Below, in pieces: positions 1-64,000 of a stretch of 64,000 nucleotides of DNA. This DNA comes from an uncultured Gammaproteobacteria bacterium. Its GTDB lineage: Bacteria > Pseudomonadota > Gammaproteobacteria > Pseudomonadales > Pseudohongiellaceae. The stretch lies in assembly GCA_913048385.1 (NCBI GenBank), contig CAJWVZ010000001.1, forward strand, positions 186,001 to 250,000, written 5' to 3'. Below the pieces are notes generated by a model, which was not told where the DNA came from, ran no database searches, and was given only the letters and a program-made list of their open reading frames with translations. How positions within the stretch are numbered: position 1 is the first letter of the stretch; every line of letters starts with the position of its first letter. Made by a program: the position numbers and the translations under genes.

Positions 1-2
1 TT

Positions 3-647
3 TCGAACTTAGAAAGCGACTGGTCCGCAAAGTTTGATGCTTATTGGGCGCTAGAACCAAACGAGGACGCTGCGGTCCTAATGCAGTTTGATAGTGCTGA
101 GCCAGCGCTGTTGGCAGCGAAAAGGGGAGCGGGTCTGACACTAATGTTTGCAACACCCATGGATCTCGAGTGGGGTGATTTTCCTCTCCAGAATTCATAC
201 CTCCCTCTCATTCATGAATCATTACGATTTTTAGACGGAGGCAGTAACCTTCCCCTAAATTACGAGATCGGTGACTCAATATCTTTGCCTTCAGGATCTT
301 CCTACACGTTAACGAACGTCGATGGAAGTGAGGTGCAGTATGATCGAGAGATCTCAAGCTTTACGCCATTGAAACCAGGTACTTATTTTCTAACTGGTGA
401 CACTGAATTAACGTCTTTTTCTGTTAAAAGTTCAGCTTTAGAGTCTGTGTTTAATCCGATCGACCCCTCAATAATTTTTGACACGGTAGTGGGACGTGGA
501 ACTAGCCCACCTATTACCCGCGCGGTCAGCACTGAGCGATTAATTGAGGAGCGTGAAAATGTTCAACAAATTTGGTGGTGGATTTTGCTCACTTCTATAA
601 TACTCTTTTTTTCCGAACTCTTTATAGCCAACAGAACTTATCGTTAG
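3..647 (+). CDS. BatA-like membrane protein, C-terminal part (cut by left edge)
   Basis: The reading frame is open from the window edge, so only the C-terminal 214 or so residues are present. What is visible is a soluble domain with a segment reading LMFATPMDLEWGDFPLQ and then a stretch on reaching the final positions of a chosen state, ending in one membrane helix (WWWILLTSIILFFSELFIA) just before a short basic tail (NRTYR). This layout matches the end of the large BatA/aerotolerance-type membrane proteins of Proteobacteria, in which a Rossmann or vWA-like periplasmic domain precedes a last transmembrane helix. The function of these proteins is poorly known. The first ATG seen (position 81) is internal and is not the start. 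The gene is convergent with the RND permease, 11 bases away. Family assignment is from pattern recognition only. Confidence 0.6.
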   Translation, partial: SNLESDWSAKFDAYWALEPNEDAAVLMQFDSAEPALLAAKRGAGLTLMFATPMDLEWGDFPLQNSYLPLIHESLRFLDGGSNLPLNYEIGDSISLPSGSSYTLTNVDGSEVQYDREISSFTPLKPGTYFLTGDTELTSFSVKSSALESVFNPIDPSIIFDTVVGRGTSPPITRAVSTERLIEERENVQQIWWWILLTSIILFFSELFIANRTYR

Positions 648-658
648 CGTTTCCCAAC

Positions 659-3600
659 TTAAGATGCATTTGCTGAGCGGAGCTTATTGGAGTTCCTGTT
701 AGTAATTATAGACCTAAAAGCTTCAGGTACCGCTAATAGCGCCGGAGTTACAATCAAGGTTAAAACCGTCGCAAAAGATAGGCCGGAAACTATAGCAGAT
801 GCTAAACCTACCCACTGAGAGGTAATTGGGCCGCCCAATTCGATTTCGGCACCTATCAGATCAACGGAGACATGCATGGCTAGCGGTAAAAGCCCGAATC
901 CTGTTGTAAATGTTGTTAAGAAAACGGGCCTAAGTCTCTGGATTCCAGTTTGAACTATTACATCTTTCAAAGACCAGTCTGTGTGCTTCGTACGAAGGTA
1001 GTTGTATGTATCTATCAAAACAATATTGTTGTTAACAATAATTCCTGACAGAGCAACAATGCCAATGCCGGTGAGTATTATGCTGAAAGTTTGACCTGTA
1101 AGAATGAGACCGAGCAGCACCCCTGAAGTAGACATAACCACTGAAGATAAAATTATCAGTGCTTGATAGTAACTATTGAATTGCGTTACAAGAAGAATTC
1201 CCATCAAGACCATGGCTAGTGAGAACGCAGTTACGAGGAATTCCCCGGCCGCCTCTTGTTCCTCGTTAGCGCCACGGAATGCAACGTCAACCCCACGTTG
1301 AGGGGGATTCTCCACAAGCCAAGCACGAAGTTCTCCAACTTTCGAGTCCGCAAGAAATCCATCGGCTGGGTTCGCTCTAACGGAAACAACACGTGTGCCG
1401 TTCACTCTCTGAATAGATGTAACCGCCTGGTTTGGCACACGCTTTACAAAGCTACTTATTGGGATTGGGCCGCTGGTTGTGCTAATTCGAATAGAATCCA
1501 ATTGATCTAGACCACGGTACTCAGCTGGATACCGAACGCGGATGTCGACTTCCTCCTCACTGTCATTCGGTCTATAGTCACCCATGAACACGCCATTAGT
1601 CATGAGTTGTATCGCTGTACCAATTTCATTCATGCTAGCACCCATCATTGCCGCACGAGCTCGGTCGACTTGAATCTCCCATTCAATACCCGGTATCGGT
1701 GCAGTATCGTCGATATCAATAAGTCCCTGCATATCGTTTTCCATATGCTCTCGAATGCGGGAAGCTTCAGCAAACAGTGGGGCCAACTCTTCGCCGGAGA
1801 GTTGAATTTGAATCTCTTTGCCAACGGGTGGGCCTTGTTCAACAGATACAACCTCTCCGCGAGCACCAGGTAGGTATGCAATAGCTTCCCGATATAAATC
1901 TTCGACCTCAAAACCGTTAAGATCACGGTTTCTTCTGTCTGTAAGTTCAATAAAGATTGTGCCAATTAAATCTGGCGCTGCTTGCTGATCACCGCCGAGG
2001 GATTGTCCTGCACCTGACTGCGTAATGATATTTTTGTAGTGACCAACTCGATCAATGCGATTTTGAACATCAATCATAATGTCACGCACTTCGGCCGGAG
2101 AATGATTGCCGCGCGCAAAAACGTTAACTACTGTTTGAGCCGGCTCGACGCTCGTAAAAAATTCTACGCCGTTACCAAAACGGCCATACGCTGAGAAAAT
2201 TGAAGCAAGCATTATTATACTTATTGCAAAAGTTGTAATCGGGCGATTAACGGCAGCGCTTAGAACACTCTCGTAGGCTGCGACAATCCCAGTTGCCTTC
2301 ACTCTTCCATCGGCAGTTACATTCTTTGAAAAAACTGTACTAGCGGCGGTGGATTTGCCAATGAGTGCGCCGATGGTTGGTGCAAAAAGAAGAGCGTAAA
2401 ATAAAGAGCCTATCAGCACAGCAAAAACGGTAACGGGCAAATAGCTCATGAATTGCCCTGAGACGCCAGGCCAAAACATAAGCGGTAGAAAAGCGGCTAG
2501 CGTGGTTGCGGTTGAGGCCATTATCGGCCAAAACATTCGGTGCACGGCTTGACGGTAGGCTGCCATGCTGTCCAACCCTTCTGCCATCTTACGATCTGCG
2601 TACTCTACCATCACAATCGCGCCGTCGATGAGCATGCCCAGCCCAAGTAGAAGACCAAAGATCACCATAAAATTATAGGTAAATCCCACCAGAGTTATCA
2701 CTATAAAAGCAAAGAAAAAAGAAAATGGGACGGCTAATGTAACGAGAAGTCCTGATCGGACCCCTACGGTTGCAATAACTACGATGAGGACTAACACCAT
2801 CGCGGTGGCCATGTTGCCTTGTAAGCCCATATTTTGCTCGAGTACAAGGGGCGCGGTGTTATTTAAATAAGAAATCTCCACCAACGGTGGCAACGACGGT
2901 CTGGCTGACTCGACAACCGATTCAATTTGTTCCATTACCTCAATAAGGTTGGCGCCTTTGCGCTTGTTCACATTTAACGCAATCGCCTGCTGACCATTGG
3001 CGTACGAGTACCTTGTTGCGTCTTTAAAAGTTCTGCGCACATCAGCCACGTCGGCCACAGTTAAAACCCCTAACTCATTAGATGCTAATGGCAGGTTAAA
3101 AAGGTCCTCTGCCCCTTCAATCAAACCAGGGACTTTTACCGCAAAGCTTCCACGGCCAGTGTCCACCTGTCCTGCCGGAATTAAACGATTGTTATTAAGT
3201 ACCGTTTGTACTAAAACGCTATTTGGAATCCCGTACGTTTCAAGTTTTGAAGGGTCAATTTGGGCTTCAAGAAGTTCTTCTCGGTTACCGATCATTATGG
3301 CGTCAAGGATTCCCGGCAAATTCTCAATCTCTCGCTGGAGGTTCTCTGCTACGCGCAAAAGTGTTCTCTCGGGAACGCCCTGGCCGCCAATAGCTAACTG
3401 AACAACTGGAACTCCTGCGGCTGAAACCTCTTGCATGATGGGTTCTTCAGTATTGGCCGGAAATCGGGCTTTAGCTCGGTTAATTGCTTCCCTCACTTCG
3501 GCCAGTGCTGTTTGTGAATCAAAGTCGACATCAAATTCGGCAATGAGTGTCGCTGCGTTTTCACTCGAAAATGAGGTGTACTCTTTAATCCCATTTACAG

Positions 3601-3820
3601 ATTTGAGCTCTAGTTCCGATGGTTTTGCCAGCAATCGCTCCGCATCCTCAGGAGATATACCTTCATGTATAATCGTCGTGACTATGATGGGAACTTGCAC
3701 GTCCGGATTTAGTTCGATGGGTATTGCTAAATACGAAGCGAATCCAGTGATCATCGTTGCAGCGAAGATGCTGAGTGTTGTGCGTGCTCTTGAAACAGTC
3801 GCATCGAGGTAATTTCGCAT
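659..3820 (-). CDS. RND-family efflux permease, HAE-type
   Basis: Inner-membrane, proton-driven efflux pump subunit of about 1053 residues, normal for the family. Visible are the N-terminal helix, the paired periplasmic porter domains, the TM2-TM6 block with GLLLGLGMLIDGAIVMVE, and the second half with a matching helix bundle (VMSTSGVLLGLILTGQ, GIIVNNNIVLIDTYN). The first TM4 carries a single Asp in LIDGAIV where classical drug pumps have two (LVDDAIV); this is a variation seen in less studied RND clades. The start was placed at 3820 (residues MRNYLDATVS) because AAAGGA stands just upstream; the open frame runs 93 bases further. It follows the membrane fusion gene after 58 bases, so the two probably form one operon. 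No outer-membrane channel gene is in view. The substrate cannot be told from sequence. Confidence 0.88.
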   Translation of the reverse strand: MRNYLDATVSRARTTLSIFAATMITGFASYLAIPIELNPDVQVPIIVTTIIHEGISPEDAERLLAKPSELELKSVNGIKEYTSFSSENAATLIAEFDVDFDSQTALAEVREAINRAKARFPANTEEPIMQEVSAAGVPVVQLAIGGQGVPERTLLRVAENLQREIENLPGILDAIMIGNREELLEAQIDPSKLETYGIPNSVLVQTVLNNNRLIPAGQVDTGRGSFAVKVPGLIEGAEDLFNLPLASNELGVLTVADVADVRRTFKDATRYSYANGQQAIALNVNKRKGANLIEVMEQIESVVESARPSLPPLVEISYLNNTAPLVLEQNMGLQGNMATAMVLVLIVVIATVGVRSGLLVTLAVPFSFFFAFIVITLVGFTYNFMVIFGLLLGLGMLIDGAIVMVEYADRKMAEGLDSMAAYRQAVHRMFWPIMASTATTLAAFLPLMFWPGVSGQFMSYLPVTVFAVLIGSLFYALLFAPTIGALIGKSTAASTVFSKNVTADGRVKATGIVAAYESVLSAAVNRPITTFAISIIMLASIFSAYGRFGNGVEFFTSVEPAQTVVNVFARGNHSPAEVRDIMIDVQNRIDRVGHYKNIITQSGAGQSLGGDQQAAPDLIGTIFIELTDRRNRDLNGFEVEDLYREAIAYLPGARGEVVSVEQGPPVGKEIQIQLSGEELAPLFAEASRIREHMENDMQGLIDIDDTAPIPGIEWEIQVDRARAAMMGASMNEIGTAIQLMTNGVFMGDYRPNDSEEEVDIRVRYPAEYRGLDQLDSIRISTTSGPIPISSFVKRVPNQAVTSIQRVNGTRVVSVRANPADGFLADSKVGELRAWLVENPPQRGVDVAFRGANEEQEAAGEFLVTAFSLAMVLMGILLVTQFNSYYQALIILSSVVMSTSGVLLGLILTGQTFSIILTGIGIVALSGIIVNNNIVLIDTYNYLRTKHTDWSLKDVIVQTGIQRLRPVFLTTFTTGFGLLPLAMHVSVDLIGAEIELGGPITSQWVGLASAIVSGLSFATVLTLIVTPALLAVPEAFRSIITNRNSNKLRSANAS

Positions 3821-3878
3821 TTGGTATATTTCCTTTGGGGGCGTATGGAGCGATCGATATTTAAAGATGCTTTTTCTA

Positions 3879-4979
3879 CTACTCCGTTGTGTTGTTGACC
3901 CGTTGGCCATCAAAGACGATTTCTTGTCCGACGGTGACTAAATTAATATTACCGGTGAGGCCGGTCACCCAAATTCTGTTTCCCAGCTGCGTATTTTCAT
4001 CCCCGATGATGGCGACACCTCGAGCTTTCACCAGATTGTTTGGGTCAAGCGTTTTAACTTCCAGTTCTCCACTGTCATTAAGTGTGAGGGCCGAAGAGGG
4101 AATGAGATGCGCTAATACTGTCTCAGTGTCGACCATTATTTCAGCGGTAATTCCCTCGCGTAGACCTGAAAAGCCTTCGTCGATTTCGATCTCGATCCGG
4201 TAGCTGCGTGAAGCTGCGTCAGACGCCCTGGCCAAGTAGCTAACCTTTCCAGTTATCGCCTTTTGGTTTACGAGCTTTGCTTCAACATTGGCACCCACGA
4301 GCAATGAGCCTATGTTTTGTTCGGGGATCATCCCGACTAGTAGCATTGGGCTGTCATCTAACACTGAAGCGCAGACTGAGCCTCCGTTAAGCAGATCTCC
4401 AATTTCAACGTCACGCATTTCTACAATTCCAGCGAACGGGGCGCGTATTTTCGTGCGCTCGAGAGCAATTTTGGCTCTGACGACGGCTGCTGAAGCTGAT
4501 TCTCGTGCTGATTTGAGTTGCGCAACAACGACATCGGACTGCAAACCGCGTCCCTGGAGGTCGATTGCCGCAGCGTACTCGAACTCTGCTTGTTCGCTTC
4601 GACTCTCCGCCTCGGTCAAGTTGGCCCCACGGTCATCAACGGCGAGTTCGCAAAGCACTTCGCCGGCTTCTACCCGAGCGCCACGTGGAATTGGCTCGTA
4701 TGCTAAACGGCCTGCTGTCTCGGATCGAACTTGGACATGCCTGAAGGCTTTGGTTACTCCCCTCACTCGGGTCTGTTTCATGTGTGTCGCTTCAGGGACT
4801 TCGAGGGTTCGGACGAGAAGGCTGTCAAGGATATCGGTAGTGGGCTGATCCACAGAAACGGCATTCACGGTCCTGATCGAGTCGGGCGGGCCTAAAGACT
4901 GGGTATCGTTGCGTGGAACAACCATCCAAACAATTACTAAAAAGAAAATTATTGCAGCTACTGATTGCTGTTTTCGCAC
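3879..4979 (-). CDS. RND efflux membrane fusion protein
   Basis: Periplasmic adaptor (HlyD/AcrA type, 366 residues) linking the downstream RND permease to an outer-membrane channel. It has an N-terminal membrane anchor (VAAIIFFLVIVWMVV), a first lipoyl half with VRSETAGRLAYEPIPRGARVEAGEVLCEL, an alpha-helical hairpin rich in Ala and Glu, a second lipoyl half (KIRAPFAGIVEMRDVEIGDL) and a beta-barrel domain. The start is GTG at 4979, with GGAG six bases upstream. It is the first gene of the efflux operon and is divergent from the short-chain dehydrogenase; the 297-base gap between them carries a large palindrome that may be its operator. Confidence 0.87.
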   Translation of the reverse strand: MRKQQSVAAIIFFLVIVWMVVPRNDTQSLGPPDSIRTVNAVSVDQPTTDILDSLLVRTLEVPEATHMKQTRVRGVTKAFRHVQVRSETAGRLAYEPIPRGARVEAGEVLCELAVDDRGANLTEAESRSEQAEFEYAAAIDLQGRGLQSDVVVAQLKSARESASAAVVRAKIALERTKIRAPFAGIVEMRDVEIGDLLNGGSVCASVLDDSPMLLVGMIPEQNIGSLLVGANVEAKLVNQKAITGKVSYLARASDAASRSYRIEIEIDEGFSGLREGITAEIMVDTETVLAHLIPSSALTLNDSGELEVKTLDPNNLVKARGVAIIGDENTQLGNRIWVTGLTGNINLVTVGQEIVFDGQRVNNTTE

Positions 4980-5117
4980 ATTTACTCCAGTTTTTCCCTA
5001 AACAATGAGTGGGCTTTACGTAATCTTTTACTAACGAACGAAACATTGGTGTGGTTCAATAAAATAGATACTTCGGCGCACCCGATGGGGCTCCGAATTT
5101 TAAACCGATTTCGTATA

Positions 5118-5160
5118 TTTTACTGCGTTATGTTTACTTTGTAAACATAACGCAGTAAAA
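5118..5160. repeat. Perfect 20-bp-arm palindrome, likely operator
   Basis: Arms at 5118-5137 and 5141-5160 are exact reverse complements (left arm TTTTACTGCGTTATGTTTAC) separated by TTT. It lies between the divergent efflux operon and the dehydrogenase gene. The long symmetry, with core TGTTTAC-N3-GTAAACA, fits a dimeric repressor site better than a terminator, because no T-run follows the hairpin on either strand. The regulator is not identifiable here. Confidence 0.8.
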
Positions 5161-5169
5161 CACTTGATC

Positions 5170-5186
5170 TGTTACGCATGGTAACA
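5170..5186. promoter_or_regulatory. Small inverted repeat next to the large palindrome
   Basis: TGTTAC-GCATG-GTAACA, six-base arms, 10 bases after the large palindrome and about 90 bases before the dehydrogenase start. Its half-site resembles the core of the big palindrome (TGTTTAC versus TGTTAC), so it may be a second, weaker binding site for the same regulator. This is inference from symmetry only. Confidence 0.35.
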
Positions 5187-5276
5187 TTACTGAGAGCAAT
5201 GAACAAAAGAGGCGCTGATACTCGCTCTAAGTGGTTATTAACGAACGATTCAAATCTCATTAGAAAGGGACTTAAC

Positions 5277-6068
5277 ATGAAAGACTTACGGAATAAAGTT
5301 GCAATTGTAACTGGATCAAGCAGCGGTGTAGGCGCTGCAACTGCCAAGTTACTTGCATCAAAAGGTTGCCGCGTTTTAGTCAACTATAATTCTAATTCCA
5401 CTGGTGCGTCTGCGGTCCTTGCGGAATGTCAAAAACTCGGGGGAGATGGGATTGCTGTCCAAGGAGATGTGTCAGTAGATGCAGATTGCAGAGTAATGGC
5501 TCAGACAGCAGAAGATGCTTGGGGGCATATCGATATACTTGTTAACAATGCAGGTACCACGAAATTTGTTGATCATGGAAATTTAAGCGGACTTAGTTCT
5601 GAAGACTTTCAAAGAATTTACGGTGTCAATGTCGTCGGAGCCTTTCAGATGACTCGAGCGGTAACTGGGTCGATGAATTTGCAAAAAGATGGTGGCGCGG
5701 TGGTAAACGTGGCTTCGACCGCTGCGATCACTGGTATTGGCAGCAGCATTGCTTATGCGGCGTCGAAAGGGGCTTTGGTTACAATGACTCTGTCCCTTGC
5801 TCGAGTAATGGGGCCAAAGGTGCGTGTTAACGCTGTTTGTCCGGGTTTCATAGAGGGGGAGTGGCTTTCAGAAGGCCTTGGTGAAGAAAAATATGAAATG
5901 TTGATGAAGGCGAACCGAGATGCAGCCCCGCTGGGTATCACTGCCACCGCTGATACGGTTGCTGACGCAATACTTCACTTTATAACGGGTCCACAAGTTG
6001 TCACCGGTGAGACGCTGATCGTTGACGGTGGTAAACACTTAACACAAACGCCATTGGTCCGGCGTTAA
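5277..6068 (+). CDS. Short-chain dehydrogenase/reductase (SDR)
   Basis: Cytoplasmic NAD(P)-dependent oxidoreductase of 263 residues, the standard size for classical SDRs. Visible are the nucleotide-binding TGSSSGVGAATA near the N-terminus, NNAGTT, the active-site Ser region and YAASK (the YxxxK catalytic pair), and a C-terminal TGETLIVDGG motif. It resembles FabG-type 3-oxoacyl or glucose-type reductases, but the substrate cannot be told. The start at 5277 (MKDLRNKVAIVTG) is preferred over the upstream open frame because the family begins a few residues before the Rossmann motif; AGAAAGGGA lies upstream. It is divergent from the efflux genes and convergent with regA (7 bases apart). The palindrome upstream suggests inducible expression. 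Confidence 0.85.
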   Translation: MKDLRNKVAIVTGSSSGVGAATAKLLASKGCRVLVNYNSNSTGASAVLAECQKLGGDGIAVQGDVSVDADCRVMAQTAEDAWGHIDILVNNAGTTKFVDHGNLSGLSSEDFQRIYGVNVVGAFQMTRAVTGSMNLQKDGGAVVNVASTAAITGIGSSIAYAASKGALVTMTLSLARVMGPKVRVNAVCPGFIEGEWLSEGLGEEKYEMLMKANRDAAPLGITATADTVADAILHFITGPQVVTGETLIVDGGKHLTQTPLVRR

Positions 6069-6075
6069 CCCCTTA

Positions 6076-6612
6076 TCAACCTGAGACTGGGCGTTTTTGG
6101 AGCTTACGTTGTAATGTGCGACGGTGCATCTTGAGCTCCCTTGCAGTTTTGGATATGTTGCCTTGGTTCTCAACTAAAACCTTTTGTATGTGTTCCCATT
6201 CGAGTCGTTTCACTGACATTGGTGTCGTACTAATTGAGTTCGTCGTTTGTTCGTTAGCGGAGGCAAATAAAGCATTTATAATCTCATCTGTGTCTGCTGG
6301 CTTTGCAAGATAGTTGTCTGCCCCAAGTTTTATTGCCTCAACGGCTGTTGCAATACTAGCGTATCCCGTAAGTATCAGGATTTTTACCTCGTTGTTTTTT
6401 TTTCGTAGCGGCTCTATCAGACTGAGAGAATTGTGATCTCCTAAATTTAGGTCAAGGATCGCTAGATCGAAGCTTTTTTTTGAGAGTCTTTCTTTTGCAG
6501 TAACCGAATTCTGGGCATACTCTAAATCAAATCCGTGCTGTGAAAGAGTTCGACCCAGGACTTCGGAAAAAACTGGATCGTCTTCGACTAATAGCAGACT
6601 TTTCTGTTCCAT
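6076..6612 (-). CDS. regA: Redox response regulator RegA/PrrA/ActR family
   Basis: Two-domain response regulator, 178 residues, the usual compact size of the RegA family. The receiver has the acidic pocket EDD (10-12), phospho-acceptor Asp54 in LAILDLNLGD and the conserved Lys in YLAKPAD. The C-terminal Fis-type helix-turn-helix reads NISKTARELKMHRRTLQRKL, close to the strongly conserved RegA DNA-binding signature. In other bacteria this system controls respiratory, carbon- and nitrogen-assimilation genes according to the redox state of the quinone pool. It lies 30 bases downstream of regB and is surely co-transcribed with it. Its targets here are unknown; amtB-glnK and terminal oxidases are plausible but not shown. 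Confidence 0.9.
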   Translation of the reverse strand: MEQKSLLLVEDDPVFSEVLGRTLSQHGFDLEYAQNSVTAKERLSKKSFDLAILDLNLGDHNSLSLIEPLRKKNNEVKILILTGYASIATAVEAIKLGADNYLAKPADTDEIINALFASANEQTTNSISTTPMSVKRLEWEHIQKVLVENQGNISKTARELKMHRRTLQRKLQKRPVSG

Positions 6613-6642
6613 AACGGTTTTGCTCTTTGTCAGATATAGTGT

Positions 6643-7959
6643 TTACGGGACCAAAGGAAGGATTATTGTAGTCATAGCTCCGCCTTCTCTCATGTTTTCC
6701 ATTTTTATCGTCCCACCGAGGCGCTGGATAGATGCATTAGCAAGAAAGAGACCTAATCCCATTCCGCCACTTCGCATTGTTAAAAACGGTTCCCCCAGTC
6801 CTTCTAAAATTTCTAACGGGATTCCAGGCCCGTCATCTTTAATTTGTACAGTCAATAAGGAATTGGTCTCAGAGTCAATTTTCACTGATACTTTCTGCTT
6901 TGAGGCTTTGATGGCATTTTCGATAATATTGATTAATCCATGCTCAAGACTCGGGTCAGAACTGATTCTGAAATAGTTATTAAACGTTAATTCAAAATTT
7001 AAATTAGCAAACGGGTGTATATTACTAAGATAATTTCGAATATTTTGAACAAATGAAGAAACTAAAACGTTTCCAAGTTGTGACGTATTTTCTTTGTGAT
7101 AATGATTCGTTAATTGATTAATTGAATTTTTACAGCTGGCGACCTGATCCCTAAGAATTGCTACGTCTTTTTTATTTCTTTCGGAGCCAAGCTGGACGGC
7201 TTTCTGCTTGTCGAGCTCAGACAAAAGAACGCTCATCGTCGAGAGCGGTGTGCCAAGTGCATGGGCAGTTCCAGCGGCAAGAGTTCCGATCGCTATAAGC
7301 TGTTCATTTCTGATTTCAGTTTCGCGCGCTTCCGCTAGGTTGTGTTCTCTTACCTTTATCGTTTCAGCCATTCTGGTTACAAAAACAGTGATTAAAACGG
7401 CGCTTACAACGAAAATCATCCACATTCCTTGCAAATGAACTTGGAAATTCATTTGCCGGTTAGTCATGGATTCGCTCATTTCATTCCCAGGAGTTAAATC
7501 GAGCAAAAGGAACGCGGTATAAAAAATTACACAAAAGACAGAGAAACTGTAGACGTAAAGTTTTGGTAGTAACGTTGCACCAACCGCAAGTAGCACTAAG
7601 AGATAAGAAATCAGAGGGTTACTGAAACCACCCTCGTAGGCTACGACTATAACCAAAAAGCCAGCGTCAATTAGTAAATGAAAAAGTAATTCATTGTGCG
7701 TAATCGGCCAATCCTTATCCAACCGCCACGCAAGAATGAATACAACTGAGATAATCATTCCGAGTAGCAGAAAAACAACCAGAGGAAAGGGGATGTTGGT
7801 CGGCGAGACACCGGAAAACAGGGCAAGACTGAGAAAAGAGGCAGAAATCATGAAGAGCCGTAAAAACATTAGACGGGTCAGACCGATTCCTGCTGGTCTA
7901 TTGCGCACACCTTGTTTAGAAGGAGGGTTTTTTTGAATGTCAGCCGATACCGAAAGCAT
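6643..7959 (-). CDS. regB: Redox sensor histidine kinase RegB/PrrB family
   Basis: Inner-membrane sensor kinase (438 residues) with six predicted helices in the first 200 residues. The quinone-binding loop motif appears as GGFSNP (110-115; family pattern GGxxNP). The H-box is AAGTAHALGTPLSTM with phospho-acceptor His233, and the redox-active cysteine of the dimerisation helix is kept at Cys276 (LRDQVASCKNSINQLT). The ATPase domain has N (IENAIKAS), G1 (DDGPGIP) and G2 (GGMGLGLFLA) boxes. Start ATG at 7959. It is followed by regA in the same operon. All residues known to matter for redox sensing in Rhodobacter RegB are present, so the sensor is probably functional. Confidence 0.9.
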   Translation of the reverse strand: MLSVSADIQKNPPSKQGVRNRPAGIGLTRLMFLRLFMISASFLSLALFSGVSPTNIPFPLVVFLLLGMIISVVFILAWRLDKDWPITHNELLFHLLIDAGFLVIVVAYEGGFSNPLISYLLVLLAVGATLLPKLYVYSFSVFCVIFYTAFLLLDLTPGNEMSESMTNRQMNFQVHLQGMWMIFVVSAVLITVFVTRMAETIKVREHNLAEARETEIRNEQLIAIGTLAAGTAHALGTPLSTMSVLLSELDKQKAVQLGSERNKKDVAILRDQVASCKNSINQLTNHYHKENTSQLGNVLVSSFVQNIRNYLSNIHPFANLNFELTFNNYFRISSDPSLEHGLINIIENAIKASKQKVSVKIDSETNSLLTVQIKDDGPGIPLEILEGLGEPFLTMRSGGMGLGLFLANASIQRLGGTIKMENMREGGAMTTIILPLVP

Positions 7960-8134
7960 GCAGTTATTCTACCTAAAAACCGGTCAGATGAAAGCCATTG
8001 CGCTATGCAAATTCTGCAGGTGAGAGTATATTGAGATCCGAGATAACAGTCGTAGTTATCGAAAGAGCATGTTGTTAAACGTCATTTGCCACAAACTTTC
8101 TATCAAGTTTAAAATTTTTTTGTGAGCCATCGCT

Positions 8135-9922
8135 TTGGAATCAGCACGCAACCAGTCTGGGAATTTAGTGACCGTCTCTGAGATTATTAGAAACTCAGGT
8201 AAAATCGAAATTTCTATGCATTATGGCTTGATATGGGAAGTGCCGAAAATTGGATCAGCAACTTCTTCGCTCCAAACTATACGAAAAGGGCAGGATTTAT
8301 TTCTTGAGCGCTTGAAAAGCGATATTTACTCACTTTTAGGTAAGTCGAGTTTTGATGTTTTATTGATAGGCCCGAGCCTCGGACCTTTAGCTAATAAACT
8401 AGACAATGCTACTTTGTTATGCAGTTGGGATTCTTGCGGAGATCCCTATGAGTTTGCGTCCGCCGAAACACCAAGTTATAAAATGGTTTCATCGAAGGAT
8501 TTAGCCAAAGAAAGCTCGGTATCGAACTTTGATTGCGTTTTGATCGAAGGAACGTGGGCACGTTACGATCAGTTATCGTTAATAAATATGAGTCGAAGTT
8601 TACTGCGAGAGAGTGGCACATTGATTATGTTTGGTGAAACTATTGGAGACGACTTATGCAGAGTAAGCACGGATTTAGCAAATGAAAAATCGTTGTTGGC
8701 CCTTGCGGAGCGTGTTGGATTTCAACTAAAAAGCGCTCATGATTTTTCAAAACAGGCGTTGAATACACTTATCATCTTTGAAAATTTTCTGCAGGAGGCA
8801 GGGATACTTGCGGCGGATTTATCAGATGAGCAGCAGGGCTTAAAAGATCATTTCAGAAAAATAAGGCGAGATTTCGAGGAAAACCTTAGGTTATTCGGGG
8901 TTTATGTATTCGATTTAGGAAAAAAATCATTAAAGTCGCATGCTGAAATTGAATTCGGTTCTAAAGAAAGCTTTGACTCTCAAGAGCTCTCTGTATTATT
9001 CGAAGATAGTTTCTCGGAGCCTTTTGACCATGCTCTTTGGGCCTGGAAGTACTCGCCTGCTGATTCTAGATGTATTGTCGCGCGCGATATCGTCAGTGAT
9101 AAAATTGTTGCTCATTACGGTGGAATTCCGAGGTCTATTTCTTACTTTGGTAGCATAGAATTGGCCATTCAGCCTTGTGATGTGATGGTTCAGCCGGAGG
9201 CTCGGTTGAAATACGGAAGAGACAGTTTGTACTTTAAGGTGGCCTCGACTTTTTTGGAAAGAGAAATCGGGTACAGTGCTAAACATTTGTTAGGCTTTGG
9301 CTTTCCTAATTTAAAGACGATGCGTCTATCCACACGATTAGGGCTTTACGAGGAAACTGATGAGTTTATAGAGCTCTCTTATAATAGTAGTGATCTCTCA
9401 GACAAGGTCTTGAAGTCCTCTTTTATAAATCCTGAAACAGATCTAGAGCAGTTTGAGTTAGACTCGTTATGGCAGACGATGCGAGAGGATTTTGTTTCGT
9501 CAATCATCGGAATTCGAAATTTTGAGTATTTAAATTATCGATACGTAAAACACCCCAGGGCTTCGGCGTTTTCTTGGCTGTTGATTCGTGATTGCTCGGG
9601 TTTGCTTAAGGGCCTTGTCGTCTTGAAGGATCATGAAGGGTCAGCGTTGATAATGGATATTGTTGGAGCCAAAACTGACTTCAGAGATATTCTTGTTGAA
9701 GTCCAAAGAGAAGTAATATCGCGGTGGGCAGAAATGGGGTTAGGTTCGCAACGGATCAAGCTTTGGATTACCGCGGGATGGAAAGAGGTGTTAAGGTTAC
9801 CCAAAGTCGTGGAGAAAGATTTAGGCATCAAAATCCCATGTAATAGTTGGAATTCTGGGCCTAAATCTTCAGGGCTTCGTAAAGCTTGGTGGCTGACTGC
9901 TGGCGACATGGATTTTTTATAG
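8135..9922 (+). CDS. Unrecognised methyltransferase-like plus GNAT two-part protein
   Basis: Not a protein I recognise as a named family. Residues about 50-230 look like a class I methyltransferase fold: a glycine loop VLLIGPSLGPLA, an acidic strand end, FDCVLIEGTWARY, and LLRESGTLIMFGE like the usual post-motif strand. Residues about 270-595 look like a GNAT/FemAB-type acyltransferase: FEDSFSEPFDHALWAWKY, IVAHYGGIPR, FGFPNLKTMR, and an end WWLTAGDMDFL of the kind that closes many GNAT sugar or amine acyltransferases. The start is uncertain: TTG at 8135 gives 595 residues, ATG at 8216 gives 568. No signal peptide or membrane helix is seen. It lies alone between regB (divergent) and an acyl-CoA ligase 55 bases downstream, which might supply its acyl donor; this is only inference. 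Confidence 0.55.
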   Translation: MESARNQSGNLVTVSEIIRNSGKIEISMHYGLIWEVPKIGSATSSLQTIRKGQDLFLERLKSDIYSLLGKSSFDVLLIGPSLGPLANKLDNATLLCSWDSCGDPYEFASAETPSYKMVSSKDLAKESSVSNFDCVLIEGTWARYDQLSLINMSRSLLRESGTLIMFGETIGDDLCRVSTDLANEKSLLALAERVGFQLKSAHDFSKQALNTLIIFENFLQEAGILAADLSDEQQGLKDHFRKIRRDFEENLRLFGVYVFDLGKKSLKSHAEIEFGSKESFDSQELSVLFEDSFSEPFDHALWAWKYSPADSRCIVARDIVSDKIVAHYGGIPRSISYFGSIELAIQPCDVMVQPEARLKYGRDSLYFKVASTFLEREIGYSAKHLLGFGFPNLKTMRLSTRLGLYEETDEFIELSYNSSDLSDKVLKSSFINPETDLEQFELDSLWQTMREDFVSSIIGIRNFEYLNYRYVKHPRASAFSWLLIRDCSGLLKGLVVLKDHEGSALIMDIVGAKTDFRDILVEVQREVISRWAEMGLGSQRIKLWITAGWKEVLRLPKVVEKDLGIKIPCNSWNSGPKSSGLRKAWWLTAGDMDFL

Positions 9923-9977
9923 TCTTTGCGCTGAAATGTTTTAAGGGTTCAAAAACTTTGGAAGGGATATTGTAGAA

Positions 9978-11630
9978 ATGAGTTTAAAGAATATCTATGA
10001 GTTGGGGCTCGATAAAAATTCCGCAAATTTTGCTCCGCTTACCCCACTCAATTTTATTGAGCGAGCGGCATCCGTTTTTCCAGAGAGAATATCAATTATT
10101 AACGGTGCACAGAAATTTACCTGGAATCAGACTTATTATCGCAGCTGCTTGCTTGCCTCTGCACTCAGTAAATTTGGTGTGGGTATCGGCGATACTGTTT
10201 CCTTTATGGGGGCAAATACCCCAGAAACATTCGAGGCGCATTTTGGAGTCCCTATGACGGGGGCGGTACTCAATGCTTTAAATGTCAGGCTTGATTCAAA
10301 AGCGATAGCCTTTATTTTGGAGCATGCGGAAACAAAGATTCTTTTCACAGATAGCGAATATAGCTCAACGATCTCTGACGCCTTGGCTCTGATGCAGCAT
10401 AAACCTGTTGTTGTTGATATCGATGATACGCAGTTTGGTGGAGGAGAATTATTAGGGGAAATGGATTATGAGGCTTTTATCGCGGGTGGCGACGATTCTT
10501 ATCATAATTTTAAGGTTGCGGATGAATGGCAGGCAATCGCACTTAACTATACATCAGGGACTACGGGTGATCCTAAAGGCGTGGTCTCACATCACCGCGG
10601 GGCTTACTTAAACGCAATCTCAATGTCTCTTTGTTGGGAGCTCACGGGACATCCAGTGTACCTTTGGACCCTTCCCATGTTTCATTGCAACGGTTGGTGC
10701 TTCCCTTGGACTATAGCCCTCCTAGCCGGAACTAATGTTTGTTTACGACATGTCCGCGACGAGGCGATTTACCAGGCGATGCGAGATCATGAGGTTACTC
10801 ACTTCTGCGGCGCTCCCGTGGTCTTAAATACGCTCTTGAATGCATCCGATGAGGTCAAAATTGGAATGCGGAAAGGAATAAAAGCAATGACCGCTGGTGC
10901 AGCACCCCCTGCTGCAGTATTGGCCGGAATGGATGAAATGGGGTTTGAGGTTACCCATGTTTACGGGTTAACGGAGACTTATGGCCCGTGTGTAGTTAAT
11001 TCGCCCCACGATACTTGGATTAGGCTGGGCGCTGAGCAGCGTGCTGAATTAGCAGCTCGGCAAGGAGTAAGGGCTCCGCTTCAGGATGAGGTGATGGTTG
11101 CGGATCCAGAGAGCCTTGAACCTGTGCCCAAGGATGGCGAAACGATGGGTGAAATTTTTATGCGAGGAAATCTTGTCATGAAAGGCTACTTGAAAAATTC
11201 AACCACGACTGAGAATGCCTTTAAAGGAGGTTGGTTCCACTCTGGAGATTTAGCCGTCTGGCACTCAGATGGGTATATTCAAATCAAGGATCGATCGAAA
11301 GATATAATTATTTCTGGCGGGGAGAATATCTCATCATTAGAAGTCGAGTCAGTGCTTTTTCGGCATCCTAAAATAATGGAAGCAGCGGTTGTTGCGAGTA
11401 CTGATGAGAAATGGGGCGAAGTCCCTTGTGCCTTCGTGAGTTTAAAGCCGGGAGGGATGATGAGCGAAGACGAGGTGGTGAGTTACTGTCGGTCAGAGTT
11501 AGCAGGGTTTAAAACTCCGAAAAAAATCGTTTTTGGAAAGATCGAAAAAACTTCTACAGGGAAGGTTCAAAAATATATTCTTCGTGATCGAGCAAATAAA
11601 GCGGCTTATGCGGGAATGAATAAAAACTGA
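9978..11630 (+). CDS. AMP-forming acyl-CoA synthetase
   Basis: Adenylate-forming ligase of 550 residues activating a carboxylic acid to its CoA thioester through an acyl-AMP. Motifs present: P-loop YTSGTTGDPKGV, the A4-A5 region VYGLTETYGP, A7 SGDLAVWHSDGYIQIKDRSKD, and the catalytic Lys region STGKVQKYILRD near the end. The TLPMFHCNGWCFPWT stretch is typical of the medium-chain/DmdB-like branch, which includes methylmercaptopropionate-CoA ligases; DMSP degradation is thus possible but no other dmd gene is seen. It follows the two-part MTase/GNAT gene and precedes an MBL hydrolase, all on the plus strand with gaps of 35-55 bases, so an operon is likely. Confidence 0.85.
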   Translation: MSLKNIYELGLDKNSANFAPLTPLNFIERAASVFPERISIINGAQKFTWNQTYYRSCLLASALSKFGVGIGDTVSFMGANTPETFEAHFGVPMTGAVLNALNVRLDSKAIAFILEHAETKILFTDSEYSSTISDALALMQHKPVVVDIDDTQFGGGELLGEMDYEAFIAGGDDSYHNFKVADEWQAIALNYTSGTTGDPKGVVSHHRGAYLNAISMSLCWELTGHPVYLWTLPMFHCNGWCFPWTIALLAGTNVCLRHVRDEAIYQAMRDHEVTHFCGAPVVLNTLLNASDEVKIGMRKGIKAMTAGAAPPAAVLAGMDEMGFEVTHVYGLTETYGPCVVNSPHDTWIRLGAEQRAELAARQGVRAPLQDEVMVADPESLEPVPKDGETMGEIFMRGNLVMKGYLKNSTTTENAFKGGWFHSGDLAVWHSDGYIQIKDRSKDIIISGGENISSLEVESVLFRHPKIMEAAVVASTDEKWGEVPCAFVSLKPGGMMSEDEVVSYCRSELAGFKTPKKIVFGKIEKTSTGKVQKYILRDRANKAAYAGMNKN

Positions 11631-11665
11631 GAATAAAAAGTTACAACATTAGATGGGAGATGAAA

Positions 11666-12727
11666 ATGAGAAAGTCTAAAGGAATACTTAATTTGATAAC
11701 TACTGCTTTCTTTCTATTTCCTTTTGGTGTCTTTGGCCAGGGTGCAATTAAAGAATCAGAGACGCATCGGTTTGAAGAAGTTGCAAATGGTGTTTGGTTG
11801 GGAACTGGGATTGGGTCAGTTTTTACACAGAGTAATGTTATGGTGTTGGTTGGTGAATTCGATGTACTCGTAGTTGATTCTCATGTTACTCCGGCCGCAT
11901 CGCGTGCGCTGATTGATTCAATTCCGATTTTAAGTGACAAGCCCATCAGATATTTAGTTAACAGTCATTATCATTTTGACCATGCTCATGGCAATCAGGC
12001 TTTCCCTTCAGGGATAGAAATTATTGGACATGAATTTACTCGTGCAAAGCTAAATGGAGACTTAGGAAATGTGTTAGAAGAAAATACTTTTATCAGTTTT
12101 ACAAGCCGAGTTCCTGATCAGGTATTGCGTCTTGAACAGCAAGCTGCTGCTGAGGAAAGTTCAGAGCGAAGAACCATGCTTCTAGACAGAAGTCATATGA
12201 TGCAGAATCATATTGAGGAGCTGGAAGAAGTTGTTCCAACACCTCCTAATATTACCTTAGATGATAAACTTACTCTTTTTCAAGTGGTCGCTTGGGGAAG
12301 CAGAGAAATACAGCTTCTTCATTTTGGTCGGGCTCACACGGGCGGTGATGTTGTTGTTTATCTTCCTTCAGAGGAAGTAGTTTTTACGGGCGACATGATG
12401 CTGCCAGGTTTAGCTTACATGGGAGATGGGCATGTGGACGAGTGGCCTGATACGCTCGAAGGGCTTAAATCTCTGGATTTCAATACCTGGCTGCCAGGCC
12501 ATGGCCCAGTAATGCGGTCCAAGGAGTTGATTGAGCACTTTCAAGCGTACCTCAGGGATCTATGGAGCAGGACGTCAGCTTTTTACAATCGAGGGTTGAG
12601 TGCGGACGCAGTGGCAGAACAAATTGATATGACTGACCATAGCCAAAATTTTGCACAGATTGTCGATATTGGCGCTGATGTTCGAGCCGTTCGCCGTATC
12701 TTTGAACTATTAGATACTCGTCCATAA
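11666..12727 (+). CDS. Exported metallo-beta-lactamase-fold hydrolase
   Basis: About 353 residues with an N-terminal signal peptide (LITTAFFLFPFGVFG, cleaved near GQG). The zinc motif HxHxDH is seen as NSHYHFDHAHGN, with later ligands in GRAHTGGD, FTGDMM and the LPGHGP turn, so both metal sites look intact. Between residues about 140 and 190 there is an insertion rich in Glu and Gln, probably helical. Start ATG 11666 is chosen because GGGAG stands six bases upstream; ATG 11660 is too close to it. It is the last gene of the group begun by the acyl-CoA ligase. Likely a periplasmic hydrolase of an ester, lactone or similar; the substrate is unknown. Confidence 0.78.
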   Translation: MRKSKGILNLITTAFFLFPFGVFGQGAIKESETHRFEEVANGVWLGTGIGSVFTQSNVMVLVGEFDVLVVDSHVTPAASRALIDSIPILSDKPIRYLVNSHYHFDHAHGNQAFPSGIEIIGHEFTRAKLNGDLGNVLEENTFISFTSRVPDQVLRLEQQAAAEESSERRTMLLDRSHMMQNHIEELEEVVPTPPNITLDDKLTLFQVVAWGSREIQLLHFGRAHTGGDVVVYLPSEEVVFTGDMMLPGLAYMGDGHVDEWPDTLEGLKSLDFNTWLPGHGPVMRSKELIEHFQAYLRDLWSRTSAFYNRGLSADAVAEQIDMTDHSQNFAQIVDIGADVRAVRRIFELLDTRP

Positions 12728-12782
12728 GCCCTTCGCGCCGCATGAGCCTTTGATTGTGATGGCGGGGATTAAAGTTTAAAGA

Positions 12783-14093
12783 TTACGGATCAATTTTTTG
12801 GTACGGAGCGATGTCAAAGGGCTGATTGCTGCGGCTATTAATAATTGATTGCATTGCGGTAACGCCCAAGTCTTGCCTCGCATTAAGGTGCCGATAGGAC
12901 GTAATCTGGGTCAACATAATTCCGATCATGTTTTCGATCGGGTCAACAAAAAATATAGTGCCCCAAGCGCCACCCCAGGTAAATGTGCCGGGAGTAAACG
13001 GGTCCCGTGCTTTACCTGGATCATTGAGGATTCCAAAGCCTAAACCAAACGTATATCCGGGGCCCCGGATATAAATATCGTTGTCTTCGGTATGATTTGT
13101 AATCATTAAGTTAATAGTCTTTGGGCTCAGTAATCTGACCCCACCGAATTCGCCTCCATTGAGGAGCATCTGACTAAATCGGAAATAATCCGCCGCGGTC
13201 GAAGAAAGGCCTGCTGTGCCTCCAAAATATTCAGTTTCTCGGTAGGTCGCAGCCCTGAATAGTTCTATTTTTTTCTCGGGACCGGAAGGGCTGTAAACAG
13301 ACGCTACTCGGTTTAACTTTTCTCGCGGAACAATGTAATCTGTATCATCCATTTTTAGCGGGACAAATATTCTTTCTTTCAAAAAGTCGCGTAAGGGTTG
13401 ATTTGATATCCTCTCTACTAATAACGCGACATAGTCAGTTGAGGCACCATACTGCCAAGTCTCGCCTGGGTGAAAAGCGAGGGGAAGCGGAGCTCGGGCC
13501 AGAATTGTTTCCTCTAGAGTGTCTTTTCGGTCGAGTAAACTGATCTCTTCAGGATATAAAGCATCGCGAGATGGGTTAACGCCCGCAGTATGGGCTAGGA
13601 CGTCTCTAAAAGTTATTGGCGAGGCTGCTTCAATGCGCTGAGTCTTCCCGTTGCTTTGGCTGATAACTTCTTTACCGACAATCTCTGGAATCCAGTCAGA
13701 AATCGGGTCGGTTAATAAAAACCGACCCTCTTCGTAGAGCATCATGAGTGCTACAGAAACGATCGGTTTCGTCATAGACATGATAACGAAAAGCGTGTCA
13801 TTTTCCATTTTTTCGTCGTTTTCTTTACTTTTCCAACCCTGTGATTTGAAGTGGATTATTTTGCCATCACGGGCGATTAACGTAACAGTCCCGGCGAGAT
13901 ATTCATTATCAATATAGCGCTGCATAGACTCTTCTAAACGCTCTAAGCGATGCGAAGAGACACCGACGGATTCGGGCGTGGCAAAAGGTAGTCCCTCAAA
14001 CGCAAAAGTCTGACTCGGAAGGAAGATCAAAAGCGTCAGATGTATGAAGCTGATCGATCTAAGCCAGTTTGTCAGGATCGTAGTTTTATTCAT
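12783..14093 (-). CDS. Exported serine hydrolase, class C beta-lactamase fold
   Basis: 436 residues, signal peptide at the N-terminus (SFIHLTLLIFLPSQTFA). The nucleophile motif SxxK is SMTK in FVIMSMTKPIVS; the second motif region is WQYGASTDYVALL, and a later FTWGGAWGTIFFVDP stands for the third. This is the esterase/penicillin-binding-like family (EstB, PBP4*), usually acting on esters or small peptides, rarely conferring antibiotic resistance. It is convergent with the MBL hydrolase (55 bases) and divergent from the thioesterase. No link to either is proven. Confidence 0.8.
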   Translation of the reverse strand: MNKTTILTNWLRSISFIHLTLLIFLPSQTFAFEGLPFATPESVGVSSHRLERLEESMQRYIDNEYLAGTVTLIARDGKIIHFKSQGWKSKENDEKMENDTLFVIMSMTKPIVSVALMMLYEEGRFLLTDPISDWIPEIVGKEVISQSNGKTQRIEAASPITFRDVLAHTAGVNPSRDALYPEEISLLDRKDTLEETILARAPLPLAFHPGETWQYGASTDYVALLVERISNQPLRDFLKERIFVPLKMDDTDYIVPREKLNRVASVYSPSGPEKKIELFRAATYRETEYFGGTAGLSSTAADYFRFSQMLLNGGEFGGVRLLSPKTINLMITNHTEDNDIYIRGPGYTFGLGFGILNDPGKARDPFTPGTFTWGGAWGTIFFVDPIENMIGIMLTQITSYRHLNARQDLGVTAMQSIINSRSNQPFDIAPYQKIDP

Positions 14094-14289
14094 GGTAAGA
14101 TAACCTTCTTCAAGGATGGTAAAAAATTGTTTTGTTAAAGGACCTGATTACTATATCGATCTTGGTATCGTTTGGAAATAGAACTGTGTAGATGGTGTAT
14201 TTTTTCACGAAGTTATTCTAAGACGAGGCATTTTTTTCTTCAGGTAGAAAAAAATATGTTTCACTTAAGTACATGAGAGAAATAAAAAG

Positions 14290-14718
14290 ATGAGTAATTT
14301 CGACGAGTTAACTCGGCCAGTTTTTTTCCAGCCGGGCCATAATGCGGGGGACTTAGTAGAGTCTACGCAGTGGAAAATATTGAGGGAAGATCGAGGAAAG
14401 GTAGAGGTCGAGGCTCATCTACCGTCACATCTGTTAAATCCGCGCGGGCAACTCTTCGGCGGGTTTACCGGTACTTACGTTGACATGATTTCAATTTATA
14501 CAATGCGAACCCTCTACTCACAAGAAAATAGATTCAAATGGTCTGCAACAGTAAACATGCGTATCGATTACTTCGCCCCAGTTCTAGGGCCAAATTTTCA
14601 TCTAACAGGAGAGTTGATTAAAGAAGGCCGCAGTACGTGTTTGATTTCAACACTTTTTTGCGATTCAGATGGCAATAAATTAGTGTATGCTTTAACCACG
14701 CTGCGTAAAAGCGATTGA
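14290..14718 (+). CDS. PaaI-type hotdog thioesterase
   Basis: 142 residues, the family's usual length. It reads as a single hotdog fold: the central helix has NPRGQLFGGFTGTYVDMIS, where family members carry HGG-type and Asp/Glu active residues (here the Gly-Gly and Asp are visible), followed by SATVNMRIDYFAPV. Such enzymes hydrolyse acyl- or aryl-CoA esters and often relieve CoA trapping in degradation pathways. It stands alone between the divergent serine hydrolase and the convergent amtB. Start ATG 14290 with a purine-rich GAGAGAAATAAAAAG before it. Confidence 0.7.
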   Translation: MSNFDELTRPVFFQPGHNAGDLVESTQWKILREDRGKVEVEAHLPSHLLNPRGQLFGGFTGTYVDMISIYTMRTLYSQENRFKWSATVNMRIDYFAPVLGPNFHLTGELIKEGRSTCLISTLFCDSDGNKLVYALTTLRKSD

Positions 14719-14759
14719 ATTTGCAAATCGTTGAATCAATGCTTTAAAGCCCGGGAACT

Positions 14760-16085
14760 CTAAATCGAATAGCCTTTTTCATCGTGATCAACGATATCGA
14801 GCCCCTGCTCTTCATCATCCTTGCTGACTCTTATGCCCCCGGTTAAAACAGAAACCAATTTCAACAAAACGATAGTAAGTATGGCTGTGTAAACGGCCAC
14901 TGCTAAGATACCTACTAGCTGAACTCCAACCTGAGATCCGATACTTGCTCCGTCTGCTAAACCTCTGCCGCCAAAAACTCCGAGGTCTGATGAAACCAAT
15001 ATTCCAGCAAGGAAGGTCCCTACTATCCCGCCGACACCATGAACAGGGAATACATCTAAAGAATCGTCGACGCGTAATTTTTGTTTTAGATAATTAGTTG
15101 CAGTGTAACAAATGACGCCTCCAGCGAATCCTGCAATCAGCGCGCCGGCAGGACCGACTGATCCTGAGGCAGGAGTGATGGTCGCTAAGCCTGCTACCAT
15201 GCCAGTGATTGCACCTAGCCCGCTGGGCTTTCCGTATTTTACCCATTCAATAATCATCCATGTAACTGCCCCGGTGGCAGCAGAGATATGCGTCACAAAC
15301 ATTGCCATACCAGCCGATCCATCAGCTGCAAGCGCACTGCCCGCATTGAATCCAAACCAACCAACCCAGAGCATTCCAGCACCAGTAAAACTCATTGTAA
15401 GATTATGCGGCATCATGGGTGAAGAAAGGAATCCTTGTCGCGGTCCGAGCACAACCGCCGTTATAAGGGCTCCAACTCCAGCTGTGATATGAACTACGGT
15501 GCCACCAGCAAAGTCTATTAATCCCAATTCAGCTAGCCATCCACCGCCCCACACCCAATTAGCAACCGGGAAATAAATGACCAATGTCCAAAGGGTAGTA
15601 AAAAGAAGCATTGAAGAAAATTTTATCCGCTCTACGAAGGCTCCGACCATCAACGCAGGAGTTATTATTGCGAATGTCATTTGAAAAGAGGCAAACACGG
15701 TCTCGGGAATGTCACCAGACACTGAGTTGACATTAATTCCAATAAAAAGTGACTTACTTAACCCACCCCAATATAAAGATTCTGACGGACCAAAGGCAAT
15801 GCTGTAACCAACAACTAGCCAAAGTATGGAGATAACTGCGGCAATAGCGAAACATTGCATAAGAACAGATAAAACATTTTTAGTGCGAACAAGGCCTGCA
15901 TAAAAAAGGGATAACCCAGGTAAAGTCATGAATAAGACGAGAGCGGTAGAAGTTAAAATCCACGCGGTGTTCGCACCATTTAATTCTTGCGCAGACGCAA
16001 GGTTTGGAAGTACCAACAGTGTGGTTAAGAAACATATTTTTGCCGAGAAAATTTGATAAAACAACCGATTCGTGCCTGTGCTCAT
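14760..16085 (-). CDS. amtB: Ammonium transporter AmtB
   Basis: Inner-membrane ammonium channel, 441 residues including an N-terminal signal sequence (LTTLLVLPNLASAQ), as is usual in Proteobacteria. Eleven helices are recognisable. Key residues present: the two pore histidines in FAGGTVVHITAGVGAL and DVFPVHGVGGIVGT, the phenylalanine gate region and the Trp-rich external vestibule (WVGWFGFNAGSAL). The tail ends in an acidic cytosolic segment that would meet GlnK. It is the second gene of the glnK-amtB operon with only 2 bases between them. Expression is expected under nitrogen limitation; no convincing sigma-54 site was found upstream of glnK. Confidence 0.95.
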   Translation of the reverse strand: MSTGTNRLFYQIFSAKICFLTTLLVLPNLASAQELNGANTAWILTSTALVLFMTLPGLSLFYAGLVRTKNVLSVLMQCFAIAAVISILWLVVGYSIAFGPSESLYWGGLSKSLFIGINVNSVSGDIPETVFASFQMTFAIITPALMVGAFVERIKFSSMLLFTTLWTLVIYFPVANWVWGGGWLAELGLIDFAGGTVVHITAGVGALITAVVLGPRQGFLSSPMMPHNLTMSFTGAGMLWVGWFGFNAGSALAADGSAGMAMFVTHISAATGAVTWMIIEWVKYGKPSGLGAITGMVAGLATITPASGSVGPAGALIAGFAGGVICYTATNYLKQKLRVDDSLDVFPVHGVGGIVGTFLAGILVSSDLGVFGGRGLADGASIGSQVGVQLVGILAVAVYTAILTIVLLKLVSVLTGGIRVSKDDEEQGLDIVDHDEKGYSI

Positions 16086-16087
16086 TT

Positions 16088-16480
<393 letters not shown>

Positions 16481-16605
16481 CTATTTTTTTACGAATGACA
16501 CAATCGCTTTTTCAGTTTTTTTGATTTGCCGCCGGTTGATAGCGAGCTTAACATGAGAGGTGAAGTTCCATCAATTGACTCGTGCTCTGACGAACTCCTA
16601 TATTT

Positions 16606-17544
16606 TCAGTTTGCGTCTTTTATAACCTCGTCAATTGACCCCCTTTTTCGAGCCCAACGACTTGCAAGAAAGGATCCCGAAAGATTATGCCAAATGCTAA
16701 ATAGTGCACCCGGTAACGCAGCAGTAGCTGAAAAATGTTGCAGTGCAAGCGCGACACCGAGCCCGGAGTTTTGCATTCCCACTTCAATTGCAATGGTTTG
16801 GCTCTGGCGTAAATTGAAACCAAAAAGACGACTGACTGCAAAACCAATTCCGATTCCAAGGATGTTGTGAAGGATTACAGCGGTGATCACTAAAAGGCCT
16901 ACTTGAGTAAGCATTTCTGCATTAAGTGCAACAACGATACCGATAATTATTAAGATTAACAGCATAGATAATGGAGACACTAATTTCTCAATTATTTCTT
17001 GCTTGCCACCAATCCAATTACTAACAAGAACTCCTGCTATCACAGGTATTAATACAAGCTGAATCATGCTTAATAGCATGGAAACCGTATCAACTTCGAT
17101 CGTGTCAGAGAGATAAAACCCGATTAACGCTGGGGTGATGAACACTCCGAGTGTTGTCGATGTAAGTGTCATACAAATTGAAAGAGCGACGTCGCCTCGT
17201 GCGATATAACACATCACATTCGACGCAGTGCCTCCGGCACAACTTCCGACGAGGATCATTCCAGCGGTGATTTGTGGCGACAGATGCAAAAGGGTCGAAA
17301 GTTCTAAAGCTATAACTGGCATTAATAGAAACTGCAGCGCGACGCCAACAACAACGGGGCCTGGCTCATTTAAAATTCGGAAAATGTCGCTTTTCTTTAG
17401 CGTCAACCCCATCATAAACATTATAATCGATAGGCAAGGAACAATGGCCGGCTGAGCGGATGATAATAATTCGTTGGCCCAGAGTGATAGGCCGGTAGTA
17501 AACAAGGCAAGAATTGGAAAAATAGTCAATGTACGATTGGTCAT
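16606..17544 (-). CDS. Bile acid:sodium symporter family (BASS) transporter
   Basis: Inner-membrane, probably sodium-coupled carrier of organic anions, 312 residues with about ten helices. The family's conserved block GSCAGGTASNVMCYIARGDVALSICMT is present, with a second EVGMQNSGLGVALA that holds the crossover helix. BASS members carry pyruvate, pantoate, 2-oxo acids or sulfur-containing compounds; the actual substrate here cannot be told. It is a single gene, 179 bases upstream of the glnK operon in the same direction. Confidence 0.85.
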   Translation of the reverse strand: MTNRTLTIFPILALFTTGLSLWANELLSSAQPAIVPCLSIIMFMMGLTLKKSDIFRILNEPGPVVVGVALQFLLMPVIALELSTLLHLSPQITAGMILVGSCAGGTASNVMCYIARGDVALSICMTLTSTTLGVFITPALIGFYLSDTIEVDTVSMLLSMIQLVLIPVIAGVLVSNWIGGKQEIIEKLVSPLSMLLILIIIGIVVALNAEMLTQVGLLVITAVILHNILGIGIGFAVSRLFGFNLRQSQTIAIEVGMQNSGLGVALALQHFSATAALPGALFSIWHNLSGSFLASRWARKRGSIDEVIKDAN

Positions 17545-17592
17545 GTTCGCGGGCTATTGATACGCTCTAAATGATATAAGATAGGCTAGATA

Positions 17593-18174
17593 TTGATATT
17601 ACTTAATTGTTACAAGAAAAAAGAGAAATTGGGAGTCTTAATTGATTCGATCCTTGTGATATTGCTGTTACTTTCTTCGAATTTTTTATTTGCCATTGAG
17701 AGTGAGGAAGACAAGCTCGGGTTTTTCAACTTTGACACTCTGACTCTTGAGTGGGGCAGGGCGCCCGAGAGTCAGCTTAGCTTGAATAAGTTCGCCCTCA
17801 ATGCTCTATCAAAGCTTGTCGATTCGGAAGAAGAGAGCGGGTTTCTTTTAAAACTTGAACATGTAAGTATCGCTAAATATGAATTTGAGTTCGATAATTT
17901 TCTTGAAATTGATGATGATCTAGTAGAAATCGACCGAGACCTTGCTGTGAACGGTTGGGATCGTGTAGTGATGCGTCGACTAGACAGACAATTTTCTGCG
18001 TTGTACCTGAAACTTTCTCAGAGGGTGTCCGTTGCTGGGGTTGTTTTGATCGTGTTGGAGGGCGACACAGCGTTGTTAGTTAATCTTGTGGGTGCGCTTA
18101 ATCAAGGCGAACTGAATCAAATCGGGCGTTATTTTGAAATAAGTGAATTAGAAACACTGAAATTTAAGCGGTAA
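17593..18174 (+). CDS. DUF4252-like exported protein
   Basis: 193 residues from the first possible codon, with a hydrophobic export signal (SILVILLLLSSNFLFA) and a mature part that ends in a DUF4252-like pattern: a WDRVVMRRLDRQFSALYLKL strand pair, a VVLIVLEGDTALLVNLVGAL stretch and a short helix before the end. The role of this family is unknown. The start is uncertain: the frame opens with TTG at 17593, and a GTG at 17656 would give a shorter signal peptide. Divergent from the BASS symporter and convergent with the next membrane protein. Confidence 0.6.
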   Translation: MILLNCYKKKEKLGVLIDSILVILLLLSSNFLFAIESEEDKLGFFNFDTLTLEWGRAPESQLSLNKFALNALSKLVDSEEESGFLLKLEHVSIAKYEFEFDNFLEIDDDLVEIDRDLAVNGWDRVVMRRLDRQFSALYLKLSQRVSVAGVVLIVLEGDTALLVNLVGALNQGELNQIGRYFEISELETLKFKR

Positions 18175-18188
18175 AGCTCTTTGGAGAT

Positions 18189-18596
18189 TCAGAGATCGCG
18201 TATCTCCATTCGTTCATCACTCGCAACTACTACTTTAATCCCATCTACGGTGGTAAAACTCCTCTCCAAAAGGTCTTGTCGATAAACATGAAAAACAATT
18301 TTTTCATCTTGGGCGTCGTTATTGTTCTGCCTGTAAAGCGTCACTAGAACTGTTTCATGATCGTTTTTCCATGAGACGTATCCCATGCCGGCACTGAGGG
18401 TCAGCATCATTACTAGGAAGAGGTAAGCTCCGAATCGAATTTCTGCGTTAAGTTCATTTCTTGACTGATCGTCGGTATTAATCTTCCAGCCACTTTTGCT
18501 TAATTGCGCCGTATTTGAATTCAAGGTTTGCCGCCGTCTCAATATCAAGTATGCGACAAAAATTACGGTTAGTGTTATCAGGAGCTTTACGACCAT
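18189..18596 (-). CDS. Small two-helix membrane protein of unknown function
   Basis: 135 residues: a first helix at the very N-terminus (LLITLTVIFVAYLI) followed by basic RRRQ, a polar loop, a second helix (FGAYLFLVMMLTLSAGMGYVSW) and a C-terminal soluble part with a YRQNNNDAQDEKIVFHVYRQDL pattern. I do not recognise the family. It is convergent with the DUF4252-like gene (14 bases). Confidence 0.55.
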   Translation of the reverse strand: MVVKLLITLTVIFVAYLILRRRQTLNSNTAQLSKSGWKINTDDQSRNELNAEIRFGAYLFLVMMLTLSAGMGYVSWKNDHETVLVTLYRQNNNDAQDEKIVFHVYRQDLLERSFTTVDGIKVVVASDERMEIRDL

Positions 18597-18617
18597 CTCG
18601 TACTCTAAATTCGTGCG

Positions 18618-18647
18618 TTGACATCAATAAATGTTGAGAATTTTGAT
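18618..18647 (+). promoter_or_regulatory. Possible sigma-70 promoter of an orphan short transcript
   Basis: A perfect -35 box TTGACA (18618-18623), 18 bases, then TTTGAT (18642-18647) as a weak -10 (four of six). It points rightwards toward the terminator at 18771. Weak evidence on its own; it gains weight because the terminator has no other upstream plus-strand gene. Confidence 0.35.
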
Positions 18648-18653
18648 GGAAAT

Positions 18654-18806
18654 GGGACAGATCATAACAGTGGTTCCAGTGAAAAGGGAGTTCATTTTGT
18701 TTTGTCGAACAGTGCTAAAAGGTATGCCCTCAATACCAATGCCTTTCAGGCTTGGCTACAAAAGCATATAATCAAAAATAGGCACGTGCGTTTTTGATTT
18801 TTTTTT
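18654..18806 (+). ncRNA. Candidate small RNA or 39-codon mRNA
   Basis: The segment from the promoter-like site to the terminator would make an RNA of about 150 bases. It can fold small hairpins (GGTAT-gccctca-ATACC near 18721, GCCT-ttc-AGGC near 18741) before the terminator. The same stretch holds an ORF of 39 codons from ATG 18652 to TAA 18769-18771 (begins MGQIITVVPVKREF), or 46 codons from ATG 18631, whose stop touches the terminator hairpin. I cannot tell whether the product is an RNA, a small protein, or both. No known RNA family was recognised. Confidence 0.3.
18771..18806 (+). terminator. Rho-independent terminator
   Basis: ATCAAAAA (18771-18778) pairs with TTTTTGAT (18791-18798), with an inner GCAC/GTGC stem, followed by a run of nine T to 18806. 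The T-run is on the plus strand only, so it ends a rightward transcript; the only genes around run the other way or start after it. Confidence 0.75.
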
Positions 18807-18828
18807 AATTAACTTTTCATGGTTCTCG

Positions 18829-19065
18829 ATGTTCAAGCGATTTCTTGTGATGAAAATAATTTCCCTGTGCCAATGGCTTTTCGGCTTAATCTCTTTTATT
18901 GGCGGCATTGCGTGCGGAGTTAATATCGTTCTGATAGCGTTTCGTCCGGAAACTATATCAGTCATCAATTCTTTTATTGGATTGGGTGTGATGATGATTG
19001 CTTTAATAGCTTTGTCTCGCGTCCTCTTTTTCTCAGGTCTGCGTCGCTGGCGGGGTTCTCGTTAA
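18829..19065 (+). CDS. Small membrane protein of unknown function
   Basis: 78 residues with two hydrophobic helices (LCQWLFGLISFIGGIACGVNIVLIAF and FIGLGVMMIALIALSRVLFF) and a basic end (GLRRWRGSR). The pattern of an inside-positive tail is that of a real membrane protein; an ORF on the opposite strand (18756-18968) is less protein-like. It could start at ATG 18829 or at 18850. No family recognised. It stands just after the terminator and before ribF. Confidence 0.5.
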   Translation: MFKRFLVMKIISLCQWLFGLISFIGGIACGVNIVLIAFRPETISVINSFIGLGVMMIALIALSRVLFFSGLRRWRGSR

Positions 19066-19110
19066 CAATGATCTGACTGAGCTAAGCGAGCGGCTGCCAG
19101 TGAAACGGTG

Positions 19111-19138
19111 TATAATTTGAGACATCAGAACATCTGAT
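19111..19138 (+). promoter_or_regulatory. -10-like box and small hairpin ahead of ribF
   Basis: TATAAT at 19111-19116 without a good -35, then an inverted repeat ATCAGA-aca-TCTGAT (19124-19138) in the expected leader. Plausible promoter for the ribF-ileS-fkpB-ispH run; no FMN riboswitch pattern was seen. Confidence 0.3.
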
Positions 19139-19176
19139 TACGCCATTTTGGATAAGCCCTGGAATCATGTACTTTT

Positions 19177-20145
19177 ATGGTTATCTTCGAAGAAACAGAA
19201 GCCTTCTCTGCGCTGGAGCGCGGCTGCGTTGCGACTATTGGGAAGTTTGATGGGGTGCATCTCGGACATCAAGTAATTTTGCAACAACTTGAAGAGAAAG
19301 CTGCAAAGTGTGATCGTCCAGCCGTGGTGATTCTTATAGAACCACATCCAGAAGAATTTTTTTCTAACAAGCCGGCTGAAAGCCCAGCTAGATTAAGTAC
19401 ATTCGAGGAAAAAATAGGCCTATTGGAGAATGTCGGCATAAAGTACGTTTACAGGATGCGCTTTGATCGTGAGTTAAGCGAATTGAGTCCACAAATTTAT
19501 ATAACCAATATTCTCGTGAATGGGTTGGGTATCAATGATTTTATTGTTGGAAAAGATTTTCGCTTCGGACACCGTAGAGAGGGTGATTTTAAATTATTAA
19601 AGGATTATGGCTTGAGGTGTCATTTTGATGTTTCTGAGGCTAAGACATACCAACATGAGGGGAGGCGTGTGAGCAGCACCTATGTGAGGGAACTTATCGC
19701 GGCAGGTGATTTCAAAAAAGCCCAAGCGCTGCTAGGGAGAAAATTTTCAATGAAAGGTACAGTTTTGCACGGCAAAAAGCTTGGTCGGCAGCTTGGCTTT
19801 CCTACTTGTAATATAGATCCGCAACGTCAAAACTTGCCTTTGAAGGGAGTTTTTGCAGCTAAGGTAAGCTTCAAGGAAGTTGTTTATTCTTCGGTCGTCA
19901 ATATAGGTTATCGTCCTACCGTAGATTCGGATTCTAAGGCTTTAATAGAAGTTCATATTCTTGATTTTGACTCACAAATATACGGAGAAGAGCTTGAAAT
20001 TACTTTTGTGCAAAAGGTCAGAGATGAGAAAAAATTTGATGGATTAGAGGCTCTGAAGCTGCAAATAAAAAGTGATATTGAAGAGACACGGTTAATTTTC
20101 GGTAAGGATAATGCAGCTAAAAATACGGCCGAGCAAAATTTTTAA
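19177..20145 (+). CDS. ribF: Bifunctional riboflavin kinase/FAD synthetase
   Basis: Makes FMN and then FAD from riboflavin and ATP. 322 residues, typical length. The N-terminal adenylyltransferase domain has TIGKFDGVHLGHQ and VGKDFRFGHRREGD; the C-terminal kinase domain has LGRQLGFPTCNI, GVFAAKV and VNIGYRPTV. It opens the classical run ribF-ileS-fkpB-ispH. The ribosome site is weak. Confidence 0.95.
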   Translation: MVIFEETEAFSALERGCVATIGKFDGVHLGHQVILQQLEEKAAKCDRPAVVILIEPHPEEFFSNKPAESPARLSTFEEKIGLLENVGIKYVYRMRFDRELSELSPQIYITNILVNGLGINDFIVGKDFRFGHRREGDFKLLKDYGLRCHFDVSEAKTYQHEGRRVSSTYVRELIAAGDFKKAQALLGRKFSMKGTVLHGKKLGRQLGFPTCNIDPQRQNLPLKGVFAAKVSFKEVVYSSVVNIGYRPTVDSDSKALIEVHILDFDSQIYGEELEITFVQKVRDEKKFDGLEALKLQIKSDIEETRLIFGKDNAAKNTAEQNF

Positions 20146-20199
20146 TAAACGTTTACTTAGATTAATCCCTGCTTTTGATTTTGTGAAGAAGTGTTGACA

Positions 20200-23049
20200 A
20201 TGACAGATACAAAGAAAGAAAAAAGCGATAGCCTTAAAAACACCTTAAATCTTCCCTACACTGAGTTTCCCATGAAAGCGAATCTCTCTAGTCAGGAACC
20301 GAAGATGCTCGCGCGCTGGGCGAAGATCGACATCTATTCGAAAATTCTTGAAAAAAATTTGGGTAAACCAGATTTTATTCTGCATGACGGTCCCCCTTAT
20401 GCGAATGGAGATTTGCATCTCGGGCATGCCATTAATAAGTCTTTGAAAGACTTTGTAGTTAAATCTAAATCAATGAGTGGTTTTAATAGCCCGTTTGTTC
20501 CTGGTTGGGATTGTCACGGTTTGCCGATCGAACATAATGTGGAGAAGAAAAAGGGCAAGGCCGGCCAAAAAATCTCACATGCGGCGTTTAGGGAAGAGTG
20601 CCGGAAATATGCTACGACTCAAGTTGAGAAGCAAAAAATTGATTTCGTCCGGTTGGGAGTTTTTGCCGATTGGGAAAAGCCGTATCTAACAATGGATTTC
20701 AAGACTGAGGCTAATATTGTTCGATCCTTGGGTGTGATTGTTGATCGTGGACACCTAGTCAAGGGATACAAACCAGTTTATTGGAGCGTGGTTGGTGGTT
20801 CGGCATTGGCTGAGGCAGAGGTTGAATACCAAGAGAAAGAATCTTACGCGATAGATGTTCGTTTCAAGCCGACTGAGCTTAGGTCGTTTTTGAGCAAATT
20901 TTCTGTCTCGGATGGAGACGCCAAAGATAAAGACGTTAGCGTGGTTATTTGGACAACAACGCCGTGGACATTACCTTCAAATCAAGCCGTTTGCCTTAAT
21001 AAAGATCTTCGGTATGCGCTTTTGGATGTCCAAGTTGGTTTTAATAGGGAATACATCGTCATATCTAAAGACATGATTAATGAGGTTATGTCTCGCTATA
21101 AGTGCAACTCGTTCAAGCTTGTCGGCGAGTGCGTGGGCGCAGAACTTGAGGGTGAGCAATTGTATTCGCCACTAACGCGTTCTGCAGTTCCCGTAATTCT
21201 CGGGGAACATGTTACTACTGAGGCGGGGACCGGGTGCGTTCACACAGCGCCCGATCATGGTGTCGACGACTTTAATGTTGCGAAAAAGTATGGGATCGAT
21301 ACCCTTAATTTGATCGATAGCGGAGGTGTTTTTTCTGCAGCAGCCGGAGAGTTTGGTGGGCTGCACGTCTACAAGGTTGACTCTGTTGTTATCGATCGCT
21401 TAAAAACAGAGAACCTTCTGATTAAAGAGGAGAAGATAAATCATAGTTACGCCCATTGTTGGCGAACAAAAACACCATTGATATATCGTGCTACTCCTCA
21501 GTGGTTTATCAGCATGCAGCAGGAGGGCCTTCTAGATGAGAGTTTAATTGCTGCAGATAATGTTACTTGGGTGCCGGACTGGGGCAAAGCGCGGATAGAG
21601 CTAATGCTTAAAGGGAGCCCCGACTGGTGCGTCTCAAGACAGCGTAGTTGGGGGGTGCCTATTACTTTATTTGTCCACAAAGAAACTGGAGACCTACATC
21701 CTAATACAGCCAGTCTTATCGAGGAGATTGCTCAACGTATCGAGCGGTCTGGAATTGAAGCATGGTTTGATCTTGATTCTGCAGAGCTGATTGGTGACGA
21801 TTCAAGTGACTATGAAAAAGTCACTGATACGCTCGATGTTTGGTTTGATTCTGGTGTAAGCCATTATTCCGTTTTGTCGAAAAGAGATAATCTCAAATAT
21901 CCTGCAGACCTCTACTTAGAAGGTTCGGATCAGCATCGTGGCTGGTTCCAATCATCGTTAAAGACCGCGGTAGCGATGAATGGGACAGCTCCTTACCGAC
22001 AGGTACTAACCCACGGGTTTTTTGTTGACGCCGAAGGGAAAAAAATGTCTAAGTCGCTTGGAAACACTGTAGCACCTCAGAAAATCTTTAAGGAGCAGGG
22101 AGCGGATATACTTCGCTTGTGGGTGGCGGCGACAGATTATCGCGGCGAGATGACGGTGTCGGATGAAATTTTCAAAAGAATAGCGGATTCCTATAGACGG
22201 ATTCGTAACACGGCTCGGTTTATGCTCTCTAATTTGAATGGGTTTGATCCTGCGAAGGACAGTGTTGAAAGTGCACAGATGCTGTCCTTGGACTCATGGA
22301 TTCTCCGACAGTGCCGTGAGTTAGAGTCCGAAGTTTGTGATCATTACAGTTCTTATAATTTTCATCATATCTATCAACGAGTACATAATTTTTGCGTGTC
22401 AGAATTAGGCGGATTTTATCTCGATGTAATAAAGGACAGGCAATATACTTGTCAGAGCGATAGCTTGGCACGTCGTTCGACGCAGACTGTCTTATTGGCT
22501 ATGACGGAAATGCTTAGTCGGATGATTGCGCCGATTCTGAGTTTTACTGCAGATGAAATTTGGCAATATATTCCAGGGGAACGGGCGGAGTCTGTGTTTT
22601 TGAGTAACTTTGGCGACAGTAAATGTCACGTTGGCGCTGATTCTGATGAGTTTAACGATGCGTATTGGCGGACACTAATTGACATTCGTACAGTCGTAAA
22701 TAAAGAGTTGGAGCAAAAGCGCGCTGACAAAGAAATAAAGGCTAATCTTAGTGCAGAGGTTGATTTGTACTGTACAGCGGAGTTAGCTGAAAAACTGCGA
22801 TGGTTGGGCGACGAATTGAGATTTGTATTAATCGTTTCCAAGGCGACGATTCACATTGGTAATGGCAAAGATTCGACTGTGACAGATGTTGAGGGACTTC
22901 GCTTATCGGTGCGGCCCTCATCAAAAGAGAAGTGCGAGCGTTGTTGGCACCACAGACAAGATGTTGGGTCGAACATTGATTATCCTAATCTTTGTGGACG
23001 CTGTATTTCAAACATTCATGGTGAGGGTGAACTTCGGCGCTTCGCATGA
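20200..23049 (+). CDS. ileS: Isoleucyl-tRNA synthetase
   Basis: Class I synthetase charging tRNA-Ile, about 949 residues, bacterial type with C-terminal zinc ribbon. HIGH appears as ANGDLHLGHA, the editing domain has TTTPWTLPSNQA, KMSKS is present (AEGKKMSKSLGNTV), and the last zinc site is CERCWHHRQ...CGRC. Start ATG 20200, inside the first open codon GTG 20191. It follows ribF after 54 bases; its stop overlaps the first possible ATG of the next gene. Confidence 0.97.
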   Translation: MTDTKKEKSDSLKNTLNLPYTEFPMKANLSSQEPKMLARWAKIDIYSKILEKNLGKPDFILHDGPPYANGDLHLGHAINKSLKDFVVKSKSMSGFNSPFVPGWDCHGLPIEHNVEKKKGKAGQKISHAAFREECRKYATTQVEKQKIDFVRLGVFADWEKPYLTMDFKTEANIVRSLGVIVDRGHLVKGYKPVYWSVVGGSALAEAEVEYQEKESYAIDVRFKPTELRSFLSKFSVSDGDAKDKDVSVVIWTTTPWTLPSNQAVCLNKDLRYALLDVQVGFNREYIVISKDMINEVMSRYKCNSFKLVGECVGAELEGEQLYSPLTRSAVPVILGEHVTTEAGTGCVHTAPDHGVDDFNVAKKYGIDTLNLIDSGGVFSAAAGEFGGLHVYKVDSVVIDRLKTENLLIKEEKINHSYAHCWRTKTPLIYRATPQWFISMQQEGLLDESLIAADNVTWVPDWGKARIELMLKGSPDWCVSRQRSWGVPITLFVHKETGDLHPNTASLIEEIAQRIERSGIEAWFDLDSAELIGDDSSDYEKVTDTLDVWFDSGVSHYSVLSKRDNLKYPADLYLEGSDQHRGWFQSSLKTAVAMNGTAPYRQVLTHGFFVDAEGKKMSKSLGNTVAPQKIFKEQGADILRLWVAATDYRGEMTVSDEIFKRIADSYRRIRNTARFMLSNLNGFDPAKDSVESAQMLSLDSWILRQCRELESEVCDHYSSYNFHHIYQRVHNFCVSELGGFYLDVIKDRQYTCQSDSLARRSTQTVLLAMTEMLSRMIAPILSFTADEIWQYIPGERAESVFLSNFGDSKCHVGADSDEFNDAYWRTLIDIRTVVNKELEQKRADKEIKANLSAEVDLYCTAELAEKLRWLGDELRFVLIVSKATIHIGNGKDSTVTDVEGLRLSVRPSSKEKCERCWHHRQDVGSNIDYPNLCGRCISNIHGEGELRRFA

Positions 23050-23090
23050 CGTTTATTTCTCAACAGCTATCTGAGATAGGTAAACTTATG

Positions 23091-23582
23091 ACTCAAGCCA
23101 TGGTATCGCCGAAGATTGAGTTGGAGGCAAAAGTGACGTTGCACTTTTCTCTCTCGCTAGAGTCTGGAGACCTCATCGATTCTAATTTTGCCGACGAGCC
23201 CGCAACCTTCACTTTAGGTGATGGAAGCATGTTGCCGGGTTTCGAAGAGACTTTAATGGGATGTGAGCCTGGAAGCGAATTTACGCTGTCCTTGCAAGCG
23301 GATAAAGCATTTGGCGAGATTAATCCGCGTAATGTACATTGGTTTCCAGCAAAAAAATTCAAAGACATATTTTCGGACCCAGCAATTGCAACGGAGGTGG
23401 GAAGCATCGTTTCTTTCAAAGACCCCGGCGGAGGAGAGTTGCCGGGTGTGATAACGAAAATTAATAAAAGGTCGGTTATGGTTGATTTTAACCACCCGCT
23501 TGCGGGGAAGGTTATTGTTTTCTCGGCAAAAGTCTTATCGGTTATTCCGCCAAATGTTAATGTGGTTCACATAGGTAATTAG
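23091..23582 (+). CDS. fkpB: FKBP-type peptidyl-prolyl isomerase, FkpB/SlpA-like
   Basis: Cytoplasmic prolyl isomerase/chaperone of the SlyD-SlpA class. The core reads FTLGDGSMLPGFEETLMG, with an inserted flap domain, then PGVITKINKRSVMVDFNHPLAGK. Start at 23091 (163 residues) has AGGTAAAC upstream; ATG 23046 overlapping the ileS stop would add 15 residues. In most gammaproteobacteria lspA lies between ileS and fkpB; here there is no room for it. Confidence 0.85.
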   Translation, partial: TQAMVSPKIELEAKVTLHFSLSLESGDLIDSNFADEPATFTLGDGSMLPGFEETLMGCEPGSEFTLSLQADKAFGEINPRNVHWFPAKKFKDIFSDPAIATEVGSIVSFKDPGGGELPGVITKINKRSVMVDFNHPLAGKVIVFSAKVLSVIPPNVNVVHIGN

Positions 23583-23599
23583 ATGGTTAGGGAAAGGCT

Positions 23600-24592
23600 T
23601 TGATTGAAATAGGAACTCCACTATTGGGCGCGAGTATCAGGCTTGCTAATCCTCGTGGGTTTTGCGCAGGTGTTGATCGTGCAATTGATATTGTTAAAAG
23701 TGCGCTCGATATATTTGGCGCCCCAGTTTACGTTCGACATGAAGTTGTACACAATAAATTTGTGGTTGATGGTTTGCGCAAGCGTGGCGCTATTTTTGTC
23801 GAAAGTCTTGATGATGTTCCGAACATCGATTCTGCTGGGCGAGAGCCTATATTGATATTCAGTGCGCATGGGGTTTCGCAACAAGTGAGAGTGGAAGCTG
23901 AGCGAAGAAAACTCAAGGTGTTCGACGCGACTTGCCCACTTGTAACGAAGGTGCATTTAGAAGTCGCGAAGTTTAGTCAGGCGGGGAAAGAGTGTGTTCT
24001 CATTGGTCATGCAAAGCACCCTGAAGTAGAAGGAACTATGGGCCAGTATACTAGCGAGTTTGGTGGAGGAATTTATTTAGTGGAGTCTGTCGAGGATGTT
24101 CAAACGTTGACTGTGCAAAATCCGCAAAGTCTTTCTTTTGTCACGCAGACAACTCTATCGATGGATGATACCGCGAAGGTAATAGATGCACTCAGGGATA
24201 GGTTTCCAGATATTCAAGGGCCGCGTAAAAAAGATATATGTTATGCAACTCAAAACAGACAGGATGCGGTAAAGCAGCTTGCTCTGGAGTGCGATCTTTT
24301 GTTAGTTGTTGGTTCTCCAAATAGCTCTAATTCAAACCGATTGAAGGAGCTTGCAGAGCGTCTTGGTTGTGTTTCTTACTTAATCGATAGCGTTGAGGAC
24401 ATAAACCCTCAATGGTTCGTTGGTAAGAGACATTTCGGTATAACCGCGGGAGCATCTGCCCCTGAGATTTTAGTCGAAAAAGTGATTGAACAATTAAAGA
24501 GTCTCAGCGGAGCTGATCCGGTTGAGCTAAATGGCGTTGAAGAAAATATTTTCTTCAGCTTACCGAAAGAGCTTAGGCCAGAGCCGACATAG
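23600..24592 (+). CDS. ispH: 4-hydroxy-3-methylbut-2-enyl diphosphate reductase
   Basis: Last enzyme of the MEP isoprenoid pathway (LytB), a [4Fe-4S] protein of 330 residues. The three cluster cysteines are in [23 protein letters not shown] and [10 protein letters not shown]; also SSNSNRL for substrate binding. Start TTG 23600 with AAAGG upstream is used; the family normally begins close to [11 protein letters not shown]. Last gene of the run; it is convergent with valS 18 bases away. Confidence 0.95.
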
Positions 24593-24610
24593 AGATCGCA
24601 AGGTCTGTCC

Positions 24611-27379
24611 TTACACCGAGTCGAGCTCATCTTTCTTTTGCCGTAACATCGCGGAAGCCGATTTTATTTCTTGCAGTTTATTTCGTTCTTTTTCAACAAT
24701 CTTTTCGGGCGCATTTGAAACGAATTTAGGATTATTCAGTCGGCCCTCGAGGGCTTTTGCATTAATTTCTAGTTTGTTAAGTTCTTTATTAAGTCGCGAT
24801 TTTTCTGCTTCTATATCAATTAGTCCATCCATCGGCACAAGTATTTCTAAATTACCGTATAGCTGAACCGCGCTCACCGGTGCTTCCTTGGATGCCGGAA
24901 GCCAATTGATTTCCTCTAACTTAGCTAACTTCTTGAGCAGGTGCTTGTGTTGCCTGAGGCTGTTCTTATCCTCTTCATCGCTACTACGCAGATAGACAGT
25001 TATTGCCTTAGCTGGGGAAATATCCATCTCTCCCCGAATGTTACGTATTCCGACTACCACACCTTTGATCCAGTCAATTTCAGCTTCGGCTTGGAGATTC
25101 AAGTTTTCTGGAGCAACGCATGGATAAGGCTGTATCATTATGCTCTCACCTTGGATGCGTAGTTGCGAAGCGCAGCGTTGCCAGAGCTCCTCAGTAATAA
25201 AGGGCATGAACGGATGTAATAGGCGCAATATTTTTTCGAAAGTGCTCAGTAACACGTATCGTGCTGCCTTAGCCTCTGCCTGATTAGTTTCCTCATCCCA
25301 TAAGACAGGTTTAGAGAGTTCAACATACCAATCGCAGTATTCGTTCCAAACGAACTCCTGTAGATCCTGAGCCGCCGTATCAAAGCGATAATTTTCGAGT
25401 GAATGGCGCACCGCACTCAATGTTTTTTCAAACGAGCTAATAATCCAATGATCCGCGATCGACATGTATTTAATATGATCTTCTGACGAACCAATGATTT
25501 TCCCATCCGTGTTCATTTCAACATATCTTGCTGCATTCCAAATCTTATTACAAAAATTTCTATGGCCTTCAATTCGACCAAGATCAAACTTAATATCTCT
25601 TCCTGTAGAAGCCAGAGAATAAAATGTAAACCGCAGGGCGTCAGTTCCATATGCTGCTATCCCACTGGGAAAACTTGCGCGTGTATTTTTTTCTATTTGA
25701 TCAATTAACTTCGGCTGCATCATATCTGCCGTGCGTTTAGTAACCAGTTGCTCTAAATCAATGCCGTCTATTAAGTCGATCGGATCGAGGATATTGCCTT
25801 TAGATTTTGACATCTTTTGGCCGCTTTCATCGCGCACGAGCCCAGTCACATAGACTTTCTTAAACGGAACTTGGCCTGTAAATTTCAAGGTCATCATTAT
25901 CATCCGAGCGACCCAGAAAAAAATGATATCAAAGCCGGTGACTAAGACGTTTGTGGGATGAAAACGATCGAAGAACGATGTTTCATTTGGCCACCCTAAA
26001 GTCGAGAATGTCCAAAGTGCAGATGAGAACCATGTATCTAGTACGTCCTCGTCTTGGTGGAGAGTAATTTTCTCATCGAGCTTATGTGCGAAACGAATAG
26101 TTTCCTCGCTGTCTCCCACGTATACTTTCCCCTCTTCATCGTACCAAGCTGGAATTCGGTGCCCCCACCATAATTGCCGACTGATGCACCAGTCCTTGAG
26201 ATCACGCATCCAAGCAAAATAAGTGTTCTCCCAATTTTTGGGGACGAACTCAATTTCGCCAGATTCGACAGCGGTGATTGCTGGTCCCGCCAATGATTCG
26301 ACTGAAACGTACCATTGATGAGTGAGGTATGGCTCAACTATTGCACCGCTTCGGTCGCCTCGTGGAACCTTTAATCTATGAGGTTCGATTTTTTCGAGCA
26401 GACCGAGGCTCTTCATTTCCTCGACGACCTTTTTTCTTGCTACAAAACGATCGAGGCCGACATATTGCGACGGTGCCTCTTCATTTATCGCTGCATCGTC
26501 TGTCAGGATGTTAATTAGCTCAAGATCGTGCCGAAGACCCATTTCATAATCGTTAAAGTCGTGTGCTGGAGTAATCTTTACACAGCCGGTACCGAAGGCA
26601 GGATCGACGTATGTATCTGCGATAATTGGGATATTACGGTTACAGATAGGTAGTTTTACTTGCTGGCCAATTAAATGCTTATAACGTTCGTCCTCAGGAT
26701 GAACCGCGACTGCTGTATCACCCAGAAGAGTCTCTGGGCGAGTCGTTGCGATCACCAGATTTTCGTTACTATCAGCAATTGGGTAACTGAAATACCAGAG
26801 TGAGCCGTCTTCTTCTTCCGATATAACCTCTAGGTCTGATATGGCAGTCAGTAATTTGGGATCCCAGTTTACAAGTCGATTACCCCTGTAAATTAACCCT
26901 TCATTGTATAAATCGATAAATACTTTCTGGACAACCGATGAGAGCTCTTCATCCATCGTAAATCGCTCTCGAGTCCAATCTAATGATGACCCGAGGCGCC
27001 TCAGCTGCTGAGTAATAATATTTCCAGATTCATCTTTCCAGTCCCAAACCCTCTTAATAAAGGCATCTCTGCCAATCTCCGCTCTCGACTTACCCTCTGA
27101 GTTCAGTTGCCGCTCGACCACCATCTGTGTGGCTATGCCCGCATGATCGGTCCCAACTTGCCATAACGCTTGATGCCCATCCATGCGGTGGTATCGTGTT
27201 AGAGCGTCCATGATTGCATGCTGGAAACCATGGCCCATATGCAACCGACCCGTCACATTGGGTGGTGGGATTACAATGCAGTATGGTTGCGCATTTCCGC
27301 TGGGCGCAAAATAGCCGCGTTCCTCCCAGGTTTTGTACCATGCTTGCTCTAGTTCTTGAGGCTGATAGATTTTTTCCAT
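24611..27379 (-). CDS. valS: Valyl-tRNA synthetase
   Basis: Class I synthetase for tRNA-Val, 922 residues. HIGH as [14 protein letters not shown], editing domain [19 protein letters not shown], catalytic [12 protein letters not shown], and a C-terminal coiled-coil arm ([22 protein letters not shown]). Follows holC on the same strand, an order kept in most gammaproteobacteria (pepA-holC-valS). Confidence 0.97.
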
Positions 27380-27481
27380 TTTTTTAAATCTTAGTTTTTA
27401 AGAAAACCCAATTATACCTTATGGTTTGGGCAGGTGTGTGCAAACGATAACTTTTCTTTTTGTAGAGGTATTGGTTGAATT

Positions 27482-27931
27482 TTAAATGGATACCATCTTG
27501 GGCTTCAGTCCTAATTCTTGATAGCTCCGATAGCGTTTCCGAGCAGAGGCGAGGTGCGGGTCGTCTTGCATAATGATTTCAGTTATCCGATTAAATTGGT
27601 TTGGATTAGCAAAGGGAGCAGCTTTCAGATTAATCAGTACATCAGCATGCTTGGAAGATGGAAGCTCAGTTCCTATCGTTACTTCTCCTTCGTGTGTTTC
27701 TGTATTCTCAAAACCATGAGGCACAAAACTGCTCGATGAAAAAGTCCAAAGTTTCTCATCTAGTTCCTCCAATTGCTCATGTGATTCAACCAGGATGAAG
27801 ACACTGTGTTCTAAAGACACGCCTTTTTCGGCGAGCCGACATGCAAAAGTTAGTTTGTCTGCGAGGGTCTCGCCTTGGATCTTATAAAAACTGACTTCGC
27901 TGGCTGAATCCACGTCTTGCCTGACCTTCAC
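27482..27931 (-). CDS. holC: DNA polymerase III chi subunit
   Basis: 149 residues. Chi links the clamp loader to single-strand-binding protein. Recognised by the layout FYKIQGETLADKLTFACRLAEKG, the VFILVESHEQLEELDEKLWTF block, and FVPHGF. Its GTG start overlaps the pepA stop (GTGA), so translation is coupled. Sits in the standard place between pepA and valS. Confidence 0.85.
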   Translation of the reverse strand: MKVRQDVDSASEVSFYKIQGETLADKLTFACRLAEKGVSLEHSVFILVESHEQLEELDEKLWTFSSSSFVPHGFENTETHEGEVTIGTELPSSKHADVLINLKAAPFANPNQFNRITEIIMQDDPHLASARKRYRSYQELGLKPKMVSI

Positions 27932-29418
27932 TTAGCCACTTGACTGCAGAGGTATTCGGTTAGCAAAGCAACAGGTCTGCCTGTTGCTCCTTTTTCGGAA
28001 CCCGACCTCCAAGCGCTTCCAGCAATATCAAGGTGGGCCCATTTTAAATTTTCCGTAAATCGTGAGAGAAAGCAGGCTGCTGTAATTGTTCCTGCTCTGG
28101 GTCCACCAATATTTGCAATATCAGCGAAGTTGCTTGAAATCATGGACTGATATTCGTCTAGAAGAGGCAGCTGCCATACAGGGTCAAGGCTCTTCTGGCC
28201 CGAGTTAATTAAATCTGATGCCAGGCTTTCGTCATTGCTCAGTAAAGCGCTCACGGTTGATCCAAAAGTTGCTACTGCGGCACCAGTCAACGTTGCTATG
28301 TCAATAACGCTTTTTGGTTTGTATCTTTTTACGTAGGTAAGTGCATCGCACAAAACCAGCCTGCCTTCAGCGTCTGTGTTCAACACCTCAATCGTTTGTC
28401 CCGACATACTTGTTACAATGTCGCCAGGTTTCGTAGCTCTTCCGCTTGGCATATTCTCAGCCGCAGCGATTACTGCTACGACATTGAGATTCAGGTTCGT
28501 TGTAATTATTGCGTTCATTGAACCGATAACGCTTGATGCTCCGCACATATCGTACTTCATCTCATCCATGCCACCGCCAGATTTGAGGCTGATTCCGCCG
28601 GTATCGAAGGTTATCCCTTTCCCAACGAGGGCATGAGGTTTATCGTTTTTCTTTCCACCTTGATACTCGACAACAATTAATTTAGCTTCTTCAGAAGATC
28701 CAGCCGAAACAGATAACAATGAACCCATGCCAAGTCTACGCATTTGCTTTTCTGTTAGTACTTTAACCTTGACTTTGTTTTTCCCTTTCCAGAGCTTTTG
28801 AGCATATTCTGCCAAATAAGTCGGTGTGCAAATATTACCGGGGAGATTTCCAAGTTCTTTTGCTTGGTTTATGCCATTCCCAATGGCCTTCCCTTTTTGC
28901 ATAGCCGTCTCGAGGGTTTTTATCTGTCTTCGAGTTCCGATTGAAGCTGATATTGTTTTTAACGATTTTATTGCTGGTTTTTTACTTTTTGTTGCCGAAT
29001 AGACATAGCACAAATCCTCGGCTTCCTGACTAATTCGCATCGTTACCCATGGAGTTTTTCGGTCGTTTAACTCAAGGTTGCTGAAGGCAAAATGGGCGTT
29101 TTTTGCTTTGGTGGCAAATATTGTCTGAAGTGCGTTTCGCATTGCCTTTATGAAACTTTTAGCATTGAGCTCTTTTCGATCCCCTGCACCAAGTAATAGT
29201 ACTCGCGGCGCTCTGCAACCCGCTATGTTTTGAATCAAAGCGGTTTCACCCAGCTTTCCTGAAAAATCGTTGTTGGTAAGGAGTTTTGTAATTGCTTTGC
29301 CGCAGCCCCTATCAACAATCTCCGCTTCCTCACTAAGTATGCCGTTTTTGAATACAACGATAACTAAACAGTCTGTCACTGTTTTTATTGGCGAAGTGTT
29401 TTTGATAGCAAATTTCAT
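27928..29418 (-). CDS. pepA: Leucyl aminopeptidase (M17)
   Basis: Cytoplasmic manganese/zinc aminopeptidase of 496 residues. The signature NTDAEGRL is intact, as are GKGITFDTGGIS and KYDMCGA metal-binding stretches. In E. coli PepA also binds DNA for Xer recombination. Start ATG 29418 is chosen since the open frame upstream (to 29544) has no signal and the family begins at this point. Divergent from lptF across 275 bases in which no further gene is visible. Confidence 0.93.
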   Translation of the reverse strand: MKFAIKNTSPIKTVTDCLVIVVFKNGILSEEAEIVDRGCGKAITKLLTNNDFSGKLGETALIQNIAGCRAPRVLLLGAGDRKELNAKSFIKAMRNALQTIFATKAKNAHFAFSNLELNDRKTPWVTMRISQEAEDLCYVYSATKSKKPAIKSLKTISASIGTRRQIKTLETAMQKGKAIGNGINQAKELGNLPGNICTPTYLAEYAQKLWKGKNKVKVKVLTEKQMRRLGMGSLLSVSAGSSEEAKLIVVEYQGGKKNDKPHALVGKGITFDTGGISLKSGGGMDEMKYDMCGASSVIGSMNAIITTNLNLNVVAVIAAAENMPSGRATKPGDIVTSMSGQTIEVLNTDAEGRLVLCDALTYVKRYKPKSVIDIATLTGAAVATFGSTVSALLSNDESLASDLINSGQKSLDPVWQLPLLDEYQSMISSNFADIANIGGPRAGTITAACFLSRFTENLKWAHLDIAGSAWRSGSEKGATGRPVALLTEYLCSQVAK

Positions 29419-29693
29419 AAAAGATCCCGTGCGAAGTGAATTACAAGAATTAAAAGACTTAAAAATTACTTTATATGCTATTGATTTCGCTCCGAGTAGG
29501 CAAGCTGAGTTACAAAAAAGGCAAAAATTCATCAACAAGTTCAATTCTTGCTCTTAAATTGTCTTTAACTGCCCGCCGAAACGTGCGCCGGATTGGCTTC
29601 GCTTTAAATGTCATCTTACGACGGAAAACCGCACGGTAACTATAGCAAGTTAAATCAGGTAGACTGGAAAAACCGTGGAGGACTAATTTTCTT

Positions 29694-30794
29694 GTGATTT
29701 TATTCAAATATTTAAGTAAGCAGGTCTACCAGCTACTAGTCGGTATTGCCATTACTCTGACAACAGTAGCACTTTTCAGTCGTTTTATTCAGTACCTGAG
29801 TCAGGCTGCGATTGGAGAACTGTCCTCTGATATATTGTTTTGGATAGTGCTTTACCGAATGCCTGATTTTCTGTTGATAATCCTTCCTCTTTCGTTGTTT
29901 CTAGCTGTCCTGACCACTTACAGCCGCCTCTACGCAGAGAATGAAATGGTTGTTTTATTTAATAGTGGCGTTAGTGAGTCGACATTGCTTGCTTACACAC
30001 AATTAATTGCTGCTCTTATTTTGGTGTCAGTTGCAATACTCAGTTTCCAACTGGCTCCTTGGGGATTGAGGAATACAGAAACCTTATTGCTGCAGCAGGG
30101 GGAATTAACGGAAGTTGACCTAATCACAGCAGGACGATTTCAAACGTTCAACCGAGGACATCGAGTGACCTATGCAGATCGGGTAATTCAAAATTCTTCA
30201 GGTCAGAGAGAACTACAAAATGTCTTTGTTGCGGCACCGGTGTCAACTTCTTCAGTTGGGTCCAGAATCATAATTGCAGACCGTGCTAAATCTCTAATTT
30301 CTGGCAGGGATCGCTATCTTGAACTAGAAAATGTACGTCAAATTGAGGGCGAGCCAGGGCAATCTGATTTCAGTATAAGCCACTTTGAAAAACAAATATT
30401 TTTGCTTCCCGAATCTGAAGAAGTTGAACAAATTGATGGAGAGGCTACTCTCCCTATGTCTCAATTGTTTGGTTCGAGCGAGCCGAGACTAATCGCGGAG
30501 TTGCAATGGAGATTGAGTCTAGTTCTTCTTATTCCTGTATTGGTAACGTTAGCAGTTCCTCTGAGTCGAGTGCGCCCTCGACAGGGACAGTACAGCAAAT
30601 TGTTCGTGGCAATTTTGTTATTCGCATCATACATCTTACTTTTGCAAATTTGCCGAGATGCGATTAGCCGCGGAAGTCTAATTCCGTGGCTAGGGGTTTG
30701 GTGGGTCCACGCGTTATTTCTGCTGCTTGGCTTGGGAATGTTAACTTTCCCCAACGTTGGTGATTGGTTTTCGTTGGGGAAAACGAATGATTAG
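29694..30794 (+). CDS. lptF: LPS export permease LptF
   Basis: Inner-membrane subunit of the LptB2FG transporter that moves lipopolysaccharide to the LptA bridge. 366 residues with helices near the N-terminus and three at the C-terminus around a jellyroll periplasmic domain; typical YRMPDFLLIILPLSLFLAVL and LYAENEMVVLFNSGVS. Start GTG 29694, with GGAGG 12 bases upstream. Overlaps lptG by 8 bases. Confidence 0.93.
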   Translation: MILFKYLSKQVYQLLVGIAITLTTVALFSRFIQYLSQAAIGELSSDILFWIVLYRMPDFLLIILPLSLFLAVLTTYSRLYAENEMVVLFNSGVSESTLLAYTQLIAALILVSVAILSFQLAPWGLRNTETLLLQQGELTEVDLITAGRFQTFNRGHRVTYADRVIQNSSGQRELQNVFVAAPVSTSSVGSRIIIADRAKSLISGRDRYLELENVRQIEGEPGQSDFSISHFEKQIFLLPESEEVEQIDGEATLPMSQLFGSSEPRLIAELQWRLSLVLLIPVLVTLAVPLSRVRPRQGQYSKLFVAILLFASYILLLQICRDAISRGSLIPWLGVWWVHALFLLLGLGMLTFPNVGDWFSLGKTND

Positions 30795-31851
30795 GTTAGA
30801 TCGTCTTATAGCGGGCAGGATGTTATTTGCTTTTTTTATTGTGCTTTCGGTTGTGGGTGCCGTCGATTTTGTGTTTGCGATAGTCGACGAGTTGGGAGAT
30901 GTGAGCGATAGTTACAGTTTTGCGGGTGCGCTCTCCTATATAACCCTGACTTTTCCTTCAAGTGTTCATGAGTTGTTTCCATTCGCGGCTCTCGGCGGTG
31001 CTCTTCTTGGGCTTGGATCTTTGGCCTCCAACAATGAATTGGTTGTGATGCGCGCGTCAGGTATAAGCGTTTGGAGAATAGTGTGGTCTGTTGCTAAACC
31101 GACGTTTTTTCTGATGATACTTGGTTTGATTTTAGGTGAATATGTTGCTCCTCCCCTGGATAAATTTGGACAAGATAAAAAAGCTGAGCTCCAAGGCTAT
31201 ACAGGAGGGGAGAGAGAAGGGTTTTGGCAAAAATCGGGAAAAGAGTTCATTTATATCGATGCTGTCGCATCTGATGGAAGGACGATGTACAACGTAATTC
31301 GCTATACTCTTGATGATGAGGGATCTTTTAAGTCCTATATCACGGCTAGGCGCGCAGAGTTTAGTGTCGAGGGCGACGGCTGGAATTTAATAGAAATTAG
31401 AGAAACAGAATTAAATTCAAATGCCATTCAAACAATCGAGCTTCCGAGATCGAACTGGGAATCAGGTTTGTCGCCAAACCTTCTGCAAGTGTTATCCCAA
31501 GATCCAGATACTCAATCTATTTCAGGCCTTTTTAGATTTTCTCAGTTTTTAGACAGAGAAGGCCTCGAGTCGAGCTCTTATTACCTTGCTTTCTGGAAAA
31601 AGATACTGCAACCCTTTATGACTCTTGCACTTGTGCTTCTCGGTGTATCCTCTGTATTTGGACCTCTTCGAGAGGTTACGACGGGGTACAGGGTTTTTGT
31701 CGGGATCACAGCTGCGTTGTCGTTTACAATTATTCAAAGAATTTTGGAGCCGACTAGTATACTCTTTGGGTTGAGCCCGTTATTTGCCGCATTATTACCC
31801 ATTTTTATCGCATCGGGGTTAGGCCTCTTTATGTTGAACCGCACTCGTTAG
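30787..31851 (+). CDS. lptG: LPS export permease LptG
   Basis: Partner of LptF, 354 residues, same fold: LFPFAALGGALLGLGSLASNNELVVMRASGIS in the second helix pair, and a C-terminal three-helix block (FVGITAALSFTIIQRILEP). Start ATG 30787 lies inside the end of lptF (ATGATTAG overlap), which is the usual coupling. Convergent with, and overlapping by 4 bases, the RDD gene. Confidence 0.93.
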   Translation: MIRLDRLIAGRMLFAFFIVLSVVGAVDFVFAIVDELGDVSDSYSFAGALSYITLTFPSSVHELFPFAALGGALLGLGSLASNNELVVMRASGISVWRIVWSVAKPTFFLMILGLILGEYVAPPLDKFGQDKKAELQGYTGGEREGFWQKSGKEFIYIDAVASDGRTMYNVIRYTLDDEGSFKSYITARRAEFSVEGDGWNLIEIRETELNSNAIQTIELPRSNWESGLSPNLLQVLSQDPDTQSISGLFRFSQFLDREGLESSSYYLAFWKKILQPFMTLALVLLGVSSVFGPLREVTTGYRVFVGITAALSFTIIQRILEPTSILFGLSPLFAALLPIFIASGLGLFMLNRTR

Positions 31852-32363
31852 TTAGTCCTTTCTACTACACGTTTTTTTTTGCTGGGAACAAAAGCAATAT
31901 AGGTCCGCGACAGCTTGTCATGAAGTGTATCTTTTTCCGGATCGAAATAGAGCCAAAAGTACCCCAGACCGAACAAAAAAAAAGCCGGCCATGCATAGAG
32001 AAAGCGGATAAAGCCTTGCTGAATGGTTATGGGTCTATCCACCTTACTTACGATTTTAAGTTTCCACGACATCATGCCCAGTGTTTGTCCGCCTCGACGC
32101 CAAAAATACAGATAAAAGCTGCTGCTGCTCGTTAGCATCATAAAAAAAGTAATAGCATTCACGAGAGAGTCTGTTTCAACTATACCATTTACAACTTGGT
32201 TAGATTTAAATTCGAAAATGAATTGAATAACATAACCTAAAACTAGCCAAATAGCGCCAATCAGAAAGCTATCGTAGAGAAGAGCAGCCAAACGTCGCAT
32301 TAAGCCTGCGCGCTCAAATAGAGTGGTTTCCGTTTCACTTTCTTCGAAATCTATTGGCTTCAA
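31848..32363 (-). CDS. RDD-family membrane protein
   Basis: 171 residues with three helices and the family pattern: GLMRRLAALLYDSFLIGAIWLVLG at the start, then GQTLGMMSWKLKIV and an Arg-rich end. RDD proteins are small membrane proteins, some reported as ion antiporters; the role is not known here. Its position convergent with lptG is common in gammaproteobacteria. Confidence 0.85.
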   Translation of the reverse strand: MKPIDFEESETETTLFERAGLMRRLAALLYDSFLIGAIWLVLGYVIQFIFEFKSNQVVNGIVETDSLVNAITFFMMLTSSSSFYLYFWRRGGQTLGMMSWKLKIVSKVDRPITIQQGFIRFLYAWPAFFLFGLGYFWLYFDPEKDTLHDKLSRTYIAFVPSKKKRVVERTN

Positions 32364-32572
32364 TTTCTGGTTCCTTGGTTAGCGTCAACGGGGTAGTGCT
32401 CTATTTTTCATAGAGGATGAGTCTAACTCAATACTTTCTTTGGCTATAGTCTGGATTCGTTCATCAAATGCCTGTTTCTGTTTATTGGTAGTTTTGTTAG
32501 ACTCGCGCTTTCTGATATTTAATGTTTTCTATTAGCGAATTTCTTAAAAGATGTGTCACAGAGAGTAAAATA

Positions 32573-34123
32573 ATGAGTTTGGACTCGAAGCAAAAGTCTC
32601 GTGTAGCTTTGATGGATACAACCCTGCGTGATGGTGAGCAGACACAAGGGGTTTCTTTCTCTGCAAACGAAAAGCTTAGTATTGCACAGGCTTTATTACA
32701 ATCCTTAAAAGTTAATCGGATTGAAATTGCCTCGGCGTGTGTGTCGGAGGGAGAGAAAGCAGCTGTGCGAGGAATTACTGCATGGGCGAAAGAGTGTGGA
32801 GAACTAGAGAAGGTTGAAATTCTCGGCTTCGTAGATCACCAACGCAGTGTTGATTGGATTGTTGAGGCCGGTGGCACGGTTCTGAATTTGCTTGCGAAGG
32901 GCAGTGAAAAACACTGTAGGGAGCAGTTAGGAAAAACTCTTGCCGGGCATATTGAGGACATTAAAAAGACAGTCTCCTATGCTAAAGAATCAGGTTTGAC
33001 CGTAAATATGTATTTAGAAGATTGGTCAAGCGGATATGTCGATAGTAAAGATTATGTATGTGATTTGATTAATGAAACACAAAGCATAGGAATTAGTCAC
33101 TACTTGCTGCCTGATACCTTGGGACTAATGTCCCCTGACGAAGTTTTTGTTTCTTTGAAACAAATGATTGAAGCTTTTCCTGACCTTGTTTTTGATTTTC
33201 ATCCACATAATGATTACGGGCTTGCAACGGCTAATGCCATGGCAGCAGTTCGTGCTGGCATCGAAACTATCCACTGTACCGTAAATTGCCTAGGAGAACG
33301 CGCTGGGAATGCCTCTCTGGCGGAGGTTGTAGTTGGTCTTCGAGACAAAATGGGAATGGAGCTGACGGTTGACGAAACGCGGATTACAACCTTGAGCCGT
33401 ATGGTAGAAAATTTCTCAGGCAAGTGGGTAGCCGCCAATACTCCAATCGTCGGTGCTGACGTTTTTACGCAGACGGCGGGAATTCATGCTGATGGCGATC
33501 TCAAGGGAGATTTGTACACAACCAATTTAGGCCCCGAGAGGTTCGCAAGGAAAAGAATTTATGCTCTCGGAAAGATGAGTGGAAAGGCATCTCTTTTAAA
33601 CAATCTTGAAGAGATGGGTATTACTCTTTCAAGAGAAGATCAAGCAAGAGTTTTAGATCGAATAATAAAGCTCGGAGACTCAAAAGAGCTCATTACCGCC
33701 GAAGATCTCCCTTTCATAATAGCAGACGTTATGGAGAGTCAGGAGTATGAGCATGTCTCATTATTAAACTGGAGTATAAGTAGCGGATTAGACGTCGATA
33801 GCACCGCAAGCATTAGATTACGAGTGGGAGATAAAGAGCACCAAGGGGCTGGAACAGGTAATGGTGGGTTTGCAGCGTTCTTCGATGCAATTGAGAGGGT
33901 ACTGTTGTTGGAAGAATTTGAAATGCCCTCGCTGACGGATTACGAGGTACATATTCCTCGGGGTGGGAAGATTAATGCTCTCACCGAATGCATTATTTCT
34001 TGGTCTTGGCAGGAAAAAGAATTTAAAACCCGTGGCGTTGATTCAAATCAGGTAATGGCGGGCGTAAAAGCTACCCTTAGAATGGTGAATCTTCGGTTTC
34101 ATTCGGTAAAACAAACTTTTTAA
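32573..34123 (+). CDS. Second 2-isopropylmalate/citramalate synthase, Bacteroidetes-like
   Basis: DRE-TIM metallolyase, 516 residues. Catalytic signature MDTTLRDGEQTQGVSFSANEKL, metal-site HPHNDYGLATAN, and a C-terminal regulatory region with GAGTGNGGFAAFFDAI as in LeuA-dimer domains. The sequence style (EIASACVSEGEKAAVRGI, VYLEDWSSG, ALGKMSGKASL) matches the 2-isopropylmalate synthases of Bacteroidetes better than the long form of this organism at 61308. Start 32573 with AGAGAG upstream; the frame opens 51 bases earlier. Together with convergent leuB it suggests a second leucine-type module. It could instead be a citramalate synthase; this needs substrate-site comparison. Confidence 0.75.
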   Translation: MSLDSKQKSRVALMDTTLRDGEQTQGVSFSANEKLSIAQALLQSLKVNRIEIASACVSEGEKAAVRGITAWAKECGELEKVEILGFVDHQRSVDWIVEAGGTVLNLLAKGSEKHCREQLGKTLAGHIEDIKKTVSYAKESGLTVNMYLEDWSSGYVDSKDYVCDLINETQSIGISHYLLPDTLGLMSPDEVFVSLKQMIEAFPDLVFDFHPHNDYGLATANAMAAVRAGIETIHCTVNCLGERAGNASLAEVVVGLRDKMGMELTVDETRITTLSRMVENFSGKWVAANTPIVGADVFTQTAGIHADGDLKGDLYTTNLGPERFARKRIYALGKMSGKASLLNNLEEMGITLSREDQARVLDRIIKLGDSKELITAEDLPFIIADVMESQEYEHVSLLNWSISSGLDVDSTASIRLRVGDKEHQGAGTGNGGFAAFFDAIERVLLLEEFEMPSLTDYEVHIPRGGKINALTECIISWSWQEKEFKTRGVDSNQVMAGVKATLRMVNLRFHSVKQTF

Positions 34124-34195
34124 TCAGTGCTTTCTCACTCTAATAATTTATTTTTGATTGTTGTTGGTAAAGATTTTCGAAACTCTCTTGCGTGG

Positions 34196-35305
34196 CTAGG
34201 ATACGGGGGGAATTTTTTGAAGCTCTGAGGCAACAAGATCGCCGAACGCGCTTGTGGTGATAAGTGTCACTTCATCAGTCGACTTTGAGAGATCTGGAGT
34301 CGAGTTTCCTTGGGCAAAAACTGCTTGCATTGCCAGCCAGACGTTGGCCGCTTCTTCTGCCATTCCAAAACTCATTTCTAACATCATCGCCACAGATCCG
34401 ATCATCGAGTAAGGGTTGGCTATTCCTTGACCTGCAATGTCAGGGGCCGAACCATGAGAAGGTTCGTAATATGCTTTTTCCGGGCCGATGCATGCTGACG
34501 GCATTAAGCCAAGCGATCCGAGTATTCCTCCGGCTTGGTCGCTTAGAATGTCACCAAACATATTTTCCATTACCATCACATCGAACTGACTTGGGTTCAG
34601 ACAGAGATAAGTGGCGGCCGCATCGACGAGGATGTTAACTACAGTCACATCAGGATAGTCCCGATTAACCTCGTTTATAATTTCATTCCACAATACGCTG
34701 GACTTCAATACATTTGACTTGTGGATGTTGTGCAATATTTTTTTTCTTTTTGATGCAGTCTTAAAAGCAACATCAGCAATCGCAAAAATTTGGTCTTCAT
34801 CATATTCGAGCGCCTCGCGCACAAAGCGCTTTCCATTTTCGTCGATACCTGTTTCTTTACTACCGAAGTATAGTCCTCCGACCAGCTCTCGGATGATCAT
34901 GATATCGATTCCGTTCCCTATTATTTCTTTTTTTAGTGGTGAAAAATGCGAGAGGCTCTGGGGGAGGACAACTGGGCGGAAATTAGCGTAGGTATTGTAT
35001 CTTCGTCTTAGCGGCAGTAGCGCTCCCCTCTCTGGCTGCATATCGATCGGAATTTTTTTGGATTCTTCAAAACCCAGGCCAATTGGTCCTTTCAAGATCG
35101 CATCAGCATTATCACAAAGATTCTTAGTTGCAGCAGGAAAGGAATCGCCATCTGAGAAATACGCTGTAGCGCCAAACGGGGAATGTAGTAGATCAAAGTC
35201 AATGTTGTTCCGTTTACTCACGACCCTTAATATTTTAACGGCTTCGGCCATAATCTCTGGCCCGATGCCATCTCCGTCGAGGAGTGCAATAGTTTTTGAA
35301 GTCAT
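34196..35305 (-). CDS. leuB: 3-isopropylmalate dehydrogenase
   Basis: Oxidises and decarboxylates 3-isopropylmalate with NAD in leucine synthesis; 369 residues. DGDGIGPEIM at the start, the substrate loop RELVGGLYFG (typical of LeuB, not isocitrate dehydrogenase), YEPSHGSAPDIAGQGIANP. Start ATG 35305 (MTSKTIALLDG). No leuC or leuD is beside it. Convergent with the LeuA-like gene (72 bases). Confidence 0.9.
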   Translation of the reverse strand: MTSKTIALLDGDGIGPEIMAEAVKILRVVSKRNNIDFDLLHSPFGATAYFSDGDSFPAATKNLCDNADAILKGPIGLGFEESKKIPIDMQPERGALLPLRRRYNTYANFRPVVLPQSLSHFSPLKKEIIGNGIDIMIIRELVGGLYFGSKETGIDENGKRFVREALEYDEDQIFAIADVAFKTASKRKKILHNIHKSNVLKSSVLWNEIINEVNRDYPDVTVVNILVDAAATYLCLNPSQFDVMVMENMFGDILSDQAGGILGSLGLMPSACIGPEKAYYEPSHGSAPDIAGQGIANPYSMIGSVAMMLEMSFGMAEEAANVWLAMQAVFAQGNSTPDLSKSTDEVTLITTSAFGDLVASELQKIPPVS

Positions 35306-35336
35306 ATTGTTTCTCACTGAGTGCTCTTTTCAGAAA

Positions 35337-35380
35337 ACTTTTATCGTTGCATATGTTATCATTTTTGGTGCGATAAAAGT
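35337..35380. promoter_or_regulatory. 10-bp inverted repeat between leuB and the MFS gene
   Basis: ACTTTTATCG (35337-35346) and CGATAAAAGT (35371-35380) are exact reverse complements 24 bases apart, in the divergent intergenic region. Spacing between arm centres is about three helical turns, compatible with a dimeric regulator or two operators. Regulator unknown. Confidence 0.4.
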
Positions 35381-35509
35381 GAATTCTTCAACAAAGCGCC
35401 TGCATAAAACGACTCTAAGGTGAGATATTTTAATAATGAGCCTGAATATTGATGAGAGGGCTTCTTTGACCGAATAACTTGATCTAGCAATGTTAAGATT
35501 TTTTAGGCG

Positions 35510-36742
35510 ATGATAATGATAAACGATACAAAACCTTATTTTTTTCTTGTTTTTTGCGGCTGTGCACTGATTATGTTGTCCTTCGGTTATCGAGCTGGAT
35601 TTGGTCTTTTCATGGACCCACTTTCTGACGCTCGGGGATGGGGACGAGAGGTTCTTGCGACAGCATTTGCTGTACAGAATTTAGTATGGGGCCTGTGTGC
35701 CCTATTGGCTGGTGGTGTGGCGGATAGGTATGGGCCGTCTAGAGTCCTTTTTGCGGGTGTAATTTTTTATGGGTTTGGGATGTGGGGTATGGCACTCTCT
35801 ACGAGCGGCGCGGAGGTGCTATCAACGGCTGGGTTATTGGTTGGTGCCGGCATAGCAGGGACATCGTTTGGTATCGTCTTGCCTGCTTTGGTAAAGATCG
35901 TGCCCGAGGCTAAACAAGGTTGGGTTCTGGGAGTCGGAACGGCAGCAGGTAGCTTCGGACAGTTCGCTATTGTTCCTCTTATTCAGATGTTGATAAGTTA
36001 TGCTGGCTGGTATCAAGCGCTCCAATTTTTGAGCCTGTCTACAGTATTGATGCTGTTTTTTGTTTTACCTCTCACGCGAATTGAATCAGCTGATGGCGCT
36101 GCGAAAGGTGATGTTTCTTTTTCCTTGATAAAAGTAGCGTCAAGCGCCCTCAAGGTGCCTTCCTATTTGTTACTAGTATTCGGTTTTTATGTTTGCGGTT
36201 TTCATTTGGCCTTTATTACTGTCCACATGCCAATTTATTTGGTAGATGTGGGATTTTCTGCCGCTGTTGGTGCTGCTAGTATTAGTGTTATAGGTTTATT
36301 TAATATTTTTGGCGCTTATTATGCCGGAATAATTAGTGATAAAGCTCCAATGAGTAAAATTCTAGTTTTAATATATGTCGCCCGTGCAATCGTAATTTCT
36401 CTCTTCTTAATTCTGCCCAAGAGTGTTGTTAGCGTGTTAGTTTTCAGTGGGCTAATCGGTCTCCTGTGGCTCGCTACGGTGCCGCCCACTTCTGGTCTTG
36501 TGGCGAAATTTTTCGGAACACGGTATATGACCTATTTGTATGGGATTGTTTTTTTTAGCCATCAGGTTGGAAGTTTTACCGGTGTCTGGCTTGGTGGTGT
36601 GCTCCATGAACGATTTGGAAATTATGATGGAGTATGGATAGCTGGAATAATTTTGGGACTCATTGCAGCGTTCCTTCATTTTAACATCGATGAGAAAAGC
36701 TACGAGAACAAAATATCAACGACTGTTCCTCAGGCTTACTGA
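35510..36742 (+). CDS. MFS transporter, monocarboxylate/OFA-like
   Basis: Twelve-helix major facilitator of 410 residues. Layout RAGFGLFMDPLSDARGWGREVLATAFAVQNLVWG and AGGVADRYGPSRVLFAG resembles the oxalate/formate and monocarboxylate antiporter branch. It lies at the edge of the catabolic region and may import an organic acid used there, but no operon ties it to the hpa genes. Convergent with the Nramp-like gene. Confidence 0.8.
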   Translation: MIMINDTKPYFFLVFCGCALIMLSFGYRAGFGLFMDPLSDARGWGREVLATAFAVQNLVWGLCALLAGGVADRYGPSRVLFAGVIFYGFGMWGMALSTSGAEVLSTAGLLVGAGIAGTSFGIVLPALVKIVPEAKQGWVLGVGTAAGSFGQFAIVPLIQMLISYAGWYQALQFLSLSTVLMLFFVLPLTRIESADGAAKGDVSFSLIKVASSALKVPSYLLLVFGFYVCGFHLAFITVHMPIYLVDVGFSAAVGAASISVIGLFNIFGAYYAGIISDKAPMSKILVLIYVARAIVISLFLILPKSVVSVLVFSGLIGLLWLATVPPTSGLVAKFFGTRYMTYLYGIVFFSHQVGSFTGVWLGGVLHERFGNYDGVWIAGIILGLIAAFLHFNIDEKSYENKISTTVPQAY

Positions 36743-36835
36743 GTTAATTGTGTTCTTAGGTTTATTGACACGTTGCGTGTTAGGCCTGTCGAATGTTGCT
36801 TTATATTTCAGGACTAATTCGAAAAGGCTTAATAC

Positions 36836-38080
36836 TCACGCAAGTCGAAAATAAATATAAGCCGCCATTAACAAAAAAAGGCAAGTAACGCTAAGTATGC
36901 TCCAGGTTTTTATGAACCAACTCGGTTGTTCGGTTTCGGGGACTTTGTTGCCGAAAATAGCGAAGTGATTTAACAAAGCCAGAAATGGTCCTATCAAAAA
37001 AACGATTATTGAGGTTAAGTCCATAAAGCGGGTAAAGGAGTTCAACAACAAGTAGATAACAAAGACGGCAAAAATAGAAAGGCACAATAAAACTAGTTTG
37101 TATTGATAATGATTGCCCCACTTTATTTTTGGGAAGAACTCTTTGCCAATGGCGATGGCCATCCTCGTCATGCCGTCGTTCACAGCAAGGGCGGTTGAAA
37201 GCATGACCAGTAGCGCGGTGAAAGCGATCGCGTAGAAACTCCAATCTCCAATAAGCGTGGTATAAACGTTAAGTAACTGTCTCGCGAACCCTGCATTATC
37301 GCTGGGCATGGTGGTACCAAGCGGATTAAGGACAGCCGCACCTAAGAAAAGGAAAAAGATAGCAAGTACGCTGCTGATGACATATCCAACATTAAAGTCA
37401 AAGCGAGATTGTTCCTGCGTTATCAACAAATTTGACTCTTGAGCTTTCGCTACAGTCCACAATGACTGAAGAACTGAGGCGTCGGTTGGTGATGGCATGA
37501 ACCCTATCAAGGCGACTATAAAAATCACAGTTGGCGCGTCGAACACTGGGAAAGAGAGGGCTGAAGTGCTCCACTCTAAACGATCAAAGATTAAAAGCAC
37601 GCAAAAAGTAGTTAACAGTGTAAATCCGACGACCAAAATCTTGATAACAAATTCTAGTCTTTTGTATCCTCCAAAAAAAAGAAGAGAGTTGACGATTATT
37701 AATACCGTTATTACTCCGATTACTGGGCTTGCAGAAAGGCCTGTCGTTGCTTGAAGCAGCCCTGATGTAAAGAGAGCAACCGCAGCGATAATAAAGACCA
37801 TGCTGAAGAGCTGACTGATCGAGAATAATATGAAGATAAACCAGCCCCGCTCACGGTAACTAGTAACCAAGTTTTTTCCTGTAATGGTCGCGTACTCTCC
37901 GCCAAATCGAAGGCTGGGATATTTTATGATGCAGGCGATAAGCACTATGAAAGTCATGCTGAGACCGTAACCTGCTCCAGCGCGAGTCGCTTGAACTAAG
38001 TGTGAGACACCAACAGCTACAGCTGCATACAGCAGTCCAGGGCCAAGAGAACTTAAAGAAAATGGCCATGTGGATTTCAA
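36836..38080 (-). CDS. Nramp-related membrane transporter without the DPGN motif
   Basis: About 414 residues, 11 helices. GPGLLYAAVAVGVSHLVQATRAGAGYG occupies the place of Nramp helix 1 but lacks the metal-binding DPGN; helix 6 has GFMPSPTDASVLQSLW in place of the usual MPH region. So it belongs to the LeuT-fold/Nramp superfamily yet probably does not move the classical divalent metals. Start TTG 38080 is supported by AAGGA seven bases upstream. It is divergent from hpaH (220 bases), suggesting a shared control with aromatic catabolism. Confidence 0.6.
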   Translation of the reverse strand: MKSTWPFSLSSLGPGLLYAAVAVGVSHLVQATRAGAGYGLSMTFIVLIACIIKYPSLRFGGEYATITGKNLVTSYRERGWFIFILFSISQLFSMVFIIAAVALFTSGLLQATTGLSASPVIGVITVLIIVNSLLFFGGYKRLEFVIKILVVGFTLLTTFCVLLIFDRLEWSTSALSFPVFDAPTVIFIVALIGFMPSPTDASVLQSLWTVAKAQESNLLITQEQSRFDFNVGYVISSVLAIFFLFLGAAVLNPLGTTMPSDNAGFARQLLNVYTTLIGDWSFYAIAFTALLVMLSTALAVNDGMTRMAIAIGKEFFPKIKWGNHYQYKLVLLCLSIFAVFVIYLLLNSFTRFMDLTSIIVFLIGPFLALLNHFAIFGNKVPETEQPSWFIKTWSILSVTCLFLLMAAYIYFRLA

Positions 38081-38300
38081 ATTTTGATTCCTTACCGGAT
38101 TTGCTATCTGGTCTACCTAGGGAAACTTTTTTTAGGCATGGTAGTCGTGAAAAAAAAGGTGGTCAAGTTATAACCTATCTGTTGAGTATGAGCGAGAGTG
38201 TCGCCAATAACAAAATGCACATTCATTAAAAAACTGCTGTTCACGGATCAAATCGACTCCTATACTGAGATTTCAATTATCAAAGTGATTTAAGTAAAAC

Positions 38301-39107
38301 ATGACATTTTCGAAGCAAGAAGTGTTGGCAATTGTTGCCGAACTTGAACAGGCAGAAGAGACCCGAAATCCAATACCGCATATATCGAAGCGTTTTCCTG
38401 ATATGAATGTCGCTGAAGCTTATGCAATTCAAAGTGCGTGGGTTGCCCTCAAGCGCAAGAAAGGACGCCGGCGTATTGGCTGGAAAATCGGATTAACCTC
38501 GCGGGCAATGCAGCGAGCGGCTGGGATAACAGAACCTGACTATGGTCAGCTTCTTGACAATATGCTTTTTTGGTCGGGGAGCCGACTTAACGCGAGCGAT
38601 TTCATTATTCCTCGAATTGAAACGGAGCTAGCTTTTCAATTGAAATCACCTTTAAAGGGGCCAGATTGTTCTCTGCTAGACGTACTTGCAGCTACAGATT
38701 GGGTGATACCTTCTTTGGAATTAATTGACGCTAGGGTTCAGATCGAAGATCCGGTCACAGGCGAGAAAAGAAAAGTACTTGACACAATTTCAGACAACGC
38801 CGCAAACGCTGCAATAATTTTGGGTGGGACACCCGTCAGGCCAAGCGATGTTGATTTAGCGCGTGTCTCTGCAACGCTGAGTAGGAACGAGGTCGTTGAG
38901 GATAGCGGAGTAGCTGCAGCCGTTTTAGGGCATCCAGCTCAGGGGGTGGCCTGGCTTGCTAATAAAATTTCTCATCATGATGAGCAGTTAGAGGCAGGGA
39001 GCTTGGTTCTTGGTGGGTCTTTTACAAGCGCCATCTTGGCAAGGGCAGGAGATACTTTTTATGCAGATTACGGCGATCTTGGAATTATTACTGTTGGGTT
39101 CGATTAG
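38301..39107 (+). CDS. hpaH: 2-oxo-hept-4-ene-1,7-dioate hydratase
   Basis: Hydrates the dienoate made by HpaG in homoprotocatechuate breakdown. 268 residues, matching HpaH. Family markers: WKIGLTSRAMQRAAGI, EPDYGQLLDNM, RIETELAFQL with acidic metal ligands, and GSFTSAILARAGDTFYADYGDLG at the end. Same operon as hpaI, which begins just after its stop. The related 2-keto-4-pentenoate hydratases (MhpD) are less likely because of the hpa neighbours. Confidence 0.9.
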   Translation: MTFSKQEVLAIVAELEQAEETRNPIPHISKRFPDMNVAEAYAIQSAWVALKRKKGRRRIGWKIGLTSRAMQRAAGITEPDYGQLLDNMLFWSGSRLNASDFIIPRIETELAFQLKSPLKGPDCSLLDVLAATDWVIPSLELIDARVQIEDPVTGEKRKVLDTISDNAANAAIILGGTPVRPSDVDLARVSATLSRNEVVEDSGVAAAVLGHPAQGVAWLANKISHHDEQLEAGSLVLGGSFTSAILARAGDTFYADYGDLGIITVGFD

Positions 39108-39121
39108 AGTTGATTGTGTCA

Positions 39122-39883
39122 ATGAATAAAAAGCTTTACCTGGATGATTCAGATCGAGATCCACTGATAGGCGCATGGGTGGACTTGGCAAGTCCATTGA
39201 TTTGCGAAATGCTTGGGTCTATGGGCTTTGATTGGATTTTGATTGATGCGGAACATGCACCTAACTCGTTACCACAGGTTCTATCTCAACTCCAAGCTAT
39301 CGCTGCATATTCGACTATTCCAGTTGTGAGACTGCCCAATCATGATGCTTCACTGATTAAGAGATACCTTGACATTGGCGCGACAAATCTCCTCATTCCT
39401 TTTGTGGATTGCGCAAAACAAGCAAAAGAAATTGTTAGTGCCACTAGATACCCGCCCCAGGGTATTCGCGGTGTGGGTGCTGGGTTGGCGCGTGTGTCTC
39501 GTTGGGGAACAAATACAAACTATCTTTTAAAGGCTAATCAAGAGATAACGCTTTTGCTTCAAGTTGAAACAAATGTGGCTCTCAATAATGTCGAAGAAAT
39601 CGCTTCGGTCGAGGGTGTAGATGGTATATTTTTTGGGCCAGCTGACATTGCAGCTTCAGTCGGCAAGCTTGGTATGGCGGATGATCCATTCGTCCAGCAG
39701 ATGATTTTAGATGCAATAAACCGACTAACGGATTTGAGTAAACCCACCGGGGTTTTTTCCATAAATAGAGAATTTCTCGAAGCATGTAGTTCCGCGGGTA
39801 GCAGTCTCATCGGTGCAACTTCAGACGTAAATCTAATGGTCTCTGGTGGTAAAACCCTCTTAGCGAGTTACAAAGAAAAATAA
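39122..39883 (+). CDS. hpaI: 4-hydroxy-2-oxo-heptanedioate aldolase
   Basis: Class II aldolase splitting 4-hydroxy-2-oxo-heptane-1,7-dioate to pyruvate and succinate semialdehyde. 253 residues from ATG 39122 (a TTG at 39110 is less likely). Markers: GAWVDLASPLICEMLG, DWILIDAEHAPN, the RVSRWGTNTNY loop, LLQVETNVALNNVEEIA with the metal Glu, and FFGPADIAASVG. Its product would be taken up by the semialdehyde dehydrogenase at 46356-47816. Confidence 0.9.
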   Translation: MNKKLYLDDSDRDPLIGAWVDLASPLICEMLGSMGFDWILIDAEHAPNSLPQVLSQLQAIAAYSTIPVVRLPNHDASLIKRYLDIGATNLLIPFVDCAKQAKEIVSATRYPPQGIRGVGAGLARVSRWGTNTNYLLKANQEITLLLQVETNVALNNVEEIASVEGVDGIFFGPADIAASVGKLGMADDPFVQQMILDAINRLTDLSKPTGVFSINREFLEACSSAGSSLIGATSDVNLMVSGGKTLLASYKEK

Positions 39884-39934
39884 ATTATTGGCGATTTGAT
39901 GTTGTGTGACTATTTTTTAACACGTGACATTTGA

Positions 39935-40909
39935 CTACCGAAGGCTCTGCGCTTTGTTGGCAACGCGCATGAGTCCTAAAAGACGATCTAGTGCCGGCGT
40001 GTTTATGCCAACCATGCGAGCAATCTCTTGGGGAGCCTCCAGCAAGGCCCCTACCTCCAACTGCTTGCCAGACTCGGCGTCTTGAAGCATGGAGGTTTTG
40101 AATGCGCCGAGTTTACGCGTTACCTCATGCCGATCCTCGGCTGTTTGTTTTATAGGGCACCCGATAGCGGAGCCAATCAGAGAAGCCTCGTTCATAACAT
40201 CAGAAGCGAATTGTCTAGTCTCGGGATCATCTAAGATGACGTCGCACGTACTTCGGGTTAGTGCAGACAACGGATTCATTGTCATGTTGCCCCACAATTT
40301 GTACCAAATGTCCTGCCGAATATCTTGCGAGACAGTTACTTCAAATTCCGCGTTCGCGAGCAAAGTTGCAACGTCCTTTACTTTTACCTCGGGCAATTCG
40401 GACGCGGAGCCAATGATAAGACCATTTCCCATAACATGTCGAACTACCCCTGGTTGCTCCATGTAGCAAGACGCATGAATAACACCACCGAGCACTTGGC
40501 CGCTTGGTAAAAAGTTTACGCAACTGTCCTGAGGGTCAACTGAAACCAGTGTAGTTGAGGTCACGCTTTGTGAAACTTTTTCAAGAAACCACCAAGGAAC
40601 CCCGTTCATTGCCGGCAGAATCGATGTGTTAAGAGATATAAGGGCTTTTGCCTCAGACGCCGCTGTCGGCAAGTCTTGAGCCTTGACGGCAAATATTACT
40701 AAGTCTTGAGGTCCAAAATCTTCTGCGTTATCGCTGACCGGAATACGGTTACAGCTATTTTTTTCAGTTCCCTTTATCGTTATTCCATTTTTTGAAACGC
40801 ATGTCCTCGCCTGGCTACGTGCAAGTAAGCTGACCCTAGCATTCGTTTCGGACAATCGTCCGGCGATCCATAGGCCAATGGCTCCAGCTCCGACTATGGT
40901 AACTTTCAT
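39935..40909 (-). CDS. Ketopantoate-reductase-like dehydrogenase in the hpa operon
   Basis: PanE/ApbA family NADPH-dependent 2-oxoacid reductase, 324 residues: GAGAIGLWIAGRL at the start, VIFAVKAQDLP, then KLWGNMTMNPLSALT with the catalytic Lys. It overlaps hpaG by 4 bases (ATGA), so it belongs to that operon. True ketopantoate reductases are not part of this pathway; a role on a branched or 2-oxo acid side product is possible. This is inference. Confidence 0.75.
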   Translation of the reverse strand: MKVTIVGAGAIGLWIAGRLSETNARVSLLARSQARTCVSKNGITIKGTEKNSCNRIPVSDNAEDFGPQDLVIFAVKAQDLPTAASEAKALISLNTSILPAMNGVPWWFLEKVSQSVTSTTLVSVDPQDSCVNFLPSGQVLGGVIHASCYMEQPGVVRHVMGNGLIIGSASELPEVKVKDVATLLANAEFEVTVSQDIRQDIWYKLWGNMTMNPLSALTRSTCDVILDDPETRQFASDVMNEASLIGSAIGCPIKQTAEDRHEVTRKLGAFKTSMLQDAESGKQLEVGALLEAPQEIARMVGINTPALDRLLGLMRVANKAQSLR

Positions 40910-41811
40910 CTATTCGATCTCTTCAAGTTTGCATCGTTATAATTTTTCCTGAGAGTTTCCGGGACTCGGCCGTCATTTCCGAGCGCAACCCGCCTCACTT
41001 CTTCAGAATCGCTAGGTTGATGACCCACGTTACAGATAGGGTCAGGAGAAGAGGTAATTGAAACGCTAAGTCTGCCAATTCCGGTGATTTCAACCTCGAT
41101 TTCATCGCCTACTTCCACCGACCGAGAATGGCAGGGTGTCCCTGTTAGAATAATGTCGCCCGGAAGCAACGTGATGTGCCGTGATAGGTCCGCGATCATA
41201 TAATCAGGCCCCCAAATTAACTCTTCGCCGATATCAGCTTCCTGAACAAGCAGACCATTTCTAAAAGTGCGTATTGACTGTTTTCTTGGATCTACCCCAG
41301 AGACGATACCGGGTCCGATTGGGCAGAAACCATCGTTGCCTTTCACACGGAGCATTGAACCAGAGTCAGTATCGCGAAAATCATGCAACCCCATATCCAG
41401 CGCGGGAGAAAATCCCGCGATGCAGTGCCAAGCCTCCTCAGGAGTGACATTTCGAGTTTTTTTGCCAATAATTGCTGCAAACTCGCCCTCGTAATTTAAA
41501 TACATGCAATTTTCAGGTTTTTTTACCTCTCCGAGGTGATGATTAAGTGCTGTCGTTGGTTTCATAAAGTAAGTCGGGTTTTCTGTAGGTTGAGGCTTGT
41601 TTCGGGACTCTATTCCTCGCGAAGTATATGTCAAATGAGGGCAAATAATTTTTGTCGGGACACAGGGTGGTAAATGGGTGACATCAGCTTCCGCTATTTT
41701 TCTTCCATCGGATAAGGATATTACCCCATGGGATAATATCGAACCCCACTGCTCTTTCCCTTCTATGAGCACGCGCCTTTTCTCTATCCTTGGGCCCTCA
41801 AGCACAGACAT
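40906..41811 (-). CDS. hpaG: FAH-family isomerase/decarboxylase of homoprotocatechuate pathway
   Basis: 301 residues, single fumarylacetoacetase-type domain after a short N-terminal part. Metal ligands in YLNYEGEFAAIIG (EGE) and the LDMGLHDFRD acidic stretch; ILTGTPCHSRSVEVGDEIEVEI at the end. In E. coli HpaG is a two-repeat enzyme (about 429 residues) doing decarboxylation and isomerisation; here only one domain is visible, so either a homodimer does both, or a second unit lies elsewhere. Gap of 2 bases to hpaD. Confidence 0.85.
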   Translation of the reverse strand: MSVLEGPRIEKRRVLIEGKEQWGSILSHGVISLSDGRKIAEADVTHLPPCVPTKIICPHLTYTSRGIESRNKPQPTENPTYFMKPTTALNHHLGEVKKPENCMYLNYEGEFAAIIGKKTRNVTPEEAWHCIAGFSPALDMGLHDFRDTDSGSMLRVKGNDGFCPIGPGIVSGVDPRKQSIRTFRNGLLVQEADIGEELIWGPDYMIADLSRHITLLPGDIILTGTPCHSRSVEVGDEIEVEITGIGRLSVSITSSPDPICNVGHQPSDSEEVRRVALGNDGRVPETLRKNYNDANLKRSNR

Positions 41812-41813
41812 AT

Positions 41814-42677
41814 TTATACCTCAAACCAAATGTGAATATTTCCAGTGCCGTGAGCGTTTTCATATTCTGAGAGGGCGGTGCCGTGGGCTGTGCATTTTTC
41901 ACCGCCGAGCGCGCCGATCATCTGAAGGTAATGTGCGCCGCATGCCTCCCAAGGAGCTTTTTTATATTCTGAGTCAAAGTCGTGTAATATTTTGGCGTGC
42001 TCTCCCTGACAAAGTTGCTCAATAGCCCGATAATCGCTCGCTCTATTTTTGTCAGATGAAATATTGTCCGGATGATACAGTCGAGGATTCTTTGGCTTGT
42101 CATTGATGTTTCTAAATTTATGACTCAATGCGCCAGACGCAAGGAGAACTGCAGAACAACCGCTTCGTCTAATGGCTTCACCAATGACCTGACCCATCTC
42201 CAAAAAATTCGCGGTTGATGCCGTTTGACAAGACCCTACAGAAACTACTTTCTCGTTAGTTACCAGAGCATTTACGATATTAATCGTTGCATAGTGCCGG
42301 GCCATAGTTGGTGCATCAATCGCTTTAGCTATTACCCCGAACTCAACTGCTACCTCCTCGCAGACAGCAGCAAAATGCGGAGAGCCCTGGTAATCATATT
42401 GTTGGCCATGGAGGTACCAAGGCATTTCATCTGAAACATAAGTTCCACTATACTCTTGTCCAGCATCTACTAAGTGGCAACCGGTCGTAAACCAATGAGT
42501 ATCGAGTACAATAATTAAGTCGGGTTGTGCATCTTTAATTTTAGCTTTTACTCTTGCGAAACCTTGGATTAAATCTGAGTCCCTTCCATTGCCCGCTTTC
42601 ATCCTAAACTCTTGCGTTTGAAATAACCCCGGATGATGAGAAACTAAAGCTGCGCCAACAATTTTTCCTTGAGTCAC
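41814..42677 (-). CDS. hpaD: 3,4-dihydroxyphenylacetate 2,3-dioxygenase
   Basis: Extradiol ring-cleaving enzyme of the LigB class (287 residues; E. coli HpaD has 283). Markers: GAALVSHHPGLFQTQEFRMK at the start, VLDTHWFTTG with the iron His, GCSAVLLASGALSHKF and WEACGAHYLQMIGAL. It opens homoprotocatechuate to 5-carboxymethyl-2-hydroxymuconate semialdehyde. Start GTG 42677. Not the vicinal-chelate type used by some Gram-positives. Confidence 0.9.
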   Translation of the reverse strand: MTQGKIVGAALVSHHPGLFQTQEFRMKAGNGRDSDLIQGFARVKAKIKDAQPDLIIVLDTHWFTTGCHLVDAGQEYSGTYVSDEMPWYLHGQQYDYQGSPHFAAVCEEVAVEFGVIAKAIDAPTMARHYATINIVNALVTNEKVVSVGSCQTASTANFLEMGQVIGEAIRRSGCSAVLLASGALSHKFRNINDKPKNPRLYHPDNISSDKNRASDYRAIEQLCQGEHAKILHDFDSEYKKAPWEACGAHYLQMIGALGGEKCTAHGTALSEYENAHGTGNIHIWFEV

Positions 42678-42689
42678 TCTATTTAACCC

Positions 42690-44153
42690 CTATCGTTGAG
42701 CAAAGCTTGGATTGAATATAGTCTTTGGAAGTATGACATCTTTGACATCGCAAAAAAAATCAAAACTCCAGTTACCGCCCTCGCGACCAATGCCTGAGTT
42801 TTTGCATCCTCCGAAAGGGGCAGCCAGATCTCTAATTCCAAAAGAGTTTACCCAAATGAATCCTGTTTTTACCTGATTGGCAACCGTAAGCGCTCGTTTT
42901 GTTTCACCAAAACATACGCCGCCTAATCCGTACTTTGTGTTGTTGGCGAGAAGTATCGCCTCCTCATCAGATTGAAATGATTGAATGACTAAGACAGGGC
43001 CAAAAACCTCTTCTTGGACGATTTCATCATTTTGATTGACATTACTTAGCATGGTGGGAGTGTAGAACAGGGCGCCAGCATCGTGTTCCACGCCACCCCA
43101 GAGAACTTCTGCTCCTTGAGCAATCGCTCTATTAACGTACCCTTTTACCTTTTCGAGTTGTTTGGCGTTAATGAGCGGTCCTACTTCAGTGCTTTCGTTT
43201 TGGGGGTTTCCTACCTTTAAATTTAAGGAGTATGCTTTCATTCTTTCGACAAATTGATCGTAAATATTTTTGTGTACTAGAAATCGTGTGCCAGCTAAAC
43301 ATACCTGTGTCGCGTTTCTGTACATCAGTGCTCCGGTCCTTGCTGCTAAATCGATATCGGCGTCGTCTAGTACAATAAAGGGAGATTTTCCGCCGAGCTC
43401 TAGACTACAAGGGGTAAGATTCTCAGCAGCGGATTTTGAAATTTCTTGAGCAGTCGAAACAGACCCGGTGAATGATATCCTCCGTATTCGTGGGTCAGAG
43501 GTTAATAATGATCCAGTCGCAGCCCCGTTGCCGTGAACCATGTTAAGCACGCCAGGGGGCAGACCAGCTGCATCTGCTGCCTCAGCTAGAAGAGCGCTTG
43601 ATAAAGGTGCTAATTCGGGAGGTTTAATTATACAAGTATTACCGGATGCCAGGGCGGGACCTAACTTCCACGTAGTGAGCATAAGTGGAGCGTTCCATGG
43701 CGTAATAATGGCGCACACTCCGGCCGGGTCATATTTCAAATAATGAGATGCTTGCGGTGTTTCAATAGTGCTGTCTTGCAGATTCAGTGCTGCCTCAGCA
43801 AACCAAGTGATGTTGAGCATCGATCTTGGGAGAATTCCATGTTTCAAACGAGAAAGTAAGATTCCAGCATCGCATGATTCAACTTCGCAAATAGCGTCTT
43901 TTCTCTTCCCGATCTCATCCGCGAAGCGCTTAAGGTATGGTAATCTTCCGTGTGCGCCCAGGCTTGACCAAAATGGGAACGCTTCATGTGCAGCGATTAC
44001 CGCAGCGTTTACATTTTCAGCCGACCCGCAAGATATTTCAGCCAAATTTTTGCCATCGGTTGGAGAGAAGACTTTAAAATAACTTTTTCCTTCAACCCAA
44101 AGACCGCCGATGTAATGAGAGTCGTTTAAAGCATGTCCCTGTATATTGGGCAT
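42690..44153 (-). CDS. hpaE: 5-carboxymethyl-2-hydroxymuconate semialdehyde dehydrogenase
   Basis: Aldehyde dehydrogenase family member, 487 residues from ATG 44153 (AAAGGA seven bases upstream). Catalytic Cys in NATQVCLAGTRF, Glu in LELGGKSPF, NAD binding in SFTGSVSTAQEIS. The context between sulfatase and hpaD and the oxidised substrate expected from HpaD support the hpaE call; sequence alone would also allow other semialdehydes. Confidence 0.85.
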   Translation of the reverse strand: MPNIQGHALNDSHYIGGLWVEGKSYFKVFSPTDGKNLAEISCGSAENVNAAVIAAHEAFPFWSSLGAHGRLPYLKRFADEIGKRKDAICEVESCDAGILLSRLKHGILPRSMLNITWFAEAALNLQDSTIETPQASHYLKYDPAGVCAIITPWNAPLMLTTWKLGPALASGNTCIIKPPELAPLSSALLAEAADAAGLPPGVLNMVHGNGAATGSLLTSDPRIRRISFTGSVSTAQEISKSAAENLTPCSLELGGKSPFIVLDDADIDLAARTGALMYRNATQVCLAGTRFLVHKNIYDQFVERMKAYSLNLKVGNPQNESTEVGPLINAKQLEKVKGYVNRAIAQGAEVLWGGVEHDAGALFYTPTMLSNVNQNDEIVQEEVFGPVLVIQSFQSDEEAILLANNTKYGLGGVCFGETKRALTVANQVKTGFIWVNSFGIRDLAAPFGGCKNSGIGREGGNWSFDFFCDVKDVILPKTIFNPSFAQR

Positions 44154-44200
44154 CTGTTTTTCCTTTCTAATTTCCAAAAAAGCGCAGGGCGAACTAAGCC

Positions 44201-45907
44201 TCATTCGAGGTGCTTAAAACTCTCTAACTGATCTTGATATCGGGCGTACCCTACTTCGCTTTCCAGCAGAATAACGTTATTAGCGTCCGCATATGTAGAA
44301 AAAGTTTCTTTCATCTCGCTAACCTTAGCTGGGTAAACTGCGCTGAGATCATCGATTTCTCCTGGATCTGTTTGCACGTCAAACAGTTGCCATTTTCGAC
44401 TCTCCCAATCCCAATGAAGCTTCCATTTCCCGCTCCAGGTCGCTTTATTCCCATAAGTTTCCATCGAAAGAGTGCTTCGAAATTCAGTTTTCGGTTTTTG
44501 ATCGAGCAGTTCTCGGACAGCTGAGAAGCCCTGCATAGCTTCTCGATCATAGGCCGAAATTTTACCTATATCCAACAGGGTTGGAGCAATATCTAAAATC
44601 GAGAACAGAGTATTAATTTTGAGATTTTTTGGAATGATTTTTGGGAATGAAAAAATAGCCGGGACTCTGACGCCGCCTTCCCCTAGAAAGCTTTTGTATT
44701 CATTTAAAATTCCTGCGCTGACATGGGCCCATCCTCGACTCAATGTAACATAAGAATTTACTTTTCCCATATTTTGATATGATTGATCAAAAGTTTTTGG
44801 TAACCAATCCTTGTTGTCCGCAAGACCGTATTCTATATCGTTACCTTCAGGACCGTTGTCCGAAAGAAAAACAATAAGAGTGTTTTCATATTTTCCGGAA
44901 GATTTCAGATAAGCTATTAGCCGTCCAATCTCATTATCTAAGTAAGCAATCATTGCAGCATATAATTCCATCTTGCGTGACTCTCTCGCTTTACTTTCTT
45001 CAGAAAGATCAGACCATGATCCCAAGGCATCTGGAAAGGGTGGCGCCGCTGCCGTTTGCGAAATTAAGCCAAGTTTTCGAGCTGATTCGATGCGCTGAGC
45101 ACGGATCTTTTCCCAGCCGTCATCATAGACGCCGGAGAATTTATTCTGCCAATCTTCTGGAACCTGAAGTGGCCAGTGCGGGGCAGTAAAAGCAAGATAT
45201 CCAAAAAAAGGATCTGTATTTGCATCTTCTTTTTTATCGTCAAGGTAGCTTATGAGCTTATTGACGTAAAACTGAGTGGAGTAAAAGTCGCTGGGAAGGT
45301 TTTCGATTTGAATTCCGTCTTCGAAATAATTGGCAATCGGCGCTGAAGATGTTTGTCCCGCTGCGTCAGAAAAATGGCTAGCTCCACCATCCGCGAGATA
45401 GAAGGCTTTCTTAAATCCGCGGGCGTGGGGGTTAGCGTCCGGTGAATTGCCTTGGTGCCATTTTCCGGCCATTAGAGTGTGATAACCAGCAGATGCAAAT
45501 CCCTCAACAAAAGAATTGACCTGATCTGGCCAAACACCGCTGTAGCCCGGTTGTCCATTTAGCACGGGTAGTCGCTGGGCAGCAACAGGGTTGAAGCCAT
45601 ACCCAACGGAGTGGCTATCCAAGCCACTTAATAGCATAGCTCGGGATGGCGCACAGGTGGCATTTGAGTAGAACCGAGTCGCCATGGCTCCTGAGCGAGC
45701 TAGGGAATCTATATTTGGGGTAGGTATTTCACTTCCGTAAATACCCAAGTCGGAGAATCCAAGATCATCGGCAAGTATTATAAGAACGTTTGGTCTCTCT
45801 ACTCCAAGTTGATGGGTAATGTTTTGTTCAGAGCAGCCTACTGTCAAAGCAGAAACCATTAAAGAGCACGGAATCAGAGCAACTAGTTTCCTTGAATTTT
45901 TTGTCAT
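44201..45907 (-). CDS. Lipoprotein arylsulfatase, formylglycine type
   Basis: Sulfatase of about 568 residues from ATG 45907. It begins with a lipoprotein signal whose lipobox ends LTVGC (Cys25), so it is anchored to a membrane facing the periplasm or outside. The active-site motif CAPSRAMLLSG (Cys85 to be turned into formylglycine) and metal ligands ADDLGFSD are present, as is LSDNGPEG. It is the first gene of the operon leading into hpaE-hpaD-hpaG. The maturase (formylglycine-generating enzyme) is not in the window. It probably frees phenolic sulfate esters; the exact one is unknown. Confidence 0.85.
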   Translation of the reverse strand: MTKNSRKLVALIPCSLMVSALTVGCSEQNITHQLGVERPNVLIILADDLGFSDLGIYGSEIPTPNIDSLARSGAMATRFYSNATCAPSRAMLLSGLDSHSVGYGFNPVAAQRLPVLNGQPGYSGVWPDQVNSFVEGFASAGYHTLMAGKWHQGNSPDANPHARGFKKAFYLADGGASHFSDAAGQTSSAPIANYFEDGIQIENLPSDFYSTQFYVNKLISYLDDKKEDANTDPFFGYLAFTAPHWPLQVPEDWQNKFSGVYDDGWEKIRAQRIESARKLGLISQTAAAPPFPDALGSWSDLSEESKARESRKMELYAAMIAYLDNEIGRLIAYLKSSGKYENTLIVFLSDNGPEGNDIEYGLADNKDWLPKTFDQSYQNMGKVNSYVTLSRGWAHVSAGILNEYKSFLGEGGVRVPAIFSFPKIIPKNLKINTLFSILDIAPTLLDIGKISAYDREAMQGFSAVRELLDQKPKTEFRSTLSMETYGNKATWSGKWKLHWDWESRKWQLFDVQTDPGEIDDLSAVYPAKVSEMKETFSTYADANNVILLESEVGYARYQDQLESFKHLE

Positions 45908-46005
45908 GTGTGGTGTCGCCAAATTTTTATTGGTGATGGATAATCATTAATATTATTGTAATTTGCACGTAGAGTTTGACTGAATTCAAGCGTTGATTAA
46001 GAGCT

Positions 46006-46308
46006 TCATTCACTGACGACGCAACTTGTTCGGATGACTACTTCAGTTTCATCGTCTCCTAATTCTGCCAACGCATCTAAATATTTTGGATCATTTTTAA
46101 ATGAGATTGCTTTTTCAAAAGTTTCGAACTCGACAACCACTGCAGAGTGCATTTTGGTTGCTCCAATTTGCGTTCTAGCTACCTTCCCTAAGACTATTGT
46201 TTTTGCTTCACCGCTTTCAACAAGTGCCTCCCATTTTTTAACGTATCGTGAAAAGCGTTCAGGGTCTAAAATTTTTTCGACATGGTTTATCCAGTAGCCT
46301 TTTGCCAT
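46006..46308 (-). CDS. DUF1330 protein
   Basis: 100 residues, alpha-beta ferredoxin-like family of unknown role. It reads KGYWINHVEKILDPERFSRYVKKW, then VVVEFETFEKAISFKNDPKYL. It follows the semialdehyde dehydrogenase by 47 bases on the same strand, so it may belong to that operon. Start ATG 46308 with AAAGGTAG upstream. Confidence 0.75.
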   Translation of the reverse strand: MAKGYWINHVEKILDPERFSRYVKKWEALVESGEAKTIVLGKVARTQIGATKMHSAVVVEFETFEKAISFKNDPKYLDALAELGDDETEVVIRTSCVVSE

Positions 46309-46355
46309 CTTTCTACCTTTTGTAATCTTAGAAAAACGATAAGATTTCGATTATC

Positions 46356-47816
46356 TTATGTGTTGATTCCGCCCATTGAGTGGAATTTTGTTTCATAAAA
46401 ATCTTGAATGCCTTCTTTCCCGCCCTCTGATCCAATTCCAGATTGTTTCCAGCCACCGAATGGCGCAACTTCTGTAGAAAACACTCCGGAATTCGAACAA
46501 ACGATGCCATATTCTAGACTCTCAGAGAGCCTCATTACCCTTCCGATATCCCGAGTAAAGAAATAAGCGGCTAAGCCATAGTTTGTTGAATTTGCTTCCG
46601 CAATAACTTCTTCTTCCGACGAAAAGCTTTCCACAGCAGCGATGGGTCCAAAGATTTCCTCGTTTAAGATTCTCATATTCTTAGATGTATTTATCAGTAA
46701 TGTGGGCTCATAAAAAAACCCGCCAAGCGCATGGCGCTTGCCTCCAAGCAAGACGGCGGCGCCATTGGATTTTGCATCTAACATAAACGAATCCATTTTC
46801 TCGACTGCTTTTCTATCTATCATTGGCCCAATGGTCGCTTCCTCGTCGAACCCATCGGCGACCTTTAATTTTGAAATGCCTGTCTTGAGCTTGCTTACAA
46901 AATTATCTATAACATCATTTTGAACATAAATGCGATTCGTACAAACGCAGGTTTGTCCGCAATTTCTAAACTTTGTCGCAATACAGTGCTCAACGGCTTC
47001 ATCAATATTGGCATCGTTAAAGACAATAAAGGGTGCGTTACCACCCAATTCTAGGGAAACCTTTTTGATCGACTTTGCACATTGCGCCATTAAAATTTTT
47101 CCGGTGGCTGTTGAACCTGTAAACGTGAATTTTGCGATACTCGGGTGTTGAGTTAATACCTCACCAATACCTTGGCTGTCGGTGCCGGCGACAACGTTCA
47201 GGACGCCCGACGGCAAGCCTGCGCGTTTAGCCAACTCACACAAGGCTAGGGCAGATAGGGGTGTCTTCGGGTCGGGTTTAATTACCACGGTACATCCTGC
47301 CGCTAGCGCTGGGGCCGCCTTTCGAGTAATCATGGCGTTCGGAAAATTCCATGGTGTGATGCAACCGACAACACCGATTGCTTGTTTATATGTAAAAAGC
47401 CTTCGGCTTTTGTCGACTGTTGGAATAATGTTGCCTAAAACACGTTTGCATTCTTCAGCGTAAAACTCGATAAAACTCGCGCCATATATGATTTCATTTC
47501 TTGCCTCGGAGATTGGTTTACCCTGCTCTAAAGTCATGATCTTAGCTAAGTCTTCAGTATTCTCCAGAATCAATTGAAACCATTTCTGTAAGACTGAAGC
47601 CCGTTCCTTTGCCGTGAACCCACTCCAATATTTGAAAGCTTTTTGTGCCGCATTGACTGCGTCTTCCGCATCAGACCGGGTGCTATCGGATACTTTCGCT
47701 ATAATCTGGTTTGTTGAGGGATTTATGACCTCGAGTTGATCATCTTGATGATCAACCCATTCGTTGTTAATAAAGCTGCTTGTTTGAAATAAGCTTGGAT
47801 CAGTTAATGTTGTCAT
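46356..47816 (-). CDS. gabD: Succinate-semialdehyde dehydrogenase
   Basis: Aldehyde dehydrogenase, 486 residues from ATG 47816. Catalytic Cys in NCGQTCVCTNRIYV, Glu in LELGGNAPF; the typical GabD pattern TITPWNFPNAMITRKAAPALAAGC is present, with the first Cys of the CxC pair, whose cystine switch is known in GabD. It would turn the succinate semialdehyde from HpaI into succinate for the TCA cycle. Divergent from the beta-propeller lipoprotein. Confidence 0.85.
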   Translation of the reverse strand: MTTLTDPSLFQTSSFINNEWVDHQDDQLEVINPSTNQIIAKVSDSTRSDAEDAVNAAQKAFKYWSGFTAKERASVLQKWFQLILENTEDLAKIMTLEQGKPISEARNEIIYGASFIEFYAEECKRVLGNIIPTVDKSRRLFTYKQAIGVVGCITPWNFPNAMITRKAAPALAAGCTVVIKPDPKTPLSALALCELAKRAGLPSGVLNVVAGTDSQGIGEVLTQHPSIAKFTFTGSTATGKILMAQCAKSIKKVSLELGGNAPFIVFNDANIDEAVEHCIATKFRNCGQTCVCTNRIYVQNDVIDNFVSKLKTGISKLKVADGFDEEATIGPMIDRKAVEKMDSFMLDAKSNGAAVLLGGKRHALGGFFYEPTLLINTSKNMRILNEEIFGPIAAVESFSSEEEVIAEANSTNYGLAAYFFTRDIGRVMRLSESLEYGIVCSNSGVFSTEVAPFGGWKQSGIGSEGGKEGIQDFYETKFHSMGGINT

Positions 47817-48034
47817 ATGTGTGTAGTACAAACTCCCACGAGAGTGAAGAAAGAATCCCGAATTGTGAGTATGATCCAGCTTAGGGCGAGGAATCAAGTG
47901 AAGGAGGATGCGCAGGTTTTGGATAGGGTGTCCTGCACTCGGCCTTGACGCGTTTAAAAAAATTTTAAATGTGAAAATTGTTTCCGAGGGCGTGGTATCC
48001 TGTTTTTATAAACAATGTCGTGAGGGCAGTGGGT

Positions 48035-49081
48035 ATGATTATGTTTCGAAAGAGTGCGGTGTTAACTTTTGTGATAATGACAGTGCTTGTTGGCTGTGTT
48101 AACGATTATTCAGACTCGGTCGCGGTAGAGCAATCAGGCATTTGCGACGAAGACGTCGGGATCACATATATCTGCGGCCTGATGAATGCCGAGGATCTTC
48201 TGAGCTTAGGCGATAGTGAAATGATCCTGACTTCCGGGATGTCGAGCGAAGGAGTTAACGGGCACCTTTACATAGTCAACACAAGAGATGATAGCTGGGA
48301 GGATTTGGTCGGGAGCGTTAATTTTTCGCAAGACTTTGATAATACCCTCTACGCCGCCTGCTCTGATCAGTTCAGTGTTGATAATTTTTCTGCTCACGGT
48401 TTGGCACTTAAGGAGATTGAACCAAAGTTTTTTGATCTGTATATAACGAGCCATGGGGCTCGTGAAGCAATTGAGATTTTTAATCTCGATCTAAGAAGCG
48501 GTTCTGCGATTTTGACATGGAGAGGTTGCGTGCCTCTAGACGAAAGCATCATGCACAATAGTGTGGCCATTCTCGATGACGGGGGTTTTGTTACTACTCA
48601 GTTCATGGTTTGGGCAGAGGGTCTCGCATCAGCGGTTACTGGTGAGGCTAAAGGTAGCGTTGTTGAGTGGCATCCTGGTGGGGTGCCGGAAACGGTTCTA
48701 GGAACCGAGCTTTCGGCTCCAAATGGTATCGCCATCTCAGATGACCAGCGTTATATGTTTGTGGCAGCACTCGGCGCACGGGAGATAGTACGTTTTGATC
48801 TCTCTCAGGAACCTATAACAAAAACGATCGTCTCAACAGGAAGTATTCCAGACAACGTTCGTTGGGGAGAGCCGGGTAAGCTTCTCACTGCTGGCGGCAA
48901 TATCGATGGTAACGGCTGGTCCGTGGTAGAAGTCGATGCGATGGGCATGGGATCCGTAAAAGTCGGCGGTATGGATGGCTCTGCTAAAATGCAAGGGATA
49001 AGTTCGGCTTTGCAAATTGGTGATAAAATTTGGGTGGGTACATACAATGGCGACCGAATTGGGTATTTCACAAAGCAGTGA
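48035..49081 (+). CDS. Beta-propeller lipoprotein, SMP-30/paraoxonase-like
   Basis: 348 residues. Signal ends in a lipobox LVGC after VIMTVLVG. The body reads as propeller blades typical of gluconolactonase/arylesterase-like proteins: DFSAHGLALKEIEP-like blade, SAPNGIAISDDQRYMFVAALGAREIVRFDL, GSIPDNVRWGEPGKLLTAGGNID. Start at ATG 48035, with GAGGGCAG upstream; ATG 48041 is also possible. Probably a periplasmic lactonase or esterase with calcium; no substrate can be named. Confidence 0.7.
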   Translation: MIMFRKSAVLTFVIMTVLVGCVNDYSDSVAVEQSGICDEDVGITYICGLMNAEDLLSLGDSEMILTSGMSSEGVNGHLYIVNTRDDSWEDLVGSVNFSQDFDNTLYAACSDQFSVDNFSAHGLALKEIEPKFFDLYITSHGAREAIEIFNLDLRSGSAILTWRGCVPLDESIMHNSVAILDDGGFVTTQFMVWAEGLASAVTGEAKGSVVEWHPGGVPETVLGTELSAPNGIAISDDQRYMFVAALGAREIVRFDLSQEPITKTIVSTGSIPDNVRWGEPGKLLTAGGNIDGNGWSVVEVDAMGMGSVKVGGMDGSAKMQGISSALQIGDKIWVGTYNGDRIGYFTKQ

Positions 49082-49175
49082 GTTCAAAGCTGGCGGTAAC
49101 GGAGGCTGATTTTATTACTTTGATTATGCGTAGGGAAAATGCCAGGTCACAATATAGTGGTACTGTGCGGTAATA

Positions 49176-50567
49176 ATGCAGTCTTCGAGTAGCGCGATGG
49201 CTTCGAAACAATCTCTTGTCCTTTTCATGGTTGTTCTTAGTGCGTTTGCGACTCCTATCATGCTGTCAGCGACAAATGTTGCTCTTCCGACTATAAGCAG
49301 ATATTTTTCCCTTGATGCGGTAACAGTGACTTGGATTCCCATGGCGTATTTGATGGCAAGCGCAATGTTTGTCATTATTTTTGGTCGGTGTGCCGATTTA
49401 TTTGGCAGGAAAAAAGTTTTTATAATCGGTATCGGTGCGGTGATTCTCACTTCCGTTTTTACTGCTGTTTCTGCAAACATTTCAATGTTGCTTATAGGCC
49501 GCTTTCTTCAAGGCGTGAGTGCCGCAATGCTTTATGCCACTCAAATGAGTATGGTGACATCTGTGTATCCTCCGAAGAATAGGGGAAAAGCTATTGGGCT
49601 TGTTGTCACTGCAGTTTATTTTGGTTTGGCTGCTGGACCATTGCTCGGAGGACTGATTTTAGATTCTTTTGGATGGAGAATGGCTTTGCTCACACACATT
49701 CCATTGACACTAGTAGCTTTAATATTAGGGACTTTTTTTGTAAAAGATGAATGGAAAGGTGAAAAAGGCTCCTTTGATTTCAGTGGCTCTGTTCTTTATT
49801 TTTTATTGCTAGGCAGCCTTTGTTTGGCTGCAGCAAATATCCCGAGCCTTTTCGGTGGAGTATTAGCTCTGGGGTTTTTAGTTTGTTTGTTCTTATTTTT
49901 AAGCCATTCTCTGCAATCAAGTTCTCCTATTATTGATGTGAGACTTTTTTATAACAACGTCATGTTTAGTCGCTCATGTTGTGCATCATTGATTATGTAT
50001 ACAGCTACATACGCGAATGTTTTTTTAGTTAGTTTATATTTACAAGAACTGAAGGGGTTATCTGCGACTAATGCAGGTCTGATTATGAGTGTTCAGCCTT
50101 TAACAATGGCCATTTTTTCCACGAGTTTTGGGGGTATGTCTGATAAAATTGAGCCTAGAATTTTATCTTCGGCTGGTATTTTATTTACGTCTATCGCGCT
50201 AGCGATTCTTAGTAATTTGTCGTCAGCGAGCCCATTAATAGGTTTTGTTTTTGCCTTGATTCTAGCAGGTATGGGATTCAGTCTCTTTGCGTCACCGAAT
50301 ACTAACGCGATAATGAGTTCGGTGGATAAAAAAGATTATGGTGCTGCCTCGGGCGCAGTCGCGACAACCCGCATGCTAGGGCAGTTGACAAGTATGGTGA
50401 TCGTAGCATTGTTGATGTCCCTAGTGATTGGAGATCAGCTTATTGAGGAGAGCTCTCTACCTTTGCTCGAAAAATTGATACAACTTAGCTTTGGTTTTGC
50501 TGCACTTATTTGCATACCCGGGATGATCCTTTCGCTTTTTCGGGGTAGGAAAAATCTCCCCGCTTAG
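49176..50567 (+). CDS. MFS transporter, drug:H+ antiporter (DHA2) type
   Basis: 463 residues, 14 predicted helices as in EmrB/QacA carriers. Markers: SATNVALPTISRYF, WIPMAYLMASAMFVIIFGRCADLFGRKKVF, GRFLQGVSAAMLYATQMSM. Likely exports a toxic or waste compound. The start may be ATG 49176 or 49197. The gene is 95 bases from the lipoprotein gene and precedes the pqq region by 431 bases. Confidence 0.8.
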   Translation: MQSSSSAMASKQSLVLFMVVLSAFATPIMLSATNVALPTISRYFSLDAVTVTWIPMAYLMASAMFVIIFGRCADLFGRKKVFIIGIGAVILTSVFTAVSANISMLLIGRFLQGVSAAMLYATQMSMVTSVYPPKNRGKAIGLVVTAVYFGLAAGPLLGGLILDSFGWRMALLTHIPLTLVALILGTFFVKDEWKGEKGSFDFSGSVLYFLLLGSLCLAAANIPSLFGGVLALGFLVCLFLFLSHSLQSSSPIIDVRLFYNNVMFSRSCCASLIMYTATYANVFLVSLYLQELKGLSATNAGLIMSVQPLTMAIFSTSFGGMSDKIEPRILSSAGILFTSIALAILSNLSSASPLIGFVFALILAGMGFSLFASPNTNAIMSSVDKKDYGAASGAVATTRMLGQLTSMVIVALLMSLVIGDQLIEESSLPLLEKLIQLSFGFAALICIPGMILSLFRGRKNLPA

Positions 50568-50597
50568 AAACATCGCTCCAAGAGCAATTTAAACAGT

Positions 50598-50625
50598 TTT
50601 GACTGAGTGTATTTGACTGAGTGTA
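50598..50625 (+). repeat. 14-bp perfect tandem repeat
   Basis: TTTGACTGAGTGTA twice in direct succession (50598-50611, 50612-50625), 31 bases after the MFS stop. Each copy contains TTGACT, so it could also duplicate a -35-like box. Confidence 0.6.
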
Positions 50626-50706
50626 ATAGGAGAATAAACTTTTTAAATGTCTCGATGAGCGTTTTAGCTTGCATTTACGTTGCTCGGATTCGATAGCTTG
50701 CAGCTA

Positions 50707-50727
50707 CCAAACCGTGGCTCGGTTTGG
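50707..50727. repeat. 8-bp hairpin in the pqq leader
   Basis: CCAAACCG (50707-50714), spacer TGGCT, CGGTTTGG (50720-50727). No T-run follows, so not a terminator; may be an operator or part of a structured RNA leader. Confidence 0.4.
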
Positions 50728-50998
50728 AGGTAATTGTCGCGTTTTTCGTGTTGTTGGGATCGGAAAACCCCGAAGTAAAAGTGGATGCCGCTAGTAGCAG
50801 TGAAGCAAATGATTAGAATTACTAAAAAAACTCATATTTTTCAGCAATGTAACTAATAGAAAGCACTTCCAGATTGATAAACTATTGGTTGACTTTAGAA
50901 AGCTAGCATTTTGCTTTATAAGTTGGTAACGTATGTCGGTCGGTTACTTGTATCCGAAAAGATGTCTTTTTAACGAACTGATAAATATGGAGTAAGAT

Positions 50999-51070
50999 AT
51001 GTGGACTAAGCCTACTTATGAGAACGTTCGCCTTGGATTCGAAATCACTATGTATTTCAGCCATAGATAA
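50999..51070 (+). CDS. pqqA: PQQ precursor peptide PqqA
   Basis: 23 residues, too short for an ordinary ORF list but unmistakable: starts MWTKP and has the conserved core RLGFEITMYF, with Glu15 and Tyr19, the two side chains that PqqE joins to build pyrroloquinoline quinone. Klebsiella PqqA has the same length and the same spacing of Glu and Tyr. GGAG stands six bases before ATG 50999. It is separated from pqqB by a terminator-like hairpin. Confidence 0.95.
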   Translation: MWTKPTYENVRLGFEITMYFSHR

Positions 51071-51151
51071 GATGAACTCATAGTCTTGTCAGTTCTTCAG
51101 TATAGGTTTTCTAGAAGTCTTTGCTGATATCTCGGACAAAACAGCGAGTTT

Positions 51152-51179
51152 AAAAAACGCCAGGGTTCTGGCGTTTTTT
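51152..51179 (+). terminator. Attenuator/terminator between pqqA and pqqB
   Basis: AAAAAACGCCAG (51152-51163), loop GGTT, CTGGCGTTTTTT (51168-51179): a 12-bp perfect stem ending in six T. It follows pqqA by 81 bases and precedes pqqB by 51. Partial read-through would give much more pqqA than pqqBDEC, which suits a peptide that is consumed as substrate. Confidence 0.85.
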
Positions 51180-51230
51180 ATTTAGGGTTCGAAAAAATCT
51201 AGTTGTAAAAACCTTGAAAAGCTAATCTTT

Positions 51231-52145
51231 ATGTACATACATGTTTTAGGCGCTGCAGCTGGCGGAGGGTTTCCTCAATGGAACTGTAACTGCCCAATGT
51301 GCTTTGGTGTAAGAAGCGGAACAATAAATGCAAAACCTCGGACGCAATCCTCTATTGCTGTTAGTGGGAATGGCATCGATTGGGTTCTATTCAATACATC
51401 CCCAGACATTCTCACACAATTAGCCGCCTTTCCTAAGCTGCAGCCGGCGCGAGAGCTCAGAGACACTGCGATAAAGGCCATTTTGTTCATGGATTCGCAA
51501 ATAGACCATACAACTGGTTTGCTTATGTTGCGTGAGGGCTGTCCTCATGAAGTTTACTGCAGTGATATGGTTTATGAGGATCTCACTTCTGGATTTCCGC
51601 TGTTTACAATGCTGGAGCATTGGAACGGTGGCATTAATCGCCATTCGATACCGCTTGATAACTCAGCTTTTACAATCCCTGGTGTTGACGGGGTTGCTTT
51701 CACTGCTATACCGGTAAAAGGTAAGGCCCCGCCGTACTCACCCCATCGTAATGACCCGCACATCGGCGACAACATAGGGATTCAGGTTACAGATACGATT
51801 ACAAACAAGACGGTGTTTTATGCGCCAGGCCTCGGAGATTTAACCGAAGAGACCAAAAGCTTAATGTCGTCCTCTGATTGTTTGCTGATCGATGGAACTT
51901 TTTGGGATGAAGATGAGATGAGTAGTGTTGGGCTGGGGGAGAAAAAGGCTGCGGACATGGGACATCTTCCACAGTCAGGAGCGAATGGCATGATTGAGGT
52001 CCTCAGAGGCATGGATCGTCCGCGAAAGGTTCTTATTCATATTAACAATACAAACCCCATTTTAGATGAGGATTCGGCAGAGCGTAAGATATTAACAGAC
52101 CACGATATCGAGGTTGCATACGATGGCCTGGATATACACTTATGA
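51231..52145 (+). CDS. pqqB: PQQ biosynthesis protein PqqB
   Basis: 304 residues, metallo-beta-lactamase superfamily. Opening [21 protein letters not shown] is the family signature, with zinc-site cysteines; [16 protein letters not shown] replaces the usual HxHxDH. PqqB hydroxylates the Tyr of the Glu-Tyr intermediate. First gene after the attenuator; 25 bases ahead of pqqD. Confidence 0.95.
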
Positions 52146-52170
52146 GGGCAGTTAAAAAAGAGAATCGGAG

Positions 52171-52449
52171 ATGAGTGAAGAGCTTTCTGATAGGGAATTC
52201 TGTATTAATTCTAATTACAGGCTGCAGTATGAGGAAGCACAAGGATGTTATGTGCTCCTTTACCCGGAGGGGTTGGTTAAGCTGAGTGATACGGCGGTCG
52301 AGATACTTAGACGCTGTGAGGACCCCATCTCTTGTGACGAGTTAATTAGGCGATTACAACAAGACTACCCTGATGCTGATACGTTAGAGGATGATGTCCG
52401 AGATTTTTGGACTCATGCGATTAGTGAGGAATGGATAGTTGCCAATTGA
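52171..52449 (+). CDS. pqqD: PQQ peptide chaperone PqqD
   Basis: 92 residues. RiPP recognition element that binds PqqA and gives it to PqqE. Markers: LQYEEAQGCYVLLYPEGLVKLSDTAVEILRRC, then a DDVRDFWTHAISEEWI end. It sits directly before pqqE, where it always must act, but pqqC, usually between pqqB and pqqD, is missing from this place. Confidence 0.93.
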   Translation: MSEELSDREFCINSNYRLQYEEAQGCYVLLYPEGLVKLSDTAVEILRRCEDPISCDELIRRLQQDYPDADTLEDDVRDFWTHAISEEWIVAN

Positions 52450-52461
52450 GGGGAAGTGTTT

Positions 52462-53613
52462 TTGAGTAGAGAAGTTGTGAATCCGCACATACCGATGTGG
52501 CTTCTTGCCGAGCTTACATATGCGTGCCCGTTGCAATGCCCTTATTGTTCTAATCCGCTTCAACTTCCCGCGAGCCGCAAGCAAGAGCTGGGCACAGACG
52601 AGTGGTTGCGAGTTATGAGGGAGGCGAGAAAGTTGGGAGCTGTTCAGCTTGGTTTTTCCGGTGGTGAGCCGTTATTGCGAAAAGATTTGGTTGAACTCAT
52701 GCAGGCTGCGAATGACTTGGGCTTTTACTGCAACCTTATAACTTCGGCTGTTGGGCTTAACGACGAAAAAATCGGTCAGTTTAAAAAAGCGGGAATTAAA
52801 CATATTCAAATCAGTTTTCAAGGAAGCTCTAGAGATACGAATGCTTTATTTGGCGGCACAGACTCTTTTGAACACAAACTGGCGATGACTAGGGCAGTAA
52901 TCAAGCAGGGTATTCCTCTTGGGTTAAATTTTGTATTGCACCGACACAACATTCACCAGGTTGCAGATTTTTTAACGCTCGCAGAAGAACTCGGTGCTGA
53001 ATTTGTCGAATTAGCGAACACTCAATATTACGCGTGGGCATTACATAATCGGGATCAGCTTCTGCCGAGTTCTGCTCAACTCGAGGAGGCAGAGGCGGCT
53101 ACGAATCGGTTTAGAGCGCAGCACAAAGGTAAGATGAATGTTATTTTTGTGGCGCCGGATTATTATGAAAAAAGGCCGAAAAAGTGCAGCAATGGTTGGG
53201 GTACGACTTTCATCACGGTTACACCCGACGGCTCAGTCCTGCCGTGTCAGAGTGCTAAGGTGATCGAGGGGTTAGAGTTTCCCAACGTAAGAGATGCCTC
53301 TCTAGACTATATTTGGAAACAGTCGGAATTGTTTAATCATTTCCGAGGCACGGACTGGATGCAGGAGCCTTGCTTGAGTTGTCCAGAAAAAGACTTGGAC
53401 TTAGGTGGGTGTCGATGTCAGGCATATATGTTGACAGGAGATCGCTACGCTACTGATCCGATTTGCGAAAAATCATCAGATCGTCATTTGATAAGCGATG
53501 CTGTTGAGGCAGCTGAGCAGAGCGGTCAGTTTATTGATGAGCCCGTACCTTTGCTTTTCAGAAATACTAGAAATGCTAAAAATCTTTCAATGAACGAGAG
53601 TCAATCGGAATGA
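52462..53613 (+). CDS. pqqE: Radical SAM enzyme PqqE
   Basis: Joins Glu15 and Tyr19 of PqqA. 383 residues: radical SAM cysteines in [11 protein letters not shown] (22, 26, 29 from the TTG start), [11 protein letters not shown], and a SPASM domain with C-terminal cysteines in [17 protein letters not shown] for auxiliary clusters. The start is TTG 52462 with GGGGAA upstream; GTG 52456 is possible. Seven to thirteen bases after pqqD and overlapping pqqC by 4 bases. Confidence 0.95.
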
Positions 53614-54332
53614 ACGCGCCTTGGACTAAAATTGAGTTTGAACGAAAACTGCGTGATAAAGGTCGTCTGTACCACATCCATCATCCTTTTCATGTGGCGA
53701 TGAATTCAGGAGAAAGCTCGCCCGAGCAAATTAGAGGCTGGGTAGCTAATCGGTTTTATTATCAGACTACGATCCCGGTAAAAGATGCAGCAATCCTAGC
53801 TAATTGTAAGGAACGGTCGGTGCGCAGGGAGTGGGTACAAAGAGTTCTTGATCACGACGGCTATGATGAAGAAGAGGGTGGTATAGAAGCATGGCTGCGC
53901 TTGGCCGAAGCGGTCGGGCTCACTAGAGAAGAAGTTTTGTCTGAAGAGCATGTTTTGCCCGGGGTAAGATTTGCATGTGACGCTTATATCAATTTTGCTC
54001 GTCAAGCGAGCTGGCAGGAGGCGGCTTGTTCAAGCCTTACTGAATTGTTTGCACCCGAAATACATAAAAAAAGACTTCAAAGCTGGCCCGAGCATTATCC
54101 GTGGATTGATGAGGAGGGTTACAATTATTTCAGGAAAAGGTTGTCAGAGGCGCGCCGAGACGTTCGGCATGGTTTAAATATTACTCTTGATTTTTTTGAT
54201 TCGCGGGATCTTCAAGATCGAGCCTTAAACATATTGCAGTTCAAGCTTGATATTTTGTGGTCTATGTTGGATGCGATGCAGATGGCGTATGATTTTAAAA
54301 AACCACCTTTTCACAGTTGTCCTGAGTCTTAG
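53610..54332 (+). CDS. pqqC: PQQ synthase PqqC
   Basis: Final cofactor-free oxidase, 240 residues, all-helical heme-oxygenase-like fold. Markers: [37 protein letters not shown], and [16 protein letters not shown]. Start ATG 53610 overlaps the pqqE stop (ATGA). It is last here, giving the order A-B-D-E-C; in most bacteria it is third. Confidence 0.95.
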
Positions 54333-54424
54333 CCGAACCATTGTCCAACGTATTAAAGTATGCGGGTTTTCTTTTGAGAGCCCAAATGTTTGTATGCGCT
54401 TGATTGTTGCTAAATAACAAAAAG

Positions 54425-54438
54425 ATGGTACCAGTGGG
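54425..54438. repeat. Distal copy of tRNA-Leu 3' end (att-like)
   Basis: ATGGTACCAGTGGG is identical to positions 58125-58138, which are the 3' end of the tRNA-Leu gene (complement strand) plus one outer base. It lies 92 bases after pqqC. Such partial tRNA repeats are left when an element integrates at a tRNA 3' end. No integrase is seen between the copies. Confidence 0.5.
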
Positions 54439-54605
54439 TGCTACATAACAGGTTTTATAATCAAAAACTTATATTTATATTGGTCTAATACCCACCAAAA
54501 CATCTCTTCTAACGACCTATTGACTCCTCATAAAGAATCGGACGTTATTAGACTAATCAAAGATAGGCATAAAGGATCTGAAACACCTAAAAAATGAGGC
54601 CATCA

Positions 54606-55346
54606 ATGAAAATATTAATTGTCGGTGCTACTGGAAATAGCGGGCAAAGACTTGCGAAAGCCGCACTTGAACGTAACCACGAAGTAACCGTATTTGTCCG
54701 GAATCTTCAAAAATTAGAAATGATGCGAAGTTCTTGGACTCATAGTGAGAACCTGAAAATCGTTACAGGAACTGCAGAAGAAAAAGAGAAACTTGAAAAT
54801 GCAATGGTCGGCAAAGATGCTGTGATCAACGCTGCGGGAACAGCGGGGGACAGCAATTTTTCTGACTTAGTTAAATCTATAACGGATAGCACGCATAAAG
54901 TTCTTGGAGACGGAGCAAGGTTTTGGTTTTTTGGTGGTGCAGCAGCGCTCGATGTGCCCGGAACCGATATTCGTGCTGCGGAACTACCAATAATCCGTTC
55001 AAAGTTTAAATGCCACCTCGATAATTTCTCATATGTGAGCAAGACGAAACTTGACTGGTCAATGCTCTGCCCCGGGCCGATGAATCCAGCCAAAAACGGA
55101 GTTGCTCGAGCGGAAGGCTTGCGTATTACCAGCGAGATTTGGCCGGTAGAACCGCCTAAAAAAACGATGTTGCCCCAAACGCTGAGGATATTTTCCACAA
55201 TCAAAAAACGTATGCCCGAGATGATTATAAGTTATGAGGACGCAGCGAAAGTAATTTTAGATAACTTGGATCGGGACGGTCTATTTTGTTGCAAGCGTGT
55301 TGGTGTCGCGCTACCTTTTGGGGAAACGGACACAAAAAAATACTGA
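54606..55346 (+). CDS. NAD(P)-binding NmrA-like oxidoreductase
   Basis: 246 residues from ATG 54606 (TGAGG seven bases upstream). Rossmann GATGNSGQRLAKAALERNHEV at the start, then a GKDAVINAAGT strand and DWSMLCPGPM. It belongs to the atypical SDR group of NAD(P)H-binding proteins that act as reductases or as sensors. It lacks a clear YxxxK pair, so catalysis is uncertain. First gene inside the tRNA-Leu repeat block; followed by a DUF1330 gene. Confidence 0.7.
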   Translation: MKILIVGATGNSGQRLAKAALERNHEVTVFVRNLQKLEMMRSSWTHSENLKIVTGTAEEKEKLENAMVGKDAVINAAGTAGDSNFSDLVKSITDSTHKVLGDGARFWFFGGAAALDVPGTDIRAAELPIIRSKFKCHLDNFSYVSKTKLDWSMLCPGPMNPAKNGVARAEGLRITSEIWPVEPPKKTMLPQTLRIFSTIKKRMPEMIISYEDAAKVILDNLDRDGLFCCKRVGVALPFGETDTKKY

Positions 55347-55396
55347 GTCAATAGATAAGACTAATGCAGCGAGTCGATAAAAATAAGGAGATAAAA

Positions 55397-55711
55397 ATGT
55401 CTGAAGTAGCAGTTTTTATGTTAGTAAATCTCGTGGTTGATAATGAGAGTGAATACCGTAAATATGAGAAGGGGTTCTTTCCTATATTGAAAAAATTTGG
55501 TGGTGAACTAGTTACATTCGATGATAGCCACGAAAACTTTGAAGGTGAATCTCCGCTCGAAGGTCGAGTTATTATCTTTAAGTTTCCTTCAGAAGAATTA
55601 GCCAGGCAGTGGTACAACGACGAAGCTTATCAAGCATTATCGGAGTTTCGCCGCGCGGGCACTACCTTAAAGAATCTTACTATGGTGCATGGTTTGCCAC
55701 CTAGGCCTTAG
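55397..55711 (+). CDS. DUF1330 protein
   Basis: 104 residues from ATG 55397, with a strong AAGGAG site. Reads SEVAVFMLVNLVVDNESEYRKYEKGF, then VIIFKFPSEELARQWYNDEAYQAL, typical of the family. Unknown function. Follows the oxidoreductase by 50 bases, probably an operon. The next 274 bases to the FG-GAP gene hold no convincing gene. Confidence 0.8.
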   Translation: MSEVAVFMLVNLVVDNESEYRKYEKGFFPILKKFGGELVTFDDSHENFEGESPLEGRVIIFKFPSEELARQWYNDEAYQALSEFRRAGTTLKNLTMVHGLPPRP

Positions 55712-55985
55712 AGCTCAGAGTCGTGTATTTAAAACATTTCCTTTTTCAACTTTTTGACGACAACCAAAACTATTTTAACCCCACTTGTTGTAAAGCAAAC
55801 GGCTCTCATCCTGTTAGATTAATTGGGAGGCTCATCGAGGTCATGAATCTAAAATTGGAGGGTAGATCAGTTGGATACGTGGAAGAAGAATGGGCATACA
55901 AGCTGGTTTGGATGTGTTGTCAACCAGTTTAGACATTTGATTTGCTAGTAGTGAGTCAGCATAGAAGTTAGAGAGAGGTTGAGAT

Positions 55986-58019
55986 ATGTATCGATGGGCA
56001 ACGCTATTACTAATTCTGATCAGTATTTGTTCTGCTAATGCCGCACCAAGTGCGCCAACGTTATCTGTTGAAAGAATTGGAACCACGTTAACTATCAGCT
56101 GGAGTGCTGTGCTTGGAGCAGACAGCTATCGTCTGTACTATGCCCCTGCGCCCTATATGGGGCCTGAGACCGTCGGGTTTATTGATCTCGGTACGTCTAA
56201 TTCAGTTTCAGCAAATCTTCTTGAAGGGTTGGCATTTTATGTTGCAGTTTCAGCAATAGGAGGTGGCGAAGAGGGTAGCTATTCGAATGTAGAAGAGTTT
56301 TCGATTACATTGGCAAGTGACAAAGGTAAGAGCTGCGAACAATTGGGCGAAGTCTTTGTTGATGGGGATAATGACGGAGTCTGTGATGCCATAGATCCCG
56401 CGCCGACAATAAAGCGAATAGACCTTCTCGGGTACGAGTCAACACCAGCGTATGGGAATGAGCAGTTCGTTAGCAGCCGAAGTAACACACTTATAAATGC
56501 CAGTATCGTTGAGTCGTACTCAGTGCTTAAACACAGCGGATATATCTACCCTGACTCAGCGGGTGGGGATCCTGTAATTTATCCTGGCACTTATTATACC
56601 AACGATATGCACTACTGCCGAGTTGGAAATTTCAATGGTGATGAGCATGAGGATTTGTTAGTCAATTCACAATCTTTCTTTAATACAACCAATGCCAAGG
56701 AACCATACGATATCACTAACCCAGAAAGGCTGCCTAGAGCACATATTCTGTTGAATGATGGTAATGGATCATACTCATCTGCACGAAACTTGTTTCAAAG
56801 TGAGGAGTATTTTCGGATCTCGAGTAGCGGACCTGCTCAAGCTGTAGATCTTAACAATGACGGCATAGATGACATCCTGACTCAGAATGGGGGCAATGGT
56901 ATTAAGCGCGAACCGGATCATGGCATTGGTCTTTTTATGAGTCAGCCTGATGGATCTTTTATTGATGCGACCTCAAGAATACACCTGCCAACAAGGAATA
57001 TTCAGAGAGATGGTTATTCTGAAGACGTACTGCAGATAATTACCGAGTCTTTTGTCGCGCTGGACGTTGATGGTGATGGCTGGAAAGATCTAATGTTTGT
57101 ATCAGCCCACCTAGGGCAGGATGGTGAGCGGGCTCCATTGATTCTATTTAATGACAAAGGGCAAAGATTCGTTGAGGTGAAAGATTGGCCTCCGCTCATA
57201 GAGCAATCCAATTTCCGGAATGATACTGCGATAATTCGTCATGTTGAAGTTGTTGATTTTGACTTGGATGGGGATGAGGATGTGGTGGCTCTCTGCTATC
57301 GAGAGTGTTTCTACGGCAATCCTGAGATAGGCAACGGCTTCGTATTAGTTAATGATAATGGCTCTTTTTCCAATGATGAACTTATTTATTTTCCATCGGG
57401 ACTAAAAGGCGGCAACACTAAGAATGATCATATGGATGTTGCTGACATTAATGGAGATTCTTATCCAGACATAGTAACGGTAAGCGGAGAAAGTGATCCC
57501 TACTATGTGGATCGTGATATTCAAGTGCTCATTAGTGTTCAAGGTAAATCGCTGATGGACCAAACAGATTCACGAATAGCTAATTTACGAACTGCCGATA
57601 CGGGGCATGCTGAGGGATTTATCTATCTTAGAGATTATGACCTAGACGGTGATATGGATATTATCGACTTTCAGGTAAATGTAAGTAACGGCGTGGTATC
57701 TCACTCTGCGGGTCTAGGTAATTCGTTTCCTTACGGTAGAAACGGTTTAGCTATATTTCTTAATGATGGAAATGGCCACTTCAGCTATATTGAAGAAAAT
57801 TTAATGGATAACATCGAGGTAGCGCACGGAGGAGAAGCTGGAACTGCCGGACTCATAAACAGAGTTCTGGCGGGACCATTTAGAGCTTGTCCCATATTTT
57901 TTAACCGGCAATTTGGCTATGGCTTTCTATACCATCATTACTGGAAGGTGAGAGATCCAGTAAGCTGCCCTAATGGTGATTGCGCTGTAATGAATCTTTC
58001 CACGGTCAGGAAAAATTAA
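55986..58019 (+). CDS. Secreted FN3/FG-GAP repeat protein
   Basis: 677 residues with a signal peptide (LLLILISICSANA). After it a fibronectin type III-like domain (TLTISWSAVLGADSYRLYYAP), then a calcium motif VDGDNDGVCDAIDPAP, and then at least five FG-GAP/VCBS units with D-x-D-x-D loops: VGNFNGDEHEDLLV, VDLNNDGIDDILT, LDVDGDGWKDLMFV, VDFDLDGDEDVVAL, VADINGDSYPDIVTV, LRDYDLDGDMDIIDF. Such proteins form beta-propellers that bind surfaces or ligands outside the cell. No sorting tail is seen. It is the largest gene in the tRNA-Leu bounded block. Confidence 0.8.
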   Translation: MYRWATLLLILISICSANAAPSAPTLSVERIGTTLTISWSAVLGADSYRLYYAPAPYMGPETVGFIDLGTSNSVSANLLEGLAFYVAVSAIGGGEEGSYSNVEEFSITLASDKGKSCEQLGEVFVDGDNDGVCDAIDPAPTIKRIDLLGYESTPAYGNEQFVSSRSNTLINASIVESYSVLKHSGYIYPDSAGGDPVIYPGTYYTNDMHYCRVGNFNGDEHEDLLVNSQSFFNTTNAKEPYDITNPERLPRAHILLNDGNGSYSSARNLFQSEEYFRISSSGPAQAVDLNNDGIDDILTQNGGNGIKREPDHGIGLFMSQPDGSFIDATSRIHLPTRNIQRDGYSEDVLQIITESFVALDVDGDGWKDLMFVSAHLGQDGERAPLILFNDKGQRFVEVKDWPPLIEQSNFRNDTAIIRHVEVVDFDLDGDEDVVALCYRECFYGNPEIGNGFVLVNDNGSFSNDELIYFPSGLKGGNTKNDHMDVADINGDSYPDIVTVSGESDPYYVDRDIQVLISVQGKSLMDQTDSRIANLRTADTGHAEGFIYLRDYDLDGDMDIIDFQVNVSNGVVSHSAGLGNSFPYGRNGLAIFLNDGNGHFSYIEENLMDNIEVAHGGEAGTAGLINRVLAGPFRACPIFFNRQFGYGFLYHHYWKVRDPVSCPNGDCAVMNLSTVRKN

Positions 58020-58124
58020 TAATAGAAGAATCGTTAGTGCTCATTAGATTATCGGACGAAATGAGCCAATTATTGGATATTTCGGTTTATTATCTCTTTC
58101 GATGTCGTCAAAAGTTATAAGAGA

Positions 58125-58138
58125 ATGGTACCAGTGGG
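58125..58138. repeat. Proximal tRNA-Leu 3'-end repeat copy
   Basis: The same 14 bases as at 54425-54438, within the tRNA gene's 3' end. With the distal copy it brackets a 3.7-kb block in direct orientation. Confidence 0.5.
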
Positions 58139-58212
58139 CGGACTTGAACCGCCACTCCCGCAAAGGAACCGGATTTTGAATCCGGCGTGTCTACCAATTT
58201 CACCACACTGGC
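58126..58212 (-). tRNA. tRNA-Leu (anticodon CAA)
   Basis: 87 bases with encoded CCA. Reading the complement: acceptor GCCAGTG/CACTGGT (with a G-T pair at 1-72), D-loop with TTGGTAGA, anticodon stem CCGGA-TTCAAAA-TCCGG giving CAA, a long variable arm as in all tRNA-Leu, and T-arm GGCGG-TTCAAGT-CCGCC. Decodes UUG. Its last 13 bases are repeated at 54426-54438. Confidence 0.95.
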
Positions 58213-58348
58213 TCTATAAGGGTCGAGAAGTATATCACTTACGAGCTTTGAGGCAATCCACCCTTTTCTTGATTACAGAGTAGCTAGTGATTTTAGATTT
58301 TAAAAACTTATTTTTCAGATGGGAAGTGTCGAGGTTTCAATTTTTACT

Positions 58349-59398
58349 ATGGATTTGAGCGAATTTTCTTATTATTTACCCGATGAATTGATTGCTCATT
58401 ATCCTGCGAGGGAACGTCGCGCAAGCCGTTTGTTCTGTCTTAATACGCTTGAAGATAAAAATAACCACAAGTTCTTTCACGAAATTTTGGATTTAGTGAG
58501 ACCTAATGATCTTTTTATTTTTAATGATACTCGGGTTATACCGGGTCGGCTTTTTGCTTTTAAAGCGTCTGGTGGCCGCGTGGAGGTTTTGATCGAGAGA
58601 GTTAGTCAGGATAATGCTGTAATCGTTCAGCTTCGAGCTAATAAACCCGTAAAAGTAGGTTCAAATTTGTTTTTTCGCAGGGCAGGGGTTGTGGGCGGAG
58701 CAGTGATGGGTGAGGCAGAGGTTATCGAACGTGATGGACAGTTTTATACAATTGAGTTTAGCTCGGAATCAGCCCTAGATGCACTAATAAAATCGGAAGG
58801 TCACATTCCACTGCCTCCCTACATAAAGAGACCTGCAGAAGAGATTGATGCGGAGCGTTACCAGACTATTTATGCAAGGAACGAGGGGGCGGTTGCAGCA
58901 CCGACCGCTGGGCTCCATTTTGATCAACCATTGCTCGAGGCGCTTCAAGAGAAAGGTGTTGATCTTGGTTTTCTAACATTGCATGTAGGGGCGGGCACTT
59001 TTATGCCCGTAAGAGCGACAAAAATAACTGAGCACCAAATGCATCATGAGTTTTTCGATGTGAGTAGTGAAATTTGTGAGAAAGTGGCGACGTGTAAAGC
59101 TAAAGGTGGTCGTGTAATTGCGGTCGGCACAACTTCCGTCCGAAGTTTGGAGGCGGCGTCCCAAACAGGGCTGTTGGTTCCCACTAAAGGGGAGACTAAT
59201 ATTTTCATTTACCCAGGCTATGAGTTCAAGACAGTGGATGCGATGATTACAAATTTTCATCTCTCCGAGTCGACTCTCTTAATGCTTGTTAGCGCCTTTG
59301 TTGGGCGAGATAGAATTATGAGGGCTTATTCTGAAGCCATTGCAGAAAAATATCGATTCTTTAGCTACGGTGATTCAATGTTCCTGTATCGTGGTTGA
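58349..59398 (+). CDS. queA: S-adenosylmethionine:tRNA ribosyltransferase-isomerase
   Basis: Makes epoxyqueuosine in the wobble base of four tRNAs. 349 residues: DLSEFSYYLPDELIAHYPARERRASRL start, IFNDTRVIPGRLF, YNPDRYQTIYA-like stretch ERYQTIYARNEGAVAAPTAGLHF, NFHLSESTLLMLVSAF. Start ATG 58349 rather than the further frame at 58319. Its usual partner tgt is not next to it. Confidence 0.95.
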   Translation: MDLSEFSYYLPDELIAHYPARERRASRLFCLNTLEDKNNHKFFHEILDLVRPNDLFIFNDTRVIPGRLFAFKASGGRVEVLIERVSQDNAVIVQLRANKPVKVGSNLFFRRAGVVGGAVMGEAEVIERDGQFYTIEFSSESALDALIKSEGHIPLPPYIKRPAEEIDAERYQTIYARNEGAVAAPTAGLHFDQPLLEALQEKGVDLGFLTLHVGAGTFMPVRATKITEHQMHHEFFDVSSEICEKVATCKAKGGRVIAVGTTSVRSLEAASQTGLLVPTKGETNIFIYPGYEFKTVDAMITNFHLSESTLLMLVSAFVGRDRIMRAYSEAIAEKYRFFSYGDSMFLYRG

Positions 59399-59489
59399 GA
59401 CCTTCTGATATACTGCTGCCGCGTAAAAACTTGAGATGTCTCTTTTTCGAGATTTGAGTTAGACGCTCATTAGCGAAATTAGAGCTCTA

Positions 59490-59518
59490 TTGACAATGTT
59501 AAAGCATACAAACCTTAT
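59490..59518 (+). promoter_or_regulatory. Possible promoter of mdh
   Basis: TTGACA at 59490-59495 and a weak CCTTAT 17 bases on (59513-59518), 28 bases before the mdh start. Only the -35 is convincing. Confidence 0.3.
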
Positions 59519-59545
59519 TACTAATCAGATTCAAAGGATTTAAAA

Positions 59546-60523
59546 ATGAAATCACCTGTACGTGTTGCTATTACCGGTGCTGCTGGCCAAATCAGTTACT
59601 CGCTTCTTTTCCGCATCGCTTCTGGAGAAATGCTTGGGAAAGACCAGCCTGTTATTTTGCAACTCTTGGAAATCACGCCGGCGCTTGACGCGCTTGCCGG
59701 AACAGCCATGGAAGTAGAAGACTGCGCGTTTCCTTTGGTGAACGAAATCATACAAACTGATGACCCAGATGTTGCTTTCAAAGATGCTGATTATTGTTTA
59801 CTTGTTGGTGCTCGCCCGAGGGGGCCTGGCATGGAGCGTAAGGACTTACTTGAGGCAAACGCCGCTATTTTTTCTGTCCAAGGTAAGGCAATAAATGACA
59901 ACGCGAATAAAGATGTCAAAGTTTTAGTTGTTGGAAATCCTGCGAATACAAATGCCCTTATTGCCTATAGGAATGCTCCTGACCTCGAGCCGGGGCAATT
60001 TACGGCAATGACTCGTTTGGATCACAATAGGGCAATTGCGCAACTTTCCGCTAAAACTGGTTCGCACAGCACTGAAGTGGATGGTCTCATTATTTGGGGT
60101 AATCACTCCGCGACTCAATATCCAGATATTTCCCATGCGGCAGTAGCAGGTGAGGCTGCCGGGTCCCTTGTTGACGATGCGTGGATAAAAGAAGATTTTA
60201 TACCTACTGTACAGCAGCGCGGCGCGGCTATTATAAAGGCACGGGGTCTTTCAAGTGCAGCTTCGGCGGCGAATGCAGCGATTGAGCATATGCGAGACTG
60301 GGCGCTCGGTTCAGATGGGAACATTGTAAGCATGGGCATTCATAGTGACGGCAGCTACGGTGTTGCAGAGGGCTTGATCTACTCTTTCCCAGTGATTTGC
60401 TCCGGCGGGAAGTATGTGATCGTGCAAGATCTTGAAATCAATTCCTTTAGCCAAAAGTTAATGGATCAAACAGAGGCTGAGCTGAGCGAAGAACGAGACG
60501 CTGTTGCTAACTTGCTTCCCTAA
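59546..60523 (+). CDS. mdh: Malate dehydrogenase
   Basis: NAD-dependent TCA-cycle enzyme, 325 residues, of the long cytosolic-like type found in many gammaproteobacteria. [21 protein letters not shown] (nucleotide loop), [15 protein letters not shown] (active loop with Arg), TRLDHNRA and [10 protein letters not shown] (catalytic His). Start ATG 59546 with AAAGGA. It would take malate from succinate made in the hpa route. Confidence 0.95.
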
Positions 60524-60541
60524 AAGGCGCAAAGTCCTAGC

Positions 60542-60575
60542 CGGCAGGTTCCTGTAAAAGCAGTCGAGCCTGCCG
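60542..60575. terminator. Possible bidirectional hairpin after mdh
   Basis: CGGCAGG (60542-60548) pairs with CCTGCCG (60569-60575) with an imperfect inner stem, in the 84-base convergent gap between mdh and the Lrp gene. It has no T-run, so termination is uncertain. Confidence 0.3.
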
Positions 60576-60607
60576 CTGTTCAAAAGATTCCTTGTTATTC
60601 TGCGGAT

Positions 60608-61081
60608 TCAATCGACTTTAATATGGTGCAACGGTAGCTCAGTACTGGCGCAGACTTGTCTCAGAACGAAACTAGAATGTACATCGGTTACACCGTCAAT
60701 ACGGGTGATTTTATTTAACAAAAACTCTTGGTAGGCGTGCATATCTGGAACAAGAATTTTTAATTGATAATCTGCGGACTGGCCAGTAATCAGCAAACAT
60801 TCCATCACCTCTGGGAATTTCTTAATAGCATCCTCAAAAACTTTAAATCGATCAGGTGTATGTCTGTCCATACTGATTTGGAGTAGTGCTGTTAGTTTTA
60901 AGTTCAGCATTTCCGGATTTAAGAGCGTGACTGTTTTTCCGATCGTGCCGTTCACTTCGAGATGTTTGATGCGGCGAGCACAGGGGGAGGGAGAGAGGCC
61001 AATCTTTTCCGCCAATTCGAGATTCGTAATTCTGCCATCTTGTTGAATTTGAGTAAGTATCCGTTTGTCGAGCTTGTCCAT
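60608..61081 (-). CDS. Lrp/AsnC-family transcriptional regulator
   Basis: 157 residues. N-terminal winged helix-turn-helix (LDKRILTQIQQDGRITNLELAEKIGLSPSPCARRI), hinge, then the RAM effector domain (CLLITGQSADYQLKILVPDMHAYQEF). Divergent from leuA across 226 very AT-rich bases, so leucine-responsive control of leuA is likely. Cannot be told from the other Lrp paralogues. Confidence 0.9.
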   Translation of the reverse strand: MDKLDKRILTQIQQDGRITNLELAEKIGLSPSPCARRIKHLEVNGTIGKTVTLLNPEMLNLKLTALLQISMDRHTPDRFKVFEDAIKKFPEVMECLLITGQSADYQLKILVPDMHAYQEFLLNKITRIDGVTDVHSSFVLRQVCASTELPLHHIKVD

Positions 61082-61307
61082 AGATTACTCCCTTTTTTTG
61101 CTAAAACTGAAAGTGTATTTCGTGTAATTTTTATATATATTAGTTATAAATCAGTAAATTAATACAAATAATAGTTAATAATCGCTCAATTATAGCAAAT
61201 AAAGCATAAAATCCCCTTTTGAGTATTTTATACTTATCGCAGTTAAAAACCATTAAAATTCTGATTAGTGTGAAGTGCCCATGAACGGGTGATAAGGAAG
61301 CCAAAAG

Positions 61308-62951
61308 ATGTTTGATCATAAAAAATATAAGCCATTCGAGCCGATTCCGTTAGAGGATCGAACTTGGCCGAATCAGAAAATAACCGAGTCCCCTTCGTGG
61401 TGCAGCGTTGACCTTCGAGATGGCAATCAAGCACTCATTGAGCCGATGTCGGTTGCCCAAAAATTAAAGATGTTCGAGCTTCTTGTTGATGTTGGCTTCA
61501 AAGAGATTGAGGTAGGGTTCCCGGCAGCCTCCCAACCTGATTTTGATTTTGTGCGCAAACTAATTGTGGATGGGAGAATACCTTCGGACGTCACGATTCA
61601 AGTTTTAACTCAAGCAAGGCCTGAATTGATTCGGCGCACATTTGAATCTTTGTTGGGTGCGCGGCGGGCAGTGCTCCATGTTTATAATTCGACGTCAATT
61701 GTTCAAAGAGAGAAAGTATTTAAAACAGACAAGGCAGGGATTATTGAAATAGCTAGGGCCGGTGCAGAAGAGGTAAAGAATTGTGCAGAAAAAGCTCCCG
61801 AGACAGATTGGGTATATCAATATTCGCCAGAGAGTTTCACCGGCACAGAGGTAGACTTTGCGGTCGAGGTCTGTAACGCAGTGTCCGATGTTTGGGAGCC
61901 TAGTCTTGAGAATAAAATAATTTTTAATTTGCCCTCAACTGTTGAAATGGCTACCCCAAATATATACGCGGATCAGATTGAATTGTTTTGCCGCAGTATA
62001 AGAAACCGAGAATCAGTCATTGTTAGTCTGCACACCCACAACGATCGTGGATGCGCGGTTGCTGCTGCCGAACTAGCAGTAATGGCAGGCGCTCAGCGTG
62101 TTGAAGGCACCCTTCTTGGTAACGGTGAGCGCACCGGGAACATGGATATCGTTACCATGGCTATGAATCTTTATAGTCAGGGGATAGACCCGTTGTTGGA
62201 CTTTCGTGATATGGACAAAATTGTATCGGTGGTGCGTGAATGCACTCAGATTGATGTTCATCCGCGTCAACCGTACGCGGGTGACTTGGTTTTCACTGCT
62301 TTTTCGGGGAGCCATCAAGATGCAATAAAAAAATGTCTTGATCTCTATCGCGAGGGCGAAACTTGGGAGATTGCTTATTTGCCAATTGACCCAAGAGACT
62401 TGGGTCGAACTTACCAAGACGTTATCAGAGTTAATAGCCAGTCCGGTAAGGGCGGCGTGGCCTATGTCTTGGCAAGTAAATTTGGATTTGATTTGCCAAG
62501 ATGGTTGCAAATAGAGTTTAGCCGGGTGGTTCAAAAGATCACAGAGAATAGCGGTCAAGAAATCACGTCAGATGAGATTTGGGAGTTGTTTGAGGCCCAT
62601 TATTTAAAGACTGGTGCGCAGGTTCGGTTAGACGACTTTAATATTCAGAAACATCAAGGTCGGGAGACTTTTAAAGCAACGATCGATTATTCAGATAGGA
62701 AAATATCCTTGGATGGAGAGGGAGACGGAGTGCTAGGAGCTTTTGCGATGGGGTTAAAGCAGGCACTAGAAATCGAATTCGAGATATTAGAATACGGAGA
62801 GCATGCCTTGGGGCAAGGGGTTGATGCTGAAGCTGTAACCTATATCCAGTTAAAAGATGGCGCTAACCGCTACTCCGGAGTGGCGATCAGTAAAGATATT
62901 ATAGCTTCCTCACTAGATGCCTTATTGGGAGCTGTTAGTAAGATGCTTTAA
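61308..62951 (+). CDS. leuA: 2-isopropylmalate synthase, long (LeuA2) form
   Basis: First step of leucine synthesis, 547 residues with C-terminal regulatory domain. Reads SWCSVDLRDGNQALIEPM (variant of the DRE signature), VSLHTHNDRGCAVAAAELA (metal His pair), GNGERTGNMD, and a regulatory domain with DGVLGAFAMGLKQALEIEFEI. AAGGA precedes ATG 61308. This is the long type also found in Actinobacteria. The second, different synthase is at 32573. Confidence 0.93.
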   Translation: MFDHKKYKPFEPIPLEDRTWPNQKITESPSWCSVDLRDGNQALIEPMSVAQKLKMFELLVDVGFKEIEVGFPAASQPDFDFVRKLIVDGRIPSDVTIQVLTQARPELIRRTFESLLGARRAVLHVYNSTSIVQREKVFKTDKAGIIEIARAGAEEVKNCAEKAPETDWVYQYSPESFTGTEVDFAVEVCNAVSDVWEPSLENKIIFNLPSTVEMATPNIYADQIELFCRSIRNRESVIVSLHTHNDRGCAVAAAELAVMAGAQRVEGTLLGNGERTGNMDIVTMAMNLYSQGIDPLLDFRDMDKIVSVVRECTQIDVHPRQPYAGDLVFTAFSGSHQDAIKKCLDLYREGETWEIAYLPIDPRDLGRTYQDVIRVNSQSGKGGVAYVLASKFGFDLPRWLQIEFSRVVQKITENSGQEITSDEIWELFEAHYLKTGAQVRLDDFNIQKHQGRETFKATIDYSDRKISLDGEGDGVLGAFAMGLKQALEIEFEILEYGEHALGQGVDAEAVTYIQLKDGANRYSGVAISKDIIASSLDALLGAVSKML

Positions 62952-63127
62952 GTAAGTGACAAGGTGTCATCATCTTAAGTTAGGTCTCTCTTGGCATTTC
63001 TGGTCTTTACGGGTGGAAGTTCAAAACTTTTTTTCCTGAGCTAACGACAAGAAATAAGGACTTGCCTTTTGAAGCGACATCGTTCACTCGTCTGGTGAAG
63101 TTTATTTCGCTTGATTTAAGGAAGTCC

Positions 63128-63709
63128 ATGCAATTTCAGAACGACGATAGTCAGTTAATACGTGCGGCTCTTGCTGGAAAATCTGTCTCTTGGCAGAGGC
63201 TTGTGCGACGTTACGAGAGGCGGGTTTACAATCATTGTATGAGACTAACTGGAAACGAGGCAGATGCGCTCGATTTAATGCAGGAAGTATTCCTGGGCGT
63301 TTATCGTTCGTTGCATACATTTAGAGGGGAGTCTAAGTTCTCCACTTGGATTTTCAGGATTGTTCATAATAAATCGGTTGATGCTATCCGCCGAAGACGG
63401 TCGAATATATTTTTGGAGAATTCATCAGATGATGAATACGCTTCAGAAATCGAGCAATTTCCTGATGAAAACGCAGTTGAGCCTGAGGCTACGCTGTCTC
63501 TGACACAGACAAACACTAAAATTTTACAACACCTCGATCAGCTGAGTTATGAACAACGCCTTATCGTTGAAATGAAAATTTATCAAGGCATGACATTTGA
63601 AGAGATTGGGCAGGTAGTGAGAGTGTCCGATAACACATCAAAAACTCGATATTATAGTGCACTTAAAAAATTGAAAAAATTATTGGAGACGCCAAATGCC
63701 CTGCCCTAA
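63128..63709 (+). CDS. ECF-type RNA polymerase sigma factor
   Basis: 193 residues from ATG 63128 (AAGGAAG upstream; the frame opens at 63062). Sigma region 2: DALDLMQEVFLGVYRSLHTFRGESKFSTWIFRIVHNKSVDAIRRRR; region 4: LDQLSYEQRLIVEMKIYQGMTFEEIGQVVRVSDNTSKTRYYSALKKL. Regions 1.1 and 3 are absent. It overlaps the start of a zinc-type anti-sigma gene by 14 bases, a standard arrangement. The inducing signal is unknown; RpoE-like envelope or oxidative stress are common. Confidence 0.9.
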   Translation: MQFQNDDSQLIRAALAGKSVSWQRLVRRYERRVYNHCMRLTGNEADALDLMQEVFLGVYRSLHTFRGESKFSTWIFRIVHNKSVDAIRRRRSNIFLENSSDDEYASEIEQFPDENAVEPEATLSLTQTNTKILQHLDQLSYEQRLIVEMKIYQGMTFEEIGQVVRVSDNTSKTRYYSALKKLKKLLETPNALP

Positions 63710-64000
63710 AACCGATTCTTTTTTGTATCAGTATTTTACTGCAGATTCAGCAACCAGGGCTAAGCTTTTGAAAGAGCCTCATTTCTCTCAATGCAAATAT
63801 TGTTCTGAACAGCTCTCAGAAATGCTTGCCACTGAGTCAAATCTCTCAGCATGGGAAGATGTGAAAGTTCCGTCATGGAATTCAAAAGATATCTTGAATA
63901 ATGGAAAGTTGCGCTTCCCAAATTTTTGGGTTCAATGGATACCAACGGCCGCTTGTCTGGCAATGTTTTGCGTGGTGGCTTTCAATCTTCAAATAACCGA
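63696..64000 (+). CDS. Zinc-type anti-sigma factor, cut by right edge
   Basis: Begins ATG 63696 inside the sigma gene, open to the end of the window (101 residues seen). Residues about 29-36 are HFSQCKYC, the H-x3-C-x2-C zinc motif of ZAS anti-sigma proteins, and about 83-99 form a membrane helix (WIPTAACLAMFCVVAFNL). It fits the class of membrane-bound anti-sigmas that hold an ECF sigma. Confidence 0.8.
   Translation, partial: MPCPKTDSFLYQYFTADSATRAKLLKEPHFSQCKYCSEQLSEMLATESNLSAWEDVKVPSWNSKDILNNGKLRFPNFWVQWIPTAACLAMFCVVAFNLQIT

Follow-up and report, generated by a model that had tools for sequence, protein, structure and literature searches.

A sulfatase kept in one gene block with ring-opening enzymes suggests feeding on sulfated catechols in a Pseudomonadales genus

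Introduction

Sulfatases belong to a superfamily whose members have side activities on phosphate and phosphonate esters. The arylsulfatase AtsA of Pseudomonas aeruginosa (1HDH), the nearest known enzyme for comparison here, is to our knowledge known neither from a ring-cleavage operon nor as a lipoprotein. In the case of Klebsiella aerogenes, the title of a 1990 report by Murooka describes atsBA as 'a sulfur- and tyramine-regulated operon', which is an old precedent for a tie between an S1_4 arylsulfatase operon and aromatic metabolism. The table of sulfatases with known specificity in PMC5066984 lists AtsA of P. aeruginosa and Enterobacter aerogenes W70 under S1_4, and this source also states that several cloned arylsulfatases have no known physiological substrate. 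Sulfated phenolics are described in literature abstracts as abundant in, for example, seagrasses. The genomes of SAR86 carry arylsulfatases as well as catechol dioxygenases, but in the available text of PMC11582366 these sulfatases are assigned to sulfolipids. A literature search, with most subscription journals outside its coverage, retrieved no title or abstract that places a sulfatase within a cluster of the homoprotocatechuate type.

The locus described here lies in the window, that is, the whole stretch of 64,000 nucleotides that was analysed, and its sulfatase resembles AtsA in a full-length match, in the sulfate-site residues that are kept and in falling into the same clade. While the tie in Klebsiella atsBA would be regulatory, judging by the title, the one observed here is physical, with ring-cleavage genes, and copper amine oxidase was found in none of the 12 genomes that carry the cluster. 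Common to both is a sulfatase of S1_4 (table in PMC5066984), which in the Klebsiella case is tied to an aromatic amine. In comparison with the homoprotocatechuate meta-cleavage pathway (hpaDEFGHI), chemical steps in matching order can be assigned to the block and HpaH scores over its cut-off, whereas the HpaD-, HpaE-, HpaG- and HpaI-like proteins remain below theirs, HpaF occurs in 2 of the 12 genomes and HpaB in none. A further comparison is offered by 70 clusters of other bacteria (L028-L097) that share the same dioxygenase subfamily (54-62% identity), with an aldehyde dehydrogenase (ALDH) and a FAH-domain enzyme in 69 of 70 each; unlike the present locus, none of them has the orthologous sulfatase in place, and an unrelated one stands beside six.

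Layout of the gene block

The genes and their profile matches are collected in Table 1. The minus-strand order is succinate-semialdehyde dehydrogenase (SSADH), DUF1330, sulfatase, ALDH, LigB, FAH and the ketopantoate-reductase-like gene, with HpaH and the HpaI-like aldolase convergent to this series and the Nramp-like gene beyond HpaH, oriented away from it. The sulfatase had been taken by the earlier note as the first gene of the operon, a claim that does not hold, as DUF1330 and SSADH precede it on the same strand, with gaps of 98 bp (sulfatase to DUF1330) and 47 bp (DUF1330 to SSADH). For SSADH, the frame has an ATG at 47816, and with TTG it reaches 47897. The ALDH probably starts with the ATG at 44153, 47 bp past the sulfatase stop and equipped with an AAAGGA box, because the N-terminus conserved in its relatives places the start there; an overlap of 4 bp between the two genes, which needs the first ATG of the frame, was rejected on the same grounds.

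Table 1. Genes of the block, with positions in the window and profile matches
Feature	Positions	Strand	Profile evidence
Nramp-like membrane protein, possible permease	36836..38080	-	Nramp_1 47.4 bits, below cut-off 50; no Pfam match
HpaH, 2-oxohept-4-ene-1,7-dioate hydratase	38301..39107	+	TIGR02312 376.6 bits, over cut-off 351.5
HpaI-like aldolase	39110..39883	+	PF03328 2.5e-45; HpaI 286 bits, cut-off 369
Ketopantoate-reductase-like oxidoreductase, end of minus-strand block	39935..40909	-	PF02558, PF08546
FAH-domain enzyme, HpaG-like decarboxylase/isomerase candidate	40906..41811	-	PF01557 1.2e-46; best matches PRK12764 and HpaG C-terminal (154.0 bits, cut-off 276)
LigB-type extradiol dioxygenase, HpaD-like subfamily	41814..42677	-	PF02900 7.4e-18; best match HpaD_Fe 128.7 bits, cut-off 316
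Aldehyde dehydrogenase (ALDH), HpaE-like	42690..44153	-	Best NCBIfam match HpaE, 475.6 bits, cut-off 638
Lipoprotein arylsulfatase, AtsA/PAS type, CAPSR	44201..45907	-	PF00884 E 2.6e-58
DUF1330 protein	46006..46308	-	PF07045 4.4e-13
Succinate-semialdehyde dehydrogenase (SSADH)	46356..47897	-	TIGR01780 651.9 bits, over cut-off 646

Promoter-like sites numbered 21 against 15.6 (sd 4.3) in shuffled sequences, and terminator-like sites 10 against 11.3 (sd 3.2). None of the listed terminator-like sites falls between the sulfatase and ALDH genes, a result of little weight. The Rfam search found one tRNA in the whole window and, within 44000-48100, had no match at E values of up to 0.1. Further along, at 51231-54332 (+), PQQ-synthesis-like genes of the Lactamase_B_2, radical SAM/SPASM and TENA/PqqC families stand side by side.

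The sulfatase

The earlier note had described the protein as a lipoprotein arylsulfatase with an intact CAPSR site; its coordinates and motif were borne out. Its CAPSR motif at residues 85-89 has the C-x-P-x-R form required of formylglycine sulfatases, and its N-terminal signal has a Cys after L-T-V-G, read by eye as a lipobox, which a loose pattern also finds in 9 of 10 relatives. The closest solved relative is AtsA of P. aeruginosa (1hdh), with 373 bits in one stretch covering residues 37-546, followed by 7all with 217 bits and then by structures at 157 bits or less, including an iota-carrageenan sulfatase with 148.5. In the 1hdh alignment, read by eye and with 1hdh printed with Ser at 51, the AtsA positions D13, D14, C51, R55, K113, H115, H211, D317, N318 and K375 are matched, of which we take H115 and H211 to be sulfate-site residues; the motifs are alike in 11 of 11 aligned rows. 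Most of the residues in this list are named in the available text of PMC5066984.

A tree with 45 rows groups the sulfatase and ten relatives into a 100/100 clade, which is nested in a 100/99 clade containing AtsA, while the single polysaccharide sulfatase reference of this tree, the kappa-carrageenan sulfatase 6prm, is placed elsewhere. The grouping with polysaccharide sulfatases that the earlier note had named as a refutation was not seen, with the qualification that the tree program warns of long branches that meet, including between the two large groups, and that the order within the AtsA clade is open. By domain, residues and clade, the protein fits the AtsA type (S1_4) of formylglycine sulfatases, with hydrolysis of aryl sulfates as its predicted activity.

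Conversion of the active-site Cys to formylglycine is likely, not certain: four PF03781 matches were found in the window's genome, the best with 239 bits, but NCBIfam does not name this one a maturation enzyme (FGE) and puts it nearest to GldK, below that cut-off. In total, this genome has 7 sulfatases. On its contig C2, a stretch of less than 14 kb (1602-15139) holds a PF03781 gene together with two more sulfatases, one of which is likewise AtsA-like (354 bits to 1hdh).

Ring-cleavage genes and the source of the catechol

The genes following the sulfatase had been named hpaE, hpaD and hpaG in the earlier note. The order ALDH, LigB and FAH was confirmed; the names are too strong, since the HpaE, HpaD, HpaG C-terminal and HpaI scores are all below the curated equivalog cut-offs of NCBIfam, and HpaH alone is over its Hpa cut-off (Table 1). 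The LigB dioxygenase is 25-29% identical to plasmid genes annotated as hpaD, and its residues His14, His15, His61, His186 and Glu244, which we presume to be catalytic, are invariant in an alignment of six rows. Two of the 12 cluster genomes have the HpaF isomerase (PF02962), in neither case on the contig that carries the cluster, and the window's genome gave no match; no control genome was positive, and the sensitivity of this search is shown only by the two matches. The predominant absence of HpaF implies that one canonical step is done otherwise or does not exist. A canonical hpa operon was thus rejected, with the HpaD-, HpaE-, HpaG- and HpaI-like scores, the rarity of HpaF and the lack of HpaB matches against it, and the block is, as far as its profile matches tell, a non-canonical version of the homoprotocatechuate pathway, in which the steps that follow ring opening were assigned by family only.

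As the earlier note had stated for HpaBC within the window, no 4-hydroxyphenylacetate 3-hydroxylase was found: HpaB (PF03241) gave no match in any of the 12 cluster genomes searched, including that of the window, which is 98.9% complete, whereas 4 of 14 controls were positive. Copper amine oxidase (PF01179) likewise gave 0 of 12, with 1 of 14 controls positive, and entry from tyramine or dopamine through this enzyme was set aside. An entry through a PF01494 hydroxylase was also rejected, as only two such proteins exceed the cut-off in the window's genome and NCBIfam identifies both as ubiquinone hydroxylases. On the evidence of these three families, PF03241, PF01179 and PF01494, the catechol probably arrives already dihydroxylated, and a feed of this kind suits a sulfated catechol. 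A ready-made catechol masked as its sulfate is the simpler reading in comparison with tyramine or dopamine entry.

Conservation within the genus

An orthologue of the sulfatase occurs in 12 of 84 genus genomes searched, the window's included, with 62-100% identity; outside this orthologue group, the closest sulfatases reach at most 45% identity in the genus and at most 41% on plasmids. The earlier note had proposed a search of other genomes for the sulfatase-hpaE-hpaD order, and the outcome went in its favour. The ALDH directly follows the sulfatase on the same strand in 12 of 12 orthologue-bearing genomes, and in none of the 18 fetched loci of paralogues with 35-43% identity. Among 61 genus genomes checked for both proteins, LigB (69-100%) and the sulfatase orthologue were found in the same 8, whereas the remaining 53, incomplete genomes among them, gave no match to either; in the other four orthologue-bearing genomes, LigB is likewise in place after sulfatase and ALDH. 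Two genomes of other families gave a LigB match of only 27%, and in an even draw of the class the dioxygenase was found, at E 1e-50, only in the window's genome among 369.

Pairwise protein distances of the sulfatase correlate with those of ALDH, LigB, FAH and HpaH with r of 0.94-0.975, which shows joint inheritance of the sulfatase with the cluster; within one genus, this would equally follow from common descent, that is, from the species tree alone. All 10 of the other genus loci with sufficient flanking sequence have the ketopantoate-reductase-like gene. SSADH adjoins the cluster in 6 of 10 loci with such flanks (the window and L023-L027), being not seen in L019, L020, L021 and L167 within the locus sequence examined. 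The DUF1330 gene was not seen in other genus loci. The Nramp-like gene is the neighbour of HpaH in all 8 genus loci that extend far enough, and also in L167; the usual Nramp metal motifs are not visible by eye in its protein, so that what it carries may be organic. Six of 10 genus loci (L022-L027), the window not among them, have a gene upstream of the sulfatase (e.g., L024:5153-6505) that encodes a protein with weak, below-cut-off matches to cytochrome c and to the C-terminal domain of copper type II monooxygenases, and in L022, L023 and L025 one gene lies between it and the sulfatase.

Related clusters in other groups

By using the dioxygenase in a scan of genome contigs, 112 relatives were confirmed, of which the best 80 comprise ten genus loci and the 70 other loci mentioned above. 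Most of the latter are betaproteobacterial, and besides these there are two Pseudomonas, one Sphingobium and a few broadly labelled MAGs; named hosts include Pandoraea, Variovorax, Rubrivivax and Sphingobium, among others. At an identity of at least 40%, and with some loci ending early, the partners of LigB other than ALDH and FAH are HpaH (61), the HpaI-like aldolase (37), the reductase (33), a GlcD-like oxidase (19) and an HPPD-like enzyme (4).

The sulfatase found beside six of these clusters (L053, L060, L063, L073, L078 and L081) is of a second type, with CSPTR, about 450 aa and 24-26% identity to that of the window; it groups with carrageenan sulfatase, not with AtsA, and has no signal peptide by eye. 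A culturable bacterium that has this second type is Pseudorhodoferax sp. Leaf267. Its position and direction relative to the cluster vary among the six loci, it is split in two frames in L060, on L073's contig it lies 1 kb from HpaH, and L078 is a MAG labelled Gammaproteobacteria. The 69 genomes of the 70 loci hold 43 copies of this type at E 1e-100 or better (22 + 21), and inside the examined loci there are 4 full-length copies versus 0.16 expected (Poisson P 2e-5, kinship ignored), an enrichment that is post hoc, as the type was chosen because it had been seen beside the cluster; the share of clusters concerned, 6 of 70, is small. The LigB cluster was absent in 10 of 12 stretches around further copies, with L154 as a new case and L156 as L053 again. 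No such sulfatase was seen within the locus sequence of the other 64 clusters, some of which end early, so that the pathway does not need one. The second type beside the same dioxygenase cluster may represent convergent recruitment.

L057, L066 and L081 also carry sulfatases of other types, and L096 has a partial match without the motif. In L081, a Rubrivivax MAG, four sulfatases lie within 21 kb around the cluster; one of these, several kb away and with a lipoprotein-like start, is related to that of the window at 33% identity. Near the second sulfatase type, another LigB-like frame (28-29%) is found at L060:2397-3311 and L154:10443-11291.

Discussion

The reading preferred here, held with somewhat more belief than doubt, is that the genes of the block act together in the catabolism of a sulfated catechol whose side chain is of the acetate type. 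Its basis is the gene content, the conserved order, the intact sulfate site, the AtsA-type clade and the failure to find HpaB. The sulfatase would be exported as a lipoprotein and matured by conversion of its active-site Cys to formylglycine, and would then act outside the cytoplasm, where it takes the sulfate group off an aryl sulfate. The catechol set free in this way would be imported and its ring cut by the LigB dioxygenase, and the fission product would be oxidised by the ALDH and decarboxylated by the FAH-domain enzyme. Hydration by HpaH and splitting by the HpaI-like aldolase would then yield pyruvate and succinic semialdehyde, which SSADH would convert to succinate. We infer that the flow runs in this direction. 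The sulfated-phenylacetate route suggested in the earlier note is in its core retained, on the conserved order, the AtsA clade and the lack of HpaB; a tyramine or dopamine entry via copper amine oxidase is not supported.

The alternative that survives best, although we consider it unlikely, is that the catechol cleaved is not homoprotocatechuate but, for example, a further hydroxylated, phenyllactate- or phenylpyruvate-type compound, freed by the same sulfatase. Low scores for HpaD and HpaE and the lack of HpaF do argue against equating the substrate with homoprotocatechuate, in line with the HpaG-like protein below its cut-off and the low identity of LigB to annotated hpaD, and the ketopantoate-type reductase, together with the GlcD-like oxidase and the HPPD-like enzyme of relatives (19 and 4 of 70), is extra to the Hpa set. 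However, an HpaH over its cut-off and an SSADH in the block fit a two-carbon acid side chain, as they imply a C7 diacid and succinic semialdehyde, and an acetate side chain is argued for on these grounds.

It is improbable that the sulfatase has a polysaccharide as its substrate, or a part in general sulfur supply, and owes its place in the block to chance or to shared regulation. Such a role would accord with the number of sulfatases in the window's genome, and 7all, titled 'Arylsulfatase', is presumably a galactose-3-sulfatase of the same subfamily, which counts against reading this subfamily as aryl-specific. In addition, according to PMC3920027, the class is named after a test substrate that is artificial, and sulfated carbohydrates are substrates of many of its members as well. 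Against this role stand the order kept in 12 of 12 genomes, the clade with AtsA and the lack of any carbohydrate-active family among the block genes in family profile searches, and mere sulfur supply is unlikely if the organism is marine, given the sulfate of seawater. That the sulfatase acts instead on another catechol ester, a phosphate or phosphonate, can be all but dismissed, as the general promiscuity of the superfamily is its one argument, while the sulfatase retains both the CxPxR nucleophile and the sulfate-site residues of AtsA.

Beyond the catabolic unit itself, a wider reading is put forward tentatively, as slightly more doubtful than not: a dedicated carbon route for sulfated catechols in this Pseudomonadales genus, in which desulfation by an AtsA-type lipoprotein outside the cytoplasm is joined to non-canonical ring cleavage, and which would have arisen independently, with an unrelated sulfatase, in other, mostly betaproteobacterial lineages. 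As the second sulfatase has no signal peptide by eye, desulfation in those lineages would follow uptake.

Conclusion

What is new here is a known enzyme type in a conserved and telling gene neighbourhood. A sulfatase fixed beside ring-cleavage genes offers a candidate class of natural substrates for an AtsA-type enzyme, and the combination of sulfatase and ring-cleavage block provides a genetic marker for the use of sulfated catechols that can be searched for in metagenomes. For this group of little-known Pseudomonadales bacteria, the retention of the sulfatase in the same gene block as the ring-opening enzymes suggests feeding on sulfated catechols.
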